From assembly GCA_035236585.1 (NCBI GenBank), contig CP141126.1:70781414-70845413 (forward strand): a stretch of DNA of 64,000 bases, written 5' to 3'. The DNA is from Warburgia ugandensis (Eukaryota > Streptophyta > Magnoliopsida > Canellales > Canellaceae). Position 1 is the stretch's first letter. Every line of letters starts with the position of its first letter. Positions 1 through 64,000 of this stretch are shown piece after piece. The position numbers and the translations under genes are program-made. Under the pieces are notes generated by a model. That model saw nothing but the letters and a program-made list of their open reading frames with translations, was not told the DNA's origin and did no database searches.

Positions 1-1790
1 CAAGTACGAGTTGATCCCATGAGACTTAATGAAAATGGAGTTTAAATAAAATTTAATTACCCACTAATTAGAAGAAATAACAAATTACATTAATCAAAAG
101 TAGAAAATGTTTGAACTAAAAAGATAGAAAAGTACATAAAAATAGAGAACTAAAATCTACTCCCTATCTTGATCATGGATTTTTTTTCCAAATCTAGTCT
201 CATCAAAGTTGATGGGCCTTTATCAATGTCTTACTCATATCTCTGATTAAGGATTCAATGGTTGGATTATGTAGATCTTTTAAAAATATAATGATCTAGT
301 TTGAGGAAAAAATTTGAGATTTGTGTGTCTTAAATTGATTTTGTTATTTTTTTTTTAAGATTGCCCATAACATTCTCTAATGTGCCAAGCATCAAATCCT
401 CTTCATTGATTTCCTTAATTTTTTCAAATTAAAGTACCAGAGCAACACCTCTTCCTTTGTCTGCAAGTGAGAGAGTGTTACTAGAAAAGCAGTGGATAAT
501 TGAGATAGTCATATCTACACACTTGTGACACTAGCTAAGCAGTTATCTTATCCCTGCTCACAAGCCACGGCTAATCTAGTCTTTATTTACAATCCATGAA
601 CAATCAAAATCCATGTTGATTTTAGTAAATTTTGGCTACTAATTTCTTCCACTTTCTCATAGAACTTTTCAATGAAACTTAATACCTATAACAATTTGAT
701 ATCAATATATTCAATTGTATGATTATATTTCAAATCAAGATTACATAAATCAAGATATTCAATAAAAAGCATAGACTGTTCACCAACGTGAACAACAATA
801 CCTTTCAAGACTATTTAATAAAATTTAACAAATTCGACCATTAAATTTCAAAAAGGAATTACATGAAACTCTTTCTAACTCCAATGAAAATATAATCAAA
901 AGTTTAGATCATTCAAAAAAGTCATCCACTAAGCAAACTAAAAGTGCAAAACTTTAAGTAACTCATTGTTACTATTCATGTGAATAGTAGCAAGTAACTA
1001 ACTTTAATCAATTCAAGTTACAAGATTTGGAATGAAAATTGAAAATCAAACACCTAGGTCTTCTTGCCCTTGATGTCTTCCATCCAATGAATCGAATTTC
1101 AAAGAACCAATGTGCAAAGTACCCCTATTCACTACCCTACGTGTGCATTGTTCTTCTTCTTCAACCTCCATTTTTCTTCAAATTTTCAAGGCTTTTTTCA
1201 CTCCACCTTTAATATGGTATTTATAGATGATGAAATGTTGATTTCAATTCAAGTTTTAGTATTTTTCTTCTCCATTCTCTTTCCTTATCTCCAAAGTATT
1301 CTAAATAAACTAAAATTCCAAATTTTAACTTAGTTTCCTATTAGGAAACTATTTCCTCTCTCTTCATCCTTGTCACTTTCCCTCATTAAACATAAAATCC
1401 CTTAACATTCTGAATTCTTTTGGGCTCATGGTTTGGACTTGATGCTTGAGGATTGAAGTGGAGTCCTTGCTTCTTGATTTTGGTATAGATAATTTGAATT
1501 GATCTAAGGCATCCATTTTAATCTAAGCTTGATTGGAGATCTATGATGTTGATCAGCTTGATCTAACTGAATGGATCTTGATCTACCACCTACAAAACAA
1601 AGAAAATAAAATAATTAAAACTGTGGAACATTTGAATTTACACATACTTACCTTGGATAATCATCTAACTTTGAAAATTTACCAAATTATCTTTAGATTA
1701 TAAATATTTCAAACAATACATTTTTCATATAAATTTGTAAATAATATCTTAAAAATATATCAAAAGTCATGCTAAATGAGGGTAATTTAT
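1..1790 (-). repeat. Degenerate repeat-derived region, possibly an old minus-strand Athila-type LTR
   Basis: No open frame of note. The order of landmarks resembles the minus-strand Athila-type LTRs elsewhere in the window: a segment containing TTGATCCCATGAG at the left, and near 1565-1620 a GATCTTGATCT block followed by CACCTACAAAA and an AT-rich stretch, as seen near 33080-33180 and 60390-60480. Sequence identity is weak by eye, so this is a tentative call. It could equally be unrelated AT-rich intergenic DNA. Confidence 0.3.
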
Positions 1791-1860
1791 ACACTAATGG
1801 ACTCTTAATACTAATTCAAGGAATGCTAGTCTCCATTACTGTATTTTTCTTCTCTTCCAT

Positions 1861-1972
1861 ACTAAGATGGGATGCCCAAGGCTACTGGTGTATTCCACTT
1901 TAGTTCTATTTCTCCATCTTCTTCCACTCTAAGGTAAGAGGTCCAAGGCCAATGGGTGTAACCCACCTTAGT
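1861..1972. repeat. Two imperfect tandem units of about 67 bp, each able to form a hairpin
   Basis: Blocks starting at 1861 and 1928 share the order CTAAG, then CCAAGGC, then a pyrimidine-rich end with CTTAGTT or TTTAGTT. Each unit carries short complementary ends (for example CTAAGGT at 1929 and ACCTTAG at 1965). No coding content is visible. Confidence 0.5.
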
Positions 1973-2021
1973 TCCTTCTTTTCACTTTTTTCCCTTTCCA
2001 CTTTCCACCTTAGTTCCTTCT

Positions 2022-2081
2022 TCTTTGTCTCTATCTCTGTCTCTGTCTCTCTCTGTCTTTGTCTCTATCTCTGTCTCTCTT
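2022..2081. repeat. Pyrimidine microsatellite (TCTCTG/TCTCTA)n
   Basis: About 60 bp of interrupted CT-rich hexamer repeats. A longer internal unit, CTTTGTCTCTATCTCTGTCT, occurs twice, which suggests a slippage duplication. Confidence 0.9.
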
Positions 2082-2599
2082 AGCCACCCTTTACTTAAAT
2101 GGGCATATATTTGATGATCATAGGCAAGATTATCATTGATCTTCGCTGAATTGCTTCACATTTCAATTTAGAACACTTGATCAACAAATCCAATGCCAGA
2201 ATCAATGTTCTAATGGATGGATCACAAAGTAGGGATCCTGATGGTTGTAAAACCATTGGATTTCTATAGATCCACGAATCAATGATTTATGACTAATAAA
2301 GCACAACCAATAACATGGACAGCTTTGATTATGCCATCATTTGTTGATCATTGCAAGAAATCAATCTAAAGTACATTCTAGATCAAGGATGATCATGAGG
2401 GAATATGTGTGTTTTAGAGACATGTGATTGACTATGGTGCTTACAAAGTGAACATCTATGCACATGTATAAATCTATATATCCTAATTAGTGGTTGATAT
2501 TTAAGATAGCAAATCTCCTGGTATACTTGGTTTATGTGTAAACACTTGATTCTGATAAAAAAATTTAATAATTAAATTTCTATTCAGTTGAATGCCATC

Positions 2600-3830
2600 A
2601 AAATGATATATGGAGCATGTTTATGAATTTTATCACTTCTGATCATGCTTTTAGTTGTTTCGTCCATGATTTGACATATTAATTAATTTATGAAATGAGT
2701 TAGGAAAATGTTTAAATATGATTTCATTTCATCCCATCTCTAAAAATTGACACAGGAAATGTATTTTGAAGTTTGAATGTTATTATTTATGAAATGCACA
2801 TTTTATCCACGGCTTAGTTTATGAATGATAAAAATGAAGTTGTTGAGCCACATTTGGGATACAAGAATGCCCATATTCCTTGCATATGTTTTTTTGTGAA
2901 TTTGTTTTATACAAGTAGTTTACCTGATTGATGCTATGCTAGGAGGGTTATAGGACCACCTACCCTCTAAAACTATGACATGATAAGCACATTGACCCAG
3001 AAGTGGCTAAACCTGGGGTGTGGTAGTAATGGGAAGGCCACACAACAATGCCCGTCTCCCCCCATGTTGGATGGTGAATAGTCTCCCATAGTTGGTATTA
3101 GTGCGAGCAGGTAGATGATAGACTTAGAGTTGGTTATTGCTGCAACCTAGCAGCCCATGCGGTTTTATGATAGGATGATGTTACCTGAGCCATCTTGGGG
3201 TGAAGATGTTAGTATTATTACAATATGAGTACTCAAGACCCCTTTGATGTGGGTCCATGTGTGATTGAAATGACCCGCTAATGTTGAGATTGTGGCCCCA
3301 CGTGTGATTGGGATAACCCCATTGATGATGAGATTTTCTTATATGAGTGTATGTTATTTTGAAGGCATGTTTTATAAATATCATTATTGCTATTGATATA
3401 AAATGTAGTGCAAACTTTGAACTTATGGAGCAATACTGTTGGATTTATTCGTGATATCGACACGAATGTGTTTTGTCTTATGAATTTGATTTTGACCATG
3501 CTTTCAAATGATATGATTTAATATGTATTCATCTTGGATTACATATGTGAGTCATGGACTTGTTGTTTTATTAGATGCATTACGTTTTGTCCTCAAACAA
3601 ATTTGGAGAATGGAATGATTTGGTTTTGACTAATGCATATAAAAATAATAAATTGTATTATGTTGAAGTGATTCCTTAATTGTAAAATGCATCTTATTCT
3701 ACTTGCACTTGCATAAGCTTGTTGAGATATTGTAGTTGTTTGCAACATCTCAAAATTGAAGGAATAGAATAGGAAAAAGGAATGTAGGAGATAGAGTGAG
3801 AAGTTACAAGAGAGATCAAAAGAACGCAAT
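2600..3830 (+). repeat. Truncated Tekay/Del-type LTR fragment
   Basis: This shares a series of landmarks, in the same order, with the complete LTRs starting at 4154, 10822 and 50209: a GATGCTATGCTAGGA block at about 2930 followed by CCACCTACCCTC, a GGAAGGCCAC block near 3034, and the terminal stem-loop at 3723-3752. The beginning of the LTR and the roughly 350 bp normally found after the stem-loop are not recognisable. The fragment is older and more decayed than the other copies. The left limit is approximate. Confidence 0.6.
3723..3752 (+). other. LTR stem-loop, decayed copy
   Basis: TGAGATATTGTA at 3723-3734 faces TTTGCAACATCTCA at 3739-3752. This is the most diverged of five copies: one pair is mismatched and one is a G-T wobble, but the position after an AAGCTT-like block is kept. 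Confidence 0.6.
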
Positions 3831-3911
3831 CAAGTGGGTTAAAGATCTGGTTGCATTTATTTCAGAGTTTTTGTATATATTGTTATATTATGACTTACAT
3901 TTGTTTGGATG

Positions 3912-4153
3912 TCATCATCATCAAGACCTTATCCCAATTAGGGGCTGGCCACATGAATTTTGTTCCTCCATTTCCCTCTATTTAGTACCATGGCTTCATT
4001 TAGTCCCAAATTTTTAAATCTTTTCTCACCACTTCCATCCACATTGGCATTCTCCTTGACCTTTTAGAACCTTCTACTTGCATTGCCTCAGTCCTTCTAA
4101 AGGGAGGCATTTTTGGTCTTCATTGGACATATCCAAACCATCAAAGTCTAATC
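3912..4153 (-). mobile_element. 3' end of a LINE (RTE-like), minus strand
   Basis: Read on the minus strand, bases near 4136-4090 encode WFGYVQ, a stop, then RP, which matches the C-terminal end of plant LINE reverse-transcriptase proteins. The minus-strand sequence ends near 3914 in a short TGATGATGATGA microsatellite, a usual tail for RTE-clade LINEs. Downstream AATTGGGATAAGG and TTCATGTGGCC blocks agree with the short 3' UTR of such elements. The body of the LINE is missing because the outer LTR retrotransposon starts at 4154, so that element probably landed in this LINE copy. The clade assignment is inference. Confidence 0.65.
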
Positions 4154-4402
4154 TGTAACAACCCTCAATTTAAAGTTTTTTGCCATATGTTATTTTACAT
4201 TTTAATTGAGATGAAAATCGAGAATTGAATTAAGGAAAAATTGAGTTCAATGAAAGTGAACCCTTTGGAAACTAAAAATTTGGAATTAGAACTATTAAAA
4301 ATGGAAAGTATACATCAATATGATTCCAACAGCATAAAGAATACTAAAATCAGAGTTTGGATGGAGGAGATATGATAATTTATAATATGAGGGCATTTTT
4401 TA

Positions 4403-4415
4403 ATATGTATATATA

Positions 4416-4451
<36 letters not shown>

Positions 4452-4455
4452 TATA
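4403..4455. repeat. TA/(TACA)n microsatellite
   Basis: About 53 bp of TA repeats flanking roughly seven TACA units, inside the 5' LTR. The partner 3' LTR at about 28100 lacks the array, so it expanded after the LTRs were made. Confidence 0.9.
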
Positions 4456-4564
4456 ACTAAAGGAGGGGGCCAAATTGATATTAGAACCTCCTCCCACTTA
4501 AATCCTGTAAAACAAAGTGCACGGTCTATTCCTCCTAAACCCAATTGATAGAACAAAACCTGAT

Positions 4565-4642
4565 AAAGAGGAAGAAGGAGAAAAGGGGAAGAAAAATGAA
4601 GGAGAAGGAGAAGGTAGAGAAAAGGAAAGGGGAAAAGAGAAA
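4565..4642 (+). repeat. Purine-rich tract in LTR
   Basis: Nearly uninterrupted A/G on the plus strand over 78 bp, with only single T breaks at 4597 and 4615. A matching tract lies at 28216-28262 in the 3' LTR and a longer one at 50824-50929 in another LTR. Confidence 0.85.
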
Positions 4643-6704
4643 CCATGTATGCTGGAGAAGCCCTTCATGCCAACGAGAAGAGAAAGAAGAGATTTTGGGT
4701 TCACGAGAGAAAACAACGACTCAAATTATCAATCCGAACTAATCATTCTCTTTAGTGCATGAGAAAGAACCAAAACCCTGAGAAAAATGGATGATCTACA
4801 TAGTTATTGCCCATTGATCGAAGAGGAGAGTAGTGTGCAATGAGATTATGGGAGTTTCACCAGAAGACAAAACCAATATGGCTCATCCAAGGGTGGAGAA
4901 AGCACAGAGACATGTTTTGAAGGTATGATCTATAAAGCCCAACTCTTAATTTGAATTTTAAGATAAATTGGTATGGTTTATTCTAAATGTAGATTTATTA
5001 GATGATCAGACACCATCAATGAGTTCTAGATCATTGAATTAACTAGTATATGACAGAATTTGAAAGATCTAGATGGAAATTGATTGAATAATCTCAACCA
5101 TCCAAATGAACAATAAAGGAATATAGACTTGGAGACCCTTGATTTGTGATCAGACGCTACAATTGCATTGCCTAATCTTCAATTAGTAAAGATACTTAGA
5201 TTTTGTAATCTATGATAGAAATCGGATCAATAAACCATAGATGGAAACACAGAACAACAACCTAAATGGTTGAGACCATGAGATTTTGGTGGTTGATTAG
5301 TGATGAATCACTAAAATCTAACAACTCCATGATTAATAGATGATCTGGACCATCAAATTAGGGCTAGAATAGATTCCTTTTGTAATTGATATTATAACTT
5401 GACATTGACAAGGAATTTGGAATATTGACAAGTTCATCAATGAAATGATTGGAGGGATATAACTAAAATGTGAAGCACGATGAAGGACATAGGTAGTTTC
5501 AACATCAATATGCTTTTGTCAAACATGGAGACTATTAATGACTACTCTGTCATGTTTGAAAATGCTTAGGATATGGGATTTTGATATAGCTAATTTATGC
5601 AGTTAGTATATTTGTACTTCATGCAGCTTACTGGTTTGGAATGCCATGTTTTCTTACTATCAAATTGAAAGCTCATACATGAAAACATATTTGAAAGTAC
5701 ATGGATTTCATGAATTATGAAATGATAAGGAGTGTGGAATTCTCAAACTCAACCCTCATGAGGGTTGCTTTTATATGGCTACATTGTATCATGAGGCTTG
5801 AATTTGCATGATTTCATTAATGCATTGATTTCTACATTTTATCAACTACATTGGCATGTGATGATGCCTAGTATTATTATGTTATGATGGACATATTGGG
5901 GACGGTGGATGTTGTGCTAGGAAGGTTGACTAATCGCCCTCCTTCCAAAACTATATATGTATGTGTTAGATACCTAGCTAAAAAAGGCCAAATTCAAGTT
6001 GATGAAGTCATGGGTAGGTCATGGCTTACGTACTGTGTTTCTCTGTGAGCAGTGCAATGAGTCTATCTGGCTTGGTATTAGCATGATAGCCAAGGACTTG
6101 ATTGGTTCTTGTCCCTTGCATAGAGGGTTCATTATTTTGAGATGTGTATTTGTAGTGCAATATTGCAGTTGCATGGAACCCTAGTATTTTAGGTCTATAA
6201 TGAGTACTCATGACCAATAATAGGTGGTCGGATTATGAGTGTTTCTACACTCGCAAGACCTCAAGGATGTTAAAATGGTATTATTTATATATATGTACTT
6301 ATTGAGATACATTAATCATATTTAAGTATTTCATGGTTTAAATGCTTTTCATTTATTGATTTATTTATTTTTTACAATGATTCACTATTCAATTTGGATG
6401 AGTATATTTATGAGATGATGCATGACATTAGTTGTGGTGATCTTTCATATTTGTAAAATACCTCGCAATGGTTGCTATTGTCTTTAAAACAATATGTGTG
6501 GATATTGAAACTGATAATTTGAATTCGTTTGGCATGACATTGATTTGTAAAGCATGATTAAGATTTCAGAGTTTTATTATGCTACTCATTATGCATCATA
6601 TTTTATTGAATTGCACAACTTGTGATTATGTATCCTTTTCGGATCTAAAACTGCATGACCTTCATATTTGGATGATGAAACTACCTACATAAGCACAAGC
6701 TTGC

Positions 6705-6735
6705 TGAGACATTGTAAATTGTTTACAATGTCTCA
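6705..6735 (+). other. LTR stem-loop, perfect 14-bp stem with a paired base change
   Basis: TGAGACATTGTAAA at 6705-6718 and TTTACAATGTCTCA at 6722-6735 are exact complements around a 3-nt loop. Compared with the copies at 13699 and 53692, one base pair is C-G instead of T-A, with both arms changed together. It lies about 600 bp before the LTR end. Confidence 0.85.
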
Positions 6736-7333
6736 GGATTGAGGAAGCCATAAGAGTGGAAGATTGTGATAAGATCTCAAGTGAAGAGCATGATAGGTAT
6801 ATGAAACAGGTTTGCAGTGTAGTTGATGACCTTGTGAATTTATCTAATGCTTAACTTAATGTGACCTTGTTTTATGTACATGTGGACGTGTAAATTAGTT
6901 TTATGCTAATATGGCTGTGACTGGAGTGGTCTTAGGGATGCTGGTTCAATTCCTAGCCTTTTAGCACTATAAAATGTTTCTTTTTATTTAAATGTGAATA
7001 AACATGTATGTGTTGATGTATTTAGGAGGGAGACAGAGTCTCCTTTGTTATTTCATATATATTGTGTTTATTAGGTTGTTGTATCGCATGCATGAAATCT
7101 ACTAGGTCCAAAATATAGGGCAGACCTTGTCGAAGTTTAGGTAGAAATGTAGTGCTCATTTCTCTGAAAACCCTTATTTTCCAAAAGAAAAATGACACTT
7201 GGGATTTTTCTTAAGGTCTTCTCATGAAACATGTTTTCCACTATTTGGTTTCTAAATAAATTTTCAAACTTGAGGTCCCACAATTTCAAAAAGATTTTGT
7301 GAAAAAGTGGTATGAAACCCCGAAATGTCACAG

Positions 7334-7345
7334 TTGGTATCAAAG
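7334..7345 (+). other. Primer-binding site, initiator-Met tRNA type
   Basis: TGGTATCAAAGC begins 2 bp after the LTR end at 7331 and differs by one base from the usual complement of the 3' end of initiator-Met tRNA. It fixes the plus-strand orientation of the outer element. Confidence 0.85.
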
Positions 7346-7493
7346 CAAGTTTCCCTCCTAGTGTGGGCTAACCGCTCGTTGTGTGTGAGGATGCGACTTT
7401 CCTATGGGGAGAAGGGTAGGCCTTGCACACCTAAGCCAGACTAGTCCAAAGTGGGCTCTTAGGGGGGTATCTGCCTAGGTGACCCTAAGAGTT

Positions 7494-7538
7494 AGTCCCA
7501 CATCGCCCGGGGAGTGGGAGCTGTAATGGTTATAAGAG
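7494..7538 (+). promoter_or_regulatory. snRNA-promoter-like motif pair (USE-like box plus TATA)
   Basis: AGTCCCACATCG at 7494-7505 fits the plant upstream sequence element consensus RTCCCACATCG of snRNA genes. TTATAAGA follows at 7530-7537, about 25 bp downstream, a spacing like that of Pol III U6 promoters. No U6 or other snRNA body follows. The same motif occurs by descent in many plant repeats, so function is doubtful. Confidence 0.35.
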
Positions 7539-8982
7539 TTATGTGGAACTCTCTCACAGCCCAGTCACTCCTTTCACACCCAGCCCAACATGTCCAAAAG
7601 TCATATATAGTCAATCAAGTGAGAATAAGTTGTTTAGATATGAGTTATATGAATAACTCATGTGGACAATGTTAATGAATGAAAAAATAGATGCAATTCA
7701 TCAAGGTTGGAGAGTTCTAAGAAAACAATATATTTTTAATGCTAGTATGAGTAAGAGTAGAACTCTTATGAAATTAGTATAAATTTTAGAGTAAAGAACA
7801 ATAATATGTTTATAAAACTAGTGCATCTAAATGAAAACTTTGTTAGTTCACAGATCTATTCACATGGGTGACCTTTTGAGGATTCATATTTTAATTTTGA
7901 TGGCATGTAAAACCTTCAAAGAGTATGATAACCATTGCGCAACATTATTATGATTATAATGCAAAACAGGGCAGAAAATAGTCACAATGGAAGAGAACTT
8001 AAGCAAATTAAGAGAATTACAGCATTAGTCTATACATGTAATGGATATATTAGGTGGATAAATTTTCAGTATTATGAAAATCGGTGACAATTTGACCTAC
8101 TTATGTAAATGAATTATTGACTAGGGGTGAAAACGAGTTATTGTTTATATATACAGAAATATTGACAGCTAATTATTATTGAGAAGTAAATACTTAGTTA
8201 ATGATTATTAAGAGTTCTAGTTATGAATTGGAGGTGCATAAGGCTTAGAGGATATAACAATTATTTTATAAGGATGATTACCAAATGATAAGAAAGATCA
8301 GCAGATTAGTGGATAATTGAAGCATGAATACAGAAAACTTAGGGAATGAGTTCAAGTGATTTCTTATGATATTAGATGGAATGGGAAAAAAAAGGGGGTT
8401 TATTTAGACATTATACTATATGGGAGTATCTTTCATTTGCTGTTTAGTTGCCTTTGGATCAAAAAGTACCTATTATATGCTTGTATTAGGTAAAATGATC
8501 CAACACAAACACAGTGAATAAACTATAATACATATAAGGAATATTGACATTGGTATTAACATGTTGGTAATTCTAATAGAAATCTAATAAAAGCATAGAT
8601 ACTAGAAGGTTCTAATGCCAATCTATATGACAATGTTTAATTCATGGTGATAATTTGATCACAAATTTTAAACATGATTATGAATGAATTCTTAAAGTAG
8701 AGAATTATTTGATGTGTCTAGAAACCATAGAATATGATATAATGTTATGAGCCTTTATAAGTATTAAAATACCCTAGCATATAGCTACTATCATTGAGAG
8801 AAGATGCTGCTTGGTCCTTTTAGGAATTTTAGCTCAAATCTCAATGTAAATTTCATTTAAGGACATCAAAAGTGTAACTATTAGGATTTTGGTGATAGCC
8901 ATTTAAGAGGGCATGTTCCCCCCTTATTGATACTTTTATCTAGAAGGCCCTTAGGAAGGCTTATGATGATAAGGGTTCTTAC

Positions 8983-9098
8983 ATTATGAGCAACTGGTGA
9001 TATAGAGAGTAGTGTCTTTACTTTATGAGTAACTGGTGATATAGAGAATAGTATCTTTACCTTGTGAACAACTGGTGATATAGATAGAGTTTGGCCAC
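8983..9098 (+). repeat. 39-bp minisatellite, about three units
   Basis: Units start at 8983, 9022 and 9061 and share ACTGGTGATATAGA. The period of 39 is a multiple of three, so it could once have added 13 residues per unit without breaking a gag frame. Confidence 0.85.
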
Positions 9099-9129
9099 TT
9101 TAGAGTAAAGAGATCAAATAATTCAACAA

Positions 9130-9430
9130 TATTTGAACTGGTTTACAGGTTTAAGAGCATTACTTGCAAGGTTAGGCACCTGGACAGTTATGTCCTAGTG
9201 TTAGTAGATCACCGTAGCAACAACAATAGTATCAGCAGCTACCATTACAGTGGCAATCCTTTATATACTTTGACTATGGAGAGTCAAGGAATTTCTTAGA
9301 GACTATCCCAGAGGGTAGCGAGTTAGATAGACTGATGTTGGAGGTAGGGTAGAGATGGCCCCATATTAGTAGTGATGAGTTTCTGCTATTATTCCGAGGC
9401 AAGCATGAGCTTCGAATCAGGACATGGAAA
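9130..9430 (+). pseudogene. gag C-terminal remnant with erased zinc knuckle (outer element)
   Basis: A Gln-rich stretch near 9210-9255 is followed at 9266-9310 by codons reading YFDYGESRNFLETIP. The spacing of F, G, E, F, L and P fits the nucleic-acid-binding zinc knuckle of a chromovirus Gag, but none of the four metal ligands survives: the expected Cys positions read Tyr, Tyr and Ile and the His reads Asn. Several of these changes are what C-to-T or G-to-A decay would give. Stops are present before and after. The call rests on this motif and on its place directly before the protease. Confidence 0.55.
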
Positions 9431-9435
9431 GTATT

Positions 9436-9800
9436 TTCCTAATTACTGGTAGGCAAGTTATGATCCTCTTTGATCCAGGATCCAGTAATTCATTCATTCA
9501 TATGTTTTTCCATCCTGCTTGGACATGCCTATATATGTTGTTCTTTCAATTGGATATTATGACTCCAACATGAGAATTATTTGAGGCTTGTGAGTACTTT
9601 CATAAGGTGCTATGAACATAGCAAGAGAGTGGATGGATGTGAATCTCATCCTACTTAATATGGTTGATTATGATGTCATCTTATGGATGAATTGCCTGAC
9701 TACTTATTATGAGATAGTTGATTGTGATAAGAAGGTTACTTTTACTATACATGTACAACTAATGACCTCATTCCTATGTAGGAAGGGGCATTACTGAGGT
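9436..9800 (+). pseudogene. Retropepsin (protease) remnant of the outer element
   Basis: Codons at 9451-9507 read GRQVMILFDPGSSNSFIHM, an aspartic protease active-site region with the catalytic Asp at 9472-9474, but Pro in place of the usual Ser or Thr. A 61-codon open stretch at 9612-9797 continues with MVDYDVILWMNCL and IVDCDKKV, the C-terminal part of Tekay/Del-type proteases. Frame breaks separate the two. In an intact element this enzyme would cut the Gag-Pol polyprotein inside the virus-like particle. Confidence 0.75.
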
Positions 9801-9879
9801 TTGTGTTATTTCTACCTTGAAGGCAATGTGGTACTTTTTTAGAGGGTGCCAAGTCTTCCTTGTCTGTGTGATAGTGGAG

Positions 9880-10790
9880 GATAGTGAGTGGCCACAGATT
9901 GAGCACATATGTGATGTACAAGAGTTCAAATACATCTTTCCTAAGGAGCTTTGAGGATTTTCACTTTAGGAGATTGATTTTGATGTTGATTTGGCATTAG
10001 GTATAGCGCTATTTCTCAACATGCCATACAAGATGGCCCTAGTTGAGTTGGAAGAGTTTCGGCTACAGAAGTTACTTGACGAGAGTTGAGCATACCTAGC
10101 GGGTCTTTATAGAGTTCTCTAGTCATCTTCTTGAGGAAGAAGGATAGATTATTACTACTATGCAGAGATTACCTCTATTTAGATAGCACCACCATGAAGA
10201 ACCAATATCTCCTATCATGTATTGGTGGTCTATTTGATCAGCTGTGAGTAGTGCAGGTGGTTTACAAGATCGATCTAATATCTGGTTATTACCAATTGAG
10301 GATTGTGGAGTATGATGTCTTTAAGATGATTTTAGTATGTGTTATTGATTAGTATGAGTTTTGAGTGGTGCCAATTGGTAGGATTGATGCACTAATAGTA
10401 TTCATGGATACAATGGATCAAGCTTTCAAATGTTAATTAGATGAGTCATGATTGTGTCAGTGGATGACATTCTTATATAACCATTGAGTAGGGAGGAGCA
10501 CCAAAAATCTGTGTGCATTGTTATGAGTGTCTTACTGACTCATCACTTGTTTGCAAATATCTATTAGTGTGGGTTATGTTTGAAGCAGGTGAATTTCTTT
10601 GACCACGATACCTCAATTGATAGAGAGGCAGTTTATTGAAAATATGATGAGTTAAGATTAGTTAAATTGGTGACTAAGATTCATAGTTTCCTCAGTCTTG
10701 TGAAATGCTTTTGCTAGTTTAATAAGTTCTCCAGGATAGCAGTTGTATAGATCTATGGTAATTGCTACTTTTACAATACATTTGTGAACT
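9880..10790 (+). pseudogene. Reverse transcriptase remnant of the outer element
   Basis: Scattered frames over about 900 bp keep the order of RT landmarks: a PEELP-like linker and EIDFD-like segment near 9940-10000, KIDLISGYYQLRI at about 10268-10306, and the active-site loop near 10460-10468 read as VDD, with both Asp codons present. Thumb-region codons appear near 10680-10740. Many stops and shifts make it non-functional. The middle element inserted at 10822 just past this domain. Confidence 0.75.
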
Positions 10791-10816
10791 TAATTTCTCA
10801 CTAGATGAGAGCTATG

Positions 10817-10821
10817 ATAGT
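10817..10821 (+). repeat. Left target-site duplication (ATAGT) of the middle element
   Basis: ATAGT here and again at 27191-27195, directly outside the LTR ends at 10822 and 27190. An exact 5-bp match is the size expected for a Ty3/gypsy integrase. Confidence 0.9.
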
Positions 10822-13050
10822 TGTAACAGCCCCAAATTTTGTAAATACAATTCTAGGTGTTATTATGTGAAATTGGAATTTTGACCTAGAGAAAATAAAT
10901 TTTTATATAGAAATGGAATTTGGAAGGAAACACGAATATTTGGGATATACTCAAAAAATCAAGTCCAATGACATAAAGAACACTGAAATCGGAGTTCGAA
11001 TGAATTTCACCCTAAAATTTTACAATTCGATGAGCAAGTTATGAGTTATGAGTGTATCTTTTTATAGACGTATAATTTGGAACTAATACTAAAACTATTA
11101 GATAGTATTAAGAAAATGGAATCCAACGAGCCAAAGAACGTTGAAAATAGAGTCTAATTGAAGATATTATAGGCCTGCGAAGTTAGGGACAAAATTGATA
11201 TTGGCACCCCCCTCACATTGGAAACTCAACGAAATGTGGGGTCTAGTTTTCTCTCTCCCTCCCCAACCAGCCATCCCTGATGCAATAGCTAGAGCAAGCT
11301 CACCGAAAATGGAGAAAACCCCTCCCTCTAGTCTCCTTCCCCTAGCCGGCAAGCTAGGAAACCCAAAAAACCCAGGTCATCTTCTCCATTGTCTTCGGTG
11401 AGCCCAGATTGGGTTTGCCTTTACCCATGGCCAGCATGCCTACATTTACTTAGAAAGCCCCCTTCTCCAGCATCTATCCAGCCACCCATGATGATTCCCC
11501 TTTGCTTTCCCTCTTCCCCAAGTAGATCCCCATCTAATCAGTGCTTTTCTGGCGATCGAGGGATATCCAAATCGGGTTTCACTGATTCCTTTCATCTCCA
11601 TCGAACTCTTTCTCTAGTTCCCATTCCTTTTTGGCAATAAACCCATTCAGGTGTTCCCAAATCCTTCCCCATCTTCTCCATCTACCAAAACCTCGATCAG
11701 ATTCTTAGGGCATGGCCTTGCCATGAACGGCCAGCATACTCAGACCTTGACTACCTGAGTTTTTGTCCTTTCCCTCTTGTCTTCTAAAAGGCACAACACG
11801 GCCAAGCCTCCAGGCTGCTGGGCTGGCGTACCTAGACCATCCCCATGGTCTCCCTCTCTTTGATTGTTCCCTATCAGGTTTAACAGAGGAACCTGACGAT
11901 CATCGGTGACTAGCACTTAGTTTTTGCCTCCCACCTGCATTTATCTGTGGCCGGGATCAGGCTGCTCCTAGTCTAACCACCAGCCACCACCACCTCCATC
12001 TTCCCTAGTTCAAATGAGTTAGGACAGAGTTGATTTGCCGAATCAACTAGCCTCTAACTTGGTTGGACAGGACTGAGTTGACCTAGTTTAACCCTTAACC
12101 TTCAAACCCGGATTCTGAGCAATCTAGGAGGAGCTTTGGAAATTTGAGAGTACCCGCGCAATCCTTATGATGTGAGGAGTGAAACTTCTCTTCCCAACTT
12201 GTAATCCAGGAAGATCCAACCATTGAATTTACCTGACCATTGATCGAGGGTCAGATCATCTGATTTGTGATGATCTGACTTTGTTTTTCAAATCCGAATA
12301 GGCTACCACGACCAATAGGAAGTGTAGATCAAGAATTTGATGAGAGATTTAGGATCAAAGGCTTGATTAGAGAAGATTTCACTGATCTTGATCAACGGCC
12401 GAGATCAATCAAGGATCCAAGTAAGGAAATTGATCACGCTCTATGATCCTAATCAATTCTACCTATTCAATTAGACCATTTAGTTAGAAATTACTAATTG
12501 ATTGTTTGGTTTAGAGGGTCCAGGTGAAAAGGAGGATTCAATCAACTAGTGGGAAATGGATGAACTCACCACACGAGGTAGGTGGAGAATTAAGAAAGCA
12601 TGTCTTAATAGTAAGATGCATGTCTTTAAACTTGATCTTATTCTTATGATAGATATTATATCATTTAAATTTGTGCATTTCATGTGATATATGATGATGA
12701 AAAATGCTTACTTGTGAATGATGAAAATTTGTGATTTGAAATGCTACATGAATGACATGCTTATAGTACATGGGTACCATTACACCATATGTGATGTATG
12801 AGTCAAGGATTTTACATTACATCCTTGGTGGGCGATTACTTAATAAGTGAGGATGTTATGAGTATGATGAGATATTCATATATCTATTATGGACAAGCAA
12901 GATGCTTATATATTATTATTTTACATCCAGGCATGGTGGCTTGAGAGTTTTGTTTTAGATAGGCATGTGCCTAGGGATGCTATGCTAGGAGAGTAGTAGG
13001 GTTTGGCCACCCGCCCTCCGAAATGTGATATATATGATGATACCATGCCT

Positions 13051-13104
13051 TATATGATGATAGCATGATGAGATGCCTTATGTGATGGCATTATGAGATG
13101 CCTT
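13051..13104 (+). repeat. 25-28 bp LTR minisatellite, short allele
   Basis: Two full units built on GATGGCATGATGAGATGCCT, where the 3' LTR copy at 26088 has five. A TA microsatellite follows at 13249-13273. Confidence 0.8.
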
Positions 13105-13242
13105 TTATATTGTTACTAGTAGCGGTTGGAGTTGTATGAACCCAGTATGGTAAGGGGTATATGTATGAGACCCAATATAGTCTGGGAATGGAAGTTATAA
13201 AACTTATGGACTATGTTCATAATCTTGTATGAATTTTAAAGA

Positions 13243-13273
<31 letters not shown>

Positions 13274-13698
13274 GATACAATCCTATATGCATATGCTAGA
13301 GGGCATAGTTTCATAAAAGTTTTCATATGGGGAAGTGAATGGGTAGATATATTATATAGAGTATGGTTCATAAAATTTGAGTATGGTTTCATATGGAAAA
13401 TGATAATAATAAATATTTAAAATACCAGTGAATTATATATATTAAATATATCATGTAAAGTGTAATCTCTAAAATGTGATTATTATATTCATATGAAGAA
13501 GAAGAATTATAAATAACTACTTTATCAATGGCTTGTAGATAATTGAATTATTAATGAAATTATTGAATTATGAACTAAGTTGTAAACTTCATCCCAATAA
13601 GCATTATGATGAAATTGAATATTTTAATTGATGTAAAATTCTTAATTAATATGTAATGAACATGTTTTCTTAACTCTCCCCTACTAAGCATAGATTGC

Positions 13699-13735
13699 TG
13701 AGATATTGTAAATGTTTTATGTTTACAATATCTCA
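13699..13735 (+). other. LTR stem-loop, perfect 14-bp stem
   Basis: TGAGATATTGTAAA at 13699-13712 pairs exactly with TTTACAATATCTCA at 13722-13735 around a 9-nt loop. It lies 381 bp before the LTR end. Confidence 0.85.
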
Positions 13736-14118
13736 GATACAGATATATAGGAGACGATATACACATGTAAGAGGAGTTCAATAGCCATACTTCTGGGCTC
13801 AGGTATATATTTTGTTAAAGTTTTTGTTTTGTGTAGTAAGTTATTTATATTATGCTGCTTGGACATTTAGTGTAATGATTATAGGGGCCATGTATTTGAA
13901 CCACTAGATGGGTCATGTTGTTTCATAAAATCTATGTCTATCTTCTATAAAAACTATATTATGTATAATATGGGAGTTGAGGTGACATCTGGGTTAATGG
14001 AAAAATGAATTTCAAAGAACACGTTTTCTGCTATTTTTGAATTTCTAAAAATATTGGTGCACCACCATTTCAAAATAAATAAGAAAAATTTTTGGAAAAA
14101 AACCCAGGGTGTCACAGT

Positions 14119-14130
14119 TGGTATCAGAGT
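14119..14130 (+). other. Primer-binding site of the middle element, initiator-Met type
   Basis: TGGTATCAGAGT lies 2 bp after the LTR terminus, with one mismatch at its last base to the usual complement of initiator-Met tRNA. Confidence 0.9.
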
Positions 14131-15069
14131 AGTTCATCCAGGCACTTGTAGCCCTTTATGTCCAACAAAAAGGATAATAATCCAAATATAGGTTAGGATG
14201 TAGTGAGTTGAGATAAGGAATTAGAATAGAATGAGTTAAGTTTTAGAAAGAGTATGTTAGTATAACTAGTTTATAAAGGGATAGTAAACCAAAAGGAGAT
14301 GCCCCTAATAAGACAACTAGGAGAATTATTTAAGGAATTATCGATTCCATTATGGTGAATAGTTGACCAAAAGAACAGTTAGTATAAATGGCTAAGTTAG
14401 TGTTGTAAAACATCCTTTTACCTATTAAGGTACCTACCTACCATAGCATGTAGTAGTGTAAAATGCTTTTGCCTATGGTTAAATAGAAAAGATGCTCAGT
14501 ATCAATCTGAATTCACAGGATGGGTATATACTCATTGGTCACGTAGCCCAAGTGTAAGAGTAGTCATTTTGAAAAGAGGCAAATGATAGATTAGAAAGGT
14601 TTATACAGAAAATATAGAGTGTAGCTTTGGTTTGTATTAGAAGAGGTTGAAATAGAGGTGAATTAAGGAGTGGAAAATTGAAGAGGAGAAATAGAAACAA
14701 TTGATAAAGGATAGGTTCAATATAAGGAAACTTAGAAGAATTGAAGACTTTCATAGAAATGAAAGTTAGAGCTACCATATGACACGAGACTAAATGAGTA
14801 TTTTTGAAACTACAGGTTAAAGGAACTTATAGAGACAATACTACTTGAAGGAATTCAAGGAATATTTTTTTTTAGTTTATGGTAGAAAGTTCATCAGGAC
14901 AGAGTCTTAGAGTAAGACTCATACTTCACACATGAAGAATCTATGTTTGAAAGAATTATATTTTAATCTAAGAAAATTGAAGTATTTGACAATAAACTTA
15001 TTACCATAATAGTGTGAGATAACTACTAAAATGGAGAAAAACTCAAGACAAAGCTAATCATGAAACATT

Positions 15070-15393
15070 ATGCATAATATACCTATATGGATAATCTCAT
15101 ATATGTTTAAGAAACCAATGATCCACACCAAAACTCTGGATAAATTAAGAATTGTGTATTTCTCTATTATGTATAAGCATGCTAAATATGAATGTGTTAA
15201 TGAAAAGTTGAATAATGCGGTTGATATGATAACTCCAATTGATGGAGTTATTATGCCTTATCCTCATTGTTATGATGGATTTGGGCATGATACCATCATT
15301 TGGTATGATGGACATGGGTATGATACCCATATTATATGGAATTGCAAATTGTTAGACAATATAGATTGTCATAAAGATGAAAGCACATTGTAA
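15070..15393 (+). CDS. Unrecognised 107-codon ORF, probably not a gene
   Basis: This is the longest open frame in the internal region of the middle element, about 950 bp after the primer site, where gag would be expected. The product matches no family I know. It contains an 11-residue tandem repeat (YDGFGHDTIIW, then YDGHGYDTHII) encoded by a 33-bp duplication starting at 15271 and 15304. There is no signal peptide, zinc knuckle or clear membrane segment. Composition is like the surrounding AT-rich DNA, so chance openness is the simpler reading. Confidence 0.15.
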   Translation: MHNIPIWIISYMFKKPMIHTKTLDKLRIVYFSIMYKHAKYECVNEKLNNAVDMITPIDGVIMPYPHCYDGFGHDTIIWYDGHGYDTHIIWNCKLLDNIDCHKDESTL

Positions 15394-15819
15394 TGGTGTG
15401 ATAGTCTTCTTATTTAGAAGACAAAAAATGTTAAAATCATGCACTATATCAACTATAAATGAATGAATAGCTTTCTTGAGAATAACATGTATTGTTGACA
15501 ACTACAGTTATTATAAATGATGAATGATGTAAAATTGAGAAGAAAGATGGAGGTAAAGGTTGCTAAATATAAGAAAATGAAAATGAGTCAAAATCATTGC
15601 ACAAGAGACATCCTATGCATTCCCAAATTCTAGCTTTTAATTGTTTTCTTCATTATTACTATTCTCTTCATATACCTCATTGTATTCTTCTCGCTCTACC
15701 TAGACTTGTAGCCTTCTTCCACTCTAGCTCCAGTTTTCCTTAGACCATTCTCATGCTACTTCTTCCCCTATGTCCTCATATTTCTTGCCTTTTCATGTTT
15801 CCTTTGCTTATTTCCTTTT

Positions 15820-16090
15820 CCTATACATTGCATTTTCATGTGTATGCTCCCTAAAGTAAAAACAGTTCGGTTGCAAATAACTATGCATGATAAAGACTTA
15901 AATTTCATTACAAGAAGTTGTTGTTTTCTTTTCCATCCTTTCTATTCACTTTTCCTTATACATTGTATATTCATGTGTATGCTCCTTAAAGTAAAATTTA
16001 TTTAGTTGAAATTAAGTGTTCATGAGCATGAGAAACATTAAAGTTCAAGTACAATAAACTATTGTTTTTCCTTTTGCTCTTTCCTCTTCA
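15820..16090 (+). repeat. Tandem duplication of about 135 bp
   Basis: Two units, starting near 15821 and 15956, share TTCATGTGTATGCTCC, then AAAGTAAAA and a similar end. Part of a third copy (GCATGATAAAGA, then ATTACAATAAA) is visible near 16320. Confidence 0.75.
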
Positions 16091-18023
16091 GTTTCCCTTA
16101 CTATTGGCATTCTAGTAATCCAGTTACTCCAGTTGAAGCTAAAATAACTGCACCCACAAAAAACTCTAGGATTTTCCCTCTGGTAACCTAGATGATACTC
16201 CTTTTCTTTCCATTGTCCAACTTATGAGCCCCAAAAATCATCAACACATTGATCTATTCCTTCTCTTTGTAAATGGGATATGTTCTTGGCAAAATAAACC
16301 ACTCAATCAAGAAAAATGGTGCATGATAAAGAATCAAATTACATTACAATAAAACATTGTTAAATGAGGAAGTAATGTTTCTAATAAACATCACTAGTTG
16401 GTTTACTAGTGATATGTAAAAAGATGGTAATCATAAGAAATGAAAAACAAACACTGGCTATGAAGGTTGGCATACTTTAAGAAAATAAGTGATGTGAATA
16501 TGTTCTTTATTTGGAGAAAGGTTCTTGAACAATGTATTGTGAAAGATCAAATCTAACGTGTGAATTATATTCAAATTTGAGATATTCCATCAGCGATTGA
16601 TATACTTCGAGTTTATTCCACTAGCAGTTGATCAACACTATGAAATTGGACTCTTCTATTCAAGAGTATTTGTTAATATATATGAAAATAGAGGATATAA
16701 ACCTTATGTAATAAATGAAATGAAGAAATTCCTTTGAACCATGTGTAATGGGAGAATATGACAAAAATTTGTGTTGATGAAAACATTGAAGTCTTAGTAT
16801 TGAAATCGTGATGGTAATGAATTGATGTTGAAAACAACAATGATGATATTTACGTATTTGAATGTGAATGCACAGTTAGTGCAAAATCAATTGTTCATTT
16901 AATGATATTAGATTCATAATTGCATTTGAGAAACAATGGATGCATTATTTTGGTGTTTGAATTTATACAAAAGGAGTAAGTTCAGGTATTAAATTCTGAA
17001 TCATATGCGGTATCCTTAGCATCTATGGTTGTATGTTTTGTTGATGCTTAAGTTAAAGAGCATGGTTGTTGATTATAAGACTTTAAGGCTGTACATCTTA
17101 TCTTAGTAAATTGGAATGTGATAATGTCTAAGATGTTCCTTGATGTAAATGGTAGTCTCTTTATTTTGATTTCATATGCCAAATTGGGTGAATGAGTTTG
17201 AAAGATTTATTAGTGAATACAATTGAAACATTATGATATGAGTTGATATCTTATACTAAATGATTGCTTGAAGAAGTACAAACTTCCATATATTTAAACC
17301 AATGTAATTTTGGAGATCTTTGATGGAAGTCTATGAAATGACTTGAAAATTTTATAGGATATATGGGTATGGTGGTGATGCATGTGTTGTTAAGAAGTTA
17401 TCAGTTGATGATTTTGAAGTGTGTTGCAATGTACCTTGGAAAGATTTGAATATTTCATATAGTATTGTGGAGATGGGTAATCAAATTGTATTATATTGAA
17501 AATCTATCTATCAGGATAATGTGTGGGATGAATGAATTCGTTTATTATGATGGATGTTGGAATGTGATGAGACAGAGTCTCCGAAAGATTTTATGTATGT
17601 ATGAATAGAGGAGACTCTGCCAAAATTTTGTTAGAAATATGATACTTGAATTCTAAAAGATAAGCAGTTTCCTAATATTAGGATTGATTAAATACATGTA
17701 GAAGAGATTTAATTTAGGTTGAGAGACGTATAGTCACTCTTTGAAGTTATTATCAAGAGAAAAAGGGATGAGAAAATACAAAAGTTCAGTTGGAGATAAA
17801 GATTATGTGTTACAATCAAAGGATTTTAGAATTTGAAATGAAAGAAAAACATAGTCAGAAATTTATTGTTTTGATGGCTTATCAATTAAAGGTCAAATAT
17901 TAGAGTGGCGCAGAGAAAGTGCTCCCTTATTGTTTATAAGAAATTAAGTTTGTAAAGAGATGAGAATACTCCTAGAATGGTTTGAAAGATAGCATGAAAC
18001 GAATTTCGAGGATGAAATTCAAT

Positions 18024-18037
18024 TAAGGGGGAAAGAT
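18024..18037 (+). other. Polypurine tract of the middle element
   Basis: TAAGGGGGAAAGAT immediately before the 3' LTR start at 18038, preceded by GAATTTCGAGGATGAAATTC at 18001-18020. This is the plus-strand priming site. Confidence 0.85.
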
Positions 18038-18502
18038 TGTAACAACAAATTTTGTAAATACTATTCTGGGCGTTATCATGTGAAATTGGCATTTTGGAAT
18101 ATAATTGGAATTTTAACATAGAGAAAATAATTTTTTATGTAGAAATGGAATTTGGAATGGAAACATGAATATTCAAAAGGTACTCAAAAAATCGAGTCCA
18201 ACGACATAAAGAACATTGAAATCGGAGTTCGAATGAATTTCACCCTAAAATTTTACTATTCTATGAGCAGGTTATGAGCTTTTAAGGAGTGTATATTTTT
18301 ATAGAAGTATAATTTGGAAGTAAGGTTCAAACCATTAGATAATACTTAGAAAATGGAATCCAATGAGCCAAAGAACACTTAAAACAAAGTCTAGATGAAG
18401 AAGTTATAAGCCTTGGAAGTTAAGGGAAAAATTGATATTGGCACCCCCCTCACATTGGAAACTCTCTCTCTCTCACTCACACACACACACACCCTAACCA
18501 AC
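18038..18502 (+). repeat. 3' LTR of the middle element, left piece
   Basis: Starts TGTAACAACAAATTTTGT and follows the 5' LTR for 465 bp, ending in a CT/AC microsatellite (about 18464-18492) at the inner insertion. The microsatellite is absent from the 5' LTR. Confidence 0.9.
18498..18502 (+). repeat. Left target-site duplication (CCAAC) of the inner element
   Basis: CCAAC just outside the inner LTR end at 18503. The right partner at 24030-24034 is CCAAT, differing by one base. Confidence 0.75.
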
Positions 18503-20974
18503 TGTGACAACCCGGGTTTTATATGATGCAATTTTGATAAAAAGGCGAGATCTCTTGTTTTAGAAATATGAAATGCATGAAATTATTTTTCTTTTTGGAA
18601 AGTAATCTTTTGTATAAAACCCCGAGTGTCAAAACACATTTTCAAATCATACAGCCATGGCATAGTTTTAAATTGACTCTATTCCTAAGAAAGTGTTAGT
18701 CACAGCCTCAGTTATAGAGAGTAACTACAATCAAGTAATACTGAAAGATAAGGTAGGGGTTTACTCACTTGTACTTAGTTTGGACGTTCCCTATCACGGA
18801 TCTGTCGCCGTATATCCTGTCCTTAAGTGTTTACTTTGTGTCTGAAAAATGTTAAGGATTGGGTGAGTATATACTATACTCAGTAGGCGTCTATCACTAC
18901 TAGTTTTACAATGCATGCTATGTTTAAAATCATATGCTCTTTAAAACATGTGCATGTTTGTACACTCATGTTCAATATCGATATTAAAAACCATTATCGG
19001 AATACTAACGACTTAAAGAATCGCATAATCCAAGTCGAACGTATCATATATATATCATAAACATAATGATATGCATAAAATGCTCAACTGAATCAAACTC
19101 ATGGATATGTGGTATGGTATGGTCGACCAACCTTATGTCATGCCATATGCAATGCAAGTAAATCCTCAAAACATAATGCCCACTATGCCCACGACCTCGT
19201 CGCCATGTGGTACCTGGGCACCTGGGTACACTCGGTCATAGCCTCCACAAGGCATATGACACATCAACCCAGTGCCGTGACACCAGTGGTAACCCCCTAT
19301 ACCACATGCAGTCGACATAGGGACATGCCCTTTTTGGGCGTGGTACCCATTCCACCTAATAGTGGTAGAGGCTAAGAGGCCACCCCAGACCTCTCAGCAT
19401 AGCGCTCATGAGCTTACTAGCCCAAATCATATACGATCAAATAAGCAAAAACCTCTTTTTCAAAACCTGTCCTCTTTGGGTCCCTCACAACTGCCCACCC
19501 AACGTCTTTTGGTAACCCTCAAGGACATGCAATTTTTCAAAAACTCAATGCTCACAAATCATGCAATATATGCAATTGTTTACAAAACATGTCTATGCAT
19601 AATGCATTTGTCATATGCATGCTGAATTCGTTTATAAAATTAAGTCATGCTAAACAAGTCATATAACTTAAAACATGCATTCTCAAAACAATCATGGGTT
19701 CTTTTAAAAAGTCTAGTAGCGATAGAGCACCTACCTATCTAGATTGCACTAATCCCCTTGTCCTCATATGCTCCTGAACATGGTTAAGGAGAACAAGGTT
19801 AGCTTGGCCTATTTCTATAAGTTTTAGAATAGTTTACCACACTACTTAGGCATTAAGGGTTCATTCACACGCCTAAGGGTCTCCTGAGGTCCCTAATTGG
19901 GCCTTGGTATAGTCAGTTTTACAAAGGTTTAGTGGCCCCGCACCACTATTATGGTTTAAGGGTTATGCCCACCTTAGATAGGGCCTTGATTAGGTATTTT
20001 ATGCTTTGAGTGTGTCCATGTCGTCGATACAGACACAACGCCTTTTGCGGCGCCTCCATTGGAGTCCTAGAACTCAAGTTATAAGCTTTTTAGTACCGAG
20101 TGTACATAGAAGACCTTTAAGAGCTCGAAGCCCGAGACGCGGCGTGCACCCCATCGGGCGCGTTTACAGACGCACTAGGCTTCCGCCCGTGATTCTCATC
20201 TCCGGGCGCGTTCACAGACGTGCCCATTGGGTTTCCTCAATGCACAGGGTGCGTTTTTGTTTGATGGGGACCTGGGACGCCCTGGTTCGACCCTGTCGAA
20301 CCAATGCGCCCCAAGGACCATCCCTGGGTCATTTGTGGCTCTGTCGAGCCCCATTTTGCATGATTTTTCATGCAAAACATGGGAAAACTTAGCCTAGGAC
20401 TAAGGGGGAGACGAGTTTGGAGGGGTTTTGGGCATACCTGGTTTGTGGCCGGGTTTTTCCCACTTTTTCTCCTCTTGTTTGCTTCTCCATGATGGGTTTT
20501 TCCCAAGCTTTTAGGCTGCCATTAGAGGTGCCCAAGAGCTCTATTTATAGAGCTACAAGAGGGTTCTGGAGGGGGTTCTTACCGCCATTGAATGGCAGTG
20601 GAGAAACCTCAAGAATGGTGGTGGTTTCTCCCCTAAACACTGCCATTCTAAAACCCTCCAGGAGGTTAAAGAAGAGGGTGCCCGTATCAAAATGGGTCCC
20701 TGTTTTCTCAGACCAAATCCGTTTTTGAATTAAATTACATTTTTGCCCTTGAACTTCAAAGGGCCATAACTTGCTCATTTTAAATCCATTTTGGGTGATT
20801 TTTGTCTTGTTGGATTCCTTTTTCCGAGATGCACCTAATGGTACCATTCTCAGGACCAAATTTTTGGGTCTAATCAGGGTGAATAGTAAAATGACCAAAA
20901 TACCCTTACTTGCAAAAAGTGAACTTTTCATTATCAACTCGGGATTTCAATATTACAAAAATGGGGTCATTACA
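18503..20974 (-). repeat. 3' LTR of the inner element (complete)
   Basis: A 2472-bp LTR. Its segment 20085-20974 repeats at 23120-24029. It is markedly more GC-rich around 20100-20420 than any flanking DNA, with two adjacent short hairpins (20156-20175, 20204-20225). ORFs of 60-130 codons in both strands are LTR noise: they lie opposite one another and have no domain. Confidence 0.9.
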
Positions 20975-21025
20975 TTCTTACCTCGTTAGGGGAATTTCAC
21001 CCCTGAAATTCTACACTGTATACAG

Positions 21026-21643
21026 TCAAAAGATATCGGGGTACTTTTCTCGCATTTCTGACTCCGGTTCCCAAGTCTCTTCTTCTATGTGCGCATTTCT
21101 CCACAAAACTTTGACTAAGTGTATGTCTTTGTTCTGTAGCTTCTTATTCTTACTATCCAGAATCTCAACTAGTCTTGTCTCTAGCTTGAGATGCTCCGTC
21201 AACTCTATGGGTACCTGGTTGATGACATGAGTGAGGTCAGGCACGTACCTCCTTAGCATAGATATATGGAATACTTTATGCACTTCAGATAGCTGAGGGG
21301 GTAGTGCGATCCTGTAGGCCACTTTTCCCACTTTCTCTAGGATTTCAAAAGGTCCTATGTAACACAGACTAAGATTTCCTTTGATACTGAACCACATAAC
21401 TCCTTTAGTGGGAGATATCTTCAGGAAAACGTGCTCTCCTATGTCGAATTCTAATGGTCTCCTCCTTTGATCAGCATAGCTCTTTCGCCAGCTTTGAGCT
21501 GCGAGGAGGCGTCTCCTTATGAGTTTGACCTTCTTGGCGCATTGCTTGACCAGCTCGGACTGGAGCACCATGGACTCTCCAACTTCACTCCAACTGGTGG
21601 GTGATCGATAGGGTCTACCATAGAGCACCTCGTACGAAGCCAT
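21026..21643 (-). pseudogene. Integrase C-terminal half with GPY/F module and chromodomain (inner element)
   Basis: A 205-codon open stretch. Residues about 1-15 (YEVLYGRPYRSP) are the end of the core region, then a basic segment, a GPF-containing module (YIGPFEIL), a linker (HISMLRRYVPD), and near the end WRNAHIEEETWEPESEMR, the core of a type II chromodomain. In chromoviruses this module helps direct integration toward marked chromatin. The stretch ends close to the 3' LTR as in intact elements. It is separated from the catalytic core by an in-frame stop and a shift, so this is a broken part of one pol gene. The initial Met is internal, not a true start. Confidence 0.88.
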
Positions 21644-21649
21644 GCCAAT

Positions 21650-22333
21650 GCTCGACTGAAAGCTGTTGTTGTACGAGAACTCTACTAGCGGTAGGTTTTC
21701 ATCCCAGCTCTACTTCCAATCGAGAGCACAAGTTCGCAATATAACTTCGACTATCTGGATCGTACGCTCTAAGTGTCCATCAGTCTATGGATGGAAGGCT
21801 GTGCTAAAGTTTAAGGAAGATCCTAAGGATTTTTGGACAGACTTCTAGAGTTGCGAAGTGAAGCGGCTATCCCTATCTGAAGTGATACTAAGGGGTATGC
21901 CATGTAAGCTCACTATCTCCTTGATGTATAGCTGAGATAGGGTGTTAGTGGATTGGGTATGGCGTATAGGAAGGAAATGAGCTATCTTAGTCAATCTATC
22001 AATAATTACCCAGATCATGTCATTACCCTTAGAGGTCCTGGGTAACCCTACGATGAATTCCATGGTAATATGGTCCCATTTCCATTTGGGTAACTCAAGG
22101 GGTTGTAACAATCTCGCAGGTCTTTGATTTTCAGCCTTTACTTGTTGACATGTTAGACACTTTGCCACAAATTCCCCTATGTCTCTTTTCATACCATCCC
22201 ACCAATATTGTCTCTTTAAGTCTTGATACATCTTAGTTCCTCCCGGGTGTATAGTATACTTAGACCGATGAGCCTCTTTTAAGATTTCTTGTCTTAAATC
22301 TTCATTAGTCGGTACCACTAATCTCCCTTGCAT
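21650..22333 (-). pseudogene. Integrase zinc-binding and catalytic core (inner element)
   Basis: An open stretch of 162 codons (22333-21845) shows the His/His/Cys/Cys zinc site at residues H22, H29, C59 and C62, then [13 protein letters not shown], where the first catalytic acidic residue is Glu92 (codon 22058-22060) instead of Asp, and TSDRDSRF with the second catalytic Asp at residue 153. The core then continues downstream with TAFHP, a stop codon where Gln is usual, and TDGHLERT, which carries the third catalytic Glu. Integrase joins the cDNA ends to target DNA. The Glu substitution and the stop argue against activity. Confidence 0.85.
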
Positions 22334-22405
22334 GTAAATGCTACCATCTTCCCCTTTAGTAAATCCTCGTTTTCCTATGAAAGCTTGTATGTCCAGGTCT
22401 CCTCT

Positions 22406-22985
22406 CTATACTTGCTTAACCTTTTCATTAACAGCCGACTTTATTGTTAGACCTGCCATAACGATCTTGTGCTTACTTATGTCCGGTTTCCATGTTATTA
22501 CTTCTTGTAATAGCTTCCATCTCTTAGTCAATAAACTTGCACACATCCCGTGGGTTTTTCTACTTAATGCATTAGCTACCACATTAGCTTTTCCAGGGTG
22601 ATAATGAATGGAGAAGTCATAGTGTTTTAAGTATTCCATCCATCTTCTTTGTCGCATGTTTAAATCTTGTTGGGAAAAGATATATTTAAGACTCTTATGA
22701 TCTGTAAAAACTTCAAACTTTTCCCCATATAAATAATATCTCCAGATTCGCAAAGCAAAGACTATGGCCACTAACTCCAATTCATGGGTCGGGTAATTGA
22801 CTTCATGCTTCTTGAGTTGCCGAGAAGCATAAGCAATTACCTTCCCATGTTGCATAAGTACGCAACCTAGTCCTTGTTGTGAGGAATCGCTGTATATCTC
22901 AAATCCACCACTTCCTGAAGGTAAGGTAAGGACAGGTACTATAGTTAACATTCTCTTTAGTTCCTGGAAGCTTTCCTCACATTTA
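22406..22985 (-). pseudogene. RNase H domain (inner element)
   Basis: The 181-codon stretch 22951-22406 carries [12 protein letters not shown] (first Asp), HELELVAIV (Glu), [11 protein letters not shown] (third acidic residue) and [15 protein letters not shown], where the position of the last catalytic Asp is Asn (codon 22571-22573). RNase H removes the RNA strand during cDNA synthesis. A one-base shift near 22985 separates it from the RT end, and a stop falls between it and integrase. Apart from the Asn, the domain is well preserved, again fitting a fairly recent insertion. Confidence 0.87.
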
Positions 22986-23119
22986 TCAGTCCATTGAAAT
23001 CTTGTGTCTTTTCCTGGTCAGGTTAGTTAGAGGTAAAGCAATTTGTGAAAAACCCTCGATGAATCTCCTGTAATATCCGACAAGTCCTAAGAAGCTTCTT
23101 ATTTCTGTGACTATCTTAG
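22986..23119 (-). pseudogene. C-terminal end of reverse transcriptase (inner element)
   Basis: Minus-strand codons from about 23119 read [20 protein letters not shown] and onward to a TNLTRK segment, the thumb/connection end of RT. Everything upstream is replaced by LTR sequence at about 23120, so palm, fingers, protease and gag are absent. The open frame runs on to 23240 through inverted LTR DNA, giving a chimeric 84-codon ORF with no meaning beyond the deletion. Confidence 0.85.
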
Positions 23120-24029
23120 GCTTTTTAGTACCGAGTGTACATAGAAGACCTTTAAGAGGTGGAAGCCCAGGATGCGTTAGCGGCGTGCGCCCCAGCGGGT
23201 GCGTTTGCAGATGCACCGGGCTTTTGCCGGTGATTCTCATCTGTAGGCGCGTCCACAGACGCGCCCGTCGGGTTTCCTCAATACACGGGGTGCATTTCGG
23301 CTTGACGGGGACTTGGGCATCCTAGGGAAGCCCTATTTCGACCCTATTGAACCAGTGCGCCCCAGGGACAGTCCCTGGGTCCTATGTGGCTCCCTAGAGC
23401 CCCATTTTGCATGATTTTTCATGCAAAAATTTGGGGAAACTTAGCCTAGGACTAAGGGGGAGACGGGTTTGGAGGGGTTTATGGGCATACCTGGTTCGTG
23501 GTCGGGTTTTTTCCCACAATTTCTCCTTTTGTTTGCTTCTCCACAATGGGTTTTTCCCAAGCTTTTGGGCTACCATTAGAGGTACCCAAGAGATCTATTT
23601 ATAAAGCTAAAAGAGGGTTCTTGAGGGGGTTCTTACTGCCATTGAATGGCGGTGGAGAAACCTCCAGAATGGTGGTGGTTTCTCCCCTAAACACCGCCGT
23701 TCTAGAACCCTCCAGGAGGTTGAAGAAGAGGGGTGCCCGTATTAAAACGGGTCCCTGTTTTCTTAGACCAAACCCGTTTTTGAATTAAATTATATTTTTG
23801 CCCTCGAACTTCAAAGGGTCATAACTTGCTCATTTTAACTCCGTTTTGGGTAATTTTGGTCTTGTTGGATTTGTTTTTTTGAGACGCACCTAATGGTACC
23901 ATTATTAGGACCAAATTTGTGAGTCTAGTTAGGGTGAATAGTGAAATGACCAAAATACCCTTATTTCCAAAAAGTGAACTTTTCATTATCAACTTGGGAT
24001 TTCAATGTTACAAAAATGGGCTCATTACA
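23120..24029 (-). repeat. 5' LTR of the inner element, truncated
   Basis: The first 910 bp of the LTR, matching 20085-20974 with scattered substitutions. The LTR start at 24029 is intact, so the truncation is a deletion from the inside and not damage during insertion. It contains a perfect 7-bp-stem hairpin at 23246-23265. Confidence 0.9.
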
Positions 24030-26087
24030 CCAATTGCCCCTGACCAACGGCTGGAACTAGCTCATCGACAATGGAGAAAACCCCTCCCTCCAGTCTCCTT
24101 CCCCTAGCCGGCAAGCTAAGAAGCCCAAAAACCCAAGTCGTCTTCCCCATTGTCTCTGGTGAGCCCAGATTGGGTTTGCCTTTACCCATGGCCAACATGC
24201 CTCGATCTACCTAGAAAAGCCCCTTCCCCGGCATCTTTTTGGACACCCATGGTGATTCCCCTTTGCTTTTCCTCTTCCCTGAGCAGATCCCTATCGGATC
24301 TATGCTTTTTCGGCGATCGAGGGATACCCGAATTTGGTTTTTCTGAATCCTTTCATCTCAAGCAAACACTTTCTCTGGTTCCCATTCCTTTTCAGCAATA
24401 ACCCCGCTCAGGCATGCCCAGATCCTTCCCCATCTCCTCCAGCTACGAAAACTCTGATAAGATTCTTTGGGCATAGCTGGCCATGAACGGTCAGCGTGCT
24501 CAGACCCTGACCACTTGAGTTTTTCCCCTTTCCCTTTTGTCTTCTGCAAGGCATAGCATGGCCAAGCCTCCAAGCCAGCCAACTAGCATACCCAGATCGT
24601 GCCCACGGTCTCCCTCTCTATGATTGTTCTCTATCTGGTCTAAGCAAAGGAACCCAATGATCACCAGTGACTAGCATAGAGTTTTTGCCTCCCACCTGCA
24701 TTTTCTAGTGACCAGGATCAGACTGTGCCTAGTTTGGCCACCAGCCACCACCACCTCCATCTTCCCTGTCTTCCTTGGTTCAAACAAATTAGGGCAAAGT
24801 TGATTCACAGAATCAACTCGCCTCTGACTCAGTTGGATAGAACTGAGTTGACCTAGTTTAACCCTTGACCTTCAAACCTGTATTCTAAGAAATCCAAGAG
24901 GAGTTTTGGAAATCCAAGAGCACTAGCATGATCCTTGTGACATGAGGAACAAAACTTGTGTTCCCAATTTATGATGTGGGAAGATCCAACCATTGAATTT
25001 ACCTAACCATTGACCGAGGGTCAGATCATCTGATTTGTGATGATCTGACTTTGTTTTTCAAATTCAAATAGGCTATCACAACCAGTAGGAAGTGTAGATC
25101 AAGAATTTGATGAGAGATTTAGGATCAAAGGCTTGAGTAGAGAAGATTTTGCTGATCTTGATCAATGGTTGAGATCAATCAAGGATCTAGGTAAGGAAAT
25201 TGATCAAGCTCTATGATCCTGGTCAATTCTACCTATTCAATTAGACCATTCAGTTAGAAATTACTAATTGATGGTTTGATTTACAGGGTCCAAGTGAAAA
25301 GGAGGATTCAATCAGCTAGTGGAAAATGGATGAACTCACCACACGAGGTAGGTGGAGAATTAAGAAAGCATGTCTTTAAACATGATCTTATTCTTGTGAT
25401 AGATATTATATCATTTAAATTTGTGCATTTCATATGATACATGATGATGAAAAATGCTTACTTGTGAATGATGAAAATTTGTGATTTGAAATGCTACATG
25501 AATGACATGCTTATAATTGAAGCCTATTGAATTGTATTAAAGGATACACAGGATCTGTTCTTAAAAATATCATAACTGCCATTGTGATAAAAAGACATTT
25601 ATAGTACATGGGTACCATTACACCATATGTGATGTATAAGTCAAGGATTTTACACTACATCCATGGTTGGCGATTACCTAATAAGTGAGGATATTATGAG
25701 TATGATGAGATATTCATATATATATATATATATTATGGACAGGTAAGACACCTGTATATTATTATTTTACATCCAAGCATGGTGACCTAAGAGTTGTGTT
25801 TTAGACAGGCATAGGCCTCAGGATGCTATGTTAGGAGAGTAGTAGGGTTTGGCCACCTGCTCTCCGAAATGTGATATATATGATGATACCGTGCCCAAAG
25901 AGAGGCAAAATGTCGGGTGGGGCAATATGGGAAGGTCACCATTGTGACAGTTTATCTACCCATATAGACATGACGTAGATGATTTTTCACACTTGGTATC
26001 CATGGAGTATGAAAGCAGTTATCCGAGCACACTGGTACGGATCAGACTACAACATAGTAGTCCTTGTATTTGATGCACTATGGTGCA

Positions 26088-26219
26088 TATATGATAGCAT
26101 TATGAGATGCCTTATATGATGGCATGATGAGATGCCTTATATGATGATAGCATGATGAGATGCCTTATGTGATGGCATGATGAGATGCCTTATTTGATGG
26201 CATGATAAAATGCCTTTTA
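26088..26219 (+). repeat. 25-28 bp LTR minisatellite, long allele
   Basis: Five units based on TATATGATGGCATGATGAG followed by ATGCCT. The 5' LTR has two and the LTR at 50209 has about two (near 53030-53090), so copy number changes between LTRs. Confidence 0.85.
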
Positions 26220-26774
26220 TGATGTTACTAGCAGCAGTTGGAGTTGTATGAACCCTGTATGGTAAGGAGCATATGTATGAGACCCAGTATTGTCTAGGAA
26301 TGGAAGTTATAAAACCTATGGACTATGTTCATAATTTTGCATGACTTTTAACAATTTTAATATATATGATGTAGTACTATATGTATATGCTGGAGGGCAT
26401 AGTTTCATAAAAGTTTTAGTATGAGGAAGTGAATGGGTAAATATATTATGCAGAGTATGGTTCATAAAATTTGAGTATGGTATCATATGGAAAATGATAA
26501 TGATAAATATTTAAAATACCAATGAATTATATATATTAAATATATCATGTAAAGTGTAATCTCTAAAATGTGATTATTATATTCATATGAAGAAGAAGAA
26601 TTATAAATAGCTACTTTATTAATGGCTTGCAGATAATTGAATTATGAACTAAGTTGTAAACTTCATTCCATATAAGCATTATGATGAAATTGAATATTTT
26701 AATTGATGTAAAATTCTTAATTCATATGTAATTAACATGTTTTCTTAACTCTCCCCCTACCAAGCATAGCTTGA

Positions 26775-26811
26775 TGAGATATTGTAAATGTTTTATGTTT
26801 ACATTATCTCA
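26775..26811 (+). other. LTR stem-loop with one mismatch
   Basis: TGAGATATTGTAAA at 26775-26788 and TTTACATTATCTCA at 26798-26811 pair at 13 of 14 positions around a 9-nt loop, 379 bp from the LTR end. Confidence 0.8.
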
Positions 26812-27190
26812 AATACAAACATACAAGAGAAGACATACACAAGCAAGAGGAGTTCAACAGCCATTCTATGCTTAGGTATGTATTTTGTTAAAGTTTTTGT
26901 ATTGTATAGTTAGTTATTTGGATTATGCTACTTGGACATTTAGTCTAATGATTATAGGGGCTGTATATGTGAACCACTAGATGGGTCTTGTTGTTTCATA
27001 AAATGTATGTCTATCTTCTATAAAAACTATATTATGGATAGTATGGGAGTTGAGGAGACATCCGGATTTTTGGAAAAATGAATTTCAAAGAACATGTTTT
27101 CCACTATTTTTGAATTTTAAAAAAAAAATTGGTGCACCACCTTTCCAAAATAAATGCAGAATTTTTTTGGGAAAAACCCGGGGTGTCATA

Positions 27191-27195
27191 ATAGT
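27191..27195 (+). repeat. Right target-site duplication (ATAGT) of the middle element
   Basis: An exact copy of 10817-10821 immediately after the LTR end. Confidence 0.9.
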
Positions 27196-27836
27196 AATTT
27201 TTGTTTTGTATGAGGATGTTTTCTTATAAAATCTGAATTTATTTATGATCTATACTTGTGAGTAGCCGAAGAGGGCAGCCAATGAAGGTGGGTGTGAGAG
27301 GCACTATTAGGCATATAAGTGGCGAGCTTTTAGGTGGCAAGCTTCTTGGTGCTTATAGTATAATTGTGCTGTGGATTGATTTTGATAAGCATATGATTTC
27401 CTGCTAGTGAGTTGAGATGCTCTGATTTTGATTGGCATATGATTATTTGTTGATGAGCAAGTATGCTCTAGTTTTGATTGGCATGGATTTCCCTATTGGT
27501 GAGCAAAGATGCTCCAATTTTTATTGACATGATGATTTTACCTAAACTAAGGTTGTACTTAGATAGGCTAAATCCTAGATGGGAGTTTGGTTATGCTAAT
27601 TCCATTATATGTAATTATGACATGTTCTAAGTATACTATGAATTGTTGATTCAAGATGATTTGATGTGTATCTGTCGATACGATGAGCTGATATCTGATG
27701 GGAAGACATGATAAATTTGCCTACTTAATGATGCTAACTTTGAAATTATTAGGATGAAAAGCATATTTTGTGCCATGAGAATGCTTTTAGAATCAATTAA
27801 AGATGACATGGAAAGAATTTCAAGGATGAAGTTTCT
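27196..27836 (+). other. 3' internal remnant of the outer element
   Basis: About 640 bp between the nested insertion and the polypurine tract. No RNase H or integrase motif is visible, so about 2 kb of pol was lost before or after the insertion. It contains a 46-bp minisatellite and ends with the pre-PPT block GAATTTCAAGGATGAAGTTT at 27815-27834. Confidence 0.65.
27363..27542 (+). repeat. 46-bp minisatellite, about four units
   Basis: Units begin at about 27363, then 27409, 27455 and 27501, the last three spaced exactly 46 bp. They share GAGC or GAGT, GATGCTC and TTTTGATTGGCAT-like blocks. The copies have diverged, so the array is old. Confidence 0.85.
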
Positions 27837-27850
27837 ACAAGGGGGGAGAA
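27837..27850 (+). other. Polypurine tract of the outer element
   Basis: ACAAGGGGGGAGAA directly before the 3' LTR start at 27851. The G run of six is intact. Confidence 0.88.
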
Positions 27851-28262
27851 TGTAAAAACCCTCAATTTTTAGTTATTTTTCATACATTATATTAAATTTT
27901 AATTGAGATGAAAATCAAGAATTGAATTTAGAAAAAATTGAGTACTATGAAAGTGACCCCTTTGGAAACTGAAAATTTGGACTGGAAACTATCAAAAATG
28001 AAAAGTATACATTGATACGATTCCAGCAACACAAAGAACATTAAAATCGAAGTTTGAATGGAGGAGATATGCTTATTTATAATATGAGAGTATTTTTGAA
28101 AATATTTATATTAAGAAAGGAGGGGGCCAAATTGATATTGGCACCTCCTCCCGCTTAGACCCAATGAAATAAACCGCATGGTGTATTCCTCCTAAACCCA
28201 ATAGACAGAAGAAAACCAAATGAAGAGGAGGAAGGAGAAAAGGGGAAGAAGAAGGAAAAAGG
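27851..28262 (+). repeat. 3' LTR of the outer element, truncated after about 412 bp
   Basis: Starts TGTAAAAACCCTCAATTT and follows the 5' LTR (4154 onward) until the purine-rich tract at 28216-28262, where similarity stops. The remaining 2.7 kb or so is missing. Confidence 0.85.
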
Positions 28263-29639
28263 GCCCTAAGACCTATATATTTAGAGATTAGGTTTGCAGC
28301 TTGGTTATGGAGTTGGAAGAAGTTAGGCACCAACCCTCCTGGTCTAAGAATTAGTCTTTACTACATAGGATAGGTAGACTATCTTGGGTTAAAGAGAGAA
28401 AGATTATTTATTTAACTATTTTATGCATTTTATCCTATGTGAAGTTTGATAAATCTTTCAATTACTACTTAAAGATGAATGGGATTTCAATAATGGAAAC
28501 ATTTGAATGATACCACCCTGTAGTGGATTGTCCTCACTATAAATGTGATGTAGCTTTCCTTATTGGGCTAATGAGATTAACTTATGCCTATTAAATGCAT
28601 GTATAGAGTACTTTTCCTCGCAAGAGATTCCTCGCAAGAGATTTCTCCAAGGGAGAACCCTCCTTTTACATGGATGGGAAGATCTTCTAACCAAATTAAA
28701 AGGTTCTCTTGGGAAGTAGAGGAGCCTCCCCTCCTTTTGGCATAGACTATACTCTACTTGAGAAGTTACTTGACAAAGAAAGAAATTTAATATAGAAAGT
28801 AGAAAAGTAAGGAAAAAAAGCCTGCTTTATGTGTAAATCTTTCTAAATACAAGATAGACAAGAAACTAAATGGAGAGAGAAAAGAAATTACATCTTACTA
28901 GGTAGAGAAATAAGAACACAAAGATCAATATGAACAAGCTTGAAGAAGACTCTTCCTTATAAAATCTTGAATTAGAACTCCCCTCAATTAAATGCAACAA
29001 AGTATGTCATAATTTCATCCTCAAATAGAGCTTTCTTAATCTCTTCTTGGCTATGAGAACTGCTTGAGAGATTTTCAAGAATAAAGTAACCTTTGCCCAA
29101 GCATTGCTTGCCTTTGCTCATAGAGGAAACCCCTTTATATATACTCTGAAGAGATAGCCCCAACTTTTGCTTGCTATTTGTGGCATGTGGTCACATGACT
29201 TTTGTCAAGTGGTGACCTTGCATTAAGTGGCCGCATGAACACATCATCATATTCTTGTGGTCACATTGACAAATTAGCCTTTTGGATGCTTCCATCAATT
29301 TCTAGAAGGGAGCATGTGTTCTTGCCTCTGGTTCTTATGGTCACCTAGCTATTAGATTATGTAGTTACAACATGGAGAGTTCCAGATGGAACATGTTTCT
29401 ACATGCTACGGCTCGTCAATTATGTAAGGATCAGACATGGCAGTTATCATTGCTAAGTCACCTAAATAGTTGGTCAAAGATGATATTTGAGAGTTATATA
29501 TAGGCTTTTGTCTTCATCATCATGGAAATTGTCACACAAATTAAGTTTTTTTCTAAATGTCACACATGGTGATTGCAGCTTCAAACCAACCATTTGGCCA
29601 AGGATCACCCAATCCCACCTATCATAGGAAGGCCATCAA
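28263..29639. other. Unclassified AT-rich sequence
   Basis: About 1.4 kb with no ORF above background and no recognised LTR, terminal repeat or RNA gene. A 14-bp direct duplication (CCTCGCAAGAGATT) lies at about 28617-28644. It could be the leader or LTR of the Tat/Ogre-like remnant that follows, or host intergenic DNA. Confidence 0.4.
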
Positions 29640-30727
29640 TCCAAGCCATAGACCATGATGATGAGATGGTCAGGCAACTCAAGAAAATCTAGCCTCAGAT
29701 ATTAGTATGATGATTGCTCATGGCCTCTCAAAGGCACCATCAACCAGTCTTGAAATAGTTAAACTAAGTTCAAGTTCCTATCCACGTGTCTCTAAAGTAA
29801 TTGGCTACTATGGTGAGAGTTATGCACATGTTAAAAGCTCTCCCCTTTAATGATGTAGACTTACCCCCTAAAGGCATCAATCACAACAAACCCTTGTTCA
29901 TTAATGTGGAATGTCATGGGATAATAGCCCCTAGAGTATTTCTAGATAATGACTTTGCACCAAACCTATGCACTCTCTTGACAATGTTAGAGCTTATCAT
30001 TAACCTAGATCAGCTTAAAGTAACTTCTCAAAATTTTTTGGCATATGACAGTACCATAAGCCAGATATGCAAGGTCATGAACATGGATATTCTAATTACG
30101 CCAGCCACACATATTGTTACCTTTCAGGTTGTTGATGTTGTATCCTCTTTTAACAACCTATTGCGAAGACCTTAGCTACATGCAGCAAAAACAATGCCTT
30201 CTTCACTCCACCAAAAGCTTGAATTTATTTGCAAGATTAGTATCATCATGATCTTTGGGGATGATGACTATCTTATTAGCATTTTAGAAGTAAAAAGATT
30301 TAGACCTGGGGTTTACATGGAATACTATTAAGTGCAACTTAGCAACTTCCCTTTTCTACATTATGCAATATTTACTTGAACACATCTCAAGATGAAGCCA
30401 TCCCTCTTTCATGAGCAAAAAACAAAACATTTTCTAAAATCATTTCAAAAATTGGGTATTTTTTTGGTATTACTCAGAAAAAGAGATAAAAGACCAACTT
30501 AAGACAAAGGATTTGCATGAAAGGACTACTGATGGGTGATTGCAAAAGGAAGGAGGGATACAACCATTTAGTGGCTTCCCAAATTGTGGTTTGATGAGGA
30601 GAATGAGATAGTGATGCTTAATTTTGAAATCCTCTTCATTTCTTTCACTTCTAATATTGAAGGCGTGCTAATTAATGGCAACAAGGACATGGTCATGAAG
30701 GAGCTCGAAGATGATGAGATATGAAAA
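29640..30727 (+). pseudogene. Tat/Ogre-type gag-protease remnant
   Basis: A 124-codon open stretch at 29801-30175 contains VDLPPKGINHNKPLFINVEC, RVFLDNDFAPNLC and a terminal FNNLLRRP, the layout of the retropepsin region in Tat/Ogre polyproteins. The catalytic triplet reads D49-N50-D51 (29945-29953), with an Asp in the usual Gly position. Upstream, 29690-29800 encodes broken pieces of the preceding domain, and downstream near 30215-30290 short frames continue with a LHQKL segment and GDDDYLIS-like codons. No RT or integrase of this lineage follows: the minus-strand LTR at 30728 replaces it. The element is a short relic. Confidence 0.65.
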
Positions 30728-33352
30728 TGTCATGATTTCTATGTTAAAACTCACAAACACATAAATCAATTGTAGTAATTCACGTGAGGAGGTCGATCCC
30801 ACGATGAATCGAATGAATGTGATATTAGTGGTCATTACTTAAATTATCCAACCTAGCCAAATGAAGGCGATCTTTTTCTTAAACTACAAATGGAAATTAA
30901 CACATGAAAGATGGAATTATGCTAAAACTAAACATGCTAACCTAACAACATACTTTCTAAAAATAGAAGTTTCCTAAACTAAAGCCATCCTAAAATTGAA
31001 ATTGAGTAATAGTACTAAACCAAACTTTATAAACATGAGATTTAAAAACTATGAAAAAATCAATTACTTTCCTAAACTAAGATTTCAAAAATAAGTAAGA
31101 TACAAACTATTAAACAATGGAATCCAACACAACTACAATGAAATAAGAAAATTAAAGAAAAAATATTCATTAATCTAGCAATCAAAGGAGAACTACCCAT
31201 GTGTCATGCGTATGACGATGGAATGGTATGCATGATTCATGGGGTAGGAATGGATCCACTTAACCAATTTAAAAACCTAGAACAACCAATCTAACTAAAG
31301 ATTTAACTAAGCAATCTAACACTCTAATTGAGTCCTTGAAAAATCAAGCAATAATGAAGTATAGAGTGTTGGAAATTAAACATAACAATCCATCCAAAAA
31401 AATTCCAGCCGCATGCTATTTTGAGCATTCAATTAATGGAACATGGAAAAGATCTAATTAAACACTTCTCATGAAATCAAACATTCAATAACTAAGATTA
31501 TTAACTGCTGAAAACAATTATGAACCAACAACTCCAAATAACTTCATTGAATCACATTAAAATCCATCAACATAGTAAGCACATACATGTAATCCAAATT
31601 TGAAATTTGTGTTCTATTACAATGAATGTTCCTTGTTCTTAAATAACCCAAAAATACATGACAAACCTTCTTTAATATTCTAACATCAATCCTAAGTAAG
31701 CATGAATTAATAGCAATGGAAAACTCAATTGAAAGTAAAGCAAAGCTTGAGGAACACTAGGAAATCAAAAAGGAATTCAATGAAACCAAAGGATATCTAA
31801 TGGCAATGAAAAGCAAAGGAAGGAATATATTCAAGGTGACTTTCCCTTGGTGGTCACTTCAATAGAGAAATAACCCTGGAACTAAACAACAAGATGCAAA
31901 AGAATGAAAGGGCAAGACAACTTCCCAAGCTTGAAACTTAGAATGATTTAAAAGAAGATTAAAGGATAAACCACTAACCTTTATTGAAGAACTAAATGAC
32001 AAGAGCTTAGAATCATGCATGAAACACTAGGAGAAATAGAGCTTCCATCTTAGGAGAATACCTTGAGTGCTAGAAGGTAAGGGGAGAGGTGAAGGAAAAG
32101 GATGCTTTCTGACTTTGGAGGAGGCATTCTTTTCTTCCTTCAAAATTTTTTTCTTCGAATCCTTTTTTGCTCTTTTATAATTTATCTCCTAAGTTTTCTA
32201 AGGTGGTCTAAGGTAAAGATAGGCTAAAGATGAAAAAGAAAGGGAATCAAATGGCTAGGATTAGATATAGAAGTGCCTAATTAAGGTTAAAGATGCCATT
32301 TCTTTAGGAGGAGCATCCACCCCCTGCAAAACTTGTTGAAGGACCTTGAAATTAGCAAGCTAGGAAGATATGAATGAGGTAAGAGAGAGTGTGAGGTGGA
32401 GAGTGGAAAATGGAAAATGGTGATTGGTTGGGCTAGAGAGAAATAAGGAGGGTGGTGGAATGGAAAGAGATGATTGGCTAACTAGTTTCCTAGGAAGTGG
32501 GAATTTGTTGGATGGTTGGAATAGATGTTTAGGAAGGTGAAATTTGAAGTGCCCTTTAGTAGTGAGGTGGAAAGTGATAAAAAATGGAAAAAACATGGAA
32601 AAATAATAAAAATAAAGGGATATCTTCCTATTGGTCCACATGTACCTTATCCTAGTGGATTTTTTCTTAAATATATTCAAAATATCACCACAAATTCCAA
32701 TATAATTATTTGGATTCTCCTCCAACCATGGTCTTCCATGTAGCTTGGCTCATGTAGGTTGATGGCTGACTTCGAGAACTCCATTGGCTTGGCTTCATGG
32801 TTGGCTTAGATGGCTTTCTTGGCTTTGCATGATGGCTCAAATCTTTGGCTTTGGTTGCTGGCTAGGGTCCTTAGCTTGTTACCTTGTTCATGGCTTGAAT
32901 ATGGCTAAGTGGCTTAAGTGAAACAAATGCAAAGGTGGTGGACTCTACATGACTTATGCATGGGCCCACTTTGCCACCTTTGGTTCCTTCCATTCCATAT
33001 TTAAGTGATCTGAAGATGATAAGGACCCTTGATCTTATGTTGGTGTGATGACTTTGAGGCTTTGACTTTATTCTTTTGATCTTGATCATCAATTTTCATC
33101 TTGATCGATCTCTGTCGTTGAATCATCCTCTCACTTCCTACAAAAAGTAAAAATCTCTAATTAAATCATAAAAATTATAATTAATTAATTCTCACCTCTA
33201 ATTAGCCTTGGGACCTATAAAATATCAAATTTTTAAGTCATTATGTTAGAAATGCATGTGTTTCGAATTTTGGTCAAAACTCCTAATTTAATGCTAAAAA
33301 AACATATGGGCAACTAATTGGGCCATTTTTATGCAAAATTAGACACTTATCA
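30728..33352 (-). repeat. Minus-strand Athila-type LTR
   Basis: Read on the minus strand it starts TGATAAGTGTCTAATTTTGC at 33352 and ends at about 30728 in CATGACA. Landmarks match the plus-strand LTRs at 47451 and 55708 in order: a cluster of AAGCCA-like hexamers (near 32750-32940), the GATCGATCAAGATG block (near 33100), and the end segment near 30790-30860. It is more diverged than the other Athila-type copies and its promoter segment is not clearly conserved. ORFs at 32360-33092 are incidental. Confidence 0.75.
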
Positions 33353-35571
33353 CACCCCCAACTAGTATTTTTTTACTCCTAAGAAAAACATGTAAAAAAT
33401 TATATGACAAAAACTAATACAAAGTTCGACTTATGTAGGTACTTATGATTGCATTTAACACATCCAACAAGCCCTTAAACCCCTAGATTACCCCTAGTGG
33501 ATGAGTTACGCCTCATGTGTGTTTGTAGTGAATATGCCACAAAATTCTCAAAACTTATATGAAAATCCTTTATTCATCTCAGAACATTTTTTCTTCTATT
33601 TAGCATATGGTAAGTACCTAACTTTAGCCTGCTAGTAAAGATGAACAAAAAAGGTTCTAAATCCTATCCTTATGCTAAAGATATCTCATTATTTCATTAA
33701 ACATTGGAAAATGAGTGTGTATTATAGGTAATATATAATTATAGTCTCCAAGTCAAATATAACCTAATTTGCCATATTCTCACATGAGATACTTGTCACT
33801 CAAAAAAAAGTTACTGAGGAAGGTGTAAATCTCTCTTTAATATGTGAGTAGAATATTGTTCATCAAGTCCAAAAGTCTTACATATTTCATACAAAATAGC
33901 TATAACTTAGAAGGGATGGTAAGGATCTCATTAAAGGATATCAAGTACTAAAAAAGTTACACTCTACCAAATTCCCTACTCATTCATAACCATATCCAAG
34001 CCATATTTCTCTAACATCAAGTTATGACGTCTATTAGGAAGAATATAGGCTTCAGTAAGGATTGGTATAAAGGCAAACAAAGGTTGTCTGGAATATGTGA
34101 AGGTCTTCTATCAGTGTATTCACAACTTCTCCATTTTTCCTCGCAGAAGTGAACATTCTTCTTTTTTATTTGCTATTCTCTTGTTTCTTTTTCACTTGAC
34201 TTTATATATAACCCTTTTGAACTTATTTCTTGTTTTTAACCTTTCCAATGTCCATGCCTTGAATTGTATTGTTCATACTTTTTCAAAAGATGTTGTTCAA
34301 TCTTCTCTATATATTTTCAAAACAATTGGGTAATGGATATATTATAGTGGTTCAATATAGGTAAAGTTCAATTGGATAACAAAGAAAAGGATTTATTTTA
34401 AGGGCTCAAGGGTCTAACTAGTAGAAAATAATATAGGAAAGTCTAAAGGCTTTGGGTTTACCAAGGAGTCATCTATCAGTTCCTAAGTTTCATATGACTT
34501 AAACACGATCACAAACTTAAGTGATATATGGTATAGTCTTTCATGATTTCTCAATAGTTGACCAAGATGAAGAATAATGAGACCAATTATGAACTAATTT
34601 TAGTTGAAGAAAATTTTGAATTTATGTATAACCCTCAGAAAAGAAAGAATGGCTCAAAACTCACTTGGGTTATAAGTCAACATTGATCTTCTTCAGGATC
34701 TCTAGGTTATATTTTTCTCTTCAATTTAAACTGTATATAGCTATTTTGTGCAATTAATGTTCTGAGTTTAATGTTTAGTGAAACACTTAAGGAAAGAAAT
34801 AAAGTAGTGAAGTAATTGTATGCAACTCTATTAATAAGCTAAAGTTAAATAGATAGTTGAATATGTAGAAAACCTCATCTTTATAAAGGATATGTTTTTC
34901 AAAAAAACAAGAAAAGTTAGAAATCTCTTGTATATGTAAACCTCCCAACCTAAACTAAACATTTTCCTTAATGTTTGGAAATATAGGACACCTAAATGAT
35001 AAATGGGTATTGTAGACTAATGAGACTTTCTAAAAAAGCCCTGCGTTGTGTTCCAGTAAGTGCTAAGTTTAATATCTTTAGCCAGACATGGCCTATAACT
35101 AATTTAACCATCTAAACCTAGACTGAGCTTATTCAACTAATTTTCCTAATCATAACCCTAATAATGAATTTGTAAGATTTCTCACACCACTTTAGAATCT
35201 TGCAGTAGTCTATATATTGCCTCCACCTAGAGATTTTTGGTCGTGGTAACATTATGACACCTTAGACCACCATTATTTTAAATGTTAGGGGACCATATTG
35301 ATGATCCCCCATTTTTAGTATTTTATAGTAGTCAATATAATTCCTCCACCTTGAAATTTGAGTTGGTGGCAATACAATAACATCTAAGCCCACCATGAAT
35401 TGCTTCGAATATATTCAGGATGAATTGCCTCATACAATGTCAATTTTAGGGAGAATAATGACCATTGTATTCAGTTTATCTTTTTTCTCTATTTTCCTTA
35501 CATTGTCCTAAAATAGGGGTATAAGCTGACTTTGCCCTTCCCAAAAAGGTTATTCTTGTATTACTAGAGGC
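33353..35571 (-). other. 3' internal, non-coding part of the minus-strand Athila element
   Basis: Begins (minus strand) with a polypurine tract, TGGGGGTG at 33360-33353, next to the LTR. Segments such as CCCTAGTGGATGAGTTACGC (33493-33512) recur near 60808 and, inverted, near 55550, so this is the non-coding region between pol and 3' LTR of the Athila family. No coding domain is present. An imperfect duplication of about 123 bp starts at about 35191 and 35314. The region is cut off where the plus-strand LTR begins at about 35572. Confidence 0.65.
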
Positions 35572-38003
35572 GGGGATATCCAACAATCGAAATCAATCGG
35601 GATGAAATTGAAGATCATGATTAAAAGACCTAGTCAAAGCCTCAAAATCATTACTTCAACATAAAGCAAAGGCCAAGATCATCTTATGGACCAGTAATGG
35701 ATGTGATTAAAGGGCTAAAGATGGCCAAAGTGTGTTAATGAAGTACGCCATACATTCCCACCAGCTTTGCATGGAAGCCACTTAAGCAACCTTAGCCATA
35801 TAAGCCATGAAGGAAGGTGACAAGCTAAGGAATTCAAGATAAACCATACAAGCCACTCAAGCCTAGGGCTAAAGCCAAGAAAGCTTCCAAAACTAAGCAT
35901 GAATCTTAGCCAATGCTTCAAAGTGAGCCATCTAAGCCATCAAACTAAGCTAAATGGAAGTCTAGGATTAGAGGAGATTCAAGAGAGTTATCCATGGGAT
36001 ATTTTGAAGATAATTAAGGAAAATAAATTCCAATAAGATGCAATGTGGAAAAATGGGATAAGAGAATTCAATTTTTTGTATTTTTCTCACTTTTTCCTTA
36101 ATTTCCACCTCACCCTTAAGATGCACTACAAATTTCCAAAACTCTATCTCATTCCAGCTCTTAGGAAACTTCACAACCAACCAAATCTCTCCACCTAACA
36201 CCCTCCACCTCTTTCTCAACCAATCCATAGCCACTTTCCTATTTCCTAAAGTTTTCAACAACTTTCGAATGGGGGAGATGCCCCTTCCTAAAAATGTGGC
36301 ATCTCCCACCCACTCCCCTCCTTAAGGTAGCCACCTCCTTTGATGTCTACCCTTTTCCTCAATGCAAGCCATTCAATTTGACATAATTTAATCCACACCA
36401 CACCTTAGTATTAGGGTACCCTAGGAAAAATAGGAAAAGACTTGTAAAAATGCGCCCAAAGCTAAGCAAACACAAACTCTTCTCAACTTAGGAAAAGACG
36501 TCTCCTCCATCGGAAGGAGATGCCCACTTCCTATAGCCCACTTTTACTTCTTTTTTTTGTTGTCTTGTAGAGCCTTTGGTTGCTTCCAATTCCTTCCAAG
36601 GTGTATGCTTCTTCCTCAAGTGCTCAACCTAGGATTTTTGGAGCTTTAATTCATCTTTGAAGGTTGGTTAGTTTCCTTATTCTCTTTGCTGGAATTTACT
36701 TCTTTTCATGTTAGTTTGCCCTATTTTCCTTTATCTTTCCTTGCTTTTAAATTAAGATTCAAGGCTATTTTTCCTTTAGAGTGGCAGCTAAGGGAAGTCA
36801 TATTCAATCAAGTTTTTCTCTTTACATTTCATTGCATTTTTGTTCTCTTTCAACCGTCTTGATTTTTCAGCTTTCGTTGCTTAAGTTCCATTAGTTGTTG
36901 CCTTAGTTTTTCATAGGATTTCCCTTGTTTTCAACCATGTTAGTTCATGAGTGATTGTTGGAACAATTGAAGAAGAAATTGGCTAGTAAGATTAAGTAAA
37001 CATCATTGTAATCTCATTTAAATTCCATATTTGGATTACATGCGTGGAGTATTATGTTGATGAATTTTTTTATTTGACTCAATGAAGATAGTTGGAATTT
37101 TCAGTTCATGTTTGTATGTAGTAGTTAATTATCTTTGTTATTGAATGTTTGAATGCATTAAAAGTGATTAATTTCATGTTTTACATATTCTATTCATTGA
37201 ATGTTTCAATTACTTTACTATTCAAATTTCATTGCATGGATGGTTTATGTTAATTTCCAGCACCAAACAATCACGTTCACTTGATTTTTCAAGAGCCAAA
37301 CTAGATTGCTAGATAGCTTAGTTAATGTTAGAAATAGATTGCATGCTTAGCTTCCAAAACTAGTTGATTAAATCCACTCCTATCCAATGAATCATGCCTA
37401 CGATTCCATGGTTACATGCATGATGATTGGGTAGTTTTTCCTTTGATTGTTTGTTAGTGGTAATTTTTTCTTCAATTCTCTTGTTTAGTTATAGTTATAT
37501 TTCATTAGGTTGCATCTTAATTAGTTTGAAAAGTAATTAATTTTTTCACACTTGTTAAAATAGTTGATTTGGTTGCTTAGTTTTCTTAGTTTGCATGATT
37601 AGGAAAGTAGTTTGTTAAAGCACATTTCTTTAAATTAGTTGTTAATTTCATGTTTTGGAAAATTAGTTTAGTAAAGTTGATAAATTGTATTTTAGGAAAT
37701 TTTTTTATTAGGAAAATCATAAAATTAGAAGTTTTTAATTTAGGAAAATTTTAATTTTAGAAAGTGCATATTTTAGGAAAATTTTCAATCTAGCATGTTT
37801 CTTATTTTTGCTTAGTTTTAAATTTTATTTGTTAATTTCCATTCTTAGTTTAGGTGAAAAAACACTTGAATTTGGTTAGATTAGATAGTTTAAAGTAGGG
37901 ATCACTAGCATCACATTAGTTCATCTCCTATGTGATCAACTTTACTAGCACACTATATTGTAAATGATTCATGTGCTTACAAGTTTTATTTAAAACAACA
38001 ACA
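35572..38003 (+). repeat. 5' LTR of the Athila gag-pol element
   Basis: Matches the LTRs at 47451 and 55708 from their position of about 230 bp to the end, terminating in AAACAACAACA at 38003. It includes a cluster of nine AGCC(A/T) motifs (35770-35940), the block AAAAGACGTCTCCTCC near 36492, and a decayed TATA position at 36441. Two minus-strand ORFs (35715-35921, 35968-36309) have no domain support. Confidence 0.85.
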
Positions 38004-38009
38004 ATTTTT

Positions 38010-38027
38010 TGGCGCTATTGTTGGGGA
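38010..38027 (+). other. Primer-binding site, Athila type
   Basis: TGGCGCTATTGTTGGGGA starts 6 bp after the LTR end. This form is known from Athila/Calypso-type elements and is attributed to tRNA-Asp; I recall that attribution and have not checked it here. Confidence 0.8.
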
Positions 38028-39152
38028 GTTGCAATAATTTGTGTGGTGTTCATACTTTAGGTTATTTTCCTCTAGTCTATGTTTAGGGTGCATTACATTA
38101 GGGGTTTGCATAATTTATTGTTGCTATTTTCCTTATATTGATCATATTTCTTTAATTTTTGTGTGAGGGAAATTGGAAAAGGAACAGCTATGATCTTGTG
38201 GGCCACTGCTTCATCATCTTAGATTAGGTTTTATTATTTTCCTAGATTAGGATTGAGTGAAAATTGTAGTGAGGCCCAATGTAAATTGCAATTTCATTAT
38301 TATTTAATTTTAAATCATCATCGAACCCCTCACTGTTAGTATCTCTCACTCAATTTTAATTTTTAGGATAATTTGCATTTGGATGTTAGTATAATTAATA
38401 TAGATTAGGAACATTCATTAATAATTATTGCATCTTTACTTAGGATTGTTGCATTAGAGCACCTATCTAATCTTGGTTAGATAGCATGTAAGTTGCATTA
38501 GTTTGTTTTTGTATTGCATTGCATATTTATAGCTTTATGGTGGAATGAAATTAATGTTAGTAAGGGCCCCACAAGAACCTTACAAGATAAGGACTGGATT
38601 TCAACACCAGCTCCTTGGCTCACCTAGGAATCAATCAATATCCTTGTATGTCACGATCCCACCCCTTGAATTTAAATTTAAAATCAAGTCAAAAGAGACT
38701 TGAGGGTATCGAGCTCATAGGATCCTTTTAGAAGGACGCAATCTATTGTCATTCTAATGGCTTATAAGCATTGTGGTTATAGTGGGTGTCTTAATCCAAG
38801 TGATTTTCCCATGCATTATGCTGATGTTAGTTGAGGTCTAAATGCCTCCTAACACGAGGATTGTAATAACCACTTTAGAGTAGAACCTAACTGGTAAGCA
38901 ATAGTCCAATCTAGATGAAAGGAGGAGCTTTCCAGATTTAGGTCTAAGAAGTTACCACCTATGTACGAAGCAAAGATAATTAAAACACTGCTCAATTAGT
39001 GCATACAAGGATTTGATTAACATTTAGATTAAGCATTTAGTGAAGGAAAATTTCTACAAGAGCATCAATCTTAGAACCTAGAGCTAACACCTTTTAACCC
39101 AGAGATTCAATCCAAACTAAGACAAGGGGAAAGTAACAAATTTCTTATCCAA
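38028..39152 (+). other. Leader between primer site and gag
   Basis: 1.1 kb without a coding frame. It contains a block at 38952-39020 (ACCACCTATGTAC onward) whose reverse complement lies next to the partial primer sites at 46123-46191 and about 54143-54212. Confidence 0.7.
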
Positions 39153-40500
39153 ATGGATGAACCACCAGTAGAAGTCAAGCACAACGCCATTAGAGATTCC
39201 TATGTGCCACTACAACTCAACACCCCATCCTACATAGCTTTACCACCTACAAATGCAGATCATTTCAAGTTAAAGCTGGGAGTCATATAAGTGCTCCCCA
39301 ATTTTTATGGTTGAGACCGAGAAGACCCCTACCAACATATCAAGAAGTTCCTTAATATTTGCACCACATTTAGGTTTTAAAAATTTTCAAACAATTCTAT
39401 TAGGTTTAGGATATTCTTGTTCTCTCTTAAGGATAAAACTAAGTCATGGCTGAATTCCTTAGATGTAGGTTCCATCAATACATGGGACCAATTATCTAAA
39501 AAAAAAATTAACAAGTTCTTACCTATTCACAAAACCAATGTTCTTCATCGTGAAATTATTAATTCCCAATAAAGGAATGATGAACAATACTACAAATGTT
39601 GGGAATGATGGAATGAACTACAACAAAAATGGCCACATCATGGATTTGAAAAATGGCGGCAAGTTCGATACTTTGACAACTCAAAATAGATAAATGGTAG
39701 ATGCAATGAGTGGAGGGACCCTCATGTTAAAGGATGAAAGTGAGGCTTGGGAGTTCTTTCAGACTATAGCAGATAATTTCCAATAATGGGATTATTCAAA
39801 TAGAAGAGAGAAACAACCAGCCCACCAAGAGAGAGGGTCTCTATGAGATAGGAGTGCATAATGATCTATCCCATAAACTTGACTCTGTACTAGAAAGAAT
39901 GGACAAGTACAATGGTAGATCGAACAAGCTTGAAACTATGTTTCAATCCTTTATGGCTCCCTCATCCCTTAAACCTCCACAAGAGGTTTGTACTATATGT
40001 TCTAGCCTAACCCATATAGCCACATCTTGTGCGTCAAATAGAGTGTTGAATGACTATCTTATTGGCCAAGTAAATGCATATTGCCAACCTGGCAACAACC
40101 TGTATTCTGAAACCTACACCCTTGGATGGGTTAGGCATCCCAACTTTTCTTGGTTGAATAATAACTACCAAGGGGGGCCATTTGCAAATCCCCCTACCCA
40201 AAACTTTCCTCATAAAGCTATAGTTCTCCAGTAGCCACCTGACTTCCAACCACCTCACCAACAAAAGAAACTATCTTTTGAGGAAAACTTTCAAACCATT
40301 CTTGAAAATTTTTTAAAAGAAAATGATGACATTGAAAAGGCCTTACACCAGTTGAAAAATGATAGTAGACATTTAGCCCATGTCAACTTTCAAGCTATAG
40401 CTAAGTTAGATATGTAGGTAAGCTAATTGTCAACTGAACTACATAATAGAGGATAGGGTCAGTTCCCTAATTAACCCATCCCGAACCCAAAGGGCCAATT
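39153..40500 (+). pseudogene. gag of the Athila element
   Basis: The likely start is ATG at 39153 (MDEPPVEVKHNAIRDSY). Further on, DPYQHIKKFLNICTTF and LKDKTKSWLNSLDVGSI mark the capsid-like gag core, with a TAA stop and a TAG stop between them. The 126-codon open stretch 39854-40234 is in a different frame and holds a zinc-knuckle-like C46-x2-C49-x4-H54-x4-C59 (39989-40030) followed by FSWLNNNYQGG. Gag would form the virus-like particle and bind RNA. There is at least one shift and several stops. All four metal-binding residues survive, unlike the gag of the outer element. Confidence 0.82.
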
Positions 40501-40679
40501 TGAGATAGGGTCAAGTTCTCAAAACCTTAACCCTCATGAGCTTGCCAAGTCTATGACCTCCTTTAGGAGTGGTCATTAGATCAATAACAAAATAGGGTAG
40601 GCTAAGGAAACTGAATAGGAGAAAGAGGCAACCAAAACATAGGAGAAAGAGAAAAGATAGAAAAGCCCTATAGAACCTA

Positions 40680-41560
40680 TAGTGGAGGCACCTTATGTGC
40701 CTAAAGCCCCTTTTTCTCATTTACTAAAAAAGGCTAGAAAGGGAACAAACTTCAACAAGTTAATGGAGGTATTTGAACATGTCCAAATCAATATTCCTTT
40801 GCTCAATTCAATTAGAGACATCCTCACCTATGTCAAGTTCTTAAAAGAGCTTTGCACAAGAAAAAGAAATCTAAATGTACAGAAGAAAGTTTTCCCCACC
40901 GAGCAAGTAAGCTCTTTGATTTAACACAAGACCCCATCGAAGTTTAGATACCCAGGGTTTCCTACCATTTCCTACATTGTTGAAGATCATATCATAGATA
41001 AGGCATTACTTGACCTATGGGTGAGTGTTAACTTGTTACCATACTCTGTCTATGAGAAACTAAGACTGGGTGAGTTAAAGCCAACCACTACCATGCTACA
41101 ATTATTTGATAGATCTATTAAGATACCCCATGGTTTGGTTGAAGATGTCTTGATATAAGTGGACCAGTTTTATTACCCACTTGATTTTCATTGTACTATA
41201 AACCGTACTTGCATTTGATCTTAGTAGTCCGATTTCGGTCATCCTTTGATGACCATTTTTGGTGACGTCCAATGTCATTATTAACTATAGGAATAATGAA
41301 ATGAAATTTCCATTTAGAAGCATGAAAGTTAAGCTAAATGACTTTAACACCGATCAACAACATTTAGACCTCGATGATTCTCGTGATGTCAATTTGATTG
41401 AGAGTTTAATTAATGACATTAGTCCACCATTGTCCATCTCTAACCCACTAAAGGCTTGTCTTATGAGTTTTAATGGAGAATTTAATTTAGACAAGTCTAA
41501 TGTGGAGGTAAACTACCTTTTGGAGGCTGTCCCAATCATGGATACCTCCAAATAGGGTCC
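40680..41560 (+). pseudogene. Protease region of the Athila element
   Basis: The 80-codon stretch 40682-40924 (FSHLLKKARKG, then VFEHVQINIPLLNSI) is the segment preceding protease in Athila polyproteins. Near 41005-41060 the frame reads ALLDLWVSVNLLPYSVYEKL: the catalytic Asp remains but the following Gly position is Trp. A 98-codon open stretch 41259-41555 carries INYRNNEMKF and continues into a linker. Stops at the end of the first stretch and near 41158 break it. Confidence 0.78.
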
Positions 41561-41819
41561 TTATGTGGAACCACTCCCACATTTTGAATCTGCGCCCACA
41601 CCCTCAATAGAGCAAACACCATCATTGGACCTAAAACCCTCACCTGACAACTTGAAATATTCATACCTATGCCCAAATAAAATCTTAAATGTGATAATAG
41701 CATCATATTTAGATAATGAATAGAAGGGTAAGCTTTTAGATTTACTTAAGGAACATAAAACTACTCTAGGTTGGACAGTAGTAGACATAAAAGGGATTAG
41801 TCCAGTCATCTGCATGCAT

Positions 41820-41926
41820 AGGATTCACTTAGAAGAAAATGCAAAACCTTCTAGAGAAACTCAAAGATGACTTAATCCCCACTTGAAGGAAGTAGAGATG
41901 AAGTCCTAAAGCTTTTAGATGTTGGC

Positions 41927-41961
<35 letters not shown>

Positions 41962-42790
41962 TATCTCTGACAGTCATTGGGTCAGTCCCCTTTAGGTTGT
42001 AATAAAGAAATCGAGGATCATGGTAGTAAAAAATGAGGATAATGAGTTAGTACCCACCCGCATGACCACAGGGGAGAGAATTTGCATTGACTATCGAAAG
42101 TTGAATGCGATCATGAGGAAAGATCACTTTTCTCTACCCATCATTGACCAAATGCAAGAGAGATTAGCTGCATAATGTTATTGCTATTTTCTAAACGGAT
42201 ATTCCAATTATAACCAGATTCCTATGCCACCAAAGGATCAAGAGAAGACCACCTTCACCTGTCCTCTTAGAACCTTCGCTTATCGACGTATGCCTTTTGG
42301 GCTTTAGAACACTCCAACTACATTTCAAAGGTGTATATTGAGCATTTTCTCTAATATGATAGAAATTTTTCTTGAGGTGTTTATGGATGACTTCTCACTA
42401 TTTAGGTCATCATTTGATGAGTGCTTGTACCACTTAAAGTTAGTTCTAACAAAGTGTCAAGAGAAAATTCTTGTTTTACCATTTTATGGTACAAAGTGGG
42501 ATAGTTTTAGGCCACATATTATCACCCGATGAGATAGAAGTTGATAAGACAAAAGCAAATTTAATAGCCAACCTTCCTCCTCTAAGGACAATGAAAGAAA
42601 TCCACTCCTTTTTAGGGCATGCTAGCTTTTACAAACACTTCAGCAAGGATTTTAGCAAAATTACTAAGCCCCTTTGTAACTTACTTACAAAGGAGGCCAT
42701 TTTTTACTTTGATGAGGACTGTAAGAGAGCATTTGAGCAACTCAAGGTGGAGTTGACTTCTGCACCCATTATTGACTACTAGATTGGAAT
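41820..42790 (+). pseudogene. Reverse transcriptase of the Athila element
   Basis: In order: EVLKLLDVGI before the TA repeat, then YPISDSHWVSP, GERICIDYRKLNA near 42080, a YNQIP-containing palm segment near 42210, TFTCPLRTFAYRRMPFG near 42255, and FMDDF at 42380-42394, with both catalytic Asp codons intact. The thumb region (FLGHASFYKHFSKDFSKI, then DCKRAFEQLKVELTSAP) is in another frame at 42471-42782. Stops interrupt it, including a TAG shortly after the SHWVSP segment. The TA microsatellite at 41929-41959 lies inside this gene. Confidence 0.85.
41929..41959 (+). repeat. (TA)n microsatellite inside the RT coding sequence, frame-preserving
   Basis: 31 bp of TA dinucleotides. Reading in the RT frame from EVLKLLDVGI, the tract encodes repeated Ile-Tyr and re-enters the conserved YPISDS segment in the same frame. 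Confidence 0.88.
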
Positions 42791-43140
42791 GCACCATTTG
42801 AGATAAGGTGTGATTGCATCGAATTATGCCATTGGAGCTATTTTGGGGTAGTGCATCGATAAAATTTCCCATGTAATATGTTATACTAGTAAAATACTAA
42901 ATGATGTTATTTGGCCATAGAGAAAGAGTTGGATGTAGTGTCTATTCTAGATAAGTTTAGATCCTACTTGTTAGCGTCTAAAGTTATAGTGTACTCGGAT
43001 CATGTGGATTTAAAGTACCTCCTTTCTAAAAAGGATGCAAAACCTAGGTTGATCCATTGGATACCACTGCTACAGGAGTTTGACTTAGAAATTCTGGACA
43101 GAAAGGTTCCAAAAATGTTGTAGTTGACCTCTTGTCCAGA
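42791..43140 (+). pseudogene. RNase H domain of the Athila element
   Basis: A CDxIxYAIGAI-like segment near 42813-42850 (first catalytic Asp, codon-shifted) is followed by the 70-codon stretch 42911-43123 with [18 protein letters not shown] and [15 protein letters not shown], which carry the Glu and the next Asp. The matching region near the window end, on the minus strand, is similar. A shift near 42900 separates the two halves. Confidence 0.75.
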
Positions 43141-43259
43141 CTAGTGGTGGAGAAAACTAGCGATCACATGATTATAACTAAATCCTTCCCGGATGAATAG
43201 CTATTGCATATTTGCCAGTGGCCCTAGTACAATGATATTGTTAATTATCTATTACAAGA

Positions 43260-44514
43260 CAAATGCCTAATCAATGGACTAAACAAGATAAAAAGAGATT
43301 TTTGACCAAGGTTAGATATTTTACTTGGGTCGACCAATACTTATTCAATTACTGTCCCGGTCAGGTGACTAGGAGATGTGTACGAGATCGTGAACACAAT
43401 CAAATCATCTCCTTCTGCTATGATCATGCATGTGGGGCCATTTTAGCTTGAAAAAGACAATTGCAAAAATTTTGCAGTCTAGTTTTTATTGGCCTACCAT
43501 ATTTAAGGATGTACATGCTTACTTCACAACATGTGCGAGGTGTCAAAGATTAGGTAGTATAGGAAGGAGACATATGATTCCCCTAAACTCAATCCTTACT
43601 ATAGAGCCATTTGGTGTATGGGGCATAAATTTCATGGGACCCTTTCCTAATTCTTTTGAAAATCCTTGCATTTTAGTGGGAGGGCACTACATGTCTAAGT
43701 GGGTGCAGGTTATACCTTGTAAAACCAATGACCACAAAGTTGTAGTAAAATTCTTAAAAGAAAATATTTTTGTAAGGTTTGGTACTCCAAGAACCATAAT
43801 AAGTGATGGGGGAAAACATTTTTGTAATAAAGTATTTGAGAATTTAATGAAAAAGTATAGTGTCACCAATAGAATTGCTACTGCATACCACCCTCAGACT
43901 AGTGACCAAGTAGAGGTATCTAGTAGGGAGATAAAGAAGATACTAGAGAAGACAGACAATCCAGGAAGGAAAGACCAATCTATGAGACTTAATGACACTT
44001 TATGGGCTAATCTTACAGAATATTAAACCCCTATAGGAATGTTACCTTACCACCTGGTCTATGGAAAGGCCTTCCACTTACAAGTAGAGTTAGTGAACAA
44101 AGCATATTGGGCTATCAAAACCTCAATTTTGACTTTGATTATAGTAGGACCCACCAGAAACTCTAACTGAATGAGTTGGAATAATTGAGGAAAGATTCAT
44201 ATGACTCTGCATGATTATATAAAGACCAAATGAAGGTTGCACATGATCACCAAATCTTAAGAAAATCCTTCACACCTGAATAAAAGGTGTTATTATATAA
44301 CTCTAGATTACATCTCTTCCTAGTAAAACTCAGATCTAGATGGACCAGACCTTATATAGTACACACAATCTATCCTCATGAGACCATCAAGATTGAGAAG
44401 GACAGAGAAATCCAAAAAGTCAGTGGTCAAAGGTTAAAACCTTTCCTAGAGATGCCTAATCCTGAGATTGATGAGAAACTATTAGAGGCACCTCAATATC
44501 ATGTGCCGCCTTAG
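43260..44514 (+). pseudogene. Integrase of the Athila element
   Basis: The 62-codon stretch 43263-43451 holds the His part of the zinc site. A one-base loss near 43437 moves the frame to the 198-codon stretch 43430-44026. Residues C35 and C38 (CARC) complete the zinc site; GINFMGPFP has Asn67 (43628-43630) where the first catalytic Asp belongs; ISDGG gives Asp126 (43805-43807); QVEVSS gives Glu162 (43913-43915), exactly 35 residues apart. The C-terminal part continues in another frame at 44287-44514 (LLYNSRLHLF, then RSRWTRPY). No chromodomain, as expected for Athila. The substitution and shifts imply an inactive enzyme. Confidence 0.88.
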
Positions 44515-44567
44515 ATTAGTACTCTAGGAACCCTTGCATATTACCATCATTGCAAATTACCAACAAC

Positions 44568-44691
44568 AAGGAAGTGGCAGCACCCAAAGAGTCCACTAAA
44601 CAACATAAAAGAAGAAGAAGTAAAAGTGGGCTATAGGAAGCGGGTGTCACCTTCCAATGGAGGAGACGTCTTTTCCTAAGTTGAGAAGAGT
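44568..44691 (-). repeat. Inverted LTR segment
   Basis: About 124 bp whose reverse complement matches the LTR around 36464-36590. It contains AGGAGACGTCTTTTCCTAAG at 44661-44680, which reads on the minus strand in the plus-oriented LTRs. At 44692 the sequence switches to direct orientation (TGTATGCTTC) at the exact LTR position that follows this segment. Confidence 0.8.
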
Positions 44692-46043
44692 GTATGCTTC
44701 ATTCTCAAGTGTTCAACCTAGGATTCTTCGAGTTTGGTTTCATCTTTGAAGGTTGGTTAGTTTACTTATTCTCTTTGATGGAATTTACTTCTTTTCATGT
44801 GAGTTTACCTTGTTCTCCTTTATCTTTCCTTACTTTTAAACTATGATGATAGCCAACGGAAATCATCTTGAATCTAGTTTTGTTCTTTACCTTTCATTGC
44901 ATCTTTGTTCCCTTTCAGCCCTCTTGATTTTCCAACTTTGGTTTCTTAAGTTCCATCAATTGTTGCCTTAGTTTTCCATAGGATTTCCCTTGATTTCAAG
45001 CATGCCAGTTTATGAGTGATTGTTGAAACAATTGAAGAAGAAATTGACTTGTAATTAAGGAGTGATTAAGATTAAGTGAACATCATTGTAATCACATTTA
45101 AATTCCAGATTTGGATTACATGTATGGAGTATTATGTTAATGAACTTTTGATTTGATTGAATGAAAATAGTTGGAGTTTTCATAAGTAGTTCATTATCTT
45201 TGTTATTGAATGTTTGAATGCATTCGAAGTGACTAATTCCATGTTCTATTCATTGAATGTTTCAATTACCTTGCTGCTAGAATTTCTTTGCATGAATTAT
45301 TTATGTTAATTTCCAACACCATATAATCATGTTCAGTTGATTTTTCAAGAGCCCAACTAGACTATTAAATTGCTTAGTTAATATTAGAAATAGAATGTAT
45401 GCTTTGGATTCCAAAGTAGTTGATTAAATCCACGCCTATCCAATGAATGATGCATACCATTCCATGGTTACATGTAGGTTATTTGGGTAGTTTTCCTTTC
45501 ATTGTTGTTAGTCATTGATTTTGTTTATTTCTTTTGTTTAGTTGTAGTTAGATTTCATTAGTTTGCATCTTAGTTAGTTTGGAAAGGAATTAATTTTGTC
45601 ACACTTGTTAAAATAGGTGATTTGGATGCCTAGTTTTTTTAATTTGTATGATTAGGAAAGTAATTTGTTAAAGCCTAGTTTCCTTAAATTATTTGTTATT
45701 TTCATGTTTAAGAAAGTTGATCAATTGCATTTTAGAAAAGTTTCACTTTAGGAAAGTCATAAATTAGATGTTTTTAATTTATGAAAGTTTTAATTTTAAA
45801 AAGTGTATGTTTTAGGAAAGTTTTCCATTTAGCATTTTTCTTGTTTTTGCATAGTTTCCAATTTCATGTTTTAATTTCCATTCTTAGTTTGGGTAAAAAA
45901 TCATTTGAATTTTGGCTAGGTTAGATAGTTTAAAGTAAGGACACTAGCATCGCATTAGTTCAACTCCTCATGGGATTGACCTGATTAGCATACTATACTG
46001 CAAATAATTCGTGCGCTTGAAAGCTTTATTTGAAACAACAACA
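44692..46043 (+). repeat. Athila-type LTR, 5'-truncated, first of a tandem set of three
   Basis: Covers about the last 1.35 kb of the LTR, from the TGTATGCTTC block to ACAACAACA at 46043. Unlike a normal 3' LTR it is followed by a partial primer site (TGGTGCCATTGC, 46050-46061) and internal sequence, so it acts as the left LTR of the derivative at 46044-47450. Confidence 0.8.
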
Positions 46044-47450
46044 AATTTTTGGTGCCATTGCATAAACTATTCTACACTAAATTCCCTAAACTAAATTATG
46101 ACTCTAACTCTACGTGATGCACAATCAAATCCTAGTAAGTACTAAACGAGTAGTATTTTGAGTATCTTTACTTAGTACATAGGTGGTAGATGCATATAGG
46201 GATTTTGAATTTTCTTGAGCTTTTCAAAAAAAAAAAATTAATTTTGGAAGAGTTACCTTACTATGATGAGAACTGAATGCTTAGAATTTAGTAATTGTAC
46301 TTTTTCACCTCTTAATGGGAGTGTATATGATAAATTTTTCATTTGTGTTGAAGTATTTTATGAAAGAAAACTCTCGAAAACTATTTACACATAACACATA
46401 GTCAAGACTAATAGAGAGGTATGACTTAGAAACCCTGAGGAAAATTAGTGGAGACCTATAACCCAGTGCGTATAAAGACTATATTCCTACAGAGAGTTAT
46501 AAGTAATTCCAGAATTTCTTCAGCATACACAACTTAGTGTGATCCTGTTATCCTTGTTTGGTTAACTATTAAGAATAAATAAGAGTAATAGCTTTGTTTC
46601 TAGAAAATTTATTGAATTTGATAGGCTTTAAGAAACCTAGGAAATGATATAAGCCATCCTTGTTAAACCCAGATACATAAATCTTACCACTAGTTAGCCC
46701 TTTGAGCCTACTATTAAGTGTTTCTTTCTTAAGCTCACTCACCTTAACCCAAAAAAAACCAATAAAACAAATACCCATTATCCATTTTCAAAATGAGTAG
46801 AGTTATAGAAAAGTTCAAAAGAGGACAAAAAGACAAACAAGTGAGAAACTTAGCAATCTTTGTTCCAAAGAAGCCAAAGGAAAAAGAAAAAGTGAAAATA
46901 AAAGTATCAAAAAACAAAAAGAAAATTGAGAGACAATAATATAAAGGAAATTCACTTCAAACTAAAATGTGTCCTAACAAATATTCAGTGAAGACCTCTA
47001 GTCAATTTTGACCCTTTAAAATCCTTATACCCTTCTTTCCGTAGCCCTACCCTAGCCTATGTTTGGTCCTAATTGAAGACTTGTTGATCTTAGGTGGAAT
47101 ATAGTCTTAAAGAAGAGACAAAAAGAAGGAATTAAGGTAAACTATCCCTACTATTCTTGGTAATGACATTCACTCTTAAGGATCACTTTCCTTTGTGTCT
47201 TTAGGACTTCAAAATTTATGTGAACCATTAGCTTTGTTGAATCGATCACATAATGAGAGAAATATATTTAAATGCTTGTCTAAGAGCTTCACTTTTGAGA
47301 GTATACTTGTAAGAATTTGAGGTCAAGACACTTTGTATTTATGCTAAATGCAATCGTGAGTACCTACAAAAGTGACATTTGGTATTTCTTTTTGTAAAAT
47401 AATTTTTTTCATGTTTTCATCCAGACTAGAAAAATACTCGTTGGGGTGTT
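46044..47450 (+). mobile_element. gag/pol-less Athila derivative, internal region copy 1
   Basis: From left: partial primer site, a segment of about 140 bp containing the leader block in inverted orientation (46123-46191), then the non-coding 3' internal region ending in a polypurine tract (TTGGGGTG, 47441-47448) before the next LTR. It has no gag, protease, RT or integrase. Compared with copy 2 it lacks about 280 bp near 47330. The Lys-rich frame near 46790 is not conserved in frame between copies and is not a gene. The minus-strand 69-codon ORF at 46569-46778 has no domain. Confidence 0.72.
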
Positions 47451-50171
47451 TCATAAGTGATTAATTTTTCATAAAAACCCCCCAATTAGTTACCCATGTG
47501 ATAGAATTTATAGGGGTTAATTAGGATTTTTAGACCAAAATTTGCAACACATGTTTTTTTGACCTAATGAGGAAAAATTTGTTATTTTGTTTGTCCAAAA
47601 GCTAATCTAAGATAAGTATGTCATTAATCATATTTTTTTAAGATTTAATTAGAAATTTTTACTTTTTGTAGGAAGCAAGATGGTGATTCAACAATTGACA
47701 TCGATAAAGATGAACATTGAAGATCAAGATCAAAACATAGAGTCCAAGCCTTAAAATCATCACTTCAGCATAAACCAAAGGCCAAAATCATTTTCTAGAC
47801 TAGTAATGGACATGATTAAAGGAGCTAAAGATGCCAACGTGTTCCCATGAAATAAGCCATGCATTACCACCAGCTTTTCATGGAAGTCACTTAAGTCACC
47901 TTAGCCAAAGAAGCCATGAAAGAAGGTGGGTAGCTAAGAAATTCAAGCCAAACCATACAAGCCACTCAAGATAAGGGATGGAGCCATGAAGCAAATCCAA
48001 GAAACTTCCTAAGCCAGCTATGAAGCTTAGCCAATGGAGCTTTCAAAGCTAGCCATCTTAGCATCAATCTAAGCTAAATGGATGGCTAAGATTGGAGGAG
48101 ATTCAAGAGAGTTATGCATGAGATATTTTGAAGATAATTAAGAAAAAATCTATTAGAATAAGATGGGATGTGGACCATTGGGATAAGATCATTCAATTTT
48201 TATGTTTATCTCACTTTTCCCCACTTTTTCCTTAATTTCCACCACACCCTTAAAATGCACTAAGAATTTCCAAACTCTATCTCATTCCACCTCTTAGGAA
48301 ACTTCCCAACCAAGCAAATCTCTCCACCTAACACCCTCCACCTCTTTCTCAACCAATCCCCACAACTTTCTTATTTCCTAAAGGTTTCAACAACTTTGGA
48401 AGGGGCGAGATGCCCCTTCCTAAAAAGGTGGCATCTCCCACGTACTCCCCTCCTTAATGCAGCCACCTCCTTCTAAACTTTCCTATTTGATGTCTACCCT
48501 TCTCCCTAGCCATTCAATTTAACATACTTTGATCCACACCATAGCTTAGTATTAAGCTACCCTAGGAAAAATAGGAGAAGATTTATAAAAACCAGACCAA
48601 ACATAAGAAAACACACACTCTTCTAAACTTAGGAAGTAACTTCTCCTCCATTGGAAGGAGACAACCACTTCCTACAGCCCACTTATTCTTTTCTTTTTTA
48701 TTGTTTTGTGGAGGATTCAGGTGCTATCACTTCCTTTCAAGGTGTATGCTTCTTGCTCAATTTCTCAATCTAGCATTTTTGGAGTTTTTATTCATCTTTG
48801 AAGGTTGGCTAGTTTCCTTATTTTGTTTGCTGGAATTTACTTCTTTTCATATTAGTTTTCCTTGTTGCCCTTTATCTTTCACTACTTTTAAATTAAGATT
48901 CAAGGCTGGTTTTCCCTTGGTGTGACACCCAAGGGAAGTTATCTTGAATCTAATTTTCCCTTCTCCTTCCATAGCCTTTTGAATATCTTTTAGCTCTCTC
49001 TTTATTTCTAGCTTTGTTTGCTTAAGTTCCATTGGTTAGTGCCTTAGTTTTCCAGAGGATTTTCCTTTAATTTCGAGCAGACTTGTTCATGAGTGATTGT
49101 TTGAACAATTAAAGAAAAGATTTTCTTGTAATTAAGGAGTGATTAAGATTATGTGAACATCATTGTAATAGCATTTAAATTTAAGATTTGGATTGCACAT
49201 ATGGAGTATTATGTTGATGAACTTTTGATTTGATTCAATGAAGATAGTTGGAATTTTCAATTCATGTTTGTGTCCATCAGTAAATTATCTTTGTTATTGA
49301 ATGTTGATTGCATTAGAAGGGATTAGTTCCATGCTTTGAATGTTCTATTTATTGAATGTTTCTATTACCTTACTATTGAAATTTCTTTGCATGAATGGTT
49401 TATGTTAATTTCCAGCATCATACAATCATGTTCACTTGATTTTTTAAGAGCCCAACTAGATTGTTAAATAGCTTAGTTAATGTTAGAAATAGATTTCATT
49501 CTTAGGTTTCCAAAGTTGTTGATTAAATCCACTCCTACACAAGGAATCATGCATACCATTCCGTGGTTACATGTATGTTATTTGGGTAGTTTTCTTTTAG
49601 TGTGGTTAGTGATTTCTTTCATTTAATTCTCTTATTTAGTTGTGGTCAGATTCCATTAGTTTGCATCTTGGTTAGTTTGGAAACGAATTAATTTTGTCAC
49701 ACTTGTTAAAATAGTTGATTTGGTTGCTTATTTTTCTTAGTTTTGCATGATTAGGAAAGTAGTTTGTTAAAGCATGTTTTCCTTAAATTAGTTGTTAATT
49801 GCATGCATAGGAAAGTTAGTTTAGGATAGTTGATAAATTAGATTTCAGGAAACTTTCACTTCAGGAAAGTTTTTAGTTAGGAAAGTTATATAATTAGAAG
49901 TTTTTAATTTAGGAATGTTTTAGTTTTAAAAAGTGTATGTTTTAGGAAATTTTTCCATTATCATGCTTCTTTTTTTGCTTCGTTTCCAATTTCATATTTT
50001 AATTTCCATTCTTAGTTTAGGGCCATAATCACTTGAATTTTGGGTAAGTTAGATAGTTTAAAGGAGGAACACTAGCATCATATCAATTCAACTCCTCATG
50101 GGAATGACCTTAAGAGTGTACTATATTTCAAACCATTCATGCACTTGCAAGTTTTATTTAAAACTACAATA
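47451..50171 (+). repeat. Athila-type LTR, full length, second of the tandem set
   Basis: 2721 bp, from TCATAAGTG (the terminal G has become C) to ACTACAATA. It contains the AAGCCA-type motif cluster (47860-48080), a TATA box at 48582-48591 and the shared R/U5 blocks. It is followed by a partial primer site (TTGCCGCCATTGC, 50178-50190). ORFs at 48701-49032 are incidental. Confidence 0.85.
48582..48591 (+). promoter_or_regulatory. TATA box of the Athila LTR
   Basis: TTTATAAAAA, followed 25-35 bp later by a CACACACTCTTCTAAAC block that is the likely start region. The same arrangement is at 56797. The copy at 36441 reads TTGTAAAAA. Confidence 0.6.
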
Positions 50172-50208
50172 AGTTTTTGCCGCCATTGCATAAACATCCT
50201 ACATTAAA
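50172..50208 (+). mobile_element. gag/pol-less Athila derivative, internal copy 2, left end
   Basis: 37 bp holding the partial primer site (50178-50190) and the start of the internal region, cut by the solo LTR at 50209. It resumes at 54114. Confidence 0.75.
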
Positions 50209-50823
50209 TGTAACAACCCTAAAATTTTACTATTGCATGATTGAAGTATAAGCTTCTAGGAGAATAAATTTTTATGGAATTAGAATCAGGAACTAAAATA
50301 TAAATAAATAGATTCTACTAAAAAAATGGAATCCAAGGACCCAAAGAACACTGAAAACAGAGTCCGGATGAAGAAGTTATGTGACTCAAAAGTTAGGGCT
50401 ATTTTGGTGATTAAAAGTAAAAAAAAACTAAGAATATGAAATTGAAATTACTAAATCTGGATTCTACTCGAGGATACAAATCCAACGGCACTAAGTTCAC
50501 TGAAATCAGAGATTGGACGAGTAAATGGTAATTTTCTTACAAAAGGGTATTTTAGTAAATTTGCTAAGTGGGCCCCACTTGCAAGAGTTGGAATGTGACA
50601 GTCTATGAAGTTGATAAACATCATTAGTATGTCTTACCTTTTCTTTGATTGATATCATGGTGTTTAGAATAGTAAAAACACCATTATGAAACTTTCAAAT
50701 AAATAAAAGAAAAGAAAATTAAAATAACAAAAAGGGGGGCTACATTTGATAACGACACCCACCACTTAGGTGAAACATAGGGAACCGACTTAGGTCTATT
50801 CCCAAAATCTGATAGAATCCTAC

Positions 50824-50929
50824 GAAGAGGAAAGAAAGAGAAGAAGAAAGAAAAGGAAGAAAAGAAGAAGGAAAGGAAGAAGAAGAGAGGGAAGAGGTGG
50901 GAAAGAAGAAAGAGGAAGGAGAGAGAGAG
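50824..50929 (+). repeat. Long polypurine tract in the solo LTR
   Basis: 74 uninterrupted purines (50824-50897), one T, then 31 more (50899-50929). This is the longest purine run in the window, at the same relative place in the LTR as 4565-4642 and 28216-28262. Confidence 0.9.
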
Positions 50930-53691
50930 CTTGCTAGGGAAACCAGTCATGCCGGTGAGCACGAGAAAATGCATCTCGGTAGGGTTTTCATGTCACTGAG
51001 AAAAATGGAGCTCGCCGGCGAAGATGAAAGCTCAGATTCCAAATCCGAAACCCCCACCTTGTTCGCCTCAAGGTCTACGGCAAAAAAGCCCTTTGTTTCC
51101 ATTTTGATCAGATGAAGATTTCATGGTGTTTTTTGGCTGGCTAGGGTTGCGGGTCATCACAGGAGATGACAACATATCGGATCAATGATTCAAGCTAGTC
51201 ATCTTCTACGATTGGCCTAGAAGAACCAAAACCCCATGGTTTTGGATGGATCTGGGATGATCTAGGCCATCGATTGATGGGGACTCTACTGTGTGACTAG
51301 ATCAAGGAGAGTTCACCTAAAATCAATGTCAATCCAGCTCATCCAAGGGTGGAAGATAGTACAAAAACACGCTCTGAAGATAAAATTCGTGACGCCCATC
51401 TTTTGATTTCGTGTAATTTGTTAGATCTTTGAATTTCTATCCTAGATCTAAATTTAAGGATGATCCAACCATCCATTTCTTAATCTAAATTTATGGATAG
51501 GTAGATAGACAGTTGAAAAATCCTAAAATCAACTCAGATTGCCGATCTAGACTATAAGACTGATCAGATAATCTCAACCGTCTGATCAGGTACTATTCAT
51601 ATAGTAAAAATTTGATGTCTGATCGTTGATCAGACATCATGGATGAATTAAACAACCCTAAAATTACTATAATATAGGAGGAATTGATGAATTTATATGT
51701 AAATTGACTACAAACTGACGGACAATCTCAGCTGTCCGATCGGGTATTGTTCACACAGTAATTTTGTAGTATCTAATCGATGATCAAACACCACAGATGA
51801 ATCCTATGACCCTAAATTAGCTAGGATGTGACTAGAATGTTGTAATTTGGATGAAAACCTAGCAAGAAACCTCAACCGTCCGATCTGTCACTATTCAAAC
51901 AGTGACTTATTGACATCAAATCAACGATTAGATCTAGTAGATGAGTTCTAATCATCAATCCAAAGCTGAAAATGGTCTATTCGACCAATGTACACGCTTA
52001 AATTAGTTAAATCTGACCATGTAATCTAATGAAAAATACAATTTAGATGTCCACACAAATGAACCATAGATCTCAACCCTAAACTAAGGACAGACATCCA
52101 CAGAAGCCCTGGTCAACAACTCACATGAGTCTTGATCGTCCATGTAAAGATCCGATAATGAGGATCTAGGCCTTGGATTACATCGGATTCTTAAGATTAT
52201 GATCATAATTAAATCTAAATGTCTCTATGTATGTGAATGTATTAAGAAAATAGTTTTTATGTATTGAATAGATTGAAGCAAGCGTGGTCGATCATGGAGA
52301 AGAGGGTGATTAAAGCTAGTGGAATTAAAGAACGTGTCACACTAGGTAGGTGGAAATTTAAGACAGCATGTCGAAATAATAAGCTACATGATCTTATTTC
52401 TAATTATGGATGTTATGAAACTAAAATGGTATGATTGATATTCTACATGCTTTAAATTGAAATGATGAAAATAATGTTAATTAAAAGAATTGCATGTTAT
52501 AATTGATGCTTATGACCTGCACATCATGTATGTGAATTCTAAAATTTTGTTTATGGTACATGGGTACCAAGTTAGTATTTGTGGTGTATGAGTCTAGGTT
52601 TATAGGATACATCCTTGGTGGATTATCACCAAATAAGTGAGGATGTTATTCTTGTTATGAAATATATGAATAGGCAAATTGCTTGCTATTATAATTATTT
52701 TACATTCGAGTATGGAGGATTGAGTGTTTTGTTTTAGATAGGTGTAGGCCTGGGGATGCTATGCTAAGAGAGTTATGAGGCTTTGGCCACCCACTCTCCA
52801 AAATTTATAATGTTATGGATACTAAGCATTATGTGGTGCTAAAAGTCGAGTGGGGCAATTATGGAAAGGCCGCCACTGTGACAACCATTGTCATCCCATA
52901 CGGACATGGATATTGTGATTTCTATTGAGGATGGTATAGGTGGATTATTGAGCAGTTATCCAGGTGCACTATACAAATTCTGACCGCATGCATAGTAATC
53001 CTTATATTTAATGCATTACGGTGCTTATATGATGGCATTATGAGATGCTTTATATGATATGGCATGATGATATGCCTTATATTTTTTTCCCTGTGGTAAT
53101 TGGAGGATTGTGGACCCATATAGTGAGGGGCATGAGGATTTTACTGATATATCAGCAGAGGCTAGATGATTATGAACCCCACATGATGAGGGGTATGATT
53201 TTGAAACTCAGTATAGTTTGGGAATGTAGATTAGGAGACTTATTGATTATATTCATAATTTTGTATGTCTTTTAACAATTTCCATATATGTGTGCTTATG
53301 TAATATATATATGATTGAGGGCGTAGTTTCATATGGGTATATGAATGGGTAGAACTATTATGCAGAGAATGGTTCAAGGAATTGGATTAGTTTATTTATA
53401 TAACAAATAAAAATTAAAGATGTTTGATAAATTAATGGATTATTATAATTACGAAACATGTAGATATAGATAATTATGAAACATGTTAATAATTGATTCA
53501 TCAATGGATTGTTAATGATTATGAAACATGTAGATAATTTGGTTTATAAATGGATTATTGAAATGTGAAACATACAGTAAATCCCATTCAATAAAATTGT
53601 TATGAAAATGAATATTCTAATTACTATGGAATATTTAATGTATTTTGAGATTTATCGTGCTTTTTAAACTCCCCTACCAAGCGTAGCTTGC

Positions 53692-53728
53692 TGAGATATT
53701 GTAAATGCTTTATGTTTACAATATCTCA
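53692..53728 (+). other. LTR stem-loop, perfect 14-bp stem
   Basis: TGAGATATTGTAAA at 53692-53705 and TTTACAATATCTCA at 53715-53728, with a 9-nt loop, 385 bp from the LTR end. It is preceded by AAGCGTAGCTTGC, itself a small inverted repeat. Confidence 0.85.
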
Positions 53729-53941
53729 AATACAGATAGACAGAAGAAGATGTACACAAGAGGAGGAATTGAGCAACCATACTTCTATGCTCAACTTTAC
53801 ATTTTATTAAAGCTTTTGTATTGTGTTGTTAGTCATTTGAATTGTGATATTTGACATTTAATATAATGTTATAAGTGTTGTCCAAGTGAACCACTGGATG
53901 GGTCCTGTTTTAAAAAATGAATTTTTATCCTCTAAAAAACT

Positions 53942-53965
53942 ATATATATATATATATATATATGT
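53942..53965. repeat. (TA)n microsatellite
   Basis: About 12 TA units near the end of the solo LTR. Confidence 0.9.
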
Positions 53966-54113
53966 ATAGTGTAAGCATGAAAGTGACATCTGGGTTATTG
54001 GAAAAATGAATTTCAAAGAAAATCTTCTGCTATTTTTGTATTTTAAAATTTAGAGGTGTGCCATATTTTGAAATAAATGCAAAAACAATTCATGAAAAAC
54101 CTGGGATGTCACA

Positions 54114-55707
54114 CTAAATGCCCTATTCTAAATGATGATGCGCAATCAAATCCCAGTGAGCACTAATCGAGTAGTGTTTTGATTATCTTTGCCTAGTACA
54201 TAAGTGGTAGAAGCATATAGGGATTTTGAATTTTCTTGAGTTTTAAAAAAAAAAAATTTGGTTTTAGACTAGTTCCCTTACTATGTTGAGAACTAGATGC
54301 TTAGTGTTTAGTAATTCTAATGGTTTCACCTCTTAATGAGAGGGTATATGACTAGTTTTTTATATTATTCATGTGTTGAAGCTTTTTATGAAAGTTAATT
54401 ATCAAAAACCATTTACGCACATAGTCAAGACTAATAGAGAGGTATGACTTAGAGATCCTGTGGAAAATCAATGGAGACCTATAACCAAGTGAGTTTAGAG
54501 ACTATCTTCTTTTAGGGAGTTATAAGTAATTCCACAGTTTCTTTAGTGTACATAACTTAATGTGATCATGTTATCTATGTTTGGTTAACTATCAAGAATA
54601 AATAGGAGTAATAGTTTTCTTTCTAGAAAATTTATTAGATCTGAAAGGCTTTAGAAAACCTAAGAAATGATATAGGCCATCCTTGTTCAACCAAGAGACA
54701 TAAAACTCACCCACCTTAACCAAGAAAAACTAGTAAAACAAATAACCATTTTGAAAATGAGTAGAGTTAGTAGAAAAGTTCAAAAGAGGACAAAAAGTCA
54801 AAGAAGTGAGAAAATTAGCAATCTTTCTTCCAAAGAAGCCAAAGGAAAAAGAAAAAGTGAGAAGAAACATATCAGAAAAAGAAGAGAAAAGGTGAAAGAG
54901 GAGAATACAAAAGAAATTCACTTCAATAAAACCAAAAAAGTGTTTTAACAGATATTCATTGAAGACCTATAGTCAATTTTGACCCTTTGAAATCCTTGTA
55001 CCCTTCTTTTCAGAACCCTACCCAAGCCTATGTTTCATCCTAATTAATGACCTGTTGATATTAGGTGGAATATAGTCTTAAAGAGGAGATAAAAATAAGG
55101 AATTAAGATGAACTACTCCTACTATTCTTGGTGATCACATCTACTCTGAAGGGTCACTTTCCTTTGTCTCTTTAGCACTTCAAGATTTATGTGAATCATT
55201 AGCTTTGTTGAATCCAATCACATAATGAGATAAATATGTTTAAACCCTTTTCTGAGAGCATTATTTCTAAGAGTATACCTATAAGGATTTGAGGTTAAGA
55301 CATATTTCCAATGAAATTTAAGCATATCCAGTTAGAAGTCATGACCTAAATGACCGCACACACATGCATTCTAAGAAATAACTAGAATGAAATGTCTTTA
55401 CTATGTATATGATTTGTAAACTAGTCAATCTTCTCCATTAAGTTGTGAAAAACTAGTAAAGTGCTAAAGAATGAGGATTCACAAAGATAAAATTGAGGAC
55501 TTAACCTTAGGGAATTTTGTGGGTATACTCATGGCAAACCCTCACGAGGCCTAACTCATCCACTAGGGATAAACAAGGGATTTAAGGGTACGTTGCATGT
55601 GCTAAATGCAATCGTGAGTAACTATGAAAGTGACACTTTGTATCTGTTTTCATAAAATGGATTTTTGCATATTTTTCTCAAAACTAAAAGAATGCTAGTT
55701 GGGGGAG
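54114..55707 (+). mobile_element. gag/pol-less Athila derivative, internal copy 2, main part
   Basis: Continues from 50208. It has the inverted leader block (about 54143-54212), the non-coding 3' region and a polypurine tract (TTGGGGGAG, 55699-55707) next to the LTR at 55708. The segment around 55530-55620 is the reverse complement of 33440-33520 and 60770-60850. No coding domains. The 63- to 65-codon frames near 54730-54948 arise from an A/G-rich stretch and differ in frame from copy 1. Confidence 0.75.
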
Positions 55708-58307
55708 TGATAAGTGTTTAATTTTACATAAAAATAACCCAATTAGTTACCCATGTGTTACAACTTATAGGTGTAAATTAGGGTTTTTAGACCAAAGTTT
55801 GTAACACATGACTTTTTGAACTAATGAGGAATCATATTCTTTTTAAGATTTAATTAGAATTTTTCACTTTTTGTAGGAAACAAGATGGTGATCCGACAAC
55901 CGAGATCGATCAAGATGAACATTTAAGATTAAGATCAAAAGATAGAGTCAAAGCCTCAAAATCATCATGTCAACATAAACCAAAGTCCAAAATCATCATG
56001 TGTACCAGCAATGGATGTGATTAAAGGAGCTAATGATGGCCAAAATGGGTCCATGCAGTAAGCCATGCATTCTCACCACCTTTGCACAGAAGCCACTTAA
56101 GTCACCTTAGCCATATAAGCCATGAAAGGTGGCAAGCTAAGGAATTCAAGCTAAACCTTACAAGCCATCAAGCTAAGGGATGGAGCCATGAAGCCAAGCC
56201 AAGGAAGCTTCCTAAGTCAACCATGAAGTTTAGCTAATGTACGCTTCAAAGTTAGCCATCTTAGCCATCAAGCAAAATAAAATGGAAGGCTAGGATTGGA
56301 GGAGATTCAAGAGAGTTATCCATGAGATTTTTAGAAGATAATTAAGGATAAACATATTAGAATAAGATGGTGGCATGTGGACTGATGGGATAAGAGCATT
56401 CAATTTTTAGTGTTTTTCTCACTTTTTCCCACTTTTTCCTTAATTTCCACCTCACCCTTAAGATGCATTACAAATTTCCAAAACTCTACCCCATTCCATC
56501 TCTTATGAAACTTCTCAAACAACCAAATCTCACCACCTAGCACCCTCTACCACTTTCCCAACCAATCAACACCCATTTTCCTATTTTCTAAAGTTTCAAT
56601 CACTTCAAAAGGGCGCAGATGCCCCTTACTAAAATGGCTGCATTTCCCACCTACTCCCCTCCTTAATGCAGCCACCTCCCTCCACATTTTCCTATTTGAT
56701 GTCTATCCTTCTCCCCCATCCTAACCATTCAATTTGACATACTTTGATCCACACCATAGCTTATTATTAGGGTACCCTAGGAAAAATAGGAGAAGATTTA
56801 TAAAAACCAGCCCAAACATAAGCAAACACACACTCTTCTAAACTTAGGAAATGATGTCTCCACCATTGGAAGGAGATGCCCATTTCCTACAGCCCACTTT
56901 TTCTTCTTTCATTTGTTGTCTTGTGGAATCTTAGGGTGCTGCCACTTCCTTCCAAGGTGTATGCTTCTTCCTCAAGTGCTCAACCTAGCATTTTTGAAGT
57001 TTTGATTCATCTTTGAAGGTTGGTTAGTTTCTTTATTCTATTTTTTGGAATTTACTTCCTTTCATGTTAGTTTTCCTTGTTTCCCTTTATCTTTCATTGC
57101 TTTTAAATTAAGATTCAAGGTTGGTTTTTCCTTGGTGTGACATCCAAGGGAAGTCATCTTGAATCTAATTTTCCCTTCTCCTTCCATGGCCTTTTGAATA
57201 TCTTTTAGTTGTCTCTTTATTTCTTGGTTTGTTTGCTTAAGTTCCATTGGTTAGTGCCTTAGATTTGTTCATGAGTGATTGTTCGAACAATTAAAGAAAA
57301 TATTTTATTGTAATTAAGGAGTGATTAAGATTATGTGAACATCATTGTAATAGTATTTAAATTTAAGATTTGGATTACATGTATGGAGTATTATGTTGAT
57401 GAACTTTTGATTTGATTCAATGAAGATAGATGGAATTTTCAATTCATGCTTGTGTCCATAGTAAGTTATCTTTGTTATTGAATATTTGATTACATTAGAA
57501 GTGATTAATTCCTTGTTTTATATGTTCTATTCATTGAATGTTTCAATTACATTACTATTGGAATTTCTTTACATGAATGGTTTATGTAATTTCCAGCACC
57601 ATTCAATCATGTTCACTTGATCTTTCAAGAGCCCAACTAGATTGTTAGATAGCTTAGTTAATGTTAGAAATAGATTGCATGCTTAGGTTTCCAAAGTAAT
57701 TGATTAAATCCACTCTTATTCAATGAATCATGCACACCATTCCATGGTTACATGTGTGATGATTTGGGAGTTTTTTTTTTCATTGTTTGTTAGTGGTAAT
57801 CTTTCCTTATTTCTCTTGTTTAGTTGTAGTTAAATTCCATTATTTTTCATTTTCTTTAATTTGGAAAGTAATTAATTTTGTGAGACTTATTGTGATTTTA
57901 TTGCTTACTTTTCTTAGTTTTGAGGATTGGAAAGGTAGTTTGTTGAAGCATGTTTACCTTAAATCAGTTGTTAATTTCATGTTTAGGAAAGTTGCGAAAT
58001 TGCATTTTAGGAAAGGCTTTTTTATTAGGAAAGTCATAAAATTATAATTTTTTTATTTAGGAAATTTTTAATTTTAGGAAAGTTTTCAATTTAACATGTT
58101 TTTTTTTTTTTTTTTTAGTTTCCAATTTCATGTGTTAATTTCCAATCTTAGTTTAAGTCAAAAATCACTTGCATTTGGCTAGGTTAGATATTTTAAAATA
58201 GGGACCACTAGCATCACATTAGTTCAACTCCTTGTGGGATCGACCTCACTAGCATACTATATTGCAAATGATTCATGGGCTTGCAAGTTTTGTCTAAAAC
58301 AACGACA
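55708..58307 (+). repeat. Athila-type LTR, full length, third of the tandem set
   Basis: 2600 bp from TGATAAGTGTTTAATTTT to AACAACGACA. It has a TATA box at 56797 and the AAGCCA-type motif cluster (56090-56280). After it comes TTTTGGAATCATAGC, only loosely like the primer site, then a minus-strand copy of the same LTR from 58339. The 86-codon ORF at 57787 is incidental. Confidence 0.87.
56797..56806 (+). promoter_or_regulatory. TATA box of the Athila LTR
   Basis: TTTATAAAAA in the same context as at 48582. A transcript starting about 30 bp downstream and reading past 58307 would enter the inverted LTR copy. Confidence 0.6.
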
Positions 58308-58338
58308 AGCTTTTGGAATCATAGCAGTATACCATGCT

Positions 58339-60664
58339 AGTGAAACTTTCCTAAAATGCAATTTATCAACTTTCTTAAACTAACTTTCCTTAACATGAAA
58401 TTAACAACAAATTTAAGGAAAACACACTTTAACAAACTACTTTCCTAATCATGCAAACTAAGATAACTAAGCAAGCAAATCAACTTTTTTAACAAGTGTG
58501 AAAAAATTAATTACTTTCCAAACTAAATAAGATGTAAACTAATAGAATTCAACTACAACTAAATAGGAAAAATAAACAAATAATTACCACTAACAAAAAA
58601 AGAAAGGAAAAACAACCCTATCATCATGCATTTAACCATGGAATGATATGCATGGTTCATTGGATAGGAGTGGATATAATCAACTAGTTTGGAAACCTAA
58701 ACATGTAATCTATTTCTAAAATTAACTATGCTATCTAACAATCTAGTTGGGCTCTTGAAAAATCAAGTGACCATGATTGTATGGTGCTAGAAATTAACAT
58801 AATTCATACAAAGCAATTCCAGCAGTATGGTAATTGAAACTTTCAATGAATAGAACATGTAATACATGGAATTAATCACTTCTAATGCAATCAAACATTC
58901 AATAAAAAATATGATTGGCTTCTAGACACAAACATGAATTGAAAACTACAACTATCTTCATTGAATCAAATCAAAAGTTCATCAACATAATACTCCATAC
59001 ATGTAATCCAAATATGAAATTTAAATGCTATTACAATGATGTTCACTTATTCTTAATCACTCCTTAATTACAAGCCAATTTATTCTTCCATTGTTCCAAC
59101 AATCACTCATGAACTAACATTCTTGAAATCAAGGAAAATCCTATGGAAAACTAAGGCAACAACCATTGGAACACAAGCAACCAAAGCTGGAAAATTAAGA
59201 GGGTTGAAAGAGAACAAAGATACAATGAAATGTAAAGAGCAAAACTAGATTCATGAGAACTTCCCTTAGCTATCAATCCAAGGAAAAACCAGACTTGAAT
59301 CATAATTTAAATTCCAGGAAAGATAAAGGAAAACAAGGCAAATTAACATGAAAAGAAGTAGATTCCAGCAAAGAGAATAAGGAAACTAACCAACCTTCAA
59401 AGATGAATCAAAATTCCAAAAATCCTAGCTTGAACACTTGAGGAAGAAGCATACACCTTGGAAGGAAGTGGCTGCACCCAAAGACTCAACAAACCAACAA
59501 ACAAAAGAAGTAAAAGTGAGTTGTAGGAAGCGGGCATCTCCTTCCAATGGAGGAGACGTCTTTTCCTAAGGTACCCTAATATTAAGTTGTGGTGTGGATT
59601 AAAGTATGTCAAATTGAATGGCTAGGATCGAGGAAAAAGAGTAGACATCAAATAGGAAAGGGTGGAAGGACGTGGTTGCATTATGGAGAGGAGTAGGTGG
59701 GAGACGCCGCCATTTTAAGAAGGTGTCTCTTCCCCCTTTCGAAGCCATTGAAACCTTTAAGCAATAGGAAAGTGGGCAGGGATTGGTTGGGAAGATGTGG
59801 AGGGTGTTAGGTGGAGAGATTGGGTTGGTTGGGAAGTTTCCTAAGAAGTGTAATGAGATAGGGTTTTGGAAATTCGTAGTACATCTTAAGAGAAGTGGAA
59901 ATTAAGGAAAAAGTGAGAAAAACGCTGAAAATTGAATGCTCTTATCCCATTGGTCCATGTGCCATCTTATTCTAATATATTTCCCTCAATTATCTTGGAA
60001 ATATCTCATGGATAACTCTCTTAAATCTCCTCCAATCCTAGCCTTCCATTTATCTTAGATGGCTCACTTTGAAGGCTTCATTGGCTAAGCTTCATGGATG
60101 GCTTAGGAAGCTTCTTGGCTTGGCTTCATGACTCCATCTCTTAGCATGAGTGGCTTGTATGGTTTGGCTTGAATTCCTTAGCTTGCCAACTTCTTATATG
60201 ACTTATATGGCTAAGGTGACTTAAGTGGCTCCTATGCAAAGGTGGTGGGAATGCATGGGTTACTTCATGGGCCCACTTTGGCCATCTTTAGCTACTTTAA
60301 TCACATCCATTATTGGTCCACAAGATGAGAATGGCCTTTGGTTTATGTGAAGTGATGATTTTGAGGCTTCATCTCCATCTTTTGATCTTGATCTTCAATT
60401 TCATTTCAATCGATCTCGACTATTGGATCACCATATTACTTCCTATAAAAAGTAATAAATTATAATTAAATCATAGAAAAACATGATTAATAACTTACTT
60501 ACCTTGGACTAGCTTCTGTACTCACAAAATAATAAAATTTTGGCTTATTAGTTCAAAAGTGCATTTGTTACGAATTTTTGTCTAAAAACCCTAATTTACC
60601 TCTATCAGTTGTAACAAATCGGTAACTAATTAAGTGGTTTTTATGCAAAATTAAACCCTTATCA
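58339..60664 (-). repeat. 3' LTR of the minus-strand Athila element, 3'-truncated
   Basis: On the minus strand it starts TGATAAGGGTTTAATTTTGC at 60664 and matches 55708 onward until GGAAAGTTTCAC at 58339, so about the last 300 bp of the LTR are gone. The segment with the TATA box and start region present at 48560-48640 and 56780-56850 is missing here (junction at about 59571), removed between two TAGGAAAAGA repeats. Confidence 0.85.
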
Positions 60665-62459
60665 CACCCCCTCCAACTAGAATTTTTCTAGTCCCAAGAA
60701 AAACATGTAAAAATTTATTTTACAAAAATAAATACAAAGTGTTGCTTTCATAGGTACTCACGTTTGCATTTAGCACATGCAACAAGCCCTTAAGCCCTTA
60801 TGTTATCCCTAGTGGATGAGTTAGGCCTCATGAGGGTTTGCAGTGAATATACCCACAAAATTCTTAAGGTTGTGTCCCCTATTTCATCTTAGAGAATCCT
60901 CATTCATTAGCACTCAACTAGTTTCTCACAGCTTAATGGAGAAGATTAACCATTTTACAAATCATACACATACTAAAGACATTTCATTCTAGTTATTTCT
61001 TAGAGTTATGTGTGCGTCTAACCATTTAAGTCATGAATTCTAATTGAATATGCTTAAATTTCATTGAAAATGTGTCTTGAACTCAAATCCTTATAGGTAT
61101 ACTCTCATAAATGAAGTTCTTCAATAAGGGTTTAAACATATTTTGCTCATTATGTGATCGAATTCAACAAAGCTAATGGTTCACATAAAATGATAAAGAG
61201 ACAAAGGAAAGCGATCCTTAAGAATGGATGTCGTTACCAAGAATAGTAGGGGTATTTTACCTTAATTCTTTCTTTTTATCTCCTCTTTAAGGCTATGTCC
61301 CACCTAAGATCAACAAGTCTTTAATTAAGATGAAATGTAGGCTTAGGTGGGGTTCTAAAAAGAAGGGTCTAAGGATTTCAATGATTTAAAATGGAGTAGA
61401 GGTCTTCAATGAATATCTCTTAAGGAATGTTTTGGCTTTGTTGGAGTGAATTTCCTTTGTGTTCCTGTCTTTCACTTTTTCTCTTATTTTTCTGATACTT
61501 CTTTCTTTTCAACTTTTTTTTTTGAAAGAAAGAATGCTAATTTTCTCACTTCTTTCACTTTTTCTCCTCTTTTGAACTTTTCTACTAACTCTACTCATTT
61601 TGAAAATGGGTAATGCTTATTTATTTTACTAATTTTTCTAGGTTATGTTAAGTGAGATTAAGAAATAAAGGCTTAATAGTAGCCTCAAAGGGCTTACTAG
61701 AGGTCTGAAATATACTGGGTAGGATTTATGTCTCTAGGCTAAACAAGAATAGCTTATATCATTTCCTAGGTTCCCTAAAGCTTATCAAATTCAATAATTT
61801 TTCTAGAAATGAAGCCATTACTCCTATTTATTCTTGGTAGTCAACTAAAACAATGATAACAGGATCACACTAAGTTATGTATGTTGAAGAAACTATGCAA
61901 TTACTTATAACTCTCTGAAAGAAGATAATCTCTAAACTCACTGGGTTATAGGTCTCCATTAATTTTCCTCCAGGTCTCTAAGTCATACCTCTCTATTAGT
62001 CTTCACTATGTGCTATGTCTAAATGATTTTTGAGAATTGAATTTTATAAAATGCTTCAACACATTAATAATATGAAAAGCAAATCATATCCCATTAAGAG
62101 GTGAAAACAGTAGAATTACTAAAATTTGAGCATCCAATTCTCACAATAGTAAGGGAACTCTCCAAAAAACCCTTCTTTTTTTTTTTGAAAGGCTCAAGAA
62201 AATTTCAAATCCCTATATGCATCTACACCCCCCCAACCGGAATGAAACATTGTCCCTAGTGCAAGAAAACATAGCATCCTATATTGAAAGATGTAGAAGA
62301 TGGAGATGTAAAAATATCTAGGTTCTCTGAGGGAGCACTAATTTTTACGACTTTAGCCAAACATAATGATGAGTAAAATGATGGTAATCTACAAGGGTTC
62401 CTAGAGTGGTAATCTAACGTGGATCATGATACTAAGGTATCTCTAATAGTATCTCATCA
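60665..62459 (-). other. Non-coding region between integrase and 3' LTR, with two polypurine-like tracts
   Basis: 1.8 kb without domains or an env-like frame. On the minus strand GGAGGGGGTG (60674-60665) adjoins the LTR, and GGTTGGGGGGG (62238-62228) lies about 1.57 kb upstream, after GACAATGTTTCATTCC. The internal regions at 46044 and 54114 match the part between them. Confidence 0.75.
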
Positions 62460-63450
62460 AACTTAGAATTAGGCATCTCTAAGAAAGGTTTTAACCTCTG
62501 ACCATTGACTTTATGGATTTCTCTGTCCTTCTCAATCTTGATGGCCCCATGAGGTTAGAAGGTGTGTACTATACATGGTCCAATCCATCTAGACTAGAGT
62601 TTTCCTGTGAAGAGATGCAATCTAGAGTTATACAGTAAGACCTTTTGTCCAGGTGTGAAGGATTTCCTTAACATTTGGTGATCATATGCAGCCGTCATTC
62701 AGTCTTTGCATAATCATCTAGAGTCATATCCGGTGTGTCTTAGTAGAATCTAAGTCAAAATTGAGCTTTTTGATAGCCCAATATACTTTATGCTCTAATT
62801 CTCCTAGTAAGTGGTAGGCCTTTCCATGGACTAGGGGATAAGGTGACATTCCTATAGGGGTTTTATAAGTCGTATGATAGCCCGTAAAGCATTTTTGAGC
62901 CTTATGGACTAATCCTTCCTTCTTGGATTGATTGTCTCCTTTAGAATCCACTTTATCTCCCTATTGGATACCTCTACTTGGCCACTGGTCTGAGGGTGGT
63001 ATGTAGTAGCTATTCTATGGTTGACACCGTCGCAGTATAGTATAGCAGCAGAATTAGCTAAAGCTAGAGTCAAACGAGCAGGTCTAGTCTCTAGCCTCCC
63101 CCAAGCTTATACCTCTACTTGGCCACTTGGAAACGTAGTCCACTCCCACTAGGATGTAAAGATTTCCAAAAAAATTAGGAAAGGGTCCAATGAATTCTAT
63201 GCCCCAAAAATCAAATGGCTCTATAATAAGGATTGAGTTTAAGGGCATCATATGCCTCCTTCCTAGACTACCTAATCTTTGACACCTCATACATGCTATG
63301 CAATAAGTATGTGCATCCTTAAATATGCTAGGCCAATAAAAACCACACAAAAAAAAATCTGCAATTGTCTTTCTAGAGCTAAAATGGCCCCCACATGCAT
63401 GATCATGACCAAAGGAGATAATTTGATTATGTTCACTATCTGGTATGCAT
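62460..63450 (-). pseudogene. Integrase of the minus-strand Athila element
   Basis: The 88-codon stretch 63350-63084 has the CMRC half of the zinc site and GIEFIGPFPN, where the first catalytic position is Glu52 (63195-63197) instead of Asp, then YVSKW. It then enters foreign sequence (63108-63027): the part of the core with the second catalytic Asp is replaced. Homology resumes at about 63022 with [17 protein letters not shown], keeping the third catalytic Glu. The C-terminal part is open at 62951-62724 (SPYPLVHGKAYHL) and continues near 62640-62500. Clearly non-functional. Confidence 0.82.
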
Positions 63451-64000
63451 CTCCTAGTAACTTAATTGAGACAGTACTTGAATAAGTGCAAGTTATCCTA
63501 AGTAAAATATTTAACCATTGGTCAAAAATCTCTTTTTATCTTATTTGGTCCAATGATTAGGCATTTGTCCTGTAACAAGATAATTAACAATATCACCATA
63601 TCAAGGCAACTAGGAAATATGCAATAACTTTTCATTTAGGAAGGATTCAATTATAACCATGTGATTGCTATTTTACGCCACCACTAGTATGGATAAGTGG
63701 TCTGCTACAACAGTTTTGAAACCTTTCTTGTCTCGAATTTCTAAGTCCAACTCCTATAGCAGTAGTATCGAACAAATCAACCTAGGTTTTGTATCTTTTT
63801 TAGAAAGGAGGTACTTTAAAGCCGGGTGATCTGAGTACACTATAACTCTAGACCCTAACAAGTAGTTGAGTTACACATCATTTAGTGTTACACATCTCCT
63901 TCTCTGTGGTGGAATAATTGAGTTACACATCATTTAGTGTTTTACTAATGTAATATATTACATGGAGAATGTTATCAATGCACTGACCCAAAATAGCTCC
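63451..64000 (-). pseudogene. RNase H to integrase linker of the minus-strand Athila element
   Basis: From the window end leftward, the minus strand reads GAILGQCIDN and ISKTLNDVQLNYSTTEKE, the RNase H region corresponding to 42830-42930. A 24-bp sequence is then repeated (63918-63941 and 63866-63889) in place of about 50 bp of coding sequence, and VYSDHP-like codons follow at about 63840. The linker to integrase (63480-63750) matches 43140-43330 in layout. Confidence 0.7.

Follow-up and report, generated by a model that had tools for sequence, protein, structure and literature searches.

A diverged tail-to-tail inverted repeat of two Athila-like LTR retrotransposon copies in Warburgia ugandensis, with a predicted RNA hairpin and a likely silent state

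We analyzed a 64,000-nucleotide stretch of Warburgia ugandensis DNA (the window), in which two old, broken Athila-like copies form a diverged inverted repeat, tail to tail. BLAST self-comparison of the window (best 80 match lines), with the junction alignment and fold described below, placed the arms at 54207-58274 and 58316-62226, about 4 kb each, both containing an LTR and about 1.5 kb of 3′ internal DNA. The features of the locus are the following:

50209-54113, plus strand: likely a solo LTR of another family, inside the plus unit, flanked by TTAAA and CTAAA
54207-55707, plus strand: plus-element 3′ internal region with its PPT-like end, forming the outer plus arm (BLAST to the minus side, reversed, 80-82%)
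55708-58307, plus strand: LTR (U3-R-U5); inner plus arm, aligned with the window's other LTR copies
56797-56804, plus strand: TATA-like box TTTATAAA of the plus LTR, of putative promoter function
58016-58245, plus strand: plus-LTR U5 segment that the minus LTR lacks, a predicted bulge (alignment and fold)
58275-58315, no strand: predicted hairpin loop of about 41 nt, enclosed in the MFE fold by pairing of 58246-58274 to 58343-58316
58308-58316, plus strand: AGCTTTTGG, a likely start-of-PBS remnant after the plus LTR (9 bases, differing at one position from the sequence after the 47-kb LTR)
58317-60664, minus strand: LTR from which about 230 bp within U5 and roughly the last 33 bp at the 3′ end are missing
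59561-59570, minus strand: 57-bp deletion scar marking the loss of the minus-LTR TATA region (equivalent to 56786-56842), with two TAGGAAA repeats at its edges
60665-62226, minus strand: minus-element 3′ internal region, forming the outer minus arm (BLAST)
62227-64000, minus strand: continuation of the minus element into integrase-coding DNA, outside the inverted repeat, matching 42834-44551 in reverse

An earlier note on this DNA had placed a plus-strand LTR at 55708-58307 and an opposing minus-strand LTR ending at 60664 on its U3 side. Alignment with the window's remaining LTR copies bore out the former, and the self-match and alignment confirmed the latter, with the U5 ends facing each other. 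The note's 2.3-kb inverted repeat of LTR sequence was real as far as the LTR arms go, but the homology extends into internal DNA, to 54207 and 62226. This homology fell into three BLAST pieces with 80.3%, 80.7% and 82.0% identity over columns, and 86% at ungapped positions. Alignment of the LTR arms (55708-58015 and 58339-60664) gave 1885 matches, 300 mismatches and 264 gap columns, so that identity was 86.3% at ungapped positions and 77.0% over all columns, both above the 75% below which the note would have counted its proposal as refuted.

The family assignment was examined through the coding domains and the sequence next to the LTRs. An integrase with both zinc-binding and core domains, as expected of a Ty3/gypsy LTR retrotransposon, was found at 43430-44026 (Integrase_H2C2, 2e-09; rve, 6.4e-09), and RNase H precedes integrase at 42905-44026, an order typical of gypsy, in which the Integrase_H2C2 and rve domains occur generally. 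In the minus element, Integrase_H2C2 was detected at 63087-63461 (E = 2.2e-10), with no core domain in the pieces scanned. A primer-binding site (PBS) for tRNA-Asp adjoining the LTR, which we take to be a mark of the Athila lineage, was represented after the 44- and 47-kb LTRs by the 13-base motif with three mismatches; only 9 bases remain after the plus LTR, and the 35-kb LTR carries a related, more altered form beyond three mismatches of that motif. None of the 18 window ORF pieces searched, 12 of them in copies of the Athila-like family, matched an Athila-specific Pfam family, and none of the best 120 of 3562 integrase relatives (E ≤ 1e-10) was named Athila.

The plus LTR is likely the last of a tandem LTR array (44.7, 47.4 and 55.7 kb), whose origin as one array we infer from the common shortened internal DNA between these LTRs. 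The 47-kb LTR is an internal LTR, with internal DNA to either side: upstream come the 3′ internal region and a PPT-like run, downstream a PBS-like sequence and the leader also present in the 44-kb unit. The PPT-like run GTTGGGGGAG likewise lies directly upstream of the plus LTR. Comparison of the two units over the end of the LTR, the leader and the first part of the 3′ internal region, with the solo LTR left out, showed 223 of 261 ungapped positions alike, and the flanks of the solo LTR, once rejoined, aligned to the 46-kb unit. Tandems with common LTRs are described as frequent in plants (PMC11899658).

Between the two LTRs, the earlier note had described a 31-bp gap at 58308-58338. This stretch looks like, for the most part, the U5 tail of the minus LTR, as 58317-58345, when reversed, aligns with the U5 end of the plus LTR itself (about 58246-58274). 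A 41-base junction query scored 31 against the plus LTR tail, a score reached by 0 of 1000 shuffles. In the 44-kb copy the score was 23, at the matching LTR position (5/1000); in the 35-kb copy it was 22, at a different place (5/1000), and in the 47-kb copy 18 (103/1000). The 31-base filler alone was supported more weakly to moderately, in two of the four copies: by the plus LTR (12 of 2000 shuffles) and the 44-kb copy (19 of 2000), with no support from the 35-kb (876 of 2000) and 47-kb (1004 of 2000) copies. An MFE fold made independently of this alignment paired identical bases. Since the filler appears to be the minus-LTR U5 tail, a loop of about 41 nt is predicted in place of the roughly 320 bp first proposed, most of which is the plus-arm U5 bulge at 58016-58245.

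That bulge has plus-strand matches in the 35-, 44- and 47-kb copies. Had the plus element inserted into the minus LTR, the missing U5 piece would be expected upstream, reversed; a search with 58016-58245 (E ≤ 1, first 30 matches listed) did not support this, its one long reverse copy (30983-30791, 73.7%) adjoining a related 31-kb LTR and being less alike than the family's own copies (76.3-80.5%). At the minus-LTR U5 deletion scar (about 58341-58345), the 44-kb copy has TCACT at the near edge, the plus LTR at the far edge. The 9 bases of AGCTTTTGG on which the likely remnant of the PBS start rests are of a kind found, within one mismatch of three family variants of the site, at 63 of the 63,991 plus-strand 9-mers of the window.

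The TATA-like box that the earlier note reported at 56797, and as lost from the minus LTR, was indeed present in the former and deleted in the latter; it is also present in the 47-kb LTR and altered in the 35-kb LTR. The loss is a 57-bp deletion between TAGGAAA repeats, as shown by sequence inspection and a BLAST break (56785/56843 against 59561/59570). Plant poly(A) signals are loose; on the plus strand no AATAAA occurs between 56830 and 58316, and the first, at 58571, lies inside the minus arm. Read-through is thus possible, because the plus TATA is intact and this interval is free of AATAAA, and the signal at 58571 could truncate a hairpin RNA early.

If ever transcribed, RNA across both LTRs is predicted to form a long imperfect hairpin, the arms pairing over hundreds of bases within one molecule. 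The fold of 56830-59900 proposed in the earlier note yielded one long, very stable predicted hairpin, with -1467.2 kcal/mol compared to -684.7 ± 16.7 kcal/mol for 20 shuffles (z about -47) and -678.9 kcal/mol when the minus part was turned round. LTR-to-LTR pairs made up 1046 of the 1224 predicted pairs, and the longest uninterrupted stem was 62 bp. Among 1426 plus-arm windows of 21 nt, 122 were fully paired and 559 had at most two unpaired bases. An Rfam search of 54000-62700 gave 0 matches at gathering scores. Differences between the arms showed no excess of G-U-compatible changes (27 vs. 40, P = 0.14; 131 vs. 149, P = 0.31), and selection for pairing was rejected on this lack of wobble bias.

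We then compared the arms with the other copies in the window. Ungapped R/U5 identity ranged from 85.5% to 90.0% among the 10 pairs of five LTRs (arms: 86.7%), and ungapped U3 identity from 85.4% to 87.4% among the six pairs of four copies with U3 (arms: 86.2%). In a tree of 2717 of 3068 columns, those filled in under half the rows being left out, the plus LTR grouped with the 47-kb LTR (support 100/98); this tree includes one long-branched outgroup row and a 44-kb fragment flagged for odd base make-up and low filling. Forcing the arms into a clade was 40.1 log units worse (AU test, P = 0.00108). Because ungapped identity was no closer than for other copies, the tree rejected sister arms and no G-U-compatible excess was seen, these comparisons indicate that the arms are separate old insertions of different descent, not sister copies. 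There may be a short conversion tract between them, since the arms share an exact R/U5 run of 62 bases (30-51 in the other nine pairs) and their all-column U3 identity (82.3%) is second of six pairs. The CpG observed/expected ratio was 0.12 in the plus LTR and 0.19 in the minus LTR, compared to 0.27 in the whole window, a strong loss as expected of long methylation.

The reading that we consider well supported is that two Athila-like copies of different descent were later joined, with a long imperfect hairpin predicted and the locus likely silent. The array would have broken right after its PBS start and been fused to the minus LTR at a point some 33 bp before the end of that LTR, two separate insertions meeting by chance at a rearrangement, after which each arm would have decayed independently. 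Most likely the locus would be silent heterochromatin and share the methylation of its neighbours, any hairpin RNA being a sporadic by-product; as a possible endogenous inverted-repeat siRNA locus it is probably inert. Were read-through to start at the plus TATA or outside, the paired stretches should be diced by DCL2/3/4 into siRNAs acting mainly on the locus itself and its closest relatives. The earlier note's small RNAs against the whole Athila family are an overstatement, because only 21-45% of plus-arm 21-mers, per copy, match another copy of the Athila-like family with at most two mismatches, and 2% match the related 31-kb LTR (five LTR copies and one relative, all within the window).

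Both arms would derive from one copy if a single element had been duplicated in inverted orientation or folded back, or if one cDNA had autointegrated; the tail-to-tail geometry, the small central loop and the longest exact run among R/U5 pairs speak for such an origin. We nevertheless regard it as highly improbable: the Mu killer-type duplication is rejected by the AU result and the grouping of the plus LTR with the 47-kb LTR, and the internal region of the plus unit is shortened and rearranged, whereas the minus element continues into integrase. Equally little probability attaches to an assembly artefact joining unrelated contig ends in a repeat-rich region, as the window has no Ns and the junction lies inside recognisable LTR ends; the 14% divergence of the arms argues against a fold-back artefact, whose arms would be almost identical. 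A working natural hairpin, in which plus-LTR or upstream transcripts read through, form the hairpin and yield diced siRNAs that contribute to the silencing of relatives, as with Mu killer and MuDR, is unlikely. The stability of the predicted fold, its longest stem and its fully paired windows would suit it. Inverted-repeat read-through reportedly started silencing without its own promoter in tobacco BY-2 cells (PMC6196474), endogenous inverted repeats are described as making siRNAs without RDR (PMC4687873), and transgene-expressed Athila hairpins as yielding 21- and 24-nt RNAs (PMC11410651). However, pairing shows no sign of selection, the arms differ in descent and by 14%, compared to the perfect 2.4-kb hairpin described for Muk RNA (PMC2563033), and CpG loss is strong. 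Action across diverged copies may also be narrow, because ATHILA2 hairpins did not give the rescue reported for ATHILA5 hairpins (PMC11410651). The form of this idea as an "Athila killer", in which Pol II read-through of the tandem array and inverted copy would give a diced hairpin silencing a related subfamily in trans, needs no inverted duplication of one element and is somewhat more doubtful still. We therefore retain the chance joining of two separate copies.

If active, the locus would show that nested retrotransposon debris can produce silencing hairpins through chance orientation alone, so that a feature common in genomes might supply immunity against transposons. In its present form it is a fossil with a lesson: a prediction of strong folding does not by itself point to a hairpin that is selected or functional. 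Two simple tests, the ancestry of the arms and wobble bias, are both negative here. Our literature search found no report of adjacent, independently inserted plant LTR retrotransposons forming an siRNA hairpin, which is not proof of absence.

Among known systems, maize Mu killer is likewise a transposon-derived inverted repeat, its transcript being a long hairpin against its own family; it is described as a duplicated and inverted part of one MuDR that gives a perfect 2.4-kb hairpin and siRNAs (PMC2563033), whereas the Warburgia ugandensis pair consists of two separate LTR retrotransposon copies that are 14% apart. The Arabidopsis loci IR71 and IR2039 share a genome-encoded long stem-loop, but their precursors were detected, as were siRNAs for IR71 (PMC4687873). 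Similarly, maize pollen hairpin siRNA loci, including Tpd1, have long hairpin precursors, one of 4,480 bp, but are defined by expressed 22-nt RNAs with strand bias, and a 73-nt stretch there is near-completely complementary (PMC11390486). The plus side resembles tandem LTR-sharing arrays in its LTR-internal-LTR-internal-LTR order (PMC11899658), but its end is joined to an inverted copy. In Arabidopsis ddm1 rdr mutants, RNA from ATHILA hairpin transgenes was processed to 21- and 24-nt RNAs, with non-CG methylation restored (PMC11410651), but these are artificial constructs and not a natural locus.

The two Athila-like LTR copies at the centre of the inverted repeat belong to one long-LTR Ty3/gypsy family with several copies within the window, listed here with two integrase pieces.

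35578-38003, plus strand, LTR of the 35-kb copy
43430-44026, plus strand, integrase piece
44686-46050, plus strand, LTR piece of the 44-kb copy
47440-50171, plus strand, LTR of the 47-kb copy
55708-58307, plus strand, plus LTR
58317-60664, minus strand, minus LTR
63087-63461, minus strand, integrase piece

The family appears Athila-like from the form of its LTR and primer binding site, the motif for the latter being what we take to be the Athila one, and from gypsy-type integrase and RNase H pieces; the name Athila was absent among the 120 listed of 3562 relatives. The plus LTR and minus LTR have their U5 ends toward each other, and BLAST showed that the arms (each LTR with its 3' internal DNA) remain homologous beyond the LTRs, over about 1.5 kb of 3' internal DNA, which gives the inverted repeat a span of 54207-62226.

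Arm matches found by BLAST (plus side / minus side, identity)
54207-54713 / 62226-61716, 82.0%
54703-56785 / 61659-59561, 80.3%
56843-58015 / 59570-58346, 80.7%

Global alignment of the LTR arms gave 86.3% identity at ungapped positions and 77.0% over all columns. Elsewhere in the window, a minus-strand LTR of a related family (30791-33548, about 74-75% alike) points away from the 35-kb plus LTR, the two making a second, weaker inverted pair, and separate ORF pieces at 21026-22951 (minus strand) are gypsy chromovirus-like remnants (RNase H, integrase zinc binding, SH3-like, chromodomain).

An earlier note had placed a 31-bp spacer and a loop of about 320 bp between the facing LTRs. Positions 58317-58345 instead aligned, reversed, to the U5 end of the plus LTR, and the predicted loop was about 41 nt, with 58016-58245 as a bulge. 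The 41-base junction query scored highest against the plus LTR tail (31, reached by 0 of 1000 shuffles). For the 44-kb copy the score was 23, at the same LTR position, and for the 35-kb copy it was 22, at another place (5 of 1000 shuffles each); the 47-kb copy gave 18 (103 of 1000). The 31-base filler alone was matched by 12 of 2000 shuffles for the plus copy and 19 of 2000 for the 44-kb copy, with no support from the 35-kb and 47-kb copies (876 and 1004 of 2000). Because of this reverse alignment and the pairing of 58246-58274 with 58343-58316 in the MFE fold, we read the junction as the U5 tail of the minus LTR, from whose interior about 230 bp would have been lost just before this tail. TCACT borders the lost stretch on its near side in the 44-kb copy and on its far side in the plus LTR, a placement that illegitimate recombination would leave. 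The minus LTR ends about 33 bp short of full length (58274 versus 58307). Directly after the plus LTR, AGCTTTTGG, with 1 mismatch to the bases that follow the 47-kb LTR, is probably the start of a primer binding site.

The predicted fold of the RNA 56830-59900 reached -1467.2 kcal/mol, compared with -684.7 ± 16.7 kcal/mol for dinucleotide shuffles (n = 20) and -761.7 to -811.6 kcal/mol for three other slices of the window, and 1046 of its 1224 pairs join the two LTRs. The folding expected by the earlier note is thus supported by prediction, and we predict with confidence that RNA from the arms can form a long hairpin. This capacity follows from the orientation of the two copies, since a control in which the minus part was flipped gave -678.9 kcal/mol; the opposite strand gave -1466.9 kcal/mol. 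The longest uninterrupted predicted stem is 62 bp (from 57368 with 59013), and among 1426 plus-arm 21-nt windows, 122 were fully paired and 559 had at most 2 unpaired bases. The TATA box proposed for the plus LTR was recovered as TTTATAAA at 56797-56804; it is also present in the 47-kb LTR, is altered in the 35-kb LTR and, as proposed, is lost from the minus LTR, through a deletion of 57 bp that lies between two copies of the repeat TAGGAAA. Between 56830 and 58316 the plus strand has no AATAAA, and the first one after 56830 is at 58571, inside the minus arm; read-through may therefore occur.

The two arms were no closer than other copies in ungapped identity: 86.7% in R/U5 (85.5-90.0% across ten pairs of five copies) and 86.2% in U3 (85.4-87.4% across six pairs of four U3-bearing copies). 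The plus LTR grouped with the 47-kb LTR in the tree (100/98), the remaining branching being without resolution, and constraining the arms as one group was 40.1 log units worse (p-AU 0.00108). These results indicate that the arms are two copies of different descent and not a duplication. A short conversion tract may have passed between them, because their U3 identity over all columns (82.3%) ranks second of six pairs and their longest exact R/U5 run (62 bases) is the longest of ten pairs (others 30-51). Had selection kept the pairing of the plus-strand RNA, G-U-compatible differences should exceed incompatible transitions; no such excess was found in R/U5 (27 versus 40, P = 0.14) or over the whole arms (131 versus 149, P = 0.31).

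On the plus side, the 47-kb LTR has a PPT-like sequence and 3' internal DNA ahead and primer-binding-site-like DNA behind. Directly after that DNA lies a 3.9-kb stretch (50209-54113, flanks TTAAA and CTAAA), likely a solo LTR of another family; it starts TGTAACAACCC and finishes TCACA, and has partial relatives at 11-14 kb, 18 kb and 24-27 kb. With this stretch omitted, 223 of 261 ungapped positions in the LTR end, leader and 3' internal start agree with the 44-kb unit. Given this match and the flanks of the 47-kb LTR, 44686-58307 is probably a tandem, with three LTRs, of a shortened Athila-like element, and the leader of both tandem units includes an inverted copy of 38953-39042. In plants, LTR-sharing tandems have been reported to be frequent (PMC11899658). 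The 44-kb LTR piece (44568-46082) opens with ~128 bp from the beginning of R, inverted (equivalent to 56824-56951, which adjoins the predicted transcription start). The rest of the piece is directly oriented and runs through U5 to where the primer binding site begins. This inversion, in place and at the 5' end of the RNA, is reminiscent of an aberrant reverse-transcription product.

CpG observed/expected was 0.12 in the plus LTR, 0.19 in the minus LTR and 0.27 in the window; such depletion is the expected outcome of long methylation, through 5-methylcytosine decay. Plus-arm 21-mers had matches with at most 2 mismatches in the 35-kb LTR (33%), the 44-kb piece (21%), the 47-kb LTR (45%), the minus LTR (28%) and the 31-kb relative, the LTR of the related family (2%), and none in four control stretches of the window; minus-arm 21-mers matched the 35-kb (49%), 44-kb (37%) and 47-kb (33%) copies, the plus LTR (33%) and the 31-kb relative (2%). 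A hairpin could possibly act on close copies, and action on the whole Athila family, as formerly suggested, seems unlikely at 21-45% within the family and 2% in the relative. In Arabidopsis, an Athila5 hairpin is reported to have restored methylation at ATHILA5, with no such effect on other ATHILA elements (PMC11410651). We consider it improbable that the locus is an active hairpin source. Low-level hairpin RNA may arise there, since silencing in tobacco BY-2 cells is described as being started by read-through over promoterless inverted repeats (PMC6196474), and endogenous inverted repeats of Arabidopsis are described as making siRNAs without RDR (PMC4687873).
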